Part shown: one piece after another, positions 1-64,000 of the stretch
How positions within the stretch are numbered: the first letter of the stretch is position 1
Layout: each line of letters begins with the position of its first letter
NCBI GenBank assembly: GCA_001600615.1
Contig: BCKK01000005.1
Location: 1,327,559 to 1,391,558, forward strand
Length of the DNA: 64,000 nucleotides
Origin: Dioszegia crocea
Lineage: Eukaryota > Basidiomycota > Tremellomycetes > Tremellales > Bulleribasidiaceae
Reading direction: 5' to 3'
Made by a program: the position numbers and the translations under genes
Notes under the pieces: model-generated
Database searches by the model: none
What the model was told of the DNA's origin: nothing
What the model saw: only the letters and a program-made list of their open reading frames with translations

Positions 1-137
1 GATTAGCCGAGCCGGTGGATACCGTCATGCCGGCATGATGGACGGAGTTGGGCTCATCTCCGTCCAGAGAGATTATGAATCGGACCCAGCAGCTAGCTGG
101 AACAAGAGCTGGAAACACATCTCTCTACTAGAGTATA

Positions 138-1192
138 ATGACCCTTCGCGTCTTGGCCCTCTGCGGCTTCACACAGAATGCTCACATCTACTCGAAACAG
201 GCGCGTCAGATCAAGTCTTTAGCTTTCGGGAAATTACTGACAGAGGTAGCTTGGGGCGATAAGGAAGACTTGTAAAGATGTCGAATTTGGCAAGTCCCAT
301 TTCCATCATTCACTGATCACCACATCTCTGACACCCACTCAGTATTCCTCGATCCACCAATAATCGTAGAGAAGGCCGACATGCCTTGGAATCAGAATAT
401 GTCAGAATTTAACTCGTCCGCTACGACAGAAGAGGAAGAGCGGACGGCGGAGAATACGCCGAGGGCATGGTGGTTGACGAATGATGACCGGAGCGAGTAC
501 AAGCGTGAGCTCCAGGCCTCCACTTCTTGTGTGATACTGATTAGCTGACTGATTGATAGGGTTTGACGAGACATTAGCGTATCTACATGACTACCTAGTG
601 AAGTCACCTCCGTTTGATGGAATAATGGGATTCTCTCAAGGCGGATGTATGGCTGCTATACTTGCTGCTTTACTTGAAAAGCCGGGCTTTTCGTCTGCTT
701 TCCCATCGGAACCACCAATACAACCTTTCAAATGTCAGTCTGATCTTCACCCTCTTCGCCGAATCAGCTGACATTCCGCAGTCTTCATCTCCGTTGGCGG
801 TTTCCTCCCTTCACCCAAAACTCCAAACCTGAACTCTCTCTTCCCTCTCCCTGCACACCTGCCCACACTGCACATAACGGGCCGGAACGACGTAGTAGTC
901 ACTCCCGAACGAAGTCAGACGCTTATCGATGCGTGCCTTAATAAAAGGGTGGAAATTCATGATGGTGGACATTTCACACCTAGTAAAGCCAGCTGGAGGC
1001 ATTTCTTCCAGTAAGTCCAGGGTTGAGCAATGATGGGCCATGTACTGAATCTCCAGCGCGTACACTTCATCCTTCTTACCTGATGGTACCGATGGAGATG
1101 TTCCACCTCCATCAGCATTCGGACCATCGGGCGCTAATACCCCAACAACCACCCTTAGTAGAGCTCCAACACCGCCTCCTTCCAAGATATAA
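138..1192 (+). CDS. FSH1: FSH1-family serine hydrolase
   Basis: Predicted cytosolic alpha/beta-hydrolase of the fungal FSH1 family; the natural substrate is not known. Six exons (138-200, 250-289, 343-504, 560-733, 782-1010, 1057-1192) join in frame to 267 residues, normal for the family. Visible are the N-terminal LALCGFTQNA segment, the nucleophile elbow GFSQGG with the catalytic Ser, TGRNDVVV with the acid residue, and GGHFTPSK with the catalytic His. The start is the first Met before LRVLALCG. Intron 290-342 opens with GCAAGT, a GC-AG intron. Intron 201-249 also seems to open with GC, but its donor is weak and was placed by homology (continuation LGAIRKTCKDVEFVFLD). The gene is convergent with the coiled-coil gene at 1327-5273, with a 134-bp gap. 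Confidence 0.88.
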
Positions 1193-1326
1193 CACAGACC
1201 ATGACGGATGCAATACATGTTGTAATCACAAAAGACTCTATCTGGTGCACAATGCAAGAAGAGCTAAATCTAGCATACGGACCCAAGAATGAATGTCCGC
1301 GCTACACCCTCTTTCACCCAAACCCG

Positions 1327-4300
1327 CTACGCCGCCCCCCGTTCATCCATCTCCGCCATCCCATCTAACGCCCTATGGCCCGTTCTCGATCCCGAACTCG
1401 CCCTCGCGATCGATGGTACACTCGTTTGCCTCTTGAGAGTAGGCTCCGCAATTGCAGCGGTGGATTTCCGGGGACCCGTGGGTTTGGGAGTGGGCCGATT
1501 GTGCTTGGTTGTATTTCCCAAAACACGAGAAGAGGGAGTAGGAGTAGTGATGGATGATTGACGGTGCAGGGTGGAAGATTGGGGAAGAGCCGGAGTAGGG
1601 GTTTTCGGTTTAGGAGTACTGATTACCATACTCTCCCTTCTGTTCATTTTGAGTATAGTCGACGATGAGGAAGATGTCGATACTGATATCGAACCCGCCG
1701 CGCTTGCAGGCCGACGCATCGCCGCTCCTTGGCTATACGTACTGACTGACAACCTCTTTCCTCCTCCGGGAGTCTCCCCCGGTCGAGCAAGAACAGGAGT
1801 AGACGGTATCCGACTCAAACTACTCCCCAATCTTTTCCTCGTAGGCGTCACATTTCCCCCTCCGGCCCGTGACGCCTGTCTCTGCAAGAGCGTAATTTCC
1901 GTCTCCTTATGATCCAGTGAAATATCCATCAACTCTTTATCCTCCCCTAATTCCCTCACCCTCTTCTCTAGATCGACCATCTTGAGCGTTTCACCAGCAG
2001 ACGCCGCCCTCAGATCAGCCACTTCGGACCGAAGGGTGATTTCAGACATTGTCAACCGATCAATTTCGCTCAGATACGCCGTAAGTCGAGATTGGGCGTC
2101 GAGAGTCGTAGCACTCGACATCTCCCGCTCGACGAATGCCGTACGGGTTTGACTTTCTTGTTCGGCAAGTTGAGTACGGAGGGTGTCGAGCTGCCATTGC
2201 AAGTCGGAAAGATTACGGTCGTGTTCGCGCTGAACTCGATTGGATTGGGCGGTAAGTCTGGCAAGGGACTCATTGGCCGCTTCCAGCTCAGCACGGGTTT
2301 GCTTGACTTCGCCTTGTTGTAAAGAGACGTCGCCGTCTCGCGCCTCGAGCTCACTTCGGGTTGATTCGAGCTGATCTTGGGCTTCCTCGAGTAGGAATCG
2401 GGTGTCTGACACTTCCTCTTCGAGCTGAACCGCCTCGAGCTCCAGTTGGCGTATCCGGTCGGATTGATCTGTGGCCGCAGAAGAACCTCGGAGCTGCCAA
2501 TCAGCACAAAGTTCAAGCCAAGGAATGAGACAACTCACCGATTCCGCCAACTCGTCCCTTTCAGCCTCAATCTCCCGCAACTTCTCCTTTAACTCCCTTA
2601 TCTCCCCATCGGCCCTCACTCGTCCTTCATCAACCTCAAACTGCTTCGTCCCCACTTTATCTCTCAATTGCTGAACCACCATATCCTTCTCCGCCAACTT
2701 CCTCTCCCACACTCTCGCTTCCGCCCTCATATTCGCCTCTCCAAGCTGACAAGTCTCCAACTCGGACTCTCGAAGACTGAGCAAGTTCCGCAGCGTATCG
2801 ACCTCCGATACCCTCACGGCCATCTCGGCGTTGCGAATTTCGCACGAGGCCATATGCGACGCAAACTCATCGACGGTGACTTCGAGCTGATGTGTCACGT
2901 CGTCAAGTTCTGAAGTCTTGGCCTGGAGGAGGGATGTGGACTCCATGAGGCAATTCCTCAGCTCTGCCTTCTCTTGCTCGATAGCAGCGACAGCGAGTGG
3001 TAATTCCGAGTTGACCCGAGTGAGCTCGATGATTTGCGCCGCTTGTTGATCTCGGATATCGGCACTGTGCGAAAGTGCCAGATCCATCCGTTTGACTCGT
3101 TCAGTGAGGTTGTCATGGGCGTCTTGGAGCTGTTCGAAGTAGTCTTCATTCTCCACCATCGCTTGGCGCATCTGTTCTAACGCTACTTCGTTAACTTTCG
3201 TATCCCGCATGACTCGCAGAGACCAACTGACCATGACACCTCTCCTCCGCACTGCTCTCTGCCTTCTTCAATTCCCCTTGCATCTCATCGACGACTTTCC
3301 ACGCCGCCTCATTCTCACTAGACTCATCCTCCAATTCCTTCTTCAACATCTCCACCTCCTTCTGTAGCGCATCAATCGTCATCGCGTTCTCACGAACTTG
3401 GGCATCGAGCGCTCGAGTGTGCTCAGTGTGCGCCTCAATGAGCTGACGCGAGAGACCAGAGGGGAGTGGCGAGTAACCGATAGGGGATGAGGGATGAGAT
3501 CGGGATTCGGGCGTATAGTAAGATGTCCGACCTGGATCTTGGGGAGTGGCTGAAGTTGTAGGTGTTGAATGAGCAAGGTATGCCGCGCTCCGGGTAGACG
3601 AGGGACTTTCGTCGATCGTAGTGAGCTGAGTCCCCGTCCATCCTTCTAGCGTATTGACCATATCGACCCCGAGGTCCAATTCGACATTCTGATCCAACTC
3701 CCCCTCGACTCCTTCATCCTCCATCTCCTCAATGCTTTCGGGTACACTCTGCATGCTCTCCCGCTTGCCTTCGTCAGGTGGTGTACTGAGGCCAAAGGCA
3801 TCAAGGGAGATCCGTTTGGAAACCATGGGTGAGAGCATGACTTCGAAGGGGGATTCAGAGCGGCTGGCGCGGTCTGAGAATGTCGGGACGGGTGGTGAGA
3901 GTGAAGGGGTGGGGCAAGGAGTAGAAGCGGGGGATTCAGATAGGCGAGCATAGGTGTCTCGCGAGAAGAACCGGATGGCTAGATGTATAAGCTCGCTTTC
4001 TGATCATGGTGGTCTGGAGGACTTACAGCCTTTCTCATGCTTGGCCACATCGGATAAGATGCCCTTCTGCTTGTCTTCCTTGGTTCCTCCCGGTGTACCA
4101 TGCGGCAGATCCTCAGCTTGGTGCAAGAGATCCAGCCCGTCGTCCAGCTCCTCATTGGGTGTTCGAGGCCGATCGCCATAGTTCGAAGCGTCGTAGTCTT
4201 CGATATCGACAGAAGTGCGGCGATCCCACTCGAGAGGTACAGGATGCGGATGTTGGGTTGTCGAAGGGAGAGAAAGGCGAGGAGGGGAGATTGAGTATCC

Positions 4301-5273
4301 GGCTTTACCATTTGCAGGTGTTGATAAGTGGCCTAATGCTGTCAGCGTGGATCCACATTGGAACAGCGGTAAGACTCACGGGGAAGTGCAGTCTGTCGTC
4401 TAGGAGATAGATCGACTGACTGGCCTCGGATGTGCAGAATGGGTGAAGGCGAAATTGATGTTCGGGGAGCGATACGAGTAGGTGAAACGGGCGTCTCATA
4501 CCCTTCGAGCGAAATCTCAATATCGGCCGCTCGGGCCTGTGAGAAGTCGATGGCGCCCCTCGAACGGCTGGTCTTGATGTACATCTCGGGTAAAGCCGGG
4601 ACTGGAGCGTCGATACTGGGTCGGTATTCTGACCAGGTTAGCTCGGTCCTTGAAAATTCATGATAGGGCATAACTCACCATCCGTCTCCCCGCTCGATCT
4701 GACACTAGGCATACTCTTCACAGCCTTCAAACTCCCCTTTCTCGCCCTCTTCTTCTTTGCGCTGCCCCATGTTCCCATCCATCCTCGCCTCTCAAGTTCC
4801 TCATCATCTCGCACGGGCACTTCTTCATCCACACTCCCGCTCAACCTCTCTTCTCTATTCCCATCATCGACCAGATCCTCCTTCTTCTTATCACGCTTCG
4901 ACTTTGATTTGAGCGCAGATAGACTGGGATGATGAGCCAATGTCCGAAGGATAGAGGGTGTTCGAGCTCTGCGGCCGGGTGTAGTCGCTTGATATGCCTG
5001 ATCAGGAGTGAAGACGGGTCGATCGAGATCGATGGATTGCTGTGTGTCGAATAGGTATCGGCCGGAGGTGATATCAGGGAGGGGGGATTCGAGAGATGAG
5101 GAAGGTCGAGAGGCGAGGTAGGCGCCTGCTGAATCTGGTCGGGAGGGTTGGAGAGTTAGGTGTAGGTGGTGTGGGGATTTTGTGAGTTTCTTGCCTGGGG
5201 ATAGAGTGCGCGAGGGTTTTGTAGGTGATGGGGGACGACCGAATGGGTTTAGGCGGTGGAAGAGGTCTGACAT
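1327..5273 (-). CDS. Large coiled-coil protein of unknown function
   Basis: I do not recognise this protein. Six exons (5273-4679, 4628-4380, 4332-4027, 3978-3232, 3194-2539, 2493-1327) give 1239 residues in one frame. The N-terminal third is basic and Ser/Pro-rich (FGRPPSPTKPSRTLSPGKK), followed by acidic linkers. About 500 central residues are heptad-rich coiled coil (long Glu/Gln/Arg/Leu runs such as QLELEAVQLEEEVSDTR). The C-terminus is again basic, low-complexity and Ser/Thr/Pro-rich with TPKPKTPTP repeats. This layout suits a cytoskeletal, spindle-pole or polarity scaffold, which is inference only. Intron 3195-3231 is just 37 nt and intron 2494-2538 is a 45-nt in-frame intron that would otherwise be read through. 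No transmembrane segment is evident. The upstream region holds a CA repeat. Confidence 0.75.
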
Positions 5274-6160
5274 TGTGCGACAATGTGAGGGATGTTAGTG
5301 GTGGTGGATAGAGAGGTATGGATGTTGGTGAGTAATGAGAAAACAAGGTGTTGAGTAGATGTTGACTGAACTTCTACGCAGTACACACACACACACACAC
5401 ACACACATCCACACGCACACAACCGCGTCATTGCCGAGTGGTGGATCTGCGCTTGCTACATGTGGACTCACTGCTCGTCGACCTCTGCTTTCGTACATTG
5501 ACCATATATATCATGTGAGCTTCCTTCATATGGGGACCGCAAAATCCAGCAGCGGCACATCGCTCACACCCTCTCTGCTCAGCGCTCAGTCGGCGAATCC
5601 TTGCCTCCGCCCTCAGGAACTCTGTGAATGCCGGTCAAGCGCGTCGAGACAGTGTGACGGGGTAGACCACCCTATGTAAGCGAGGAGTGACCACTGAACC
5701 TTGAACCTCACCGCAATGCTGTGTATACGCAGTATGTATGCAGCCCAGTGCGCACAGTGCATGGCTCGGGCTCCTCCTCATCGTTTGTTTATAGGTCACA
5801 GTCACAATTGCTTAATCCGGCAATAGATGCTTAAGGCGTGACTAATTTGTCACGTTCATTTGAGGAATGTCACGCTGCAGGCGACTCATGACTCGAGAGT
5901 TGAGAATTCGAGACTTTCCAGCTTGCGCTGCTGTGCCACAACCGATCTCTCCATTCTGAAGGACCGGCCGTTATGCGCTTCCAGAATCTCTAAATGCGGC
6001 CATTGTGACTGGAAAAGGCATGACCCCTTAACCCACACAAGGCGCACACAGCTATCAAAGGATGGGTCCCTTTCGAGTCACTCAACGTCCTGACCCACAC
6101 GACGAACGATGACTCGACGGACCCTCACTTCATCCATCCTCCATCCATCACCCATCCAAG
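5274..6160. promoter_or_regulatory. Divergent promoter region, coiled-coil gene / hexosaminidase
   Basis: 887 bp between two divergent genes. It holds the AC microsatellite at 5383-5407 and, just before the hexosaminidase start, a pyrimidine-rich stretch with CATCCATC units (6128-6157). No convincing coding exon or RNA gene was seen. Confidence 0.6.
5383..5407. repeat. (AC)n microsatellite
   Basis: About 12 perfect AC units followed by an imperfect ACACGCACAC tail, about 110 bp upstream of the start of the coiled-coil gene (minus strand). It is likely length-polymorphic. Confidence 0.95.
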
Positions 6161-8359
6161 ATGACGCCTAGAATTCCCACGCCCCCTCCTATCGAGCCGC
6201 CTCCCCGAGCTGAGTTCCCCGTCCTCCGCGTCGTTCCCTTACCCACGACCTTCACAACCGGATCTACACCCATCATCATCTCCTCCGACCTATCCTTTGT
6301 CCTCCTCAATGGAGCCTCGGCGGATGCTCAGCCTCTCAATGACGTCCCCGCCGACCTGTTCCGCGCGATAAAGAGGACCAGGACTCGGCTTATGGAGACT
6401 CGCCATCAGTACCTCTCTCCGACCGGAGGGTCCGAGTTCTTCCCGGTCGCCAATACTGCCAACCAGCCACAGCTGACTTTTATCCACATCAGGCTCCTCA
6501 AATCCTCTAGCCAGGCTGGTAGGAGTATCGCGGAATGTGCCCGCGCCAAAGCGGAAGATAGGCCCGATCTTGAGGCGTACACCCTCTCGATCCCTCTCCA
6601 GGGCGCCGCGGAGATCACCTCTACGTCGTGTCTCGGCCTCTTACGAGGCCTGACCACCCTGGAGCAGCTCGTCTTCCACCTGCCCAATATCTCCACCGCG
6701 ACACAGGGGGCTGGCCGGGAGGACGAAGATGGTGATCATTACGCTCCCTTTGCTCCGTATCACATTGATGATCGACCCGCATTCGGCTGGAGGGGCCTGA
6801 TGCTGGACACATCGAGGAATTGGTACGGTCTTGAAGCTATCAAAAAGGTACGACATCGGGCTAGACTATACACGCGCTGTAAGCTGATGAGCGTAGCTTC
6901 TTGATACCATGTCCTTTGTCAAGCTGAACGTCTTTCACTGGTGAGTGATCCCCCCGTCGATGTTGCTTGATGCTGACTTTCGCAGGCATATCACCGATTC
7001 CAACTCCTGGCCGTTGGACTTGAAAGACCGGCCCGAGCTCGCGGACAAAGGAGCCTACTCGTCTGCCCAGAAATACAGCGAAGTCGAGATCAGAGACTTG
7101 ATCGACTACGGGCTTGAGGTGAGTAATCAACATTCTCTCGTCTACACGCATTGCTGATGCCTATAGCGCGGAATTGACACCTTCTTCGAGGTCGATATAC
7201 CAGGCCACACAACCTCACTCGCTGGCTCCCACCCTGAACACATCGCGAGCGCAAACATCCTCCCTGCTAATCCATACTCCAACCAGCCTCCAGCGGGTCA
7301 ATTGCGATTCGCGACGGATGCGACTGTGGAGTGGACGAAGGGACTGATGAGGGATATGGTACGCCTTATTGGAGATGGAGAGTATGTTGGGACTGGGGGA
7401 GACGAGGTTAATGAGAGGTGCATGGTGAGTCTTATCGAATTGTAGATAATGTCTCATCAGCTGACACATCATAAGGTGGCAGACCCCGTCACGCGCGCTT
7501 CACTCAATGACAAAGGCATCACTCTTGATGAAGCGCTCGATCATTTTCTTGGAGAAGTTCACGCTCCGATTCTTGCGGCGGGCAAAACTCCAGTGGTTTG
7601 GCAAGACATGGTGAGTCAAAATACTGCTTGTCTGGACGGAACTCTAGCTGACATTGCCTCTCAGGTCCTATCTCACGGACATGTGCCTCACTTGACCAAG
7701 CAAGCCGTCGTCAAGATCTGGCAAGGCGTAGGCAAGGATGCCAAAAGGGTGATTGAGAAGGGATTCAGGATCGTCCACGCCCCCGGACTAGTCTTCTCTC
7801 TCGTGAGTACCTTCCACGCCAAGGGGCATCACTGACAATCAGGACGGCGGTCAAGGCAGCTGGATTGCAACTCCGCACGGAGACGATAACGTCAATAACT
7901 ACAGGACATGGGCCAAGATGATGTCTTACGACCCGTACGCGTGTATCCGCAACGAGAACGGTGTTGAAGATGAGCAATTGAAAAAGCTTGTCCTTGGTGG
8001 TCAAGCAAGTATGTGGTCTGAACAGACTGACGAAACGAATCTCGAGTGTGTTATTTGGCCGAGGACGGCCGCGGTCGCTGATCTCTATTGGACGGGCGAT
8101 AAGGTTGGGGGAGGATATCCAAGGAGTAAGTCTCAGCTATTTCGAGGAATAGAGTACGAAGGTGCTGATGTACAGATACGATTGAAGCGTTGGCGAGGAT
8201 GCACGATGTTCGATATCGGATGGTGGACCGGGGTGTGCGGGCTATCCCCCTTCAGCCGCATTGGTGTGCTTTGCGTCCAGGTGGGTCGTTTCGCTCTTCA
8301 GATTGCCCTAGATGTGACCGAAACTAATAGAGGCAGAGCTAAGCGTGCACAGAGCGTGA
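6161..8359 (+). CDS. Beta-N-acetylhexosaminidase, glycoside hydrolase family 20
   Basis: Enzyme of the GH20 family, which removes terminal beta-linked GlcNAc/GalNAc from chitin oligomers or glycans. Nine exons (6161-6847, 6897-6940, 6986-7118, 7167-7424, 7476-7610, 7665-7802, 7843-8125, 8176-8280, 8337-8359) give 601 residues. Visible are the N-terminal GH20b-like domain, the barrel opening FGWRGLMLDTSRNW, the HWHITDSNSWPL strand, FEVDIPGH, and GTGGDEVNE with the catalytic Asp-Glu pair. GGQASMWSEQTDETN and WPRTAAVAD are typical C-terminal family motifs. Family members are usually secreted or lysosomal, but this start (MTPRIPTPPP) has no signal peptide and no upstream exon supplying one was found. 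The enzyme may therefore be intracellular, or a first exon is missing. Convergent with the next gene. Confidence 0.9.
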
Positions 8360-8426
8360 AGCGGGAATTTTATCAGATCCTTACATCTACTCTGTTGATT
8401 ACATGCACTACAATCTCCCCCACAAA

Positions 8427-9805
8427 TCACGCATCTGTATACTCCACGGGAACATAGTGTTTCTCCATCAACCGCTGAAGCACGTCCGTCGGTAATCCCT
8501 CCATCCTCACCCCTCCAGGCCCCTCCATACTTTCAGCACTAGTCAAAACATTATAAATCGCCTCTTCCACTGAATCTGCTACCGCCTCAAATAAGCCATT
8601 GATCCCTTCTGTGTCGATCAAGTCGATGGATTGGGTCACTGTTGGAGTGAAGCGGGTGACTGATGCGTCTTTGGGTATATGGGCAGCTGTGGAAAATGCG
8701 AAGAAAATGTCGCCGGAGGAGTTGGAGCCTGAAGGTAGTCAGCACGATCGTTCGAGTGGCACGAAGATGCAGACATACCCCATCCGCCGACACGAGCTAG
8801 ACCGACAGTTGCGCCTGGAACGTCAGCGATGTCGCTATATGTGCAAGGATAGTGCTTACGCGTTGCGAGTCTTTTGAGCTGGATGGGTAGGAGTGGAGCC
8901 TGTGCTCATCAGTACTACTGTATATCGGGATTGGAAGTACAGAGACGACTTACATCCGTAGCGATGACGATGATGATAGACCCATCCTTCTTTCTCTCCT
9001 GTACAGGTGGTGCTGGCTCCTTCCCCGCAGACTGCGCTGCCTCCTCACTCATGATCAGTCTCCCTATGGGCACGTTCCCAATGGTGAGATCGCGCTTAGC
9101 TCCATAGTTCTACTGCATCAGCACCACCTTTGCCATCTGACTTACAGCCTGTACCAACGCTCCAACCGTATACTCCACCTTCTCCTCCTTCCCATCCTTC
9201 TTAATCACACCCTGTACCACCCTACTCGCACTTCCCGTCCCACCCTTATAACCCTGACAACACATGCCCGTTCCACCACCCGTATTACCCTCTGGCACCC
9301 TACCCGCACTAGCCCTCTCAATGCCCCTGACTACCATATCCGACTTAACAGCCATGGCGCCTATATCACTCATATACCCATCAAATGTCTCTCCTACTAC
9401 CGGCAACAGAAACCAATCCGCCATCCCATTTTTATCCTTATATCTCTCCACCGCATACTCGTATATTCCCGAATAACACGGTCCGACCGCAAAAGAGTTG
9501 GTAATGATCACTGGAGAGTTGAGAATCCCAGTTTCGTCAATCCAGTGACTACCTGTCATCTCTCCACTCCCGTTGAATTTGAAGAAGGCGGCATGACAGC
9601 CATCGTGGAACCAATCGCGTCGGGGGAGGATGGTAGTTACGCCGGTGTTGACGATGGTAGGGGTTGTTCGGCAGAGTGACTCGGTATGGACCAGAACGCC
9701 AGGAACGTCAGTTAGTGAGTTGAGTGGGCCGGTGGGGTAGCGGCCGATAATGATGTTGGGGATGATATCTCGGATACGACCTCGGGGGTTTGTAGAGGTG
9801 GTCAT
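8427..9805 (-). CDS. DmpA-type L-aminopeptidase/D-esterase (peptidase family S58/P1)
   Basis: N-terminal-nucleophile aminopeptidase of the DmpA family. Members are made as a precursor that cleaves itself before a Ser or Thr nucleophile and then release N-terminal residues. Five exons (9805-9146, 9109-8954, 8899-8860, 8814-8779, 8728-8427) give 397 residues, near the usual length of about 375. Family-typical segments are [24 protein letters not shown], the glycine-rich [25 protein letters not shown], and [14 protein letters not shown], which holds the likely cleavage site and nucleophile region. No signal peptide is seen. Fungal members probably came from bacteria long ago, but here introns and base composition match the neighbours. 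It is convergent with the hexosaminidase, whose stop is 67 bp away. Confidence 0.88.
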
Positions 9806-10321
9806 GGGTGGTCACTGGTGAGCGGATAGACGTCGATGTTAAGACGGGAATGCGTGAGGACACTTGAGGATGTATTGGCCGATATACACGATCGACCGAC
9901 AGGGAGCTGGTATCTATAGGCCGCATGGTGCATGGGTGAAGTGAAGCCGCATGGGTGCAGAACTACCGAACTCATCCCGGATCCGATATACATACGATCG
10001 ACTCGTTCACATCTATAAATACAGTCACTGAGTCAACTTTCGCCTCAGGATTCGAGTAGCATTGGTAAGGCAGATGCAGATGCGCTGATGGCTGTAGGTC
10101 ATTGGATGTGAGTCTTCAAATTTGAGCTACCGGGTATGATCCGTCTACTTGAAAGTCACACCGGACTTCTTCGGCAGGAGGCGCCAATGGACGATTGGCA
10201 CGTCGTTGATGTGATACTGAGCAAAGCTGTTCCTACGCAAGCGCTAGCCTGATAATGCTTACATGACTGGACTGACTAGGACCTAGATAAAACATACTGA
10301 ATACCAAGAACCTCGCAAAGA
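9806..10321. other. Intergenic region, no gene seen
   Basis: 516 bp between the DmpA-like start and the 3' end of the dehydrogenase copy, both on the minus strand. It serves as the upstream region of the aminopeptidase gene. I see no coding exon, tRNA or long repeat. Confidence 0.6.
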
Positions 10322-11682
10322 TCAAGGGCGAATAGCGATCTTGAGCGCATCCCTCGACGCCATCTTATCCAACGCCTTCTGATAGTCCTTGAGTGCAAAG
10401 ACATCAGTGACCATGCCCTCCGTCCTGACCTTCTTGCTGCATAGTAATTCGACAGCGCGAGGGAAGCAGAAGACGTGGGCTAAAGAGCCGATGATGCTGC
10501 AATTGTCAGCCCATGAGCCCATCGTGTCGACGGTTTGAAGCTCGGACTCACTTGATCTCATTCAAGAAGATCTTGGTAGGGCTCCAGGAAACCCGAGCGG
10601 AATCGGCGTACACTCCATAGACGAGTAAAGTGCCTCCCCTACTGACGTATTCGATCGATTCATTCACGATGGTTTCAGCACCGTTGCATTCCGCCACCAC
10701 GTCAAAGCCGTCTATGTCGTCAGCTCCAACTTCCAGTACCCTGACGTAGGACGGCGGCAAACATACAGGGATTTTCCACCTTGAGCTGGTCCCATTGTTT
10801 CTTGGCTGCCTCGCCATCTCGCTCCAGGTCGAGATAATGGTCTGCCGCCTGCAGCTTGCGCGCAATGTCCATCTTGATTCCCTTGTTGGCGGCGATAGTG
10901 ACGGACGAAGCGCCACCGAGCTGAGCACATCAGTCAGATATCTAGCGTTAATAATGGCAGACAACGATTCTCCTACTGACCTTGAGCAGCTGAGCCAAGA
11001 TGATGCCCGTAGGACCCGCCCCAATCAACAGAACCTTGGCTCCAAACGCCATTTTGATCTTGTCCATCCCGTGAATGGCGCAGCTCGCAGGCTCAAGAAG
11101 GGTAGCCTCTTCATCGGTCAAGCTGTGGATTTTGAAGACCTTTGAGAACTTGCTGTTGGCTCAGCTATGTACTGCCTCTGGATCAGAGCGAAAACTACTC
11201 ACAATGCCACATACTGGGCGAAACCTCCGGGGGTGATGAGTCCCTTCGGGAGGAAATTCTCACAGTAAAGCATCTTGCCCTGTCTGCAGAAATGACAGTG
11301 ATGACATGATTCTAATCGTCAGTCTGAATCACCACTAGTCATAGGCACCACTCACCAATGGGGTCTCCAACAACCTTGTCACCTTCAGCGAAACCCTGGA
11401 CTTTGCTGCCGAGAGCGACGATGGTCCCGACGACCTCATGCCCCGGGATGAGAGGGAATTCGGCAATGAATTCTCCTTCGTGAATGTGAGCCTAAGCCAT
11501 CAGTCGGGGAATTCCGTCGTGTTGGGCTCTTAAGAGCTCACGTCGGTGCCACACATTCCACACATGTCCACCTTGAGCAAAACCTCGTCCTCCTTCAAGT
11601 CGGGAATGGGCACTTGCTTGATTTTGAATTCTCGTGGCTTAGTGTACCACAGCGCCGTCATGTCTCCTGTAGGTATCGGCAT
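10322..11682 (-). CDS. Zinc-dependent polyol dehydrogenase, D-arabinitol dehydrogenase-like, copy 1
   Basis: Medium-chain dehydrogenase/reductase closest to fungal D-arabinitol dehydrogenases, which interconvert polyols and ketoses with NAD(P). Seven exons (11682-11542, 11491-11356, 11311-11203, 11152-10981, 10920-10767, 10711-10552, 10496-10322) give 348 residues. Visible are the catalytic zinc ligands MCGMCGTD and PGHEVVG, the structural-zinc cysteines in [15 protein letters not shown], and the Rossmann motif [15 protein letters not shown]. It ends ALKIAIRP. It is a tandem duplicate of the gene at 12051-13409, with all seven exon lengths identical (141, 136, 109, 172, 154, 160, 175 nt). A TATATAGG element lies about 100 bp upstream of the start on the minus strand. 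The exact polyol is inferred. Confidence 0.88.
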
Positions 11683-12050
11683 GGCGTCTGTTGTCTGTGG
11701 ATGATGTATGTGGTCTGCAGGTATGATCAGTGCGTTGGCGCGGGCTCGGAGGGGTAAAGGGATAAGACTAGGGACCAGCTCCTATATAAACAGAAGCCCC
11801 GAGAAAGAAGCTTGACGCCTTGCTTCTTGAGGTACACACACATCCCTATCGTCAGTAGGTCACAAGACCAGTTCCAAAGGGATCCTTTCAAACCGGAATG
11901 AGGGAAAGGTTGGTGAGTGTACAGGGTCAACAAGATTCAAAGGGGGGTCCGTGTCTAAATTTCAGATCTCAAAGCTGCATGGTTCAGTTCTGGGCTAACC
12001 AATGTATTGACTGACTCTACTGGATTCTGACTGATTGATTCCCTTGGGCC
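11683..12050. promoter_or_regulatory. Spacer between the tandem dehydrogenases
   Basis: 368 bp holding the promoter of copy 1 and the 3' flank of copy 2. A TATATAAA-like element at 11779-11790 reads as TATATAGG on the minus strand and is well placed for copy 1. The gene bodies are similar but the spacer shows no obvious copy of the region upstream of copy 2. Confidence 0.5.
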
Positions 12051-13409
12051 TCAAGGACGAATAGCAATCTTGAGCGCATTCCTCGACGCCATCTTATCCA
12101 GCGCCTTCTGATAATCCTTCAAGGCGAAAATATCAGTCACCATCCCGTCCGTCCTGATCTTTTTAGAATCAAGTAGTTCAACAGCGCGATGGAAGCAGAA
12201 CACCTGGGCGAACGAGCCGACGATGCTTTGAGTGTCAGCTTGGCCTTTCCTACGCGACATGGGGAAGGATAAACTCACTTGATCTCGTTTAGGAAGATCT
12301 TGGTAGGACTCCAAGTCACCCGTGCCGAATCGGCATATACACCATAAACGAGTAATGTCCCTCCCCGACCGACATACTCAATTGACTCGTTGACTATTGA
12401 TTCGACACCGGTACATTCCGCCACGACGTCAAACCCGTCTAGAATGTCAGCTCGAATTTGACGTGAGCGAGGGATCGGGGCGTACATGGGTTATCAGCCT
12501 TCAATTGGTCCCATTGCTTCCTGGCCGCATCCCTGTCTCGCTCCAAGTCGAGATAGTGATCCGCTGCCTGAACTTTACGCGCAATGTCCATCTTAATCCC
12601 CTTGTTCGCGGCAATTGTGACTGAGGATGCACCACCGAGCTTGACTGATCAGCCCGAGATCCCTTCTGCACAGCTCACAGCCAAGAGTGCGACTCACTTT
12701 CAGTAGTTGCGCCAACATAATACCCGTAGGTCCTGCACCAATCAACAGCACCTTTGCCCCAAATGCCATTTTGATCTTGTCCATTCCGTGGATGGCGCAA
12801 CTTGCAGGTTCGAGCAAGGTAGCTTCTTCATCTGTCAAATTGTGGATTTTGAAGCATTTGGAGAATTTGCTATAACACTCAGCTGCACTCGTATACTGAT
12901 CAAGCAAGGGCACTCACAATGCAACATATTGGGCGAATCCTCCTGGTTTCACAATACCCTTGGGTGTAAAGTTCTCACAGAAGAGCTCTTTGCCCTGTTT
13001 ACAATAATGACAGTGGTGGCAAGACTCTGCAACAATCAGCGGTTAGCCTCTCGTCAGAAGGAAGTAGAGGACTCACCGCTACCATCTCCGACGACCTTAT
13101 CACCTTCGGCAAAGCCATGAACCTTGCTTCCAAGCGCTACGATTGTGCCGACTACTTCGTGTCCTGGGATAAGCGGAAATTTAGCGATGAATTCTCCTTC
13201 GTGAATATGAGCCTGATCTGATCAGCTCCTGAATCCTCGCGACCTATCGTACGAGTCTATCAACTGACATCGGTACCGCACACCCCGCACAGATCGACTT
13301 TGAGCAATACCTCATCTTCCTCCAAGTCGGGAATGGGCACCTGCTTAATCTCAAATTCTCGGGGTTTGCTATACCACAAAGCGGTCATGTCTCCAGTAGG
13401 GGCGGGCAT
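12051..13409 (-). CDS. Zinc-dependent polyol dehydrogenase, D-arabinitol dehydrogenase-like, copy 2
   Basis: Paralogue of copy 1 with the same seven-exon plan (13409-13269, 13212-13077, 13026-12918, 12869-12698, 12639-12486, 12438-12279, 12225-12051) and the same length, 348 residues. The zinc ligands CGVCGTD, PGHEVVG and [16 protein letters not shown] are kept, as is the coenzyme motif [15 protein letters not shown]. Exons are highly similar to copy 1 while introns differ in length and sequence, so the duplication is not brand new, or gene conversion acts on the exons. Substitutions cluster around the zinc lobe (for example GDGS against GDPI at one exon edge) and the N-terminus, where substrate or coenzyme preference could differ. 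Both copies look functional. Confidence 0.88.
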
Positions 13410-13747
13410 CTTGGTGTCTGATTCTTCACACTGGGGAGGAGAGATGGATATAGGCGATGGCTACACGTAGGCTCAAGCTCTGGTTGCTTCAGCCAGCGCT
13501 GCATCGCCAGGCTCCAAGACGAGCGGCTAATCGCGGCCCGAGACTCCGGGTCCTTTCCGACGGAAACTCTGGGCCCAAGGCGGAGTTCCCTCCCTTCTCC
13601 GCATCTCGGCTGTAGAGTACGCGTGGAGGCTCGCACAGCGCAGTACTTGGATTCGCAGCACCCAAGAAGCCAGATCGTGAATCCCATTCATCGTGGTAGA
13701 GACTACCTTACATCTCCAAGACCTCTGATATTCTGCAGACCCGACGT
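13410..13747. promoter_or_regulatory. Upstream region of dehydrogenase copy 2
   Basis: 338 bp between the cop 2 start and the 3' end of calmodulin. No gene was seen. GC content is locally high and no clear TATA box was found. Confidence 0.45.
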
Positions 13748-14740
<993 letters not shown>

Positions 14741-14924
14741 ATTGATTGAGGATATACTAAGAGGTATGTGAGAAGCAAGGTATCCTGAGAAGCAGCGCTT
14801 TGGGTGTGGTTGAATTGATCCCGCAGCAGCGATGACGCACTGACGTAACCACCTTGGCCACTCAAATCCTAGAATTTCCGTCAAGCCTAGATCGCTCCTA
14901 TACACCTTACCCAGCACATCAAAG

Positions 14925-16976
14925 ATGGCACCTACAGCTGCACCAAACGGGAATATTCTCAACAGGGCGATAAATGTCTATGCCCTCCCTAAGGAATTAC
15001 TCGATAATCTAGTCGTCCGCTCCATTCAGACCGGATCGCAGGAAGAGGAATCGACCTCCACCACAGCCGTGAAACCCGATATCAATGCCCCTGCTGGATC
15101 ATTGAGATGTCAGGCGTGTCCCGATATCGTGTTTGAGACTGTCGAGGATCAGAGATCTCACTTCAAGTCGGATCGGCATAGGTATAATGTCAAGGCGAGG
15201 TTGACGGGTCGGGCGGTCTCTGCGGAGGAATGGGAAGGGATGGTGGAAGGTCAGCTAGGAAGAGCCTAGAATGACTCGCCAGCAGCTGACAGATAGGCGT
15301 ATCTTCGATATCAGGCTCTGAATCCTCATCCTCGGGCTCATCCGCCGAATCCCAATCCAAAGTCTCTCGCCTATTGCGTAAAGCCAACCTCACCACCAAC
15401 GGCGCCGATGGCGAATCCGACGAAGAAGCAGAAGTAGCGGACCGTGTACGTCGAGCCCAACTACGCACCGCAGTAATTTGGTTCTCCCCTTCCTCCCCGC
15501 TTCCAGAGCTCGGAATACCGCAAGATACCCAATTTGGGATCCACCGCGCATTGTTCCCACCACTCGATACGGCCAGCGACTACCTTGACGAATTGCGCAG
15601 GATGCAATTGGCTTCCAGGCCTGATATACCCGGAACGGACGGGGAGGAGCGGAGGATTACACTGTTGATGGTTGCCGGAGGACATTTTGCGGGGATGGTC
15701 GTCGGGCTTAAACCAAGAGGGAAGGGAGATAAGATGGAAGTTAAGGGTGCTGGAGAGATTAAGGTGTTTAAGCATAAGACATTCCATCGGTATACCAGTA
15801 CGTTGACCAACTCCTTCGGAATTAGGGAGTTTCAGCTGACAAGATAGCCCGAAAGAAACAAGGTGGATCTCAAGCCCTAAACGATAATGCGAAATCTAAA
15901 GCCGTTTCGGCCGGTGCCATGCTGCGTCGATATGGAGAAGCGGCTCTCCAAGAGGAGATCAGGCAATTGATGAGTGATTGGGAGGAGGATATCGCCATGA
16001 GTGAACGGATCTTCATCAGGGCTAGTACACATGGTATCAAGAGTTTTGTGGGGTATGAAGGGGCGGTATTGGAGAAGGGGGATGCGAGGATGCGAGTATT
16101 CCCATTCCCAACTCGGCGACCGGTAAGTTCACCGCTCCACTTCACATGGACGAAACGAGCTTACAGAGATAGACACTCCAGGAACTGCTACGCTGTTGGC
16201 ACGAGTTGATCCGCACAAAAGTCTCCCATCTATCCTCCGACGCCCTGCAGGCACTAGACGACGCCTACATCGCCTCCCTCCAACCGCGCAAACAACCCAT
16301 TAAACCCAGTCCTGCCCCCACCACCGCACCCACACCCTCCATTCCCCAAAAATCTTCCGAAGAACTCGCACGCGAGGACCGCCAGCGCCGCCTTGGCGAA
16401 ATGATCAAGAAGGGCCGATTGGAAGCTCTGCGTCCATTCTGGGAGAAGCACTCTTCCGAATTTGACACAAGTCCACTGGGGACGGCGGCCATCGCAGGCC
16501 AAGAAGATATACTGCGTTTCTTCCTAGATGAAGCGCGATTAGATCCGACGATATCGATCGATGGTAAAAAGGCGTATGATCTATGTTCGACAAAGGGGGC
16601 ACGGAATGTGTTTAGGAGAATCAGGCATGATCATCCGGATTGGTATGACTGGACTGCGGCACATGTGCCCCAGGGTCTCAGTGAAGAGATGGAGGCGAAG
16701 CAAGATGATAAAAAGGCTGAGAGGCGGAAGGGGCTTAGGGAGAAATTGAAGGAGAGGGAGAAAGTCAGGTTTGAGGAGGAGGTACAGGGACCGCCGGTTG
16801 ATCAGGTTGAACAGCAGAGGTTGTTGTCTACCCCTGCAGCCAATGGTGGTCCTAGTCAGAAATTGGGTGGGAGGGATGCGGGTGGATTAGGAGGAATGAG
16901 TGAGGAGATGCGGAATAGGGTAGAGAGGGAGAGAAGGGCCCGGGCGGCTGAGGAGAGGTTCAAGAAGCTGGGCTAG
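14925..16976 (+). CDS. VMS1: VMS1/ANKZF1-type peptidyl-tRNA endonuclease
   Basis: Factor of ribosome-associated quality control: it cleaves the CCA end of peptidyl-tRNA on stalled 60S subunits and protects mitochondria from CAT-tailed proteins. Four exons (14925-15249, 15297-15797, 15848-16122, 16173-16976) give 634 residues. Visible are a C2H2 finger (CQACPDIVFETVEDQRSHFKSDRH), the VLRF1 core with ITLLMVAGGHFAGMVV, and RKKQGGSQ holding the catalytic Gln. After these come an ankyrin-like segment (TAAIAGQEDILRFFLDEA) and a charged coiled coil. Just before the stop, RERRARAAEER fits the VIM pattern R-x5-AA-x2-R used to bind Cdc48/p97. All key residues seem present. Its start lies 184 bp from the divergent calmodulin start. 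Confidence 0.93.
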
Positions 16977-17306
16977 GTTATTCGGTCAGACAGTCGTGCT
17001 CATGCATTAAGACTGTCTAGGAAATGGACAGATACCTCATTCTCTGACTCAGGTATCAGATCCTGTTGGAGCGATTCGCCCTCTTTTCTCTCCCTGCTCA
17101 GCGTTGACATTCGACCGTGGCCGTGCCATATACACACGATAGCGCAATTCACTTTGGGCACCTTGGCGCCACTTTGGCTTGGGGAATGAGGAGACGGAAG
17201 CAAAATTTCGACTCGCTTTGAGTCACCCAGCAGAAAGACCCACCCAGTATACCAGCTCTCCATCTCTACCCTACACACCCACACCTACACTCGCCACAGC
17301 AGGCGT
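16977..17306. promoter_or_regulatory. Intergenic region upstream of HTS1
   Basis: 330 bp between VMS1 and HTS1, both plus strand. It holds the VMS1 3' end and the HTS1 promoter. No coding exon or TATA box was recognised, and the last 60 bp are CA/pyrimidine-rich, as in other promoters here. Confidence 0.5.
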
Positions 17307-17400
17307 ATGATATTTCGCTCCACCCGCCGTCGTTTTCCCACCCGACTCATAGCCCGCTCATACCGAGATACCCCACCCCAAGCCTATCGCACCATGTCCT
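17307..17400 (+). promoter_or_regulatory. Alternative translation starts for dual targeting of HisRS
   Basis: ATG at 17307 opens a basic presequence and ATG at 17394 opens the cytosolic form. The first has a weaker context (GCGTATGATA) than the second (CACCATGTCC), which fits leaky scanning or two transcription starts. Confidence 0.65.
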
Positions 17401-19447
17401 CCACAGCCGACCGGATTGCGTCACTGCAACAGCAGATCAAAGATCTCAAGATCCAAAAGGGCGACGCAACGCCATTGATTGAAGAGATGAAGACTCTGAA
17501 GGCGCAGATGGCCGAACAGAAGAAGAAGGACGCAGCAGCTGGGATAGTGGAGGCGCCTGCACCGGGTACAGAGGGTGGATTCCAGCTTAAAGTACCCAAG
17601 GGAACTAAAGATCATGATCCCGCTTCTACCTTACTTAGGAAGAAGATCTTTGGGACGCTTGAAGGGATATTTGTGAAATATGGAGGTGCTACGATCGATA
17701 CGCCTGTTTTTGAGTTGAGGGAGATTTTGGCGGGTAAATATGGAGAGGACTCTAAGTTGATTTATGATCTTAAGGATCAGGGTGGGGAGTTGTGTTCGTT
17801 AAGATATGATCTGACTGTGAGTCTACCGTTGGGATATGGTGGACGGGGCTGATGGGATAGGTACCCTTTGCTCGATATCTCGCTATGAATGGTGTATCGG
17901 CAATGAAGCGATACCATATTGGAAAAGTCTACCGACGAGATCAACCCGTCATGTCCAAAGGGCGCATGAGGGAGTTTTACCAGTGTGTAAGTATCCCATC
18001 GCCTTCTGTTATCCCCTGACAGGATGTCTCGCTGATATGACAGGATTTCGATATTGCAGGAACATACGATCCAATGGTACCCGACGCGGAAATCCTCTCG
18101 GTCGTCGTGGAGGCTTTGACTGCACTGGACGTCGGCGAATTCACCGTCAAGCTTAATCACCGAAAGATCCTCGATGGGATTTTTGAGCATGCGGGTGTGC
18201 CGGCTGATAAGACCCGAGCGATCAGTTCAGCCGTTGATAAGCTTGACAAGGTATGTTTTGGTTTGGCATTGGGAGACGCCCGGCTGGAGGCCAGTGTGAA
18301 GAAGTGTGGCTGACGCGATAGGTGTCCTGGGCCGAAGTTAAAAGGGAGATGGTTTCTGAGAAAGGCCTCAGCGAGGAGGTGGCTGATAAGATTGGGCAAT
18401 ACGTCGGTCTCAAGGGTGAGCTAAGACAATCTTTTTGGTATTGGAAACCAGCTGATGATGATAGGACCCGGACGAGATGTGTTAGCCAAACTTGAAGCTG
18501 ATCCGGGGCTTATGAGTGTCAAATCAGCTAAAGCGGGATTGGAAGATATGAAGCTGTTGTTTGACTATCTCGAGGTATATGGGGCTTTAGACAAGGTGGG
18601 TCTTTGCTTCAACCATGTTTCTCATGCCGGTTCTTAAGCTAATCCTCTAGATGAGCTTCGACATGTCGCTCGCTCGAGGTCTAGACTACTACACTGGTAT
18701 AATCTACGAAGCCATCACTGAAGGTTCCGCCCCTCCCTCCAAAACCGCAACACCCTCCGTTCCCTCTTCTGACTCCGTTGCCAACTCCGCCCCATCCAAG
18801 AAATCCAGATCTGCGCCCACCCCCGCTGGGGCTGAGGCTGAAGTAGACGAAACTTCCGTGGGCGTAGGCTCAATTGCCGCTGGAGGTCGATATGACAACC
18901 TGGTCGGAATGTTTTCAGCCTCGGCAGGAAGGAAATCGGAACCGGTCCCATGTGTGGGGATTTCGTTTGGTGTAGAGAGGGTGTATAGTATTATGGAGGC
19001 GAAACGGAAGGCTCGTGAGGCGAAAGAAGGCTCGGCGGCCAAGGCTAAAAGTGGGAAAGAGACTGAGGTTTATGTTTTGGCGTTGGGTGGAGGGTTGGTT
19101 AAGGAACGAATGGGATTTACGAAGATGTTGAGAGATAATGGGATTAAGGTGAGTCGTGGTCTGACGCGAAGTGAGGAAATGTATAGCTGACATGATAGGC
19201 CGAGTTTATGTACAAGACCAAACCTAAACCACCGGCACAGTGGAAACAGGCCGATGATGATTCCATCCCGTTCGTCGCTATTCTTGCGCCGGCAGAGTTG
19301 GAGAAGGGGACAGTGAGGATTAAGAAGCAGGTCGGGAAGGAGGCGGTTGTGGCTGGTGTAGGAGAGGCGGGGGCGGGTGATGAGAAGGGGGAAGAAGTTA
19401 AAGTGGAGGAGGTGGTTGAGTATTTGAGGAAGAGACTCCTGGAGTAG
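17307..19447 (+). CDS. HTS1: Histidyl-tRNA synthetase, probably cytosolic plus mitochondrial forms
   Basis: Class II synthetase charging tRNA-His. Seven exons (17307-17816, 17861-17986, 18044-18250, 18322-18415, 18465-18595, 18651-19148, 19199-19447) give 604 residues. The first 29 residues ([20 protein letters not shown]...) are Arg-rich without acidic residues, as in a mitochondrial presequence. A second in-frame ATG at 17394 in good context (CACCATGTCC) starts [19 protein letters not shown], the WHEP-like N-terminus of the cytosolic enzyme (575 residues). Yeast HTS1 uses the same two-start arrangement. Class II core segments are [26 protein letters not shown] and FDIAGTYDP; HisRS signatures are ARGLDYYTG and [11 protein letters not shown]. 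An Ala/Ser/Pro-rich insert follows YEAITEGS. Confidence 0.94.
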
Positions 19448-19683
19448 AGTCAGGCATGAGATCTAGAGATCTGGCGAGATGGTTACATGAGGGTTCTAGC
19501 CTTAGTCAACAATGCATCATATCGTATAGACAGATGTCGTGGAAGCGCATGACATACACGTCGTTTTACGCTAATTCGCCAAGTCGAGAAGCCCATCAGT
19601 CGACTATTCTCACATCATGACAAAATAGCATATCTACAAAAAGCTCTATCTCCCCCATCTCCTCACTGGCCAGTCCTCACCGC

Positions 19684-21795
19684 CTACTTCGACTCGGCAA
19701 CAACCATCGGAACCTCAAACAACACAAAGTCAAAGTATTCCATCTCCATGATTCCAGCCCATTCACCGCCCACCTCACCATCACCACCTGCACCGGCACC
19801 GGCCTTCTTCCCGCCCTTGCCTTTAGTACGTTCGGGCGCCCGCGATGCTCCGGCAAGATAATGGAAGTGGTTGCCCAAGGATTTAAGCGTTTTGGCCGCC
19901 ATACCTGATTTGGAGGCGTCAGGGCGGATGACGACGCCCGCGTAGTCGGCTGGGAGACCGTATCGGAGGACGGACTCGATAAAGAGGCGGACGGTCTTGA
20001 GGTGGCAGAGGAGCTGATAGGATTCTGAGAAGTTTATACGGGTTAATTTGAGGAGGTCGGTCTGTGGGTCAGCGCGGCAATAGGGGGGATTGGGGACAGT
20101 GGAATGGATTTGAAAAGCACGGGCCAGGGTTTGGAAAGGGCCGCTTCAGCATGGAGGGAAGCCCCGGCCTGCCCATACAAGGGGCGAACCCCCCATTTCC
20201 CTTTCCATCACCACCGTCTCCCCCAATTATCCACAGCAACCAAACCAGCACTCACCCATAATTCCTTCTCCTCCACTTCCAGATCTGCCAACTCCTTCTG
20301 CTGCTTCTCATACGCGTCGTCATCCCACTTGAAATCTCTGACAATGAACCTATACGTATGAGCTAATTCTCACTCATCCCCGAGGCTCAGTAGTCAATAA
20401 GCTCACTTGTTCTCTCTGCACTTGTGCACATACTCATCCCGGACCTTCTTGAACACTGTGACTGTTTGCAGGACATAGTCGTCATCCGCTGCTATTTGCC
20501 TAGGAGAGTAAGCTGATTGTTCATCGAGACCACAGAACTTAACTTACTGCGTGCTACGGGGTACGACCATACTTGTTAATCTCTCATACTTGACTTCCCA
20601 ATCTTTGATGATGTTCCTATCAATATCAGCTTCGTCCTGACTATACCTCGAAAATCACAGGGCAGCTCACTTGGGCACAGCCACCAGTAATGTCTCAAGG
20701 AACTCTGAATTCTCCACTAGGTCTCCCTTGGATACCACATCCAATAGTGATCTTTGGGACAAGTTCCCTCTACAATAGTCAGCTTCATCGACCTGACCAA
20801 CTGTCGGTCCGTTCAGCTGTAAGTGACGCACGTTTTCTTTCGCTGTATATTGGTCAAACCTCCTTTTGCCAGATTGTAAGATTGTGTGCGTTGCTTTTGT
20901 TGTTGGTCGATCGAGGTCATTTCCTGTGCGGTGTCAGCTGCTGTGATCTTCCTCGGATGGATCCTAATAGGTATGCTTCATAGTCGACCGACTGTTACCG
21001 CCCGCATCCCAGGCCAATTAGGCTTCCACATCCCGCCGCAAGGGACTCCTCGAGGCACCGTACGGTACTGCGCCCTCTCCAACAGATCCGGAGACCTTCC
21101 TGCGCCGGGAAGCATCTGCTTCAGGTTCCTTTCGTCCTTTGACGCAAGGATCCCCGGTCCAGCTACACGGCGTTTCGCCCCAAATCCTACACTTCTAGGA
21201 CTCACCGTAGTCAAAGCCTCCAGGACCTCGCTAACTTTCCCTCCAGTCCCCCATCTCCCCGCGTCCCATCTCCACAACCCACCACCCGCATCGAGCGACG
21301 AGCCTCCAGGACCAGCCGGCATGACATACTCCTCTGCCGGCCTGTCATTCACTCGGGTATGCTGTCCCAATTCTTTGGGATCCGAGACGAGGGAGCGAAG
21401 GGTGTCGTGGCATTTCGTCACTGTGCTGGTGAACTGTGCGTCGAGTTTGGGGAGGTTGTCGGACAGTGTCAATAGGGCGGAAAGGGTGCCGGTCTGAGAG
21501 TCAGCGATTGGCTTTGCGAGATTGCATAGCTTTACCCTGGGCGAAGGGTGACGGTCCGAGAGTTAGACTTAGGTATGCGGAATAGCTCTCCACGATCTAT
21601 CATTCCCAATGCAATAGCGATAAATGGAATGCGCCGCCCGAGGTTAATGAAGCTCGAACCCACCTTCAACTCTGGAATCTCCCATCCTCCAACAGCAACG
21701 CCCGGCAGCTCCCTCTGCACCTCCTCGAGCATGACTCCTGGGTCCCCATCTTTGAGAGGGGCTGATATGAGCCAGTATGACAAGTCGGACGGCAT
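19684..21795 (-). CDS. VMA5: V-type proton ATPase subunit C
   Basis: Stator subunit of the V1 sector of the vacuolar proton pump, linking peripheral stalks to V0 and controlling reversible disassembly. Eight exons (21795-21664, 21493-21206, 20923-20832, 20769-20671, 20616-20548, 20499-20407, 20349-20256, 20061-19684) give 414 residues. Family signatures are YWLISAPLKDGDPG at the N-terminus, TLSALLTLSDNLPKLD, SYNLAKGGLTNIQRK, KDWEVKYERLTSMVVPRS, FIVRDFKWDDDAYEK and YGLPADYAGVVIRPD near the end. A Gly/Lys insert (KGKGGKKAGAGAGGDGEVGG) sits in the C-terminal part. Introns 1, 2 and 7 (170, 282 and 194 nt) are much longer than the 45-60 nt norm. The start is 275 bp from the divergent OMA1 start. 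Confidence 0.95.
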
Positions 21796-22070
21796 GGTTG
21801 AGAGTGAGTAAGTTAAGGTATGAGGAGTTGTGGTAGCCGTATGAATGGACAGCTGGGAGGAGCGTCACAGCCAAGTCTAAGGCGCCTATTCCACGCTCAA
21901 GTTAGGCGCAGTCGTCTGTGGGGATTAGGCTTGCCGGACTGCCACCATTTGTCTAATAGGCGCGCTCGCCCTATGACGTACAGAGCTGTTCCTGCCGAGA
22001 GCCGCGCGAATTCCTCGCCACCTTATCCATCGACAACAAACCCTCAAGTAGCAAGCAAGATCTACTCACA
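21796..22070. promoter_or_regulatory. Bidirectional promoter, VMA5 / OMA1
   Basis: 275 bp shared by two divergent genes. A CCTATGACGT motif at 21970-21979 contains a TGACGT core (CRE/ATF-like). The short spacing makes co-regulation possible. Confidence 0.5.
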
Positions 22071-23889
22071 ATGTTCCGCAGAGCTATCCCAGCAGCGAGG
22101 CAGACTACCCAAACCCTGACGAATCCGATCCGAGCTTCAGGCGCGATACGAGCCTTTCCCGCTGCTCCTGTTGCCCATATCCGCCCTTACCCTCTGCGTT
22201 CTTTACACACCACTCCCCGGCCGTCTGCTCAGTATGAGCGCTTTAAATCGCCCTATCGAAATATACCACCTGGACCTTCGCCGGGTGGTCGGGGTCCTCA
22301 GCGGCCTGACTTTGTCGGCTACTTGAGGCGGAGACTAGGGGGAGATCGGGCTGTGTGGATCTATGGGATAGGCGTTGGAGGTGCGGTTGTGTATTATGTG
22401 GTACAGTAAGCTGACTCATGCGGGATTGGGCGAATACCCAAGGAATGAAGCTCATTGATCAGCCTTGAACGAGTCCCTGAGACTGGTAGATTACGTTTCA
22501 TCGACGTCAGCGACGCCCAAGAACGAGAGGTCAGCTATGCCCCTCCTGCTTCTCCGGGCCACTAAGAGCTGATGTCCATCAGATGGGCTACCAAACTCAA
22601 CTATCCACCCTCTCTGAATACTCTACCGCCCTTCTACCACCCTCACATCCCTCTTCCAAGCGGGTCAGGGCAATCGCCAGCCGGATCATCGAAGCTTCAG
22701 GTCTGGGACGAGTCAAGAGCGGGACGGAGCTCGGTGCGGTAGAGGGGAAAGTACCGACTTTCGGTGGAGGTGGTCAGATGGGTGGACTGGATGTCGGTGA
22801 GGTGCTATTCGGAGGAGATGAGGGAAATGCAGTCCGGGAGGGTAAAGAGACTGAGTGGGAGGTTAGTTTCTGCACGTTTTGCCATATGGGCCATATGCTG
22901 ATCCGCAGGTATACGTAGTCGACGACAAGAGCGTCAAGAACGCCTTCGTACTGCCAGGCGGGAAGATTTTCGTATTCACTGGTATCCTCCCGGTTAGTGC
23001 GAATGATGATGGACTGGCTACGGTTCTAGGGCACGAAATAGCACATCAGGGTAAGCTACGTCGCGATCCTCGTATCGATTATGCAGGTCCAAGCTGACAC
23101 TTCAAGTCGCAAGACATCCTGCGGAGCGGATGAGCTCAATGAAGGTGGGTTTGGCGTCTGCGTTGAGATTCACGGCTAATTTGACAGGTCCTCTTTGGAA
23201 TTGGATTCCTTCTTGAATCTCTTGGATTGGACGTTGGGATCTCCCGTATCCTCCTCACTTTCCTCTATCAGTAAGTCATGCTCGTCGTGCTGCCGAGTTG
23301 TCTCAGGATGTGACTGACATGTAACAGGTTACCAAATTCCAGAAAATCTGAATCTGAAGCGGATTATATCGGTCTTCGTTTGATGTCGTAAGTCTTGCCT
23401 CAGACAGCGCTGTCAAAAGCCCAAAAGATGACATTTGCTGACCCAATCTAGCAAAGCTTGCTTCAATCCTGCTGAATCTACAAAGTAGGTTACCTGCATC
23501 TTCTCCTCCTAGCAATGGACGCTGGACACTAGCTGACACAATCAGAATGTGGGAACGCATGTCTCAATCAGAAGGCAGCGGTAAAAGCTCCAATGTCGAT
23601 TTCTTATCCACACATCCGGCCAATGCGAAACGGATAAAGGTGAGCTAAGAACACGAACCGGTTGTCCGATAATGGAATCTAGCTGACATCACATAGCAAC
23701 TCCAAGCGTGGTTACCTGAAGTAGGCCCACATATCATCATCATGACCAAGCGCATATATACTGATATCTCTTTAGGCGGAACAAATCCGAGCTGCGAGTC
23801 CCTGTGGAAATACCGCAGCGCAGTACGGTCAATTCGGCGGATTTCTCGATTCGCTCACCCCTACCAATATGGGCTCGACGTGGAGATGA
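22071..23889 (+). CDS. OMA1: Mitochondrial inner-membrane metalloendopeptidase OMA1
   Basis: M48-family zinc protease that cleaves inner-membrane proteins under membrane stress. Eleven exons (22071-22405, 22463-22529, 22583-22861, 22909-23050, 23107-23144, 23188-23270, 23328-23387, 23452-23484, 23546-23639, 23697-23720, 23776-23889) give 422 residues. The N-terminus is a basic presequence (MFRRAIPAARQTTQTL) and a membrane segment follows (WIYGIGVGGAVVYYVV). The core has KNAFVLPGGKIFVFTGIL, the zinc site HEIAHQ, ESEADYIGLRLM with the third ligand, and FLSTHPANAKRIK. All zinc ligands are visible. Exon 10 is only 24 nt. In this genome OMA1 sits beside a V-ATPase gene, not other quality-control genes, although VMS1 lies about 7 kb upstream. 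Confidence 0.94.
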
Positions 23890-24245
23890 CACCTTATGAC
23901 TGTCAGAACCTATGCGATCAGCTGACCAGGTCTTACTCAGTCTCTTTGCGCAGGAAGGGTGTACTCAGGGCGTGCTTTTCAGGCCACGTGGATCGCAATG
24001 CTGATGAGCTCCTTTCTGATGCTTCAGGGGCGTATGGCTGTCTTTGCGCGTATGAGCATGAAAGGCGGGGATGTGTCTTCTGGTCATGAACGGGAGTGCG
24101 GTCACGCATGTCGCCACTTTGTGGCCCTGTCCCGCCCGTTCTCCTCACCGCCCGATACCGACTCCCCTCTTGAAGTCGCCATCGCCGCTTACACTCGAGT
24201 CAAGACCTTTCAACTCACATTCACCGCCTCGGCCAATACAATACG
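23890..24245. other. Intergenic region, no gene seen
   Basis: 356 bp between OMA1 and the orphan gene, both plus strand. Several short ORFs overlap here in conflicting frames, none with splice support. Confidence 0.45.
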
Positions 24246-24857
24246 ATGACCGCAGGTTTCAGCCAATACAAGACTGCTGGCGGCGACAGCATCCTCCAGA
24301 ACGACAAGAGCAAGAACGATGGTTCGCCCTTCGAGTTTGCCGACCTGAGCTACTACATCAGACTCGACGGAGCCGCTCGAAAGCGCCACCTTGACAAGCA
24401 TGTTGCAGGCAGCGACGGCCGCAAAAGCCTCGAAGCAGGTCTGCACAGCTTGTTCTCGGCGGCCGAGACGCTCACCCCCGGATCGGGAGTCGTGCTTACC
24501 GATCAGCAAGCTGAAGCTGAGTGGATGATGCACCTCTTCCGCAATACGCTCACCGACCGGACGGGCAAAGCGGACAAGACTGTGGAGGAGAACTTGCCGA
24601 GTGGGTTTCATCTCCGTGGCCGTACTGTGTTCTATCCGTCCCGATTGGACATCCGCCCAGACGGTTCGCTCTACGTCTCGGCTTTCGCTCAACATAGCGA
24701 GACAGATGCAACGACACCGTACGTCGAAGGGCTGCCACCCACTTGGCGCTCTGAGAGACAGGTGGCGGTCGCAATCCGGGGGGAGAAGCGCGCGGGTTTG
24801 TCGGCGATGAAGACTTTCACCACAGACCTCACGTCGATCGCCGATGAAAGCGAGTGA
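24246..24857 (+). CDS. Orphan intronless gene, 203 residues
   Basis: Uninterrupted 203-codon ORF with no introns, which is uncommon here. I do not recognise the protein. It is hydrophilic, with no signal peptide or membrane segment. The first part has FEFADLSYYIRLDGAA, the second LPSGFHLRGRTVFYPS and RPDGSLYVSAFA, and the overall feel is a compact mixed alpha/beta domain. Coding status is supported by a diverged, damaged relative at 25359-25981 that aligns along its whole length, for example MMHLFRNTLTD against MENLLQHSLTS and DGSLYVSAF against NGDAYLSAY. It is probably lineage-specific. The start is the first ATG of the open frame, with no earlier in-frame choice. Confidence 0.6.
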   Translation: MTAGFSQYKTAGGDSILQNDKSKNDGSPFEFADLSYYIRLDGAARKRHLDKHVAGSDGRKSLEAGLHSLFSAAETLTPGSGVVLTDQQAEAEWMMHLFRNTLTDRTGKADKTVEENLPSGFHLRGRTVFYPSRLDIRPDGSLYVSAFAQHSETDATTPYVEGLPPTWRSERQVAVAIRGEKRAGLSAMKTFTTDLTSIADESE

Positions 24858-25358
24858 GCTTCAGGTACCGGCCGACGAAGGTTACTGGTGGGACGGGGTG
24901 AGGGGGCGGTGCATTTTGAGCAGTGAGCAGGGCGATGGGTGGACAGGAAGACAGGTGATGCGTTTCATCATCTACATCTGATGCATTTTTACTGCCAGAA
25001 ATCAGGATACTGATCTAGAGTTCCGAATCCAGCCAACTCTCTGGTTTGGACACGCTACATGATCACGTCGCTTGACTCACGCACATATTTATTGTTCCGC
25101 TCGAGGCGTCGCCTTTACCGCTCCCGGCTCGACGTGCCTCAATCCACTTGCACGGATCAACGTGGTGGCGGCGCAGGATCTCCCTTCAGCTTCAGTCAGG
25201 AGGTCTGCTCAAAGGAAGATCTTTCCATGTCCGTTTCAGTCAAATAGCTAACGAATACCCCTCCCCCTCTTACTGAGCCAACCTCCTCTCGTACTCCCAC
25301 TCGTATCCCCTACTCCAAGACTCTGCCACCCACACCGTCGCCGTGAAAGTCATCTACT
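24858..25358. other. Intergenic region between orphan gene and its pseudogene
   Basis: 501 bp, GC-rich in the first part. No exon, RNA or repeat was recognised. Confidence 0.45.
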
Positions 25359-25981
25359 ATGGAGGAAAATTCGGGCAGACATACGACAACCGCTGGTGTT
25401 CAATATGGTCAAGTCTTCGCAGGCAGCAACGACGATTCTCGCCTAGGACCCAACGACCTGTGCTTCTTCATTAAAATACCCAAGATAGCACACGCGCTAC
25501 TCCTCAAGGGGCACCGCACCGCCGTCGAGTCCACCCGAGAGGTACTCGAAGTGAACAATTGAGCGACTTGGAGTCCCTGGCGATGATGTCGATCGACCCG
25601 GGGTCATCAGTCTCATTAATCCGAGAAGAAACAGAGGATGTGGCGCTCATGTGAATGGAGAACCTACTTCAACACAGCCTGACGAGTGAGGAGTATATGA
25701 CGGACGCGAAAGTGGCGCAGAATCTACCGAAGCGGGCGATTAAGGGGCTCAACCTCGCCCAGGACGTTACGTTCAACGTGACTGCGCTGGGACGACGATT
25801 GAACGGTGATGCCTACCTGTCAGCTTACGTCGTTGATGCGAGAGGGCGCATGGATTCGGAGGAGAAGACAGACTTCGTGTTGTCCCATTCTCAACGGGGC
25901 AGCACAAAGAGGAAGAAGGGAGCCCGGATTGTCCTCTCGCTGGAACTCAAGTCAATTCCTGAGGAGGGCCCACTGTCCTGA
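25359..25981 (+). pseudogene. Degenerate paralogue of the 24246-24857 orphan gene
   Basis: Two open stretches (25359-25562 and 25655-25981) that together match the upstream 203-residue orphan protein in order and spacing. The first frame ends at TGA 25560-25562. The matching continuation (LSDLESLAMMSIDPGSS, like SLFSAAETLTPGSG in the intact copy) is in another frame from about 25559 on. That second frame is cut by an in-frame TGA at 25652-25654, just before MENLLQHSLTSEE. A 37-nt intron (GTACTC...GGAG, about 25537-25573) could hide the first break but not the second stop. Reading through the alignment it corresponds to one frameshift plus one nonsense codon. A functional gene split by unusual introns is less likely. 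Confidence 0.6.
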
Positions 25982-26511
25982 TTGGGGTAGAGGACGGCGG
26001 CGGCGATGATGTACGCGAACGATAGGAGAAGAGTCTGGTGTTTTAAGCTATGACACACTATATAAGCCCACGACGCTAGCAAGCACAGAGTAAGGCTTAT
26101 GTCGAATTCGAGCGTGGACGCTTGTCCATCGTGCATCTTCATTCGCCAACCTATACACGACCAGCTGATCACCGAGTTGAGGTCCCTTTGTGATCCTCTC
26201 TGGAGTCTGAGCCATGTACCGTGTTGAAGCCACCCACCCCAGGCCCCCGAGTCCATGATGTCCTCGTGCGCTTCCCCTTTCGGCCAGCCGCAGTACTGAT
26301 GACTTCAGTAAACATCAGCGTGAGCAAGATTCAACCATACATCATTTAGCCATTTGTATCTATACACAAGATCATTTTGCTTTCTCGCCCATTCCAGCCC
26401 TTTTCAGATCCAAATTACACTTTTGATCACTCTCCACCGCTCTGACCAACAAGAAACCAGGTCACGGCTCCCCTTTTTCGTACCGGATGCACACACACAC
26501 ACGTAAACCCC
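25982..26511. other. Intergenic region, no gene seen
   Basis: 530 bp between the pseudogene and the 3' end of the CCCH zinc-finger gene. It includes a short ACACACAC run near 26490 and pyrimidine-rich sequence. A minus-strand ORF of 121 codons lacks splice or homology support. Confidence 0.45.
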
Positions 26512-28609
26512 TCATCCATCCATCGCAAACATTTCCTCTTCCCCTTCATCTCCCTTCTCCCCTTCTTCTCTTCTCTCCTCTTCCCCCTTCCTCACATCCT
26601 GCCCCGCCCTCTGCGTCTCTTCCACCACACCCTGCAGATGCAATCGACTCAACGCAGTCGCCACTCCACCCGGTAAACTCTGTCCCGGCGCATGTTCCGA
26701 CAATGCCCTCGCACTAGGACTAGACGGGTCCGCAACGCGCGGGAAAGACGGAGGGACTAGATGACTCGTCAGGTCGATATCCCCACTGCCCGCTCGGCCT
26801 TTTGCCGATACCGCCGGTCGACTCTGGGCCAAGCCTCCATTCGACGACGGCCGTAATGGCGAGACGGGAGATCGCTGTTCTGACAACAGGGACTGTCGAG
26901 GTTGAGGCGCGACAGCGGTGGAGGGACCGAAAGTGAAATTTGAGGATGACCCATTTTCGCCAGAGTTCTGCCTGACGTCTGATCCTCCCGGCGACCAAAG
27001 ACCCTGGAGGAAACCCACAGGGCCCATTGCTGCTCCTGCCGACTGCGCCAATCGCTCCCCTGTCCAATTAGGGGCGGAGATATATGATCCCGATGGCGCT
27101 GGGCTGGATGCAAAGTAGTCATTACTGTCCCGCCTGCTCATTCGCCTTGCACGCTCCATGGGAGTGAGCAAATCGGAGAGGGAGGAGGGGATAAGATCTT
27201 CTCCGTGATCATCGTCATCCTCATCGAAGACATCCGCCTGTGATCGGGATACGGGGGGCATGATGGGCCGACGCGGGGATAATGGCTCATCAGGCTTTTC
27301 GGAATGGGCCCAAATTGATCGACGGAGGTATGACCCATCGGCGAGCGAAGCGGAAAGTGGGGGCTGCTTGTTGTGCTCGGAAGTAAGAGGAGGGTTGGAG
27401 AGGGAGGAGGAGAAACCAGCGGTAGGCCCCGCAGTCGCGGGCTGACGAGACGAATGAACGGCAGTAGTTGGTGATCCCTTCAGCGCGAGGGCACCAGGGA
27501 CAGTAAGACGCGCCGAGAATGAAGCGGAGAGAGGTGATGGGCGATTAGGACTAGCGCCGAATGCGCCAGGGCTCCGGCCGAGGAAACCGCCTGTAGGAGA
27601 ACCAGCACCAATGCCTGATGGTGGGCCGTAAGGTTCGCGCATGGGTGACGACGCTGTCGGTCTGGGCATGGATGATGTGGGAGGGGCCTGGAGGGAGGAA
27701 GAGAGTGCCGAGCGGATAGGGACAGGTGCGGCTGGGGCGTCCTCTGTAGTAGGCGTAGGTGGAGTAGCGAGTGTAGGTGCGGATGTGGGAGTCGGCGTGG
27801 AGAGGGGTGTTGATTTGTCTCCCTTTGAATCACCCTGCGCAGCCTTCTTGTTCTTCCGATCCATCGATATAGGTTCTCCAGGTCGAAGATGTGCGAGTGC
27901 GCCTGTATGTCAATGCTGGTACGTTATTGTCCGTCAGGGAGACGGCTTACACTTGTGGCCGAATTTGCAGTTCCCCTTTAAGAACCACTGGCATACCTCC
28001 TTCTTGCCCCCTGTCACGTCAGCCACTGACACCTTGTCCAGGTCAACAGACTCACCTCCTTCATGCGAGAATGGACATCCATCACCGGCTGTACAAGTCC
28101 CAGCTTTGTAGAACCGACAGGGGACGTGCGCGAGTGAAGCCGCTGATGATCAGCTCCCTTTCGCCAATAGTAACTACACACTCACCCTTCTCAGCGCTCA
28201 GCTTATTCGCCGCGTCTTTAGCCGACGCAGCCGCGCCAGCTCCAGCTCCTATTCCGGATCCTGGGATCTCTTTCTTGCCGAATCCGCCCACGGTCCGCTC
28301 GGGCCCCTTTGTCTTCCTACCGGGACTTGCGGATCCCAAGTTTCTCTCTCTCCAGTTCACCTCGTTCCCAGGACTCTGTCCCAGTGCGGAGCCCATGCCG
28401 CCCGAAGCACCACCTCCAGTGCGTGATCCTCTGCGATCACGGCTGCCTGAACCTCTTATCCCCTGCTGAGAAGGTGATTGGCCGAGTGAGCCCGGAGAGT
28501 GATGAGGCTCAGAGACGGGGTCAAGCGTGATGGGAGTGGGCCGACTCCGAGGGATAGATTTGGCCGACGTGGATGTCAATGTCGAGGGCGAAGGGAGGGG
28601 GACTGACAT
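26512..28609 (-). CDS. CCCH zinc-finger protein, Lee1/Scp3-like
   Basis: Likely RNA-binding protein with two CCCH fingers. Four exons (28609-28186, 28142-28056, 28010-27951, 27902-26512) give 653 residues. The first 140 residues are Ser/Gly/Pro-rich and disordered. The fingers are encoded across exons 2-4: CRFYKAGTCTAGDGCPFSH and CQWFLKGNCKFGHKCALAH, spacing C-x6/7-C-x5-C-x3-H. The remaining 440 residues are low complexity with SP/TP sites, an acidic cluster (DEDDDDHGEDLIPSSLSDLL) and an Arg/Glu-rich tail. Fungal proteins with this finger pair include S. cerevisiae Lee1 and those annotated as spindle-poison-sensitivity protein Scp3; the assignment is from memory of these. No introns interrupt the long last exon. 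Confidence 0.85.
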
Positions 28610-29429
28610 GATGAAATGACAATAAGAGGTGGCGAGGATTGGAACTGAGCTTGTCCGCGAGCGGGTAGGATATAGAAGAGATAGGCCAGCTACAGTGGGA
28701 TAATAGACCAGTCCTAAAGAACAGACTATCCTTTGTTCCCTATGTTGTGGCAAAAGGGAGGGTTAGGTGGGTGCCGGGACAAGGCTATTCCTACCGCGGC
28801 GCCTTGGCGGGATTCGCCTCGCGTCCACCCTGCGGTTGGTTTTTGACGTCTAAGGCAGGTAATTGCGGGACTCCTCAGATGGGTCCTCTGGGTATGCTTG
28901 TAAATTGATGGGAGGGGTAGCTGGGGTGGCGATAGATGAGGATAAGATGGTTGAATTGAATGGCTTCTACTCGGCTCAGACTCGGGCCGTCTCGGGTACA
29001 TATGGCGACGATATCACGGCATTCCTCTGCCACGTGGCTGGGAGGAATGTGGATGAGACTCAGATAGTGGCCACTGCAGCTGGCGACACGCTTCAGGGCC
29101 GTCTCGCAACGGGCGGGGCAACGGTGGCTGCCGTCAAGTCATACGTTACGGTGCTAGGATCTGGGTTACATCGGAAATTCAGACTTTCTGAAAGATATCG
29201 AACGAGGAAACGGAGGCGAAGGATTCGCTGGCCCAGCTTGCACTTGATCCCCTCGAGTCAGGGACAGTAGCACGCGTAGAAGATATAGATACATGTATTG
29301 TCCTTGAGATGTCACTTCTATGGGATACCGAGTCCAAAGATCCCAAGTCTAGTTAAATTGTCCTCGAAACCACCCCTTGCACCAAAGCCTATGAAATCCT
29401 TCGAGTCCTGCTCGAGGTGTAAAATGTGC
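28610..29429. other. Intergenic region, no gene supported
   Basis: 820 bp upstream of the CCCH gene and downstream of the secreted-protein gene. A plus-strand 135-codon ORF (28863-29270) is Ala/Gly/Val-rich, without splice or family support. Confidence 0.4.
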
Positions 29430-30129
29430 CTAGTCGGCGTAGTAGTTACAGCAGATAAGGGGGGGAGCTGTACAGTCAGAGATTGCTATGTACGCCGCGA
29501 TCAAAAACACTCACTTTGGAACTGCGCTTGGATGTTAGTGCAATCGAAGCCGAAGAAAGCCGAAGTGGCATCGTTATTGGATTCCGCACTCGTGTAAGTG
29601 GCGTAGAGAACACAGTTCTGGGCGAATTGTGGATCACCGATCTTAGACCACTCAGCGCCTCGACATGTGGCTGGGGGAGGTCAGTGCAATTCTGAAAGCG
29701 TAACGAGCGGGGCTAGTCAAGCAGTTTTGTTGTATGTGAAGCACTAACCATCGATACTGCACTGCATGGTGCAAACTAGAGCCGACTCAGCGTTGACAGT
29801 CCTAATAGGTGTGCCGACGGGCTACAGGAGTCAGTCATAGGCAAATCATAGGCAAAGGCAGCAGACGAGATTGGACTGACCCTTTGAAGTTGAACATTAT
29901 CAATGACGGAGTAGACACTGCTGCCCGATGCGGGAGAGCCATCGCAGGTAGGGTAGACGCCGTTGGAGGGGAGGGACTGACGCTTGCGCATACCCTTGTT
30001 CGACATGCGGCGAACGACCTGGTTGCGGGTGGCTTGTCGGAGGGTAAGGGGAGCTGAAGCGGCTCGAGGGGCACTGGCGGCGGACACGAGAGAGACTGCG
30101 ACTGCAGCGATGATGACGAAGAAGCGCAT
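29430..30129 (-). CDS. Small secreted cysteine-rich protein, PAN/apple-like
   Basis: Predicted extracellular protein of 171 residues from four exons (30129-29881, 29821-29749, 29670-29515, 29467-29430). The signal peptide MRFFVIIAAVAVSLVSAASA is followed by a basic stretch with possible dibasic processing sites (RRMSNKGMRKRQ). The mature part has about eight cysteines: TCDG, CTMQCSIDATCRGAEWS, NCVLYATYTSA, FDCTNIQAQF and ICCNYYAD at the end. The spacing CTMQC...C...C and the Asn-Cys-Val-Leu-Tyr strand recall PAN/apple domains, which bind carbohydrate or protein; that is inference. The KR site before the cysteine domain suggests Kex2 maturation. The start is the Met directly before the hydrophobic core; an upstream in-frame Met at 30243 would bury the signal. 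Confidence 0.72.
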
Positions 30130-30817
30130 TGCGAAAGGTCGTCGATGGGTTGTCGAGTGAGATGAAGTGAGCGAAGAGAGAAGAAGGTATGAAGTGAAGA
30201 AGAAACAAACAAGATGAAAAGATGGGAGAAGAGAAATGGGCAAACGTTGGTCAGTTCATCTCATCGGAGGTTCGGGCTCTTATCCTCTCCAACCTCCGTC
30301 GGCAAAGTCTCCGCGTGGACTCGCGACGCGGTCTCACATAAGATTTCCTTCGTGCGATAACAACTGATAACAACGCGTCAAAGGCGCGAACTGAAATCTT
30401 TGGACGGTCGGATGTGGCATATCGATTTTAGCGTTACACTAACGGCACGGCACGGAACGCCCCCCGGCATAGGCACGGAACATTAACCGTGACAAGCTCG
30501 TAACAGGTCTTTTGCGTTTTTTCCTCTTTGGGATCTGGTGTCGAGATTAGCTCGTAACGCTCCGTGACGCCAGCAATAGTTGCCCTATTGGGGAATTGTC
30601 TGCGTCACTCTTGGCTGATTAGGAAGGGGAACACCAAAGAGGCAAGATGGATCCTATCAGAACTGCCCAGTTGGGACGTTAAAAGGATCAGGGCCTGATG
30701 CCCAGCCAGAGCAATCCGTGCGTCATTTCGAATATGTGGCGGAATTTCCGCGCCAGCCAGCAGCAGCATGCAGCAAAGTCACAATCTTATCTTATCAGAG
30801 TCGTCAGCTAGGGCATC
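30130..30817. promoter_or_regulatory. Divergent promoter region, secreted protein / mitochondrial PheRS
   Basis: 688 bp between divergent genes. It contains A/T-rich stretches (around 30340-30440) and repeated GGCACGG units (30445-30481). No coding exon was seen. Confidence 0.5.
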
Positions 30818-32443
30818 ATGATCCGCCTACGAGCCCCTCGCTCGTCGCTGATATCGGCGTACTACCTCTCACTGCTTCCGCAGTGTCCGTCGCCTCCTCG
30901 TCCGCCAACAGCTCCCCTTCCTCAGCTCCCCCGATCTCTACCTCGGCATACTCGGCCCTTCTCCTCCTCTCCTCGTACTCGCAAAGCCGACTATCAGCCA
31001 TATAAGCTATACGGCGAGACCTACACTCGTGACGCATACTCAAACCTACCGCCTACCATAATATCCAAGCTGGATCGCGGACTCCTCACTCACCCTTCAC
31101 ATCCCCTCTCCATCCTTCGCCAGATCATCCAGGATCACTTCGCCTCAGCGACATCTATCGTCAACTCAAAACCCGTCGTCTCTGTATTTCAGAACTTCGA
31201 TGAACTGGGCTTCCCTGCCGATCACCCGGGACGGGCAGTGACGGACTCTTACTACCTCAACAAGGAGTACATGCTGCGGGCGCATACATCAGCCCATGAG
31301 GTGGAGACGTACAGGTCTGGACTGGATCACTGGTTATTGTCAGCAGACGTTTATCGTCGGGACGAAATCGATGCGTCACATTACCCAGTCTTCCATCAGA
31401 TGGAGGGCACGCATGTCTGGTCAGAGTCGGAACTTGATACACTACCGGAACTCAATGCCAAACTCGCGGCTAGCCTAGCAGACTGCCCGCTCATCATCGA
31501 GGATCCAACATCCATATCCCCCTCAAATCCTTATCAACCATCACATGACCCACGACACGCCGAGCAGATCACGCAGCATCTGAAACACTCACTCAACTCG
31601 CTCATCTTTCGGTTATTCGGGAGTGTCGCTCAGGCAGGAGGGGAACCGCTGAAGGTGCGATGGATCGAGGCTTTCTTCCCATTCACAACGCCGAGCTATG
31701 AAGTTGAAGTATGGTGGGGTGGTGAATGGCTGGAATTGCTAGGGTGTGGTGTAGTCATGCAGAAAACATTGGATCTAGCCGGTGAGTAGATCCTTCCCGT
31801 ATCATCATGACCGCTGCTGACACGCCAGGCCAATCGCACAAATCTGGATGGGCCTTCGGACTGGGTCTAGAAAGAATAGCAATGGTTCTCTACAACATCC
31901 CCGATATTCGCCTATTCTGGTCTGACGATCCCCGCTTCTTATCCCAATTCCGTCCAGGCCAAATATCGCAATTCAAGCCTTACTCGAAATACCCACCATG
32001 CTATAAAGACATGTCATTCTGGTTACCGCCAGCTACGGTGACTGTCGAGGGTGGGAGTGCCGCTGGTGGGGGTGCAGAAGTGGGCGAGAGAGATACTGCG
32101 GGGAAGAGAGAATTTCACGAGAATGATTATTGCGAGATTGTAAGGGAGGTAGCTGGGGATCTGGTCGAAACGGTTACGCTTGTGAGTTATAAAGTACCTG
32201 ATAATCTGAATGGTTTGGAAATTGACAATGAGCAGATTGATGACTTTACGCATCCGAAAACGAAACGCCAGTCTAAATGTTACAGATTGAACTACAGATC
32301 TATGGACAGGTAAGTCTCGATTATGCTCTCCGTGTAAAAGCATGCTGAGACTCATCAGGTCATTATCCAATGAAGAGGTCAATGCGCTGCAGGATCAGGT
32401 CCAAAAGAGGGTCGTCGACGAGATGGGGATAGAAATGCGGTAG
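30818..32443 (+). CDS. MSF1: Mitochondrial phenylalanyl-tRNA synthetase
   Basis: Single-chain class II PheRS of the mitochondrial type. Three exons (30818-31781, 31829-32309, 32359-32443) give 509 residues. The N-terminus is rich in Arg/Ser/Pro with no early acidic residues, as expected for a mitochondrial presequence, and ends near [11 protein letters not shown]. Core segments are [18 protein letters not shown], the motif 2 region with [40 protein letters not shown], and motif 3 [21 protein letters not shown]-terminal FDX-ACB (anticodon-binding) domain follows from about residue 390 to the end. An Ala/Gly insert ([10 protein letters not shown]) interrupts it near its start. Convergent with the WD40 gene, stop-to-stop gap 71 bp. 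Confidence 0.95.
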
Positions 32444-32514
32444 GACCACCCTGGCAGACTTCTCAACTCCATAATACAGTTGTACATATAATACAAGATA
32501 GATACTACAAATCA

Positions 32515-34254
32515 CTAGTCAAGATCATAAGCCCGCACACCTTTACTATCCACAAGCAAGATCTGGCCCGTCCTCCGTAGATATTTCCAGGATACCTCGT
32601 CCCTCTTTATCCTCCTTCCAGACCCTCTACCAATCATCTCTACATCCTCATTCTCTTCATTCTGCCCTTCCACTCTCATGCCAATCCTCCATTTCCGCCC
32701 TTTGACCAGATCAATAATTTCCACACCGTCCTCCACCGCTGTAGAGAATGCCAATCTGATGCCCCACTCACTCTCCCGTCCAGGCGGCGACGGTAAGAAC
32801 ATCAATGACTTGATACCCAAAAACCCAGATGCGAGACTTTTGATATCTTCCGAAACGTCCATACCCCTCATGCTCAACCGCCGATCTTGGATCGCCCTCT
32901 TCTCTTCGCCTGCCCTCGGGGAGTGAGGGGTTAAGAGCAAGACACGCCCATCCGCATCGCCTCCAATCGCTATTAGACCCTGGCTCAGGTCTACTCCACC
33001 CTCCATGTTATCACTCGAAGCCATGTCGGGCAACAACCAGGCGAGTTGTCGATACCAGTGTGACCGACCTTCAGGCTTAAATCGCCAAACCTCCTCTCCC
33101 GTCTTTACATCCCACAAGTGTATTGTCCCATTCCCACATGTGCCCAGGAACTGACTTCCGTCCGGACTCCAATGCCCGATCCAATTCTGTCCCTCTGTAC
33201 GCCAACACCATTTCTCTACGCCTGTACTGACGTCCCAGACCCGTATGGTCTTGTCCCACGCTACGGAAGCGAGGAGCTTATCATCCGGCGAGAACCCGGT
33301 CCACATCAGGCAGTCCCGATGGCCTTTTAGGATGATTGACTTAGGTGGAGGGTGGGGTGTAATCGAAGAGGTGAGGGTAGGGTCGAGGTCCCTGATACTG
33401 ATATCCCAAGGTGCGTCGCCATTTGACGCCGGTCGGGGTCCAGGCTGATATACCAACTTATCCCCCGAATGGCTAAACATGGTCTTCTGCCATGAATTGG
33501 CCGGGCGCCCCGCTAATTTGTTTTGCGAGAAAACCAGCGTGGTAGTATCCGCTTTCTGAAGGGCAGCGCGGATAGTATGCCGGAGCTCGGTTTCTTCAGC
33601 AGGATCAAGGGTATAGCGATGTTCCACGGAGATTGGGAGACCGGGCAGGGGGGCTCGAGCGGGACCCCAACCTGCCGCTGAGTCTGAGGAAGCACGGACA
33701 GCGAGGACGCCAAGGGCAGTATGGACTGCCGCTTCCGAAGCGATATCGAGCGCTTCGTCGCTTATGGCCTGTCTGACCGAGAGGGATTCGGTGTCCCAGA
33801 GTATCATCTCGGGTCCGCCTGGTGGAAGCGCCTGGCCTACCCGACCCAGCGCTGCGTCGTCGGCGTACGACACCAGACGGGTGCTGCTGCCCGGTAGAAA
33901 TTGGACCGTCTGTATATTCTCAACATGGCCCCGCAGGATGAGAGGCTGAGGCGGGGGTGGGGATGGGGAGGAGTGGGTGGCGAGGAGGTTTAGGTCGTAT
34001 ATATGGATATTGGGACCTATGGCTATGGCGATTTTGGTTTCTGTATCGTCCAAATTCGGCGGACAGCCAAGAGGGGTGAAGGATGAAGTTGTAGTGGGGT
34101 TGGGAGGAAAGGGGAGGAATGTGGATTCTGATCCGATCGGTTTCACGGTAGTCGGGAGGGAGGTATCGGTGGGAGGTGATGATAGAGCGCGAAAATCTGT
34201 GTCGATAGCATAGCGCCAGTGCTTCCGCATCTCATCGATAGATAGCCTCGTCAT
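32515..34254 (-). CDS. WD40-repeat protein, intronless
   Basis: 579-residue protein from one uninterrupted exon, unusual beside neighbours with 3-11 exons. WD40 blades are clear: LILRGHVENIQTVQFLPGSS, ILKGHRDCLMWTGFSPDDK then LLASVAWDKTIRVWDVSTG, and FLGTCGNGTIHLWDVKTG. An N-terminal HWRYAIDTDFRAL segment and a long linker separate the first and later blades, and a charged tail ends VRAYDLD. The fold is a beta-propeller scaffold. Fungal homologues include ribosome-biogenesis and Asa1/Wdr-type factors, but I cannot name the subfamily. No signal peptide, membrane segment or enzymatic motif is visible. Confidence 0.85.
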   Translation of the reverse strand: MTRLSIDEMRKHWRYAIDTDFRALSSPPTDTSLPTTVKPIGSESTFLPFPPNPTTTSSFTPLGCPPNLDDTETKIAIAIGPNIHIYDLNLLATHSSPSPPPPQPLILRGHVENIQTVQFLPGSSTRLVSYADDAALGRVGQALPPGGPEMILWDTESLSVRQAISDEALDIASEAAVHTALGVLAVRASSDSAAGWGPARAPLPGLPISVEHRYTLDPAEETELRHTIRAALQKADTTTLVFSQNKLAGRPANSWQKTMFSHSGDKLVYQPGPRPASNGDAPWDISIRDLDPTLTSSITPHPPPKSIILKGHRDCLMWTGFSPDDKLLASVAWDKTIRVWDVSTGVEKWCWRTEGQNWIGHWSPDGSQFLGTCGNGTIHLWDVKTGEEVWRFKPEGRSHWYRQLAWLLPDMASSDNMEGGVDLSQGLIAIGGDADGRVLLLTPHSPRAGEEKRAIQDRRLSMRGMDVSEDIKSLASGFLGIKSLMFLPSPPGRESEWGIRLAFSTAVEDGVEIIDLVKGRKWRIGMRVEGQNEENEDVEMIGRGSGRRIKRDEVSWKYLRRTGQILLVDSKGVRAYDLD

Positions 34255-34844
34255 GGTGCTCAGATAAGTCGTATACTTTGGCTATGGTGGATGTGAATTA
34301 GAAAGCGGGAAGCCACCACAGGCAGGCTCTGGCGGAGATGACGACGAGGAATGCTGACATGTGCTGCTGGGCTTGGCGCTGCTTGGCGCCAATTTCAAAA
34401 GCCCACATCCCCGCGATCTGCGCGGTCACAAGCACAGCAGTATTCACAACCCAAAGTCCATGCTGTCATTCTAATTCGTGTATATTGAAGTCTAGCAGGA
34501 GTCAAGGTCGGGGGGTTTGAGAGGCTATGAACAGCTAGAACTTGTTCTCCTTGCGCTAACTATCGACAAGCCATCAAACTCCATCCATGCACATACCAAA
34601 AACCAAAGAGGAGGGAACGGGTGAGAAAAGAGGGAATGAGGAGAAGTGGGGGAGTGAGAGTTTAAGGCTACCAAAAGGGAGGAGTTAAGGGGTCTTTCTG
34701 AACCATTCCTTATCCTGTACATTTCCCTGAGAGAGTTTGTAAGACGAGTTTCATTTGAGTTTAAAATCCGGAAAGTTGAGAGAAGGGAGTCGAAAGCACC
34801 AGGACCGAGGCGAGAAAGCGAAACAAGGCGTGAAAGGGGGGAAT
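34255..34844. other. Intergenic region, WD40 promoter and HOG1 3' flank
   Basis: 590 bp. A TGGCGCTGCTTGGCGCC inverted element lies around 34375-34391. The part next to HOG1 is purine-rich on the plus strand (GGGAAGG-type runs) and is probably its 3' UTR. No gene was seen. Confidence 0.45.
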
Positions 34845-36643
<1,799 letters not shown>

Positions 36644-37661
36644 TTTTACGGTGCTCTGACTTGTTGAGTAAGAATTTCAGGGGTGTGTCTGAGATGTCAG
36701 CAATAGCTCACGACACTTTATATATTGTGCGGGATTGAAGAAATCAAGAAGGACCGGTATGAGGCCAACAAGATGGTATCCTATTGCACGACACCACGCT
36801 TGAATTCCTTGGCTTACTTCGGTATCCAAGATAACGGTCCTAACGATTACGTGGACTGTAAACTTACCTAACTAATAGAGTGTCGCTGATGGCACTGATT
36901 TAAGCAACACCGATAGGTTGTTAAGTCGTGAGGGAGTAGGTGATATAAAGGATTGAAGTTGAGCTATTTCGATGTGGGCCCGCTGTGTGAAGATGCGCAA
37001 TTCAAATTCAACCGGGATCGAGCGTGATTAGATCTTCCGGTAGGTCTGAAAAGTCTTCTTTCAGGGGCAGTGTCGGTATCAAATTTTCTGGGAAACGAGC
37101 GTGGAGCGTGATCTGGGGGACTGATGCTGTCTGTGTGTAGGTGTAGGAAGTGTAGAAGGGTGAGAGAGGAATAAGAAGGCTTTCCTATTGCAGGAGTCGT
37201 GTCCTTGCTTAGAGAAGCAATTACGTTATATCAGAACCCGCCGCCCATACGGAAACACAAAAGCCCGGATGTGGCACTCGCCACCCAGTCAAGGGATGGA
37301 AACTTTTGACGCTTCAGCCGGCGCTTCGGCGCTGATGACCATCGACTACAGCTGCCAATGCATTCTGGGCAGCATAGGACACTGGAAGTGGACACAAACT
37401 ACCTCGCAAGAGGCCATCGTGACAGATCTGAACGTGTGGAAAACAGGGATAGTGGCGGAAAATAAAGTCAGGGGCAATTCAGGGTCCCCGCGGGAAATTC
37501 CAAATTCCAGCAAAGCAGATCCGTGCGCTCAGTCCTCGGCCGGCCGGCGAATCGCGCTCGTAACTCGTTGGGTAGGGTAGACGGCCGTATAGACGGGCAG
37601 GCGTAAGGAATGGCTTCTGAGATCGATCCGGAACAGCTGCATGGCCTGCTCTACTTCAACC
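36644..37661. promoter_or_regulatory. HOG1 upstream region and OPA3 3' flank
   Basis: 1018 bp, the longest gene-free stretch. Splice-like sequences just upstream of the HOG1 start suggest a 5' UTR intron. A plus-strand 130-codon ORF (37188-37580) has no splice or family support. Confidence 0.5.
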
Positions 37662-38757
37662 TCAGTCTACCCCTTCGTCAGACCTGTTCCCCGGCGAAGG
37701 TCTATCAGCAACAGCGGCCAGCAGCGGGCTCTGCTGCGGTCCGTCCCCACCTCCAACGTGTATTGGCGGATTCGACACTGAGGGATCTCTCGGCGAGCTC
37801 AGCAATGGCAGGACGGAGGAGTTGTGGGGATCAGCCTCGCCGTGGCCCAGAGCGAGCCAATTGGCTTTGAGGCCATTGGTGACTACGGTGGAGACCACTT
37901 GTTCGAGTCGAGCAACCCTGCAAAGTCAGCGAGGACTCCGAGGAGGATTTCTCATCGAAGTCCATATTTTTTGCCGCCCATCACGCTCTCTTTCCTTTCA
38001 CCAAAGCTGTACGATTCAAGACTGAACAACTTACTGTTCCCGCAATTCCGCTATTGTTCTCGCTTGCGCTTCCCCCTCTTCCCCCTGTCCTTCTCTCAGC
38101 CGTTGATCTTCCTCCAGTCCCTTCAGTCGCTCCTTGACATCATCTCTCCTATTCCTCTCTTTCCGACTGGACCGCCATGTTTCGCCCAGCACCAGACCCG
38201 CCGCCACCGAAAAGAGAAACGTTTCCTGTGTTGCCATCAGCTAATGTCCTCTCCCTTCCACGGCGACACGTTCCAACGTACTGCTATGAACGTAGCTCCA
38301 TTCTGCACCGCTCTGGAATGCATCAGCGATAGTCACTCAGGCAGATGTGCGATCCGTTGGAGGGATATGGTAACTCACTTGACGTCATTGAGCGGTTTTA
38401 TATTCTTCGCTTCCTCATTCAATAGGCCCAAGCGCATCCTCGCCTCATACCGGTGCATCCGCTAGAAGATCAGCTAGAAGATTCATCAAGGACACACTAG
38501 TCGGAAAGCCAGCTCACTTGTGCAATACCGATACACACATTCCGAAAGCTCTCGTGTCTGACCCCGTCAGCTCCAAGTCCAATACCGGCTCAAGGGGTCA
38601 TGCCGACCTCGACGTACTCGGTAGCTTGCCCCTTGATGGTGTTGGCTATTGGTTTGGCGAACGTCTGGAGTGTCGTCAGCCTTTCATCCGGCGTACAAGC
38701 ACAACAACCATCACGACATACCCGAACGACCAAGCTGAAGATCTTGACCGACGCCAT
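37662..38757 (-). CDS. OPA3: OPA3-like mitochondrial/ER protein
   Basis: Member of the optic-atrophy-3 family, a small membrane protein linked to mitochondrial and ER membrane organisation. Seven exons (38757-38722, 38664-38618, 38557-38518, 38461-38379, 38312-38282, 38225-38035, 37917-37662) give 227 residues. Family motifs run in order: MASVKIFSLVVRTFAKPIAN, HESFRNVCIGIAQRMHRYE, RMRLGLLNEEAKNIKPLND, AVQNGATFIAETFLFSVAAG. The last includes the membrane segment ending LVLGETWRSS. Beyond the usual end there is a coiled coil (ERLKGLEEDQRLREGQ, AQARTIAELREQVARLEQVV) and a Pro/Ser-rich tail of about 70 residues. The last exon was found from a CTGACTTTGCAG acceptor. Confidence 0.9.
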
Positions 38758-39170
38758 AGCAAACCTTGCGCCTTATTGACGAATTGCGGACTTGATATTG
38801 GCAGGAACGGACAAATTGTGCCCGTCAGTATGGCTTATACAGCTAATGCCTCATGCTTGGTATAGCTGTCATTGATGTAGGGTGGTCAAGGTATAGTCAT
38901 GCCGCAGACTTCGTGTCGGCTTCGGCACAAATCTCGGATTTAGCCGATTAGCCGATGCCGTCATTGGTTGTGGCGAGTGGCGGTGGCGATGAGCGAGATA
39001 CCAAATATGGACGATGAATGACCCGAGATCAGGCATAATCTACATAGCCCAAGACCTGGTGGTACCAAGCTTGTTGAGACGGTGACGGAGATGCTTCATA
39101 ACCTAAAATAACGAGAAGCCGAGACACTTTCCGCCTACTTCCTAACTACTCGCGCTAGATGGGTCACTAA
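38758..39170. other. Intergenic region, OPA3 promoter and 3' flank of array copy 1
   Basis: 413 bp. A TTAGCCGATTAGCCGATGCC short direct repeat lies at 38940-38959. No gene was recognised and no further array copy is present on this side. Confidence 0.5.
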
Positions 39171-40777
39171 TCACTCCTCCTTGATCTCCTCTGACATGAT
39201 CCGCCGCATCTTCCTTTTTATGGGCCGATTATCGAGGGAAGGCTTCACATCCTCCTCACCACTCATGTCGTTCGTGAGATCGATCACATCGCCTGTGGTC
39301 GTCGTCGATACGGGATGAGCTTTTTCCGCCCGGCCCGCTTTCCGCTTGCGCTCCATCGTTCGGTCGGTGGTGATGTCCGCTCGAGTCTTCTTCCCTTTCT
39401 TCGCAGCTCGAACTTCGGCCGGTTTCTATATATGCGTCAGTGGATTGTACTCGAAGTGGCCTTCTGCCTGATTGATGACTTACTTCGCGGACAAAGGACA
39501 CCTCTCTCTCCTCGTCATCCGCTGCAAACCCGACTGGACCCGATTGCTGTTGCGGAGAAGCGGTCTCCGATTTGGGACTCATGACGCCGGCAGGATCTGA
39601 CTCCAGTGATGATGATGGAATGCGACGAGGGGGTCCCGGCAAAAGGATGAATGATCCCTCCGATCCAGCGGGCGTTGTTTGGCGAGATGAACGTCGATCT
39701 GGCGAAGCAGGTCGAGCCTTGGAGGCGAGCATGTCCTCGATTCTCTCTCGCGGAGCATACTGCTAATGTTAGCCATTAAGATCAAGTGCCAATTATAGGT
39801 CGACGCGCTTTAACGCACCTTGATGTTGAAAATGTAGAAGGGTCCTTCGCCATCCGTGTGAACCTCGCTGGAGACACGAGAGGTTCCCTCAGATGCTTTC
39901 ACGACTTTTGAGCCTCCACTGTGCGGACAATCAGCGGAGCCAAGGATCGATGATCAAAAACGAAAACTTACACTGTCATCTGGCCCAACCTGCGAGAATC
40001 AGCATTTTGAGCATCAACGAGTGATGGAGCCCCATGCAAACTCACTTGACGTCCTTTTCATACGCGGCGCCCACATCCTCGACCTCTGATTCTGATGATT
40101 CCGATGGTTCGGCAGAGTCCTCCTTCGTCTCTATAGAAGATATCCAGCCGTGTTCCAGCTCGATGCTGATTGAGCCGAGTTTAGCGGCATCTTCAGCATC
40201 AACTTCGGCGTCGCTCCGGTTATCCACGGTGTCCTGTTGCTGTCAGAATGGCTGACTTCCCAGGGGAATCACTCACGACTGCAGCGAACTTGAGACGACG
40301 ATCGGATGACGGAAGGGTCTCGACTTTGAAGCGTTTCGTCTTGAGAACCAGTGTTCCCCTTGGGAACTCTCGACCGTCGATACGAACGGTCACGATCACC
40401 GCCTTCTTCCGCCTTCGGTCGTCGGAGGCTAGGTCCTTAACGACAATTTTGTATTCCTTGAGTCTCGTCAGCCACCTCCGTGACATTTCGATTGGAGTGG
40501 ACTCACCCTCCCTAATTCATTGCCCACCCACGAGTGCTTCCCAGCAGGTTCATCATCCGTTGCTTGTCTTGGCACGACTTTATGCTCCTCTAATACACGT
40601 CAATGCTCTCTCCATCACAATTGGAGCACGGTGGAAAACTCACTGAGCCGCTCCTCGTTGCCGTCGACGTACTGAAGGTAGACCTGCGAGTCAGAACTTA
40701 GGCCAAGTGCAGTGGAGTCAAGACCTCGTCTAATGACTCACCTCGAAGTCTTTGCCTAGACCTCTACCCCTGGGCAT
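39171..40777 (-). CDS. Array paralogue copy 1, DUF7918-like domain with SUMO-interaction-like tail
   Basis: 391 residues from nine exons (40777-40742, 40683-40644, 40589-40507, 40456-40277, 40233-40046, 39989-39972, 39918-39819, 39759-39484, 39425-39171). It starts MPRGRGLGKDFE (36-nt exon 1), then VYLQYVDGNEERLS, VIVTVRIDGREF, LGSISIELEHGW and FYIFNIKYAPRERIEDMLAS. This is the strand pattern of the basidiomycete domain DUF7918 as I remember it. The 18-nt microexon encodes LGQMT between a split Lys and Val. Exons 8 and 9 of the other copies are fused here and the poly-Ser run is missing. The tail is Lys/Arg-rich, then DVIDLTND (the best SUMO-interacting-motif match of the array), and ends SEEIKEE, with the acceptor-like IKEE. 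A nuclear role is inferred. Confidence 0.82.
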
Positions 40778-41056
40778 ATTGAAGACGTTTGCGATGATAG
40801 AGAGGGTTGAAGTCGAAGCTGAACTCAAAATGGTTGACAACGGCCCGAGCTCGGTGGATTCGGGCTGATGACGGCATGTGTGTATTGGGTGCCTACCGTC
40901 GTGCAGTAGTCCCACATCCCTGTGCGCCTCTGTATACAAGCATCCACCCTTCTGGTTCCACAGCTAACAGGCATAAGTCATCGAGGCCGAAGATGAGATT
41001 CTGAATATGTGATCAGTAGACACCCATCGACAACCGCCACTTCGGGGATATACGGC

Positions 41057-42622
41057 TCATTCTATCTTCACTACATCCTGCTTAAGTCGTCCTGATACAC
41101 TTACTGAAGGATCTGCCCCCTCATCATCAGTATCACCCGTCAGGTCAATCGCGTACTGCCTCTCCTTGCCCTTCCTCGATTGCGCGTTTTCTTCCCGCTT
41201 CTTCCGCTTCGCCGATTCCTTCTCCTCCAGCCTCATCACCTTCCGCTCCCTCTTCTTCTTCCTCTTAACCTTCTTCTTCTGTAAACATCAGTCATCTGTA
41301 CTGAAGGATAGAAGCGAGGGCATAGCTCACCTCGGCCATTGCTCGGACTAGCTGTGCCAGCTCTTCTTCCCCCGATGATTCTGATGCTGATCCAGCCGTC
41401 GATGATGAATCTGATGGGCCGGAGCTAGAAGGGGCCGGAGAAGCAGGCCGTGGTCGCTTCTTATCGCGTTTGGCCAGTGGAGGGGGGTCGCGAGAGGACG
41501 AGGGTGATTGGGCGATACTGGAGACTGCATGTGTGGAAGTTGTCGAATGTGATTGGGGACTCACGGGCACCAGCACCATTTTGGCTGCTGCCGCTGTAAA
41601 ATGAGCTGAAGGCAACTTGCGCTCCACGGAATGACTCACCCTCGTTCTGTAGCTTCTCAATCACGGCCGAGGTCCCATACTGCTGAAGTCAGCGACCAGC
41701 AAAGGGACCCGAATAACGAAGGACCGGTAGCTCACCTTAATGCGGAACTCATAGAAGTAGCTTCTGTCGGCTTCAACGAAAGTACAGGCTGTACCTCGAG
41801 AAGCAACAGTGGTTCTTGCGTCTTTGCCACCCCTGATGCTTAGCCTCGCCCCATATCATCACCCAAGCCACTCACGTAGTCCTGCAGCCCATTTCTGCAT
41901 CATTAGTAAGATTCCTTTCTCGCTGCCAGAAGAAGACTTACTGGCATCCTCCTCATAAGCAGTCCCAGCCTCCTCGAAGACTTGAGGAGAGTATGCACGT
42001 TCTCGCTCGAGCGACATCGTACCATATTCCAGTTGAACAAGGACGCAAGAAAGCCCTTGCGCTTCGACATAACCCATGTCTGCGTCTTGCGGAATGCTCA
42101 CTGTGTCGATGGGGGCGAAGCACAAGGGATAAGTCCCCCTTTTGCCGTCTCGCCTGATATCGATCGTACTGATTGTCCATGATTTGTGCGTACCGGACAG
42201 GATCCGATCTTCGACGTGCCGGCCGTCGATATGTACTGTCACGCAGACTGCGCGATCTGGAGGTCGGTCGGTAGGGAGCAAGTCCTTGATGAGAATCTTG
42301 AAGTTCTGTTTGAGCATCAGCTCGGTGGTGCGGATTCAGTTCATGCTACGCGAGACTACTCACTAATCCCGGTTCACATTCAGCCAAGACTTTCATCCCC
42401 GCCCAATCACCTCCTGTAGCCTCAGTAGATACCGCGTTGTGCTCCCCTGTGTCATCAGCGAGAATCGCAAATACCAAATGGTAGCACTTACTAAGCTTCC
42501 TGAGTTTCCTCTTGTCGTCTGTCTCAAAAGCGAGATATACCTAAATGGGTCAGCCCGTGAAAGTAGGGATTAGGAGAGACATTGACCTGAAAGTCTTTGC
42601 CGGCTCCTTGACCTTTGGGCAT
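41057..42622 (-). CDS. Array paralogue copy 2, DUF7918-like domain with SUMO-interaction-like tail
   Basis: 390 residues from nine exons (42622-42587, 42540-42492, 42446-42364, 42305-41942, 41894-41876, 41832-41736, 41679-41640, 41593-41331, 41278-41057). It starts MPKGQGAGKDFQVYLAFETD. The domain strands are VCVTVHIDGRHVEDRIL, TYPLCFAPIDTV, VLVQLEYGTM and YFYEFRIKYGTSAVIEKL. The intron that separates exons 4 and 5 in every other copy is absent here, and the microexon is 19 nt instead of 18, with a compensating phase change at its donor side. The Ser/Pro-rich stretch PASPAPSSSGPSDSSSTAGS is followed by an acidic cluster. The Lys-rich coiled coil leads to AIDLTGDTDDEG, and the protein ends QDVVKIE, with acceptor-like VKIE at the extreme C-terminus. 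Confidence 0.82.
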
Positions 42623-42960
42623 GATTGGTTGTGGTACAACTGGAATTAGCTACGAAAGAAACAGAAGGCGGGTGATATGAGTGATCGTGAGACAATCATC
42701 GACAAATTACCGAATCAGCGGCTGCCGCATGTCAGGTGTCGCGCACAGACGCCGACATGTGTCCCGCTTGACATCAGATTTCGGCCGTGCGTTACCGGAA
42801 GTTGCGTCTCGACTGGTGAGTAAGCCAGGCACCAAGCTTCGACCTATGATCAGTCGTAAAGCTTCTGAAAGCCGCAATTACCAAGAAATCATAGGATAGG
42901 CCAGAATGACGGGATGGGGTCGAGAAATACTGTTACAACTTGCGCATCCACCCACAAGGC
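42623..42960. promoter_or_regulatory. Array spacer between copies 2 and 3
   Basis: 338 bp holding the copy 2 promoter and copy 3 3' flank. No exon and no obvious TATA box. Confidence 0.4.
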
Positions 42961-44661
42961 CTACCCTTTTGGCTCAGCCTTCACTGCCGTGTACAGCGAT
43001 TCGTCCCTGACTCGTGACGGGTTAGCGCCCCCTGTCTCCGCCTCATCATCCGTATCTCCGGTAAGATCGACAATATGTCTCTTCTTACTTTCCCGCCGCT
43101 TATCCTTCTCTTCCTTTTTCTTTCTCCGCTTCTCCTCCTTTTTCGCTTTCTTCGCAGCTTTGGCCTTCTTTCTCTGCGCCTTATTTGCCTCTTGAGTCTG
43201 TTGATTCAGCTAAAGACTGTGCGATAGGAATTTTCAGGACTCACCGCCATGAATAGCTTGAACATCTCCATCATTCCCGCTTTATCCCCTACGGGCGCGT
43301 CTTCAGAGTCCGACGACGAGGTGCTAGACCCGCTGCTAGCGGACGATGCAATCGAGGGCGATCTCGTGCGCTTCCGATGAGGTTTGGAGGTTGGAGGTCG
43401 GAGGTCGAGAAGATGAGGCCGTCGCTTGCGGCGTGGGAGCGTGGGCAGCTTTTGGGGTGGGCGCTATAGGCTGGGGTGTAGCAGACATTGATTGCGGAGT
43501 GGGAGGTATAGCGGACTTGGCGGCTGCTCCGCCTAAGATGTCAGCGTAGGGTCAAATCGATGTCGGAGGCATTTCGAACCTCTATCAATCCGACGCTTCT
43601 CGAGTACCGCCGAGGTAGCATACTGTCTCCATCAGCCAAGCTCCACAAGTGTAAGGCAGAAGCATACTTTGACGCGGAACTCATAGAAGTAGGTGTCCCA
43701 TCCCTCTGTGTCCGGCGTGAAGACCGACGCATCCATATGCTTTTGAGCCTTCTTTGCGGCGGCTGCGGTTTTTGGCTTGCCTACCCGTCTGTATGTATCA
43801 GAGAGCCGTATGCTGGTCCAAGTGTACCGCACTTACTTGACAATCGTGCCCATCCTTGGTTTGGTCAGCTTATCTCTCTCAACTGCCTGGCGGCACAGCA
43901 ACTCACTTGACGTGCCGCTCGTAGATCTTCCCATGCTCCTTCATTACTGGAGCGGGGTATGCTCTGCCCCTATCTCCGCGACTTGATCCATAATCAAGCT
44001 CCACAATGATCTCTCCAGCAGTGTTCGCAAATGCTGCTGGGACCTCAGCTTTCGAAATATCGTCCACTGTATCCTGCGCACATTCAGCACAGGCATCTCT
44101 CGCGGCAGATGAGCAGAAATACGACTTACGGGCTCGGAAAAGACTAGCGGATAGGTGGATGTCGTACCATTCTCATCGAAGTTGCCAGTCTCGACGATGT
44201 GTTGCTTTGAGTCGCTCAAAAACATCAAGCGGTCAACCACTCGCTCTTCCCGCCTTCCATCGATGTACACCGTCGCCATCACTTCTCTCAAGCCGACGCA
44301 TTTTTCGGGACTGTGGCATTTGAGAATGATCCGAAATGCCTGCACTTCGTCAGCGCGCAGAAGGCAGCTAAGATTATCCTGGTGCTCACTTTGCCTATAT
44401 GCGATTCGATCCAGACATCCATGTAGGCAGGTTGCCCATTTTGAGCTGGGTGGTGCTCTGCGTCGAATTCCTCTGCGTGGATGTCAGATTTGCCGCTACC
44501 TATAATCAGCAAAATCATGACTCACTAACTCTAGTCTTGCTGTTCACGAGCTCAACGATGAACTGATATATAAGCTGGCCGCCTTGACCGGGAGATGACT
44601 GGACTCCATCTGAACCGAAACACACTTCGAAGTCTCGTCCGGGTCCTATGCCTCTAGGCAT
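42961..44661 (-). pseudogene. Array paralogue copy 3, frameshifted in a 7-bp repeat
   Basis: Exons 44661-44626, 44562-44526, 44472-44390, 44339-44130, 44073-43907, 43854-43837, 43788-43668, 43622-43580, 43532-43245 and 43197-42961. All splice sites and the domain are intact (MPRGIGPGRDFE, TVYIDGRREERVV, TYPLVFSEP, IIVELDYGSS, FYEFRVKYATSAVLEKR). Exon lengths sum to 1240 nt, one base over a multiple of three. The reading frame breaks in exon 9 at about 43378-43408, in tandem GAGGTYG units. Translated as it stands, the protein stops soon after with none of the tail. The downstream sequence is still clean coding (KKRHIVDLTGDTDDE, then VKAEPKG) in the shifted frame. So the break is recent, reversible by slippage, or an assembly error. 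Confidence 0.75.
43378..43408. repeat. 7-bp tandem repeat at the copy 3 frameshift
   Basis: On the plus strand: GAGGTTTG, GAGGTTG, GAGGTCG, GAGGTCG in a row. One extra 7-bp unit, or the extra T in the first 8-bp unit, shifts the frame by exactly the +1 observed. Confidence 0.8.
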
Positions 44662-45185
44662 ATTTTCGCTTCACGTCGATGCCTGGATATTTGGACTGGT
44701 AGATTGGGCTACAGAGCGGTCCACAGCAGAATTTCCAGGTAGTAGTAATAGTAGGCATACATGAGATGGCTCTGCAGGTGATTTTGAACGCGGTGAACGC
44801 CTCGGTCCGGCCGGATTTCCGTTATCAATATCAATGTCCGGGTGAAATCCGGGTAACTTCTCTTGCCATACAGTTCTGGGGCTCATACATGCATACAGGA
44901 CAGTTCAACTACATCTCCATACGCGCTGGTATCCATGGCAATGACTAAGTCTAGGCGAAGGCGTGTCTCAGAAAACGAGAACTGAGTTGCAGAGCGAGGA
45001 GTCATTTTATGCCGACGGTACGAAGAGGCATTCCGTGCCGTCATGGGGTCGCTGGGCCGGCAAGATGGGGAAGCAATGATCTGCTGATCAGTCATCCGGC
45101 GGGTCAGATCAACCAAGAGATAGCAGACGAACTTGAGAGATTTGTCGACCCGAGCAGAGTCTCAGGGCTCTCCCTTCCCAACCGC
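44662..45185. promoter_or_regulatory. Array spacer between copies 3 and 4
   Basis: 524 bp, A/T-richer than the genes. No exon was seen, and the sequence is not recognisably similar to the other spacers. Confidence 0.4.
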
Positions 45186-46810
45186 CTACTTGCCTGGCGG
45201 TTCCTGCTTGACCGGTTTCGCCGTCCTGCTGTACCTCGTTCTCCCAGCCTTACCGGATTCTTCCGCTTTCCCGCCCGCCGCTTCGTCCTCATCCTCTGTG
45301 TCCCCTGTCAGGTCGACGACCGAAGGTCCTCCTCTTTTATCTTTCCGCCCGTGTTCTCGCTTCTTCTCCTTTTCTGCCTTTTTCTTGGCCTTCTTCGCTT
45401 TCTTCGCTTTCCGCTTCTTTTCGGCCGCAGCTGCCTGTTGCTATAAACGTTAGCTCGACGAGAGCAGGGAAGAACAACATCATCAAGCAAACTCACCTGT
45501 ACGAACGCCTTGAAGAATTCCATCATGTCCCCTCCGCCAGCCTCGTCCTCGGAGTCAGATGATGAAGACGATGAAGAGCTGGAGCTCGATGAGCTAGATG
45601 GGGTGGGGGAGGGTGGACGAGTCCGTTTTCGGGAAGGCCCATTAGCCTGAGTGGATGAGGAAGCACGAGATTCAGCGGTCGGAGATAGTGGAGGGTCTGT
45701 CAAGGGTATCAGCTACAGCTCCAATTTCATCGAAAGCCTCACGAAGACCTACCTAACCCCAGTTTCTGCCTAAGGATATCACGAGGACAGTGCTTTCTCG
45801 TCAGCCAGCTAGGCGTACACTTGAATGGGTAGACTCACGTTCAACTTGAATTCGTAGAAGAACCCTGATTCCGTTGGATGGAAAGTCGAGCATGGTATTG
45901 CCTTCGCTTTCGAAGACTGCGGGGCATTGGCCTGTTCTCCACCTCTATCCCGCTCAGCCCTGGTGCCTCGCTAACCCCAACAGGACTCGCTTACTTTATC
46001 ATGGACCGCATTCTGATCATCGTCAGCTCTGTCCCCTTCCAGAGTACGGGGGCGACTTACTTAACAGACTGCTCCCAGACCTTTCCAACCTGAGAGACCA
46101 CAGGCGGCTTGTACACCTTCTCTCCCGCCGATGACACTCTGCCATACTGTAGTTTGACAATTATTGAGCCAATTGCCGAAACGTCTTGAGGAGCGGCTTC
46201 AGCTTTCGACGGATCGTCTACTGTATCCTACAATTTCAGTCAGCGCACTTCACGTCGTAGGGCTCTGCGCCATCAAGCGTTGGGCCTGATAACTCACGAT
46301 AGGAGAGAAGACGAGTGGAAGGGTGACTGTTTTCCTATTTACGGCCATATCGATGGTCGAACATGTCCACTTCTCCTCGGCACGAGCAAATATCGCTCGT
46401 CCAGATAAGCGTCCATCAACAAACACCTGAGCGTGAACTTTCTTGTCCTCAGCGCGAACAGTAGTGCTCGTGCTCTTGGTCACTATCTTGAATTCCTATA
46501 TTGCGTCAGACGAAGACCATTACAGCTGCCACCAATTGACTCACTCGGCCAATCTCAGACTCAATCCAGACCTCTGTCCGAGCTGCTCTCCCACTGCTAG
46601 CATCGTATGCCTCAGGTTGGACCTCATCTGAATTCGGTCAGTCCAGGTAACAATTCACATCTAGGCGCATTTGGGCGTACTGAGTCTTGTGCCATCAGAG
46701 AATTCGATGTATACCTGATCTGGTCAGCAGAGTAGTATGTAGAGACATTACACTCCTACTAGACCATGACTTACCTCAAAGTCAGAGCCTTCATCAGCGC
46801 CGCGGGGCAT
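45186..46810 (-). CDS. Array paralogue copy 4, DUF7918-like domain with SUMO-interaction-like tail
   Basis: 369 residues from ten exons (46810-46775, 46714-46681, 46627-46545, 46495-46298, 46227-46061, 46012-45995, 45944-45839, 45765-45753, 45696-45497, 45440-45186). It starts MPRGADEGSDFEVYIEFSDG. The domain strands are AQVFVDGRLSGRAIF, TLPLVFSPIDTVDDPSKAEA, SIIVKLQYGRV and FFYEFKLN. Exon 8 is reduced to 13 nt (KLGL), so the YxTSAVLEK helix of copies 2 and 3 is lost. The 14-Ser run follows RKRTRPPSPTP, then DSEDEAGGGDMMEFFKAFVQ. The tail is a Lys/Ala-rich helix, VVDLTGDTEDEDE, and the acceptor-like VKQE in AKPVKQEPPGK at the end. A TATATATAAT box (46850-46859) lies about 40 bp upstream. Confidence 0.82.
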
Positions 46811-47295
46811 TGTACGACTCCAGCAGATCTTGGAAATTCACGTTCCGCCTATATATAATCTGCGACGACTATTCTAGACTGCAAAGATGATACGCCGCTA
46901 TTGTGCTGGAGTTCAATGACCGCAGTGTTAGATGAGCTACATCTACCTTGGTGATGGTGTTTGCTTGTTCGCTTGAAAGCTGGAGATGGACAGGAATGAT
47001 GTGACGGGTTGTCGCTGGGACCACTCCCCAGGAACTGAAAGGAGCCCCGCATTTTCGGCTCAGGCACGGGTGGCGGCAGTCGGATGTGGCACTTTCTGCC
47101 ACACCAAGCGGCTGATTATATATGTCCATAGATCTTGGTCTCAGGAGCTTGAGAAGCCGTAAGGGTACACAGGGAGACGATGCTCATCAGATCATCGACG
47201 GTACTATACATTTCAGGTATTGAAACTTGCCCTTGGGCGCTGTCAAGTCTGCTGAACCGATCCACCCAGCCTCATCGCGTTTTTGCCACCGGGTC
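46811..47295. promoter_or_regulatory. Array spacer between copies 4 and 5
   Basis: 485 bp. It holds the TATA-like box at 46850-46859 and a second ATTATATATG run near 47115. No exon was seen. Confidence 0.4.
46850..46859 (-). promoter_or_regulatory. TATA-like box of array copy 4
   Basis: ATTATATATA on the minus strand, about 40 bp before the copy 4 ATG, which is close for a TATA box and suggests a short leader. Confidence 0.45.
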
Positions 47296-48934
47296 TCACA
47301 TCACCGTGCCCTCCTTATCATCTGATGAACCGCCCGTCAGATCCACTCGAGATTTCGAGCTTCTCCCTATCCTCCTGTTCGACCGCGACTCTCGCCTCCT
47401 CTGCTTCTTCTCCTTGCGCTTCACCTTCCTCGTCTTCTTCATCTTCCGCTTCTTCTCCGCTAGACTTTCCTGCTGCTGGAAAGTATCAGCTTACCGACTT
47501 ATTTATCATCACAAGTTCTGACTCACTTGCACAAATGCCTTGAAGAATGACACCATCCCCTGCTGATCTCCATTCTCCGATTCCGCGGATAAAGATGACG
47601 AGGAGGAAGTCGAAGAGCTTGAGGAGCGGCGGTCAGCTCGAATTCGAGCAGAAGGACCTGCCCGATTTGTCATTCTGTTGAGCTGATGTGAGGTCGAGTC
47701 ACTACCCGGGATAGCGAGAGGCGACTCGATAAGACTCGCTGCCTTGGTCGATTCCGCATTGACTTTGGCCACATCAGCGTTCGTCCTCACAAAGCCAATT
47801 CCACACGCACAGTAAGAGGCGGGTTGCCCGTCCCGTACGACTCGAGTACAGTACTGAGATGATGAGTCGACGGTTCTCCAGTCCACAGTGACTCCCGGCC
47901 GGGCTAGCGTCAGACTTGCCTTTAGCTTGAAGACATAAAAAGGGTCTTTTTCGGTTTGAGAGGCTTTCCACCACGCCACATCCTTTTCGGGCTGAGGTAG
48001 CGATCCACCCCTGACCGAATAGCGCGTAAGCTAATTCTTGTATCGAGAGTCAGACTGCCCGAGAAGAGCGGATACGCACTGGATTCTTGATCTCATTCTT
48101 CGGCTCATAAGCAGCAAGCTGATAAACTATGGCGATGATGAGAAGGTGACTTACTTTAAGCCCTTCTCCAGTTCCCATACCGTTCCCACGTCCGACATTA
48201 CACGCGGTTTATGTACGATGTCGGCATCTTCAAGTCTCCAAGTACCGTACTTTAGCTCGATCGTGATGATTCCTATCTGCGGCGCTTGGTTCGAGGACAC
48301 GTCAGCCGATGTCGGATCCTCCGTTCGTTCCTAAAAGCGTGGTTAACAAGTGCGAGATAGCGTTATTGTATCCGGATCCGAACAGTAGACTCACGATGGA
48401 GGAGAAGACGAGAGGATAGCTCGACACTGCGCCATCCCGGCTCATCATCATGCTACTGCAGCGTCCAAACCAGCTATTGACGAAAATTTGCTTTTTGAGT
48501 ACACGACCATCAATGGACAGCTTTGCCTGAACGTGCTCCCCCTCAGCGCGCCGCGCGGAAGGACAGTCTTTAATCACAATGATGAATGCCTGCGAATGTC
48601 AGAACGCTATGCACAGAGGTCCCGTCGCATGGTTTACCTTTGACTCCTCGCATTCCATCCAACACTCGTTTCGTGCCGGCTCGTCTTCTGTGGCTTCGAA
48701 GTACGACGGCCTGAACTCGTCTGTTCGATTTAGCTCAAGTACTTCAACGCATCGCTTGACATGGTCATGCAGATTCGAAGGGTCCTCGCCAAGCGACTCA
48801 CCGAGTCTTCTTCCGTCTGCGAACTCAAGATACACCTAAAGCGATATGTGAGCTAACGCAGCCGATAGACAGCACGTTCTTGTCTTCCGGTCACTCACCT
48901 CAAATTCGCTCCCTGATCCTTGCCCTATCGTCAT
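47296..48934 (-). CDS. Array paralogue copy 5, DUF7918-like domain, altered tail
   Basis: 363 residues from ten exons (48934-48899, 48835-48802, 48720-48638, 48589-48395, 48330-48155, 48097-48080, 48010-47920, 47853-47811, 47762-47527, 47475-47296). It starts MTIGQGSGSEFEVYLEFADG, not MP(R/K)G as in the others. The domain strands are WMECEESKAFIIVIKD, AKLSIDGRVLKKQIF, SYPLVFSSI, IITIELKYGTW and FYVFKLKYCTRVV. Intron 7 opens with GCAAGT, a GC-AG intron where the sister copies have GT. The tail has the SSSSSTSSSSS run and MVSFFKAFVQ, then a Lys/Arg-rich helix and VDLTGGSSDD, the least acidic version of the motif. No psi-K-x-E site follows. TTTATA at 49059-49064 (TATAAA on the minus strand) lies about 125 bp upstream. 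Confidence 0.8.
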
Positions 48935-49863
48935 TATTGATGATGGTGTCACTGAGAGAAGTGAGAGTTCCTCAAGAGTGATACTAGAGATGGCGGACGG
49001 GTTGCACAAGAAGATGAGTGAGGGGCAAGAGGAAGTGAGAACTTGGCTAACTCGCCCATTTATACTCAAGACCTGCTTCTGCACAGTGCAAGCGCACAGA
49101 CTGCTCCTGTCAGCTTCGATAGGCACGTTCGAGGTCATAGCGCCTGCTTCCGACGAATCGAAGCACGCCCTGTCTCTTATCAGTGATTTCTGACCGCACT
49201 ACGCCCCTACTTCGACGTCGCATCGTGATCTGATACCTCGGTACCAGCATTTTTAGGCCGTCGCAGAATTTGATACGTGGAGCTCATCCTGACGATATCC
49301 CGCCCTGAGTTGATCAGTCGAACACTTGTTAGTGCAACGCATGTCCCACATGCTGGTGCAGTATCAGACAGCTTGGTGTGATGGTCGCTCACCCGGTCGA
49401 ACACCTTGCTTGATCAAGCGTGAATATGCTGGAGCCCGATGAGCAAGATGAGTACCCGACAGTCTGAAATCAATGTATACCGACAACTTTGAGGAAGGGG
49501 CGAGTGTAGGTTTATGCAGTTTACGAGTCTCAATACGGTCCCAGAGTGGTATCGCGGGTAGTCAGTCGCGCGTCAGGAGCATCGTATCGCGCCGCGCCTA
49601 GTGAGGGATCCAAGCAGTACTATGCCACAGATGACTTGTCTACAGTCAGTCATCAAATCAGCCCCTACCCTCGCCCATCAGTCTGTCGATGTGACAAGTA
49701 AGTATGGGTCTCGACGTACAACATACATTCGCGTACAACGTTCACCTACCATCTTCGAGGTCATTCTCTGTCTCGCCGAACGAGTTCCACCATCTCCTCT
49801 TCCACCTTGGACGCAGCTCCACTTTAATGCCGCTCGAGCACGACCCGATCCTCTCCCGTTCTC
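48935..49863. other. Largest spacer of the array
   Basis: 929 bp between copies 5 and 6, two to three times the other spacers. I searched for remnants of a lost copy (MPRG start, IDGR, DLTGDT) and saw none. TTTATA at 49059-49064 is the likely TATA box of copy 5. A 65-codon minus-strand ORF (49207-49404) has no support. Confidence 0.45.
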
Positions 49864-51391
49864 CTACTCCTCATCCGTATCCCCCGTCAAATCGATCGAA
49901 GCATCCGCATGTTTGCCCTCACGCTTCTTTGCCCGCTCCGCTTTCTTCTTCTCCTTTTTGGCCCTCTTCTTCTGCTTCTTCGCCTTCTCTGACTTCTGCC
50001 TCTTTTCTTCCTTGGCTTTCTCATCCTGAGGAAGCATCAGCTTCGTATAGCAAAAGGTACAGCGAACGTACAGCTATCATTGCGCTGAGTAACGCCATCA
50101 TGCCACCGGCCATGCCGCCCTTCGATTCCTCGGAAGACGATGATGATGACGATGAGCTAGAGGAAGAGCTAGATGCCGAAGAGACCGACGGAGATCTGGC
50201 TCGTTTGCGACTAGTGGATGACGGGCGTTTAGGCGGGATGGGTCTATTCTTGCTTGTGATGACCTCGGTTTCGTCTTGTGATCCGACTGGAAATATGTCA
50301 ACGCCTTCCCGATAAGCATGGTAATGGACGTACACACATCCGGGAACTTCTTCTCAAGGACAACTCTTTCGCAGTACTGTAAGATCAGCATCTCTTCGAA
50401 GCGGCGGTACAGGGAGGTCTGACGTACCTTGATGCGGAACTCGTACAATGGCCCCTTCTCGCCCTTGGCTACCTTGAAATCTACACCTCCTTTACGAGCA
50501 ATATTTTTCGAGTTGATCACAGTAGTCTCAGCACTCCTATCGCTATCAGCAGCGCAAATGTCCCCAGCTGACTGATAAGCCATACATCACAACTGAACCC
50601 ATCCTGAGGCGTCAGCTGTAGCCAAGAGATACAGGGAAAGAAGTCGTACTTAGCATCCAGCTCCCACATCGTTCCAAATTTCTCGACCACAGGACGAGCC
50701 CAGTCCGTCCTTGATGGCGAAAATGACCCATACTCCATGTGAACCACTATAGAACCGATGACGGAGACCTGTCTCGGGTCGATTTGCGCGTCAGCCTTGT
50801 CGGTTACTGTATCCTGCCACTCGGTCAGCTCTTTCGACCATGAATCACGGAACCGCGATCTTCGACCCACAATGGCTGAGAATGTCAGAGGACCAGTCGA
50901 TAACTTTCCATTCACCATGGTCACCATATTCTCGATATCGCGAGTATTCTTTGCCTTGTAGAAAGCACCGCGGTCCAACAGCCGCCCATCGATGAAGGTC
51001 TTAATTCTGACTTCATTCGGTGCAATCCTGTTCGTTCCGAACGAGTCCTTGAGCACAATTCTGAAAGTCTGGGGCTGTCAGCGTTGAACCGATCTGAATC
51101 TTGCAACGATATCCTGTAGCTGACCTTCAGACTTTCGCACTCCATCCATACATCTGTGTGAGGAGTTCCTGGGTCACCATCATGTGCCTCTACGCAGAAT
51201 TCGTCTGATCCGGTCAGCTCAAAAGACGAGGATCTCACGCAGGTGGTTGATGACTCACTGAGTCTCTTTCCTGACTCCGTAAACTCGAGGTATACCTGGG
51301 CCAAGTGAGCTGAAGTCCTGGATCATATTGCGACTCAGAGGCGAGGATGACAAACCTCGAAGTGTTCACCAGCTCCTGCACCTTTGGGCAT
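49864..51391 (-). CDS. Array paralogue copy 6, DUF7918-like domain with SUMO-interaction-like tail
   Basis: 353 residues from ten exons (51391-51356, 51295-51259, 51204-51125, 51068-50871, 50813-50650, 50603-50586, 50536-50428, 50376-50335, 50287-50072, 50025-49864). It starts MPKGAGAGEHFEVYLEFTES. The domain strands are WMECESLKTFRIVLKDSFG, IKTFIDGRLLDRGAF, GPLTFSAIDTVTDKADA, SIVVHMEYGSF and YEFRIKYCERVVLEKK. The microexon encodes MGSVV. RKRARSPSVSS is followed by a 15-Ser run, then GGMMALLSAMIA and a Lys/Glu/Gln-rich helix. The protein ends directly in SIDLTGDTDEE, so the SUMO-interacting-like motif is the C-terminus and there is no acceptor-like site. It is the shortest and outermost copy. 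Confidence 0.82.
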
Positions 51392-51935
51392 TGTGAAGGG
51401 CACTTGATAGGTTTAGGACTGTGTGAAGGAAATGACGAGATTGAGAGGCAGTGAGTAGACCCGACGAGATCGTGACGCGCGTCCTCAGTGAGAAGGCATC
51501 AGCGCACAGACCCCCTTGGTCCGATCAGCCTTCTTTCATCCCTAACTTTCGAGCCTCTCATTGTATCACACTTCTTGATTCGACGAGGTATTGAGAGTCG
51601 AGCCGAGCGGGGCAGATCCCGAGGACAATACGATAGCGATACCACTCCAGCAAGCACACTCGCAAGCAGAGACGGTAGGTGTCAAGCTGCGCTGCTTGGG
51701 GGACTGCCTGTGTACGTAAGGGAATCCTTATCATCCCGGTTCTTTCCGACGGAGTCGATATCTCCCCCAGATCTCCCCGAGAGCCCCACCACAACCACCA
51801 CCTCACACGACTGTCCATAACAGCAAGCATCAACCCCCCTCACCCTCAAATGTATATATCATAACCATTCGCCTAGCCCTTTGGCCAAAATCAATCCCTT
51901 TCCGCCCGATCCGATCAGCTCACGAGCGCCCTTCA
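51392..51935. promoter_or_regulatory. Divergent promoter region, array copy 6 / mitochondrial carrier
   Basis: 544 bp between divergent starts. TATATATCATAA lies at 51849-51860, about 80 bp before the carrier start. No coding exon and no further array copy. Confidence 0.5.
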
Positions 51936-53681
51936 ATGCGCTTTGAGATCGCGTCCACCGGGTCCGCCTCATCGTCATCTCCTACTTCCGCCCATCTGCC
52001 CCGCTGGGATTCGCTCCGATCACCAAATAGCAAAGCAGAAGAGTTTACCTCTGTTGACGTTGCCGAAACAGCCGACATCTCTCCCGGATTGGACCCGCTC
52101 GAGCTTACCAGCCCCGCCCAATCTGTAACTTCCCAGCCGCCCATACCCGAAGCCCGGTCCGAACCCGTACTGAGCTCGAACGGCAACCACGGCAGCAAGT
52201 GGACACCGCCGGAGACTGTTGTCGAGCGAATTCAGGATAAGATGTATGAGAATTCAGCGGTGATTAATACGTTCATCGCGGGCGGGTTGGCGGGAGCTAC
52301 GAGTCGGACGGTTGTTAGTCCGCTGGAACGACTGAAGATCATCCTGTAAGTTGGCAGTGGACTGAACTGGCTAGTGTCACGTATGTATGGTATGACTGAT
52401 TGAGCTTAGGCAAGTACAAGCTCCGAGCTCAGGCAAGAGCGGCTCAGGCCAGGCGTACGGTAAAGTATGGCCGGGTCTGGTTCGGATGTGGAAGGAAGAG
52501 GGATTTGCGGGTTTCATGAAGGGTAATGGCATCAATGTGGTCAGAGTGAGTCAAAGTCGTCGTGATGAGGCATGTGTAAAGTTCTGTATATGAGGAAATG
52601 CTGATCATGTCAGATATTACCATACTCGGCTATACAATTCACCGTAAGTCTGTCCTTCGAGCTTCGCATATGCCGATATGGTACCAGGCAACAGCCCATC
52701 TGACCGTCGGAGATGATTAAAGCTGACATACCAGTCATACGGCTATGTCAAAACTCTGTTCGGCCGTTGGTCAGGACAAGAAACCCTATCCACACCTCTT
52801 CGTCTAGCATCAGGAGCCACTGCTGGGATCCTAGCTGTGTGTGAGTTGTCTCCTGTGGCCCGGATAAGGCTATGGCTGACAGAACAGCTGCTACATATCC
52901 ACTCGATCTCGTTAGAGCTAGACTATCAATAGCCACGGCCAATATGTCTCGGTCAGGGGCCATGTTTACTGCGGAGGATGCGGCATTGGGTATTGTTGGT
53001 ATGACCAAGAAGGTGTATAGAACGGAAGGAGGTATCAGGGGTCTTTAGTGAGTTTGCTGGTCATCAACGATTTTTGAATGTACGGAAAGCTGATATATCA
53101 GCCGGGGATGTTGGGCTACTGCTGTGGGAGTTGCGCCATACGGTAAGCCGTCCCTTCTTCGCCCAGAAGAGAATCATCACTAACGTGCAGTATCACTAAA
53201 TTTCTACATCTACGAAACACGTCAGTCCCCTTGACCGTGGACTACCTCAGCCGTGCTGACCTCACAGTCCGCCCCATCATCCTACCACCAGGCTACGAGC
53301 CGTCAAATGACTTCGAACTCGTCGGTCGTAAACTCCTTTCTGGCGCACTAGCAGGAGGCACCTCCCTACTCTTCACGCACCCATTCGATGTCGTCCGGCG
53401 GAAACTACAGGTGGTCGGAATAGGCGGGGCAGAGAGGGAGTTTGACGGGGCGATAGACTGTATACGGAAGATTTCGGCAAGAGAGGGGTTCTGGAAAGGG
53501 ATGTAGTGAGTTCTTCGCCCCTGATCTCTGTCTTAGGTCGTCAGCTAACATGGCCAGTCGTGGTCTTGTGCCTAATATCATCAAGGTTGTTCCTTCCATC
53601 GCCGTATCGTTTTACACGTTCGAGACTGTCAAGGAATCCTTGACTCAGTGGTCGAATCGAGATAAGGAGGAGATCGTGTAG
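51936..53681 (+). CDS. Mitochondrial carrier, YPR011C-like (APS/PAPS or related nucleotide)
   Basis: SLC25-family inner-membrane carrier. Nine exons (51936-52345, 52410-52545, 52614-52643, 52735-52840, 52888-53047, 53102-53142, 53191-53220, 53268-53505, 53558-53681) give 424 residues, with about 105 N-terminal residues of Ser/Pro-rich extension before the first repeat. The three signature motifs are SPLERLKIILQVQ, YPLDLVRARLS and HPFDVVRRKLQVVGIGG. Order and wording of segments such as FMKGNGINVVRILPYSAIQF, GGIRGLYRGCWATAVGVAPY and GLVPNIIKVVPSIAVSFYTFE match yeast YPR011C, described as a carrier of adenosine phosphosulfates, and more distantly the CoA carriers (SLC25A16/42). Substrate is therefore inferred. 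Divergent from array copy 6. Confidence 0.9.
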
Positions 53682-54516
53682 GCATGGGTTACACTCTATG
53701 GCAGGGGTCCGGAGGCATTGGCGCGGAACGTCGGCAGAGGGTGGTCTTTGTCGTTTTACGGAGTATTTGTAGCAGTAGACTATACGGATTCTTGATCATT
53801 AACACATATAAAGTAGAGTAGACCTATCAAATCATACCAATCTTTCCCTTTTCTGTCCACCTATCCAACCAGACCCCTGACTGATGGCCACCATTCAGCC
53901 ACTGAGAGACGCGGTAAAGCGACGTGGAGACCCCGCATCTCCCCGCTTATGCCGTCCTTTTCAGGCCGGATTACGCCGCCACCCAACTCTAAGTCCTGCA
54001 GCTTGAGCCTTCCAGCACCTCACCCAGCAAGCCCAGTCTCATTCTAGCTCGACCTATCCAGCCAATTAATACCTTCTCTACCCCTTGTCTATACTGTCTC
54101 AACGCCCGACGAACGCAGAAGCCAAATCCAAGCGACAGCGGGGAGGCCGGGGAATTTAAGGCATCCGCGGGCTGCTGGGAAGGTTTTTGTTCCTTTCCAC
54201 CAAACGACACCTTAACCTATTACTCCACCTTGGTTTGGTTCAATCAAGCGCATCGACACTCTCGGATCATCGGAAATTTGCCCCGCCAAGTCAGCACAAC
54301 TGCGACATCACGCCTCTCGTTTCAAAGGACGGTCGTGCCTGACAAAGAACTGAATTCAATATTCAATTCAACCGACCACACATCCCTTTCCGCCATACGT
54401 ACTCGCTTCGAATCTCTCCATCATCATCTTATATCACATATGAACTCCCTCTGTCCGACATAACACGCGCTTCAATACACTCTGTCATAGCGATTTATTC
54501 GCTTTTCGGATCATAG
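53682..54516. promoter_or_regulatory. Upstream region of the MGA2-like gene
   Basis: 835 bp between carrier and MGA2-like gene, both plus strand. AATTCAATATTCAATTCAA near 54352-54370 is A/T-rich with a direct repeat of ATTCAAT. No gene was seen. The length suits a regulated gene. Confidence 0.5.
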
Positions 54517-57500
54517 ATGGTGATGGATTCATCATCTACCGGCTCCCCCTTTTCGACCCAATCCACCGACCCCTCTTCTCCCGAATCAGCTGCCCATCCC
54601 AACGGAATTGCAGATAGCTATACCCAGGCCCTACAGGCGCAGGCGGCGGCGTTGCGGAATGGATTCGGGTTGTCATTTGCCGCGGGTGGAAGTAAAGGGA
54701 TGAGAGCAGGGTCGCCGCTCAAGGATGTCCAGGTCAAGCTGGAACCGGGATCATCACCTTTACCGCCGAACAGGTGAGCCTCAGAAATGATTAGAGCGAA
54801 TGAAGATGCTGATGATGGAGAATCACACATCATCCCTCTGCCCATAATCCGCCAAGCGTCTTCCGCCCGCAGACTACAAATCTCCACTCGCATAATGTTG
54901 CCGTTTCTGCCGCTTCCTCCAGGGCTACTTCCGTAGGCATTACGGAAAGTCTGAATGGGTCCATAGCCGGCGGAGTGGGACATGGCGGATTGGTATCGCA
55001 GATCCAGAGCCGATCAGATCCGCCCAAGCGGTTGATTGAGGTGGATATACTGCCAGTGGGGAATACGCCGTTGGATGTGGTGAAGTCTACACCAGAGTGA
55101 GTCGTTACGGAAATCATCTTATTGGCACCCAAGCTGACGTCTCAGACGAAATGTGCTGCTTCTCCAAGGAGATCCTCAAATCATCAATAAGCAGCGCGTC
55201 GAAACTGCCATCCGCGTAATTCTCGATCTCCTCCGCTCAATCCCACCGACACCTACCACCCAACCTCTCCCTCCAGCTCTCTTCAATCTCCTACCGCCTG
55301 AAAACACCCTTACAAATCTCGCATTAGAACGTATCAGTTGTTTCCGCGGCCTTCGGCTCCAATTGGGAACAACGACCAAAGCAACAGCGAAGAAACAACT
55401 CCAGGCGGGCGTGACGCCAGAGCACGAGATGGTGTATATTGAAGCGGCGGTGTATATGTCTGGCGAAGGCGGGAAGCGGGTATATGCCTGTAAGCGATGT
55501 CGACAGCGAGAACATCGGCGACGGGCAAGTAAAGACGCTTCGAGGAAGAAACCCGCTTCGTCAGGGTCGGATACGTCCACTCGGCCACCTACGGCCAATC
55601 AGGGTTTGCCACCGAGTGTGAACTACATTACGGGGGCGAATCCAGATCAGTATGATCCGCATCGGCTCGATCAGGTGGTGGAGGAGCCTGGATTTGACCC
55701 GAATCGGGTGGATTGGAGGCACGAGATTGTTCTCTTCAATTCGGCGCCGGAGGTGCCTATAAAGGATGGGAGCTGTGTGTGGTTACCATTCAGAGTGGTG
55801 TGTTATGGTAAATGTCACGGGGAAAAGGTCGGATTTAGGTATGTTGGATTGTTTGAATAGAGCTAAAGGTAGAATCAAATTCACCCTTCGGACTCGAGAT
55901 GGCACAATCGTTGCTACCTCCACTACCGAACCTATCCGTATCACGGACGATCACAAGACGGACAAGAATGCCAAACCCAAGGCCGAACACCCCTCTGTAT
56001 CCCACGCTCAACCAGCCGTACCCCGTCCACGCAAAGGCAAAGCCAGCGCTGCATCCTCCCGCCGTCAATCCCCAGCTGCATCAGAAGCAGACAGCGTACA
56101 ATCCCTATCCGAAGCTGGCGCAGTAATGCAGAAGCAAACACCCAACGTGCGCACAAAGCCATACGAGCGACCTCCAACGCACTCCCCATCCGTCCCTGTC
56201 GGTAATCTCCCATACGACTTTTCGCTTAATGGCGCAATGACGGTAGCTCCGCGTTTCCAACGACAAGTGTCGGCGGGCTCGGTACCTTCGCTCAACTCCA
56301 TGCTGTTGCAGCCTTTGCAGGACGATACGATGGGTGTAGATCCTGCACTGTCCCGTCCTGTACTGGTACCCAATTTCGACCCCATACCTGCGTCCGGCAC
56401 TATCTCTCCGGGCGCCCTCCGTCATCCTAATTTCAACATGACGCCTCTGGACGGGTACGGCTTCCCTTCCTCTCGCCCCCAATCAGCGACATCCTCCAAC
56501 GTCGCCAGCCCCATCAATGGCCTTCGTCCACTCAGCGACGACGTCCTGATGAATGGCAACCCCCTCCGAACCCAATCCCACACCCTATCCAGCGCATTTG
56601 CAAATCTCAACGCAATGAGTATGCAACAGCAACAACAGCAGCAGTCACTCATGCTGTCCGACTACCTTGCGGACCAGGACATGGCACACACTCTCAACTC
56701 AGCAATGGACGGGCTGTTTGACCACTCGTCCGTGTCGAGCTACGATGACGCGTCGGGCTTCTCTGGTTTCAGAGACAGCGCGTCCGGCTTATTCTCAGAC
56801 AGTGGCGTCGTACCCGACACGGGCATGGAGTCGTTCCTTGATTTCTCGGGGGGCGAGGATCAAAATCTTGCGCAGCCTGCATTCGACGATCAACTATCTC
56901 CGTTTGGCGGATCAAGCATCCCCCCTCTATTTGACCTGGATATCTCTTCCCCTATGCAAAATCGCCATATCCCGGCAGTCGACGGGATGATGACCGAATC
57001 CAGCCCGGGCCCGACAGAAGCGCAGCTACGCCAAATGCTCGCTTCTATCGAGTCTATGAGTCCTGCCCAGCCTCAACCGGTTGTATCCCACGTCATTCCT
57101 GCCGAAGGTCCACTAGCTGGCGGTATCCAAATCGCTATTGCCGGACAGAGATTCTCGCCGGGCATGACGATAGTCTTTGGATCCAGAGTGGCCAAGACTA
57201 CCGTCATCTCGGACAGTTTCTGCACGTGCGAATTGCCGCCTGGATCAGATTCGGGGTTAGTGGAGGTCAGTGTACAGGGCGCAGTCAGGATGCAAGGTCA
57301 GAAAGTGGAGCAGTTCAGATATCAGGGTATGGATAAGGAGATGTAAGCCTTGCGTTTCAAGCTGGGGATCAAGCTGATGGATCAGGATGAGACTGGCTCT
57401 GGAGGTCAGAGATCAGTATCAGGGCTCTTCTGGCGATGCGGCTTACCGCCTCGCGACTCGAGTTGCCCAGTCTACGCATAGTGGCAACTCAAGCGACCGC

Positions 57501-59044
57501 TCATCGGCTAGTCCGATGAACTCTGGTGCATCCCCTACCTTCTTCGCCCAATCTACCGGTACCGACGACAAAGATGATCTCCAACTTACCGTCACCAACT
57601 TCTTGGCCTCGATCGATGAGCATGCGCCTGGCTCTCTTCGGCGATCAGGCGCCATCAACACTCGGAACAAGGCCCAGCAGACCCTTCTCCACATCGCCAC
57701 CGTGATGGGATTTCACCGCCTCGTACGGCGGCTAATCCTCATGGGTGCCCATCTCGACTTGCAGGATGTGAATGGCTTCACAGCACTGGCATTGGCGTCG
57801 CTTGGCGGACAAGTCGCTTGTGCGCGCGTCCTCATCGAAGCTGGGGCGGCGTATGATCGTCCTACCGCCTTTGGGGAAATGCCACTTGATCTAGCCAAGC
57901 TGGGCGAAAGGGAGGATGTCGAAGCGCTGCTCTTGTCGGCTGTTTGGTCTACCGCTCCAGGTCCCTCAAAGACTGCTGGGGCTACGGCGGATAAGAGCGA
58001 GACGTCATCTGAGATTGATGATGATAATCCCTCATCCGGTAGTGATATCGAGGATGACCTATCCCGGATCCAACCGGTGAAGCGGCGCATGAGTAAGAAG
58101 GCCAGAGGAAAGTTGAGAGAAGGTTCCAACTCGTCATCATCATCTCGGTCTTCTTCGTCGGTACCACATTCATCGACATCTAGGCGGATCAGCCGATCTT
58201 CATCCGTCATTTCTCTCGATATTACCCCCTTGGCCACTCCTGGTCTGACGGCCGTCCCGCCAGATAGTCCACCGCCGTACGAGCCAGCTGCCGAAATTCG
58301 GGATGATCCATCTATCCCTCCAGCATCTACATGGATGTCACGAACCCTCTCCAACATCTCCACATCGGCCACCACCCCACCCAACCTTAAGCTACCGGAC
58401 AGCATGTGGAATCGTCTTCCACTCCACCTGCCTCTCCCTAGTCTCTTCGATAAACTACCTTCGGCCGATACTGCGGCGGCAGCAACGTACGGTTATGGCT
58501 GGATTGCCTTCCCCGCGCCGTCTTGGGAGACTTTGCAGAAGATGACCAGTCCCGAGGAGCTCAAGCTGTTCACACAGGCTATGGCGGCGCAGGCGTTGAA
58601 TGCTATTGTGCAGAGTACGGGCGGATTGGCGGATATGGCAGCAACGGCAGGGACGGCGGTTGGGGCTGGTACGGCTGTGGATAATGAGCCAGTGAAGAAG
58701 GTCAAGAAGACGAGAAGGAATAGCGGGTCAAGTGGGCATACGACGTCGAAATCTAGGAGAGGCAGTTCGAGCGTCAGTGTAATGGAAGGGAAGAGTGAGG
58801 GTGAGGGGGAGAAGAAAGTCGTCAAGCAGGTCAAACGTGAGTTTTTCGATTCCCCGCCGATTTGTGCGAACGCGGTCAGAAAAGGAGCTGATCTCTTGCA
58901 GATGACAAGATGCTGTACCTATTCTGGCTGCCAATCTTGCTCTTTGTCGGATTTTGGCTGGTGGTTACCGCTCTGCCAATCGCGACGGGGTTGTGTCTCA
59001 TCTACGGACGACAAATTACCAGGGCGGTCAGGCAGAAATTATGA
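54517..59044 (+). CDS. MGA2: Membrane-anchored IPT/ankyrin transcription factor, Mga2/Spt23 type
   Basis: ER-anchored factor that in yeast senses membrane lipid saturation and, after proteasomal release, activates fatty-acid desaturase genes. Six exons (54517-54773, 54821-55096, 55146-55838, 55873-57342, 57386-58836, 58902-59044) give 1429 residues. The N-terminal conserved block runs from KRLIEVDILPVGNTPLD to WRHEIVLFNSAPE and includes a basic Cys pair (YACKRCRQREHRRR). Then come Gln/Ser-rich activation-like sequence, an IPT/TIG domain (SHVIPAEGPLAGGIQIAIAG), two or three ankyrin repeats (LLHIATVMGFHRLVRRLIL, GFTALALASLGGQVACARVL), and a C-terminal transmembrane helix YLFWLPILLFVGFWLVVTAL followed by a short Arg/Lys tail. 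The layout is complete; fungi of this group usually have one such gene. Confidence 0.93.
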
Positions 59045-59490
59045 TCAGGAGAAGAAGAGGAAAGTAATACCATTAATTGTACCTCTAGGTATCCCATCAA
59101 GCGAACACGACCAACACGATGTATTTCGGATGATAGGTCATGTGTCGGGGTACCTGCATGGATTGGGAGGTTTCGTTACACATTTGACATGGCAGTCGTC
59201 GTCACCTGGACTGAATTATATACAGTGTCCTGTTTTCGGCCGCAGTCCACCTCGCCAAGCCTTCGTCCCAAACTTCATCATCCCGGCCAAAGAATCTTGC
59301 ACCCCTCGCCCGTCAAACATCCCTCGTCAATCTATGATCCTCTCATTATTGCTTTGGATGCGGTATCGAGAAACGAATTCTTGCGGCATGTCAGCGGAGT
59401 CATCCTTTGCATTGGTAACAACAGGAGGGCTCACCTCATACATCAAGCGCTGGCGCTCCTTCTTTGCTTTCACCGGACCGAGCTGCGACT
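59045..59490. other. Intergenic region between convergent genes
   Basis: 446 bp between the MGA2-like stop and the Zn2Cys6 factor stop. Open stretches with splice-like borders occur on the minus strand (59332-59463) but are out of frame with the factor and have no other support, so they are probably 3' UTR. Confidence 0.45.
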
Positions 59491-61771
59491 TCATGCCGGT
59501 CCAAACAAAGCGGTCTCCCACCTAGTCATCAGCCCAGCTACGCCATCGATCGCGCCGAGACTCACCCAAAGTCAAAGAGACCACTGGCGCCCAGGTCGAA
59601 TACCGGCTCGTCGCTGCTGAGACCCGCCTGATCAGATAGGCGGGATGTCACACCGATCGGATCGTGATGGCTCGATTCTTCGTACGTGTTGAGGAGCAAA
59701 GAGTCGATCGTCTCGATCGTCCTCGGCGGATCGTCCAGTGCCTACTTGTCAGCCATGTCCTTGACACATCACCAGACTCACCCTCAATAACGCCTCGCAA
59801 AGACCATATCCCCTCGACACTGTGCGCGCCCATTTGCCATTTGCAATTCCCTCGACGCGTCTCAACAGCCGTATCACCGCCGATATCTCCTCCCTGATCC
59901 CCACACGAGTATCTGACGCCATGCACCCTTGCACGAAAAGCACGATCGCAGCCGATACAGTGTGCGCGGAAAAGTGGCTCGAGTGCTGGGCGGATACCAG
60001 CTTGGTGCTGCCGTATCGCGCCATGACGTTCTCGTGTCCTCGAATGACTCGGCGTGCGGCTGAAAGAGTGCGAGCGCGGGAGGAGGCATAGGCAGGATGG
60101 GGATCGGTATAGCCTCGGAGGAAGAAGGGACGGTGCAATCGAATGAGCCGCTGAGCATATGATCTGCCTCAGCCAGCTCCCATCCTGAACTCACCCGGCG
60201 AGCGATTCTAATAGAATGTCCTCCCTATCCGAAATATAGCTCTCCAGCCGGAGACTGTATAGTTCAGCGATACCTGCTTCTAGCTGCCGGTCGAGAGAAG
60301 CAATCGCATCAGCAGCTGGAGTGGCGCATTGGCGGAGAAGAGCCGAGACCTCTGACCAGAGATAGACAACTCGTATACAGTGTATGCGGAATATGATCCC
60401 CGTTCTGTGTATCAGCGCGAGGATATTTCGGGCTCACTTTTGCGATATTGGAAGTGGCGGTCTGTCTAAAGGCGTGATGGGGAACAAGGCGTCGTCGGCT
60501 ATATTTGACGGTAAGGGGGTCGTTATAGAACCTTGGTCAGCTAAGCCGTGCTCGAACTCACCCTCTATGAAGCGGAATGGGGCGGTATCGCGTCCCATCC
60601 CGCAGTCCAGTTCGATCGTTCCGAGCACCGAATCCAACGAGACGATGGTATGGACGACGCGGCTGGTCATCTCCCGCGCGTACTGCGATGGGCCGGGAGG
60701 GAAGGCGGGATCTGGTCGAGGTTGGCGATTGTGATTAGGACCAAGCGTGTGAAGCCCCATCTGCTTGATGATGCTACGATCAGCGCCTTCTAGCGGGTAC
60801 TCACTTGACGGCCATATCCAAGTACATCGTCTCAGCAGCCGTCAGTGCAGTGCCCTCAAAGGTGGCCAGCGGCTGACAGATCTGACTGCGGGGTCAGTTT
60901 TTTTTTTCCTTTCAGAGGCCTACACTGCGGCCCGCATCACCAATAGCGCCTGCAAATTTCTGAACTGCGGCGTGGTCATGGCGCCTGCGCAAAGCAGGAC
61001 AGAGCCAAGCAGGGCATGGTCGACGTTTCCTGCTGACACTTCCGCCGTCGCCTGAGTGAGCCTCGCGACCATTAATACAGCGACCAGTATGGCCAACCAA
61101 GCGGGATCGACAAAGAGTGCATGGCCGCCGGAGAGAAGCGTGAGGAACTGGGTGAACTCGAGACGAAAGACTTGCTCGTGAAGATCGTGTCCTTACGATT
61201 AGATTAGGCCAAATCTCGGCGTACCGATAAAGTCCTTTTGCACAAAGTAGTGATCCACCAGCCTTTCCATCACCCCCTTCTCCGGTAACGTCTGGAGATT
61301 TACCTGCATGTCGTTCAGCCATCTCGCTGGGCGTCGGTCAACCGGAAATCGGCTGAACACGGATGGCCAGACGGTCTCCATTTCCGCAATCTTGCCAGCA
61401 TGGTCTGCGCTAATCTCGTCGCTGAGTTTGGCTCGGATGGCCTGCGCGCATACCGAGAGGTGGTCCAAGGCAGAGAAGGTGGTTTCTCGATGAAGTGTGG
61501 GTGATAGCGCAGATTGCGAAGGAGCCGGGGTAGGTACGACTGTCGGAGCGAGAGAAATTGGCGAAGTGGCAGACGGCCGACTAGGTGTGTCGATGCTGGG
61601 ATGCCTGCTGACGGCGGGAGTGTGAGACGACGAAGCGGGTCCTGAAGCAGGTTCGGCGATGTACCTGCACTCGTCGCCGACATGCCTCGCCGTGCAGCGG
61701 CTGCAGGGACGACCCCGGTCGCATTTGACCTTTCTCGCATTGCATTGAGCACAGCTTAGCGCTAGCCTCAT
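59491..61771 (-). CDS. Zn2Cys6 fungal transcription factor
   Basis: Binuclear zinc-cluster regulator of 664 residues from nine exons (61771-61225, 61191-60926, 60881-60805, 60773-60562, 60531-60438, 60404-60195, 60163-59782, 59741-59566, 59521-59491). The cluster CAQCNARKVKCDRGRPCSRC...C has the spacing C-x2-C-x6-C-x5-C-x2-C-x8-C right at the N-terminus. A Ser/Pro linker and the middle-homology domain follow (FTQFLTLLSGGHALFVDP, YAQRLIRLHRPFFLRGYTD). The end LFDFGWETALFGPA is typical of such factors. It is divergent from the MFS transporter across 351 bp, so it may regulate that transporter. Targets are unknown. The last exon was chosen because it keeps phase; a longer 3' chain to 59332 does not. 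Confidence 0.88.
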
Positions 61772-61860
61772 GCTGGATGAAGAGAATGTTCAATGTCTTC
61801 TCTTGTTTAGAGGTTGTATGGCCTGGTAGGCGCGGGGAACGGCCAATCTCCGCCAGCCAC

Positions 61861-61902
61861 CGAAACCGAAACCGAGACCGAGACCGAGGCCGAGGCCGAC
61901 GC
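61861..61902. repeat. Hexanucleotide repeat CGARRC x7
   Basis: Seven 6-bp units in pairs: CGAAAC twice, CGAGAC twice, CGAGGC twice, CGACGC once. GGTTTCG/GGTCTCG reads on the other strand. It lies in the promoter shared by the Zn2Cys6 factor and the MFS gene. Confidence 0.85.
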
Positions 61903-62034
61903 CGTGCCTCATATCATACTTGTATCATACTCGTTACTCGTACTCTGCTGTCCTATAATTGCTGAACGTAGTGTTTTTCTCCCTGCTTACCAAGGCATAC
62001 CAGCTCGGCGTCGGCTTTGGGTATGATGGCTGAG

Positions 62035-62043
62035 TATATAATA
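62035..62043 (+). promoter_or_regulatory. TATA box of the MFS transporter
   Basis: TATATAATA, 80 bp before the ATG at 62123. Confidence 0.55.
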
Positions 62044-62122
62044 CTGGAGCTGGGACAGTCTCCCCCTAGAACAATCCATCGACGCCTACATCCTCCATAC
62101 CGCTCACCTACTGAAATCCGCT

Positions 62123-63548
62123 ATGGGACTCGACGTCAAATCAACCGCTCCCGCGTCTCTGGAGTCAAACCAGGATCCAGAGGCTGGACGAGCAATCGTC
62201 GACCCCGCACTTCCAGTATATCCAGAAGGCGGGTGGGAAGCATGGACGACTGTTCTTGGGGCTTGGCTAATGCGTGAGTAACCCCTCTTCTTGGCTGATG
62301 ACAGTGTTCTGCACATTCGGCTACACCAACTCGTTCGGCGTCTTCCAGTCATACTACACCCTCGTGCGCTACACCGACGAGTCGGCATCCAACATCGCCT
62401 GGATCGGCAGTGTACAAGTCTTTCTCCAGTTCACTGTCTCTGGCATTGCTGGAGCGCTATACGACAAGGGGTACTTCTACCAGGTAACTATGGCCGGCAC
62501 AGGCCTGTTCATATTTTGGTAAGTCCCCAAAGTCTTCCGTGCTGATATCAGCTTCTACATGACCTCTCTCGCCAGCACATTCTGGCAGGCCTTCCTCGCG
62601 CAGGGTCTCGGACTCGGGATCGCCATCGGCCTGCTCTTCCTCCCTGCGGTCACCGTCGTCAGCCAGTACTTTTTCAAACGCCGCGGTATCGCCTCTGGTC
62701 TCGTCGTCACTGGCTCTTCTGTCGGAGGTGAGTAGCCCCAAAGCTTGAGCTGATGCAGGTATCTGCATCCCCATCATGCTTAACAAGCTGTTCGCCTCAC
62801 ACGGCTTCGAGCGCGGTGTGCAGTACACGGGCATTCTCCTCTCCGGCTTCATGCTCATCTCGCTCGTCCTCATGCGTCCATCCGGCGGCGTCAGAAGATC
62901 CAAGTCGGATGCGCCGGTCAATGTCGGCGCCTTCTTCCGCGAACCAGCCTATGTCCTCTTCATCGTCGGTATCTTCTTCGCCGCATGGGGTCTCTTCTTT
63001 CCGATCTTCTTCATCCAGGTGAGTCCGCATCCGAGCTGGCTAAACGTAAGTCGTTTGCCGAACAGACCGGCGCATCTGCCGACCTGGTCTTCTACACTCT
63101 GGCCATTCTAAACGCCGGCTCCATCCTCGGTCGCACTCTGCCCAACTTCCTCGCCGACGTTTTTGGCCCGCTTAACCTCTTCACCGCCATGTCCCTCCTC
63201 ACCTCCATCATGGCCTTTGCGCTCTTTGGCGCGAACCAAAGCACCCCCGGTCTCATCGTCGTCACGGTCCTATACGGCGTCACCTCTGGCGCCTTTATCT
63301 CCCTCCTAAGTCCCGCCGTCTTTTCTCTCGCCAAGTCGCAGTCGGAAATCGGCAAGCGAGCTGGGCTGGCTTTTGTGGGCATGAGCTTTGCTGCTCTGAC
63401 TGGTAGTCCGATAGGCGGCGCGCTGGTGGGCAAGTACGGCTTCAACGCGGCGATAGCGTTCTGCGGGACGGCGATAGCGGTTGGCGGGGTGGCTCTAGGG
63501 GCGGTGACGGTACTGAAGGCAAGGGAGAAAGAGACGTGGAAGGTCTGA
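62123..63548 (+). CDS. MFS transporter, monocarboxylate-porter (MCT/MCH) type
   Basis: Plasma-membrane permease of 432 residues from five exons (62123-62273, 62305-62518, 62552-62727, 62759-63018, 63051-63548). After a 40-residue cytosolic N-terminus ending YPEGGWEAW, about twelve hydrophobic helices follow. MCT-type markers are YPEGGWEAW before helix 1, FGYTNSFGVFQSYY in helix 1, and YFFKRRGIASGLVVTGSSVGG between helices 4 and 5. Helix 7 begins EPAYVLFIVGIFFAAWGLFF, and ILNAGSILGRTLPNFLAD marks the second half. Fungal members move monocarboxylates, riboflavin or unknown acids; the substrate here is unknown. Introns of 31, 33, 31 and 32 nt are shorter than elsewhere in the window. It is divergent from a zinc-cluster regulator, as in many inducible uptake modules. 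Confidence 0.9.
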
Positions 63549-63674
63549 TCATATCTTGCATAGCAGATTGTTCATATCATAGACTATAGCTGGAATGTCA
63601 CAAACCCTCACCTCTCCCGCCTACAAATCATGTCTCCATCCCAGTAATCTCTCCAGATTGCTAGTATTCCAGAA

Positions 63675-63696
63675 CCCCCCCCCCCCCCCCCCCCCC
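63675..63696. repeat. Poly-C homopolymer (about 22 nt)
   Basis: Uninterrupted C run about 130 bp after the MFS stop. Length in assemblies is unreliable. Confidence 0.95.
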
Positions 63697-63865
63697 TAGG
63701 CCTGCCTCCCCAGTATTCCCCCTTGATCTCGCCTACTCGCCTGTCGAGGCGGCACACCAAGACTAGTAGTAACGGTCACTCGGAGTAGGTTTGAACGACT
63801 CTGCTTGATGAAGCGTAGAATCTATGCATGCGAAAGTATCCTGGGCGAGACGGTATGATACGCTT

Positions 63866-64000
63866 GGTCATCTAGTCGTCAGCTGAAGGTCCGCAGCGCT
63901 TCGATCCAAGATTCACGCGGATCGGAAAGGTCTACTGAGGGACAGCCAGTCCTCCTGGTCACCTCATCGTTAGCTGGAGGCCCGCAGCGCTCCTAGCCAA
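63866..64000. repeat. 44-bp imperfect direct repeat
   Basis: Units 63866-63909 and 63957-64000 start GGTCA and share AGCTGRAGG and CCGCAGCGCT and end CCAA, with about 80% identity and a 47-bp gap. More units may follow beyond the window. Confidence 0.75.

What the first reader, a model, noticed from the sequence alone, without database searches (positions are those of the whole stretch)
39171..51391. Six-copy old tandem array of DUF7918-like proteins with SUMO-type tails
Six head-to-tail paralogues share exon plan and protein layout but are strongly diverged. Each has an MP(R/K)G...DFE start and a beta-rich N-terminal domain with an IDGR strand and a FYEFRIKY segment. After that come a Ser-rich acidic stretch, a short amphipathic helix, a Lys-rich helix and a (V/I)DLT acidic tail. 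The N-terminal domain resembles DUF7918 of basidiomycetes from memory. The combination of this domain with a SUMO-interaction-like tail in a maintained multigene array is, to my knowledge, not described. Diversified arrays with conserved architecture often reflect conflict, self/non-self recognition or dosage-tuned chromatin roles; which applies here is open.
Basis: partly seen in the sequence, partly recalled or inferred. Interest (0 to 1): 0.9.

Follow-up and report, generated by a model that had tools for sequence, protein, structure and literature searches.

The report
Tandem fungal genes with SUMO tails
Six neighbouring fungal genes encode relatives of an uncharacterised mushroom protein family whose tails often carry signals for attaching and gripping the small protein SUMO, which suggests that the family works through the SUMO system.

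Summary
Six spliced, head-to-tail genes lie on the minus strand at 39171-51391. Pfam places them in DUF7918 (PF25534): five of six pass the cut-off of 27 bits and the sixth scores 25.5. Their domains are 28-38% identical and the six group together against 30 mushroom homologues. Own-genome searches with four of the six found no other convincing copy. One copy (G3) probably has a broken frame before its tail.

Of 120 fetched homologues, 76 end exactly in [VIL][VIL]DLT. Of 104 tails tested, 93 carry a SUMO-acceptor consensus (psi-K-x-E), 185 sites against 20 in shuffles. All six window tails carry [VI]DLT and four also end with psi-K-x-E. A homologue's domain is predicted confidently as beta-rich, with no confident solved match.

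Best reading: SUMO-pathway substrate/reader proteins whose domains diversified by tandem duplication. SUMO binding and conjugation are inferred from motifs. Conflict/self-recognition remains untested.

The parts
39171..40777 (-). G1: DUF7918 gene, 9 exons, 391 aa
   Evidence: PF25534 41.7 bits
41057..42622 (-). G2: DUF7918 gene, 9 exons, 391 aa; exons 4 and 5 fused; first intron has an unusual GTCAAT donor
   Evidence: PF25534 25.5 bits, just under the cut-off 27
42961..44661 (-). G3: DUF7918 gene; domain intact through exon 8, frame into the tail not kept by any well-scoring intron; tail exons still recognisable
   Evidence: PF25534 42.9 bits
45186..46810 (-). G4: DUF7918 gene, 10 exons, 378 aa
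   Evidence: PF25534 52.6 bits, best of the six
47296..48934 (-). G5: DUF7918 gene, 11 exons, 348 aa, one GC-AG intron (47854-47919); starts MTIG
   Evidence: PF25534 48.5 bits for the domain
49864..51391 (-). G6: DUF7918 gene, 10 exons, 353 aa
   Evidence: PF25534 46 bits
39273..39287 (-). G1 SIM-like core VIDLT
41138..41152 (-). G2 SIM-like core AIDLT
43060..43074 (-). G3 SIM-like core IVDLT
45306..45320 (-). G4 SIM-like core VVDLT followed by GDTEDEDE
47335..47349 (-). G5 SIM-like core RVDLT
49885..49899 (-). G6 SIM-like core SIDLT
39174..39185 (-). G1 SUMO-acceptor consensus IKEE
41060..41071 (-). G2 SUMO-acceptor consensus VKIE
42973..42984 (-). G3 SUMO-acceptor consensus VKAE
45201..45212 (-). 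G4 SUMO-acceptor consensus VKQE

Best explanation
The array encodes six diverged paralogues of DUF7918. Each has a beta-strand-rich domain, probably a sandwich, that presumably binds a protein partner; then, in most copies, a Ser/acidic linker; a Lys-rich segment that is probably a nuclear localisation signal; and a tail that uses the SUMO system. The (V/I)DLT-acidic segment is a SUMO-interaction motif, and the psi-K-x-E lysine near the end of four copies is a SUMO acceptor. The proteins would be SUMO-modified and would grip SUMO on themselves or on other nuclear proteins, carrying whatever their domain binds into SUMO-rich nuclear assemblies. Tandem duplication diversified the domain while the tail signals were kept. 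Shown: gene structure, family membership, motif conservation in the homologues, and a confident predicted model of a homologue. Inferred: nuclear location, SUMO binding, SUMO conjugation, partner binding.
For: Pfam DUF7918 in the six; hhalign E 2.4e-18 over 194 columns against 120 homologues (one search gave 6e-19, but that set held P0001, a near-copy of G2). Tails of 104 of the 120 listed homologues: [VI][VIL]DLT in 74 against 0.07 expected, psi-K-x-E in 93 with 185 sites against 20; the reversed motif with D or E, a control, 32 sites against 34, with E alone 29 against 20 and psi-K-x-D 9 against 14. After a hydrophobic residue and K, the residue two on is E in 185 of 331; after other residues and K, in 33 of 623, which a nuclear localisation signal alone would not give. 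The query that found these proteins held neither motif. In 76 aligned tails the acceptor K column is K in all rows not gapped there and its E in 87%. Window: [VI]DLT in 6 of 6 tails (0 of 5000 shuffles), 3-6 acidic residues in the 6 to 12 that follow; psi-K-x-E in the last 15 residues of 4 of 6 (88 of 5000 shuffles give 4 or more anywhere in the tail). VIDLT is the PIAS SIM core, called one of the tightest SUMO binders, and VDLT the core of two RNF4 SIMs (PMC3901395, passages; PMC4907222, passages). The acceptor consensus is in PMC8616421 (passages).
Against: No binding, localisation or expression data. A profile of the six tails finds a solved RNF4 SIM peptide only at E 1.5, below four lectins at E 0.05-0.17 that also hold VDLTGD. 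G5 and G6 lack psi-K-x-E, and in the other four it lies after the SIM, not before it. The profile comparison aligns the domain only (columns 10-224), so common descent of the two kinds of tail is not shown. 36 of 120 homologues lack [VIL][VIL]DLT within 8 residues of the end; 8 of these have another IDLT there, 28 do not. Basic K[RK][VIA]K motifs overlap the acceptor and are enriched too (87 sites against 4). Shuffling does not correct for shared ancestry. The tails also give below-cut-off matches to SR-25, a nuclear splicing-associated protein (G4 31.5, G6 32.3, G2 15.6 bits against 40), probably from Ser/Lys composition. G3 may be broken.
Confidence: 0.6

Rival explanations
1. The array takes part in conflict or self/non-self recognition: the domains diversify under selection against variable partners and the SUMO tail only places the proteins in the nucleus.
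For: Tandem array with 28-38% domain identity; some mushroom species show DUF7918 genes with close locus tags on contigs of one length, so clustering recurs.
Against: No signal can be read from dN/dS (dS high or beyond estimation). The only short-term comparison, P0001 with G2, shows 0 of 121 amino-acid changes in the exon, purifying rather than diversifying for that stretch of one copy.
Confidence: 0.15
2. The DLT tail is a different C-terminal signal (degron or peptide ligand for another domain), not a SIM.
For: In 76 of 120 homologues the motif is the exact C-terminus, which I would not expect of a SIM.
Against: In all six window copies residues follow the motif, mostly GDTDDE-like acidic ones, as expected for a SIM and not for a carboxylate-dependent signal. 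It goes together with the SUMO acceptor consensus (69 of 104 have both).
Confidence: 0.15
3. An ordinary lineage-specific duplication of proteins of no particular importance, some copies decaying.
For: G3 frame problem; the six group together and lie at one locus.
Against: Exon plan, domain and SIM core persist in copies whose silent sites are near or beyond saturation.
Confidence: 0.1

Closest known systems
DUF7918 (Pfam PF25534) proteins of mushroom-forming fungi
   Same: Domain over its whole length; tail with SIM-like [VI]DLT and SUMO acceptor consensus in most of those fetched
   Different: In the window copies residues follow the SIM core, the acceptor (where present) lies after rather than before it, and most copies carry a Ser/acidic stretch
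PIAS and RNF4 SUMO-interaction motifs
   Same: VIDLT / VDLT core (PMC3901395, PMC4907222, passages) and acidic residues after it, stressed for PIAS
   Different: No RING or SP-RING domain in the Pfam scan (G3 and G5 given only to exon 8); only the motif is shared
PML, a SUMO-modified and SIM-bearing nuclear-body protein
   Same: One protein with SUMO modification and a SIM (PML: PMC8616421, passages)
   Different: No sequence relationship seen; here both SUMO properties are only predicted
PDE-delta and TEAD YAP-binding domains (PDB)

Membership tests
DUF7918 (PF25534) | Match to the Pfam profile over the curated cut-off | tested here: met
   5 of 6 at 41.7-52.6 bits against 27; G2 25.5 bits, E 1.6e-5, just under
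DUF7918 (PF25534) | Whole-domain alignment with family members | tested here: met
   hhalign probability 99.0, E 2.4e-18, 194 columns, 120 homologues without P0001
DUF7918 (PF25534) | Same fold | tested here: inconclusive
SIM-bearing, SUMO-binding proteins | Hydrophobic core [VI]DLT with acidic flank | tested here: met
   6 of 6
SIM-bearing, SUMO-binding proteins | Measured binding to SUMO | not testable with these tools
   none
SUMO substrates | psi-K-x-E acceptor in the tail | tested here: inconclusive
   4 of 6 window copies; 93 of 104 homologue tails
SUMO substrates | Observed conjugation | not testable with these tools
   none

The most novel reading that the evidence does not exclude
DUF7918 is a family of self-networking SUMO scaffolds in mushrooms and their kin: each molecule carries a SUMO acceptor and a SIM, in mushrooms mostly 12 to 18 residues apart, plus a helical segment, so that modified molecules chain together into SUMO-rich nuclear bodies like those built with the animal protein PML, with tandem arrays supplying different cargo-binding domains.
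Probability: 0.12. Interest if true: 0.85.

Novelty: new variant of a known kind. Interest (0 to 1): 0.58.

Why it matters
DUF7918 has no function in Pfam, and some mushroom species show four or five members even in a capped list (for example Mycena rosella and Favolaschia claudopus with five each). A tail in which the acceptor lysine and the SIM core are the best-conserved elements gives a direct, cheap and testable hypothesis for the family: that these proteins act through SUMO. If true, these fungi hold a lineage-specific and diversifying arm of SUMO signalling.

Tried and rejected
Folding the window domain from its own exons gave a poor model (pLDDT 46), not used. A protein search with G4 found nothing at E 0.001 or better among 1434 candidates; with the six-row domain alignment, one near-copy of a G2 exon at E up to 1. 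No solved structure matches the domain profile at E up to 5. Two scans of viral contigs found pattern matches (20 and 50) but none confirmed. NCBIfam, a prokaryotic library, gave nothing for three proteins; Rfam nothing at its gathering scores in the window; the phage collection nothing. The PF25534 search of the own genome found nothing, but it also rang in no control, so it shows no absence. Histone chaperones with ASF1-like or nucleoplasmin-like folds were considered; none is among the 50 rows shown or, which does not exclude them. dN/dS was computed and set aside as saturated. Paper searches: family name and accessions PF25534 or IPR057678, the latter from memory: 0 papers; VIDLT with SUMO-interacting motif and fungi: 0; Agaricomycetes with SUMO-interacting: 0; two broader ones: 0. 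One search listed 12 of 19 papers on SUMO with basidiomycete and Cryptococcus; I opened none, so a mention there is not excluded. One search listed eight, of which I looked at passages of one (PMC8616421).
Full report
What is there. On the minus strand between 39171 and 51391 lie six head-to-tail spliced genes. I modelled them by dynamic programming with intron scoring, anchored on conserved peptides, and corrected the models by hand. The final set has 51 introns, 50 GT-AG and one GC-AG, G3 being counted only to exon 8. Exon 1 is 36 nt in all six; exon 3 is 83 nt in five of six (80 in G6); an 18-nt micro-exon is kept in five of six (19 nt in G2); the first seven junction phases agree in five of six. 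G2 has lost the fourth intron. G1 lacks the exon 8/9 junction, and its middle does not show the Ser block and short amphipathic helix of the others.

G3. The domain is intact to exon 8. From there only three single introns reach the frame of its tail, and they score -3.1 to -4.6, against 1.9 to 8.5 for the 51 accepted introns. A two-intron path through a 29-nt exon scores 1.4 and -1.4. Either the copy has a frame break, or it splices unusually, or the assembly is wrong. The tail is still recognisable.

Support for the models beyond inspection. A protein from an unnamed contig (P0001) matches G2 exon 4/5. It is identical over all 121 exon residues, differs at 6 of 24 residues where the frame runs on into the intron, and at 0 of 4 on the upstream intron side (Fisher p = 1e-5 for exon against downstream). 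This supports the exon, its downstream boundary and purifying selection there; it is one pair of sequences and protein level only.

Family. Pfam PF25534, DUF7918, matches all six: five above the cut-off of 27 bits (41.7-52.6) and G2 at 25.5, E 1.6e-5. G1, G2, G4 and G6 were given in full; G3 and G5 only to exon 8. The Ser/Lys-rich tails also match SR-25 below its cut-off of 40 (G4 31.5, G6 32.3, G2 15.6 bits), probably by composition. Profile-profile comparison with 120 homologues gives probability 99.0, E 2.4e-18, over 194 columns; the first run, whose set also held P0001, gave 6e-19. Both align the domain only, not the tails. A tree of the six with 30 of the 120 homologues puts the six on one side of a branch, support 100/100, although the bootstrap had not fully settled and the root is not inferred. 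Pairwise domain identity is 28-38%; dS in the domain is 1.9 or more or beyond estimation, so the duplications are old or the genes evolve fast and dN/dS is not informative. Own-genome searches with G4, G6, G3 and G5 match only this array, apart from one stretch on another contig at E 0.3; G1 and G2 were not used as queries and only the best candidates are scored. No other tremellomycete genome was at hand and the organism was not identified.

Homologues. Searches with the window proteins reached nothing but P0001. I then typed DUF7918-like sequences from memory; four were tested and all hit PF25534. A consensus used as query returned 234 proteins at E up to 10, of which 120 were listed, all with PF25534 precomputed; the named ones are from mushroom-forming fungi (that grouping is my own knowledge). 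Some species show close pairs of locus tags on contigs of one length (Lyophyllum shimeji 0805510 and 0805520; Mycena crocata 1033883 and 1033888), so clustering of DUF7918 genes is not unique to this window.

The tail in the homologues. The query held no SIM and no acceptor motif. Yet 76 of 120 end exactly in [VIL][VIL]DLT and 84 have it within 8 residues of the end. In the 104 of 120 whose domain end could be recognised (16 were dropped), [VI][VIL]DLT is in 74 against 0.07 expected from shuffled tails; psi-K-x-E is in 93, with 185 sites against 20; the reversed motif with D or E shows 32 sites against 34; 69 have both. With E alone the reversed motif shows 29 against 20, and psi-K-x-D 9 against 14. 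Basic K[RK][VIA]K motifs are enriched too (87 sites against 4) and overlap the acceptor, so a nuclear localisation signal could explain part of it; but E stands two residues after the lysine in 185 of 331 cases when a hydrophobic residue precedes it and in 33 of 623 when not. In an alignment of the 76 tails that end in DLT, the acceptor column is K in all rows not gapped there, its E at 87% and its hydrophobic residue at 79%, while most other columns are at 17-65%, two helix leucines (79 and 81%) and the GE before the SIM (70 and 82%) apart. D, L and T are fixed there by how the rows were chosen. In 81 of 81 proteins with both, the nearest acceptor precedes the SIM by 7 to 43 residues, 59 of them by 12 to 18; where the SIM is the very end, this order is forced. 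40 of 120 have two or more [VIL][VIL]DL[TS] cores. Against this, 36 of 120 lack the strict core near the end; 8 of them have another IDLT there; 20 of the remaining 28 still have psi-K-x-E in their last 60 residues, and some are marked partial. Shuffling ignores shared ancestry.

The tail in the window. [VI]DLT is in six of six tails (0 of 5000 shuffles), preceded within 60 residues by 16-24 Lys/Arg and followed by 3-6 acidic residues in the next 6 to 12. psi-K-x-E stands in the last 15 residues of G1, G2, G3 and G4 and is absent from the tails of G5 and G6; four or more of six with the motif anywhere in the tail occurs in 88 of 5000 shuffles. Here the acceptor follows the SIM by 26-35 residues. 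That could mean the pairing was kept while its arrangement changed, or that it arose separately, or that the four are weaker evidence than they look.

Literature basis for the motif. PMC3901395 (passages only) gives VDLT as the core of two RNF4 SIMs and says that the VIDLT core of PIAS and its C-terminal flank are optimised for high affinity. PMC4907222 (passages) calls VIDLT the SIM of PIAS1 and cites a preference of (I/V)DLT peptides for SUMO2/3. PMC8616421 (passages) gives the acceptor consensus and describes PML as SUMO-modified and SIM-bearing. A profile of the six tails against solved chains gives an RNF4 SIM peptide at E 1.5, behind four lectins at E 0.05-0.17 that also hold VDLTGD: the motif alone is short, and only its conservation makes the case.

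How it probably works. The domain binds a partner; the Lys-rich part sends the protein to the nucleus; the SIM and acceptor connect it to SUMO. The genome holds ubiquitin/SUMO-type domains (PF11976, 11 matches), though I did not separate SUMO from ubiquitin among them. Domain diversity with a kept tail suggests different cargo for one SUMO-linked assembly. Every functional step is inference.

Verdict. I found no paper on DUF7918 in the library searched. In checking this report I repeated the profile comparison without P0001 and added the residue controls; the odds did not need to change.

Noticed in passing
model m3e5447fa5ee6 (homologue P0006): The DUF7918 model matches 22 predicted proteins of large DNA viruses (among them ascovirus, granuloviruses, nucleopolyhedroviruses, iridovirus-type, pithovirus, mimivirus kin, nudivirus) at Foldseek E 0.001 or better, best 3e-11, while no solved structure matches better than E 0.04. 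TM-scores are moderate (0.19-0.59) and rmsd often large. Shared ancestry, capture or a common arrangement are all open; sequence scans of viral contigs found no relative.
   Followed up: partly
43388-43622: G3 frame between exon 8 and tail is not kept by a well-scoring intron; a short CGACCTCC-like repeat lies there.
   Followed up: yes
47854-47919: GC-AG intron in G5 at the position where the other five copies have GT-AG.
   Followed up: yes
6113-6904, 30812-31789, 32515-34281, 51720-52349, 55763-57346, 57378-59525: Of ten long frames elsewhere in the window scanned with Pfam, six match ordinary families (family 20 hexosaminidase, class II tRNA synthetase of Phe type, WD40, mitochondrial carrier just under its cut-off, TIG, ankyrin) and four match nothing.
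   Followed up: partly
P0011, P0014, P0017, P0022 (Mycena), P0021 (unnamed) and similar: A group of DUF7918 proteins, many from Mycena, lacks the SIM but ends in a stretch with one or more psi-K-x-E sites, as if the acceptor half of the module had been kept alone.
   Followed up: no
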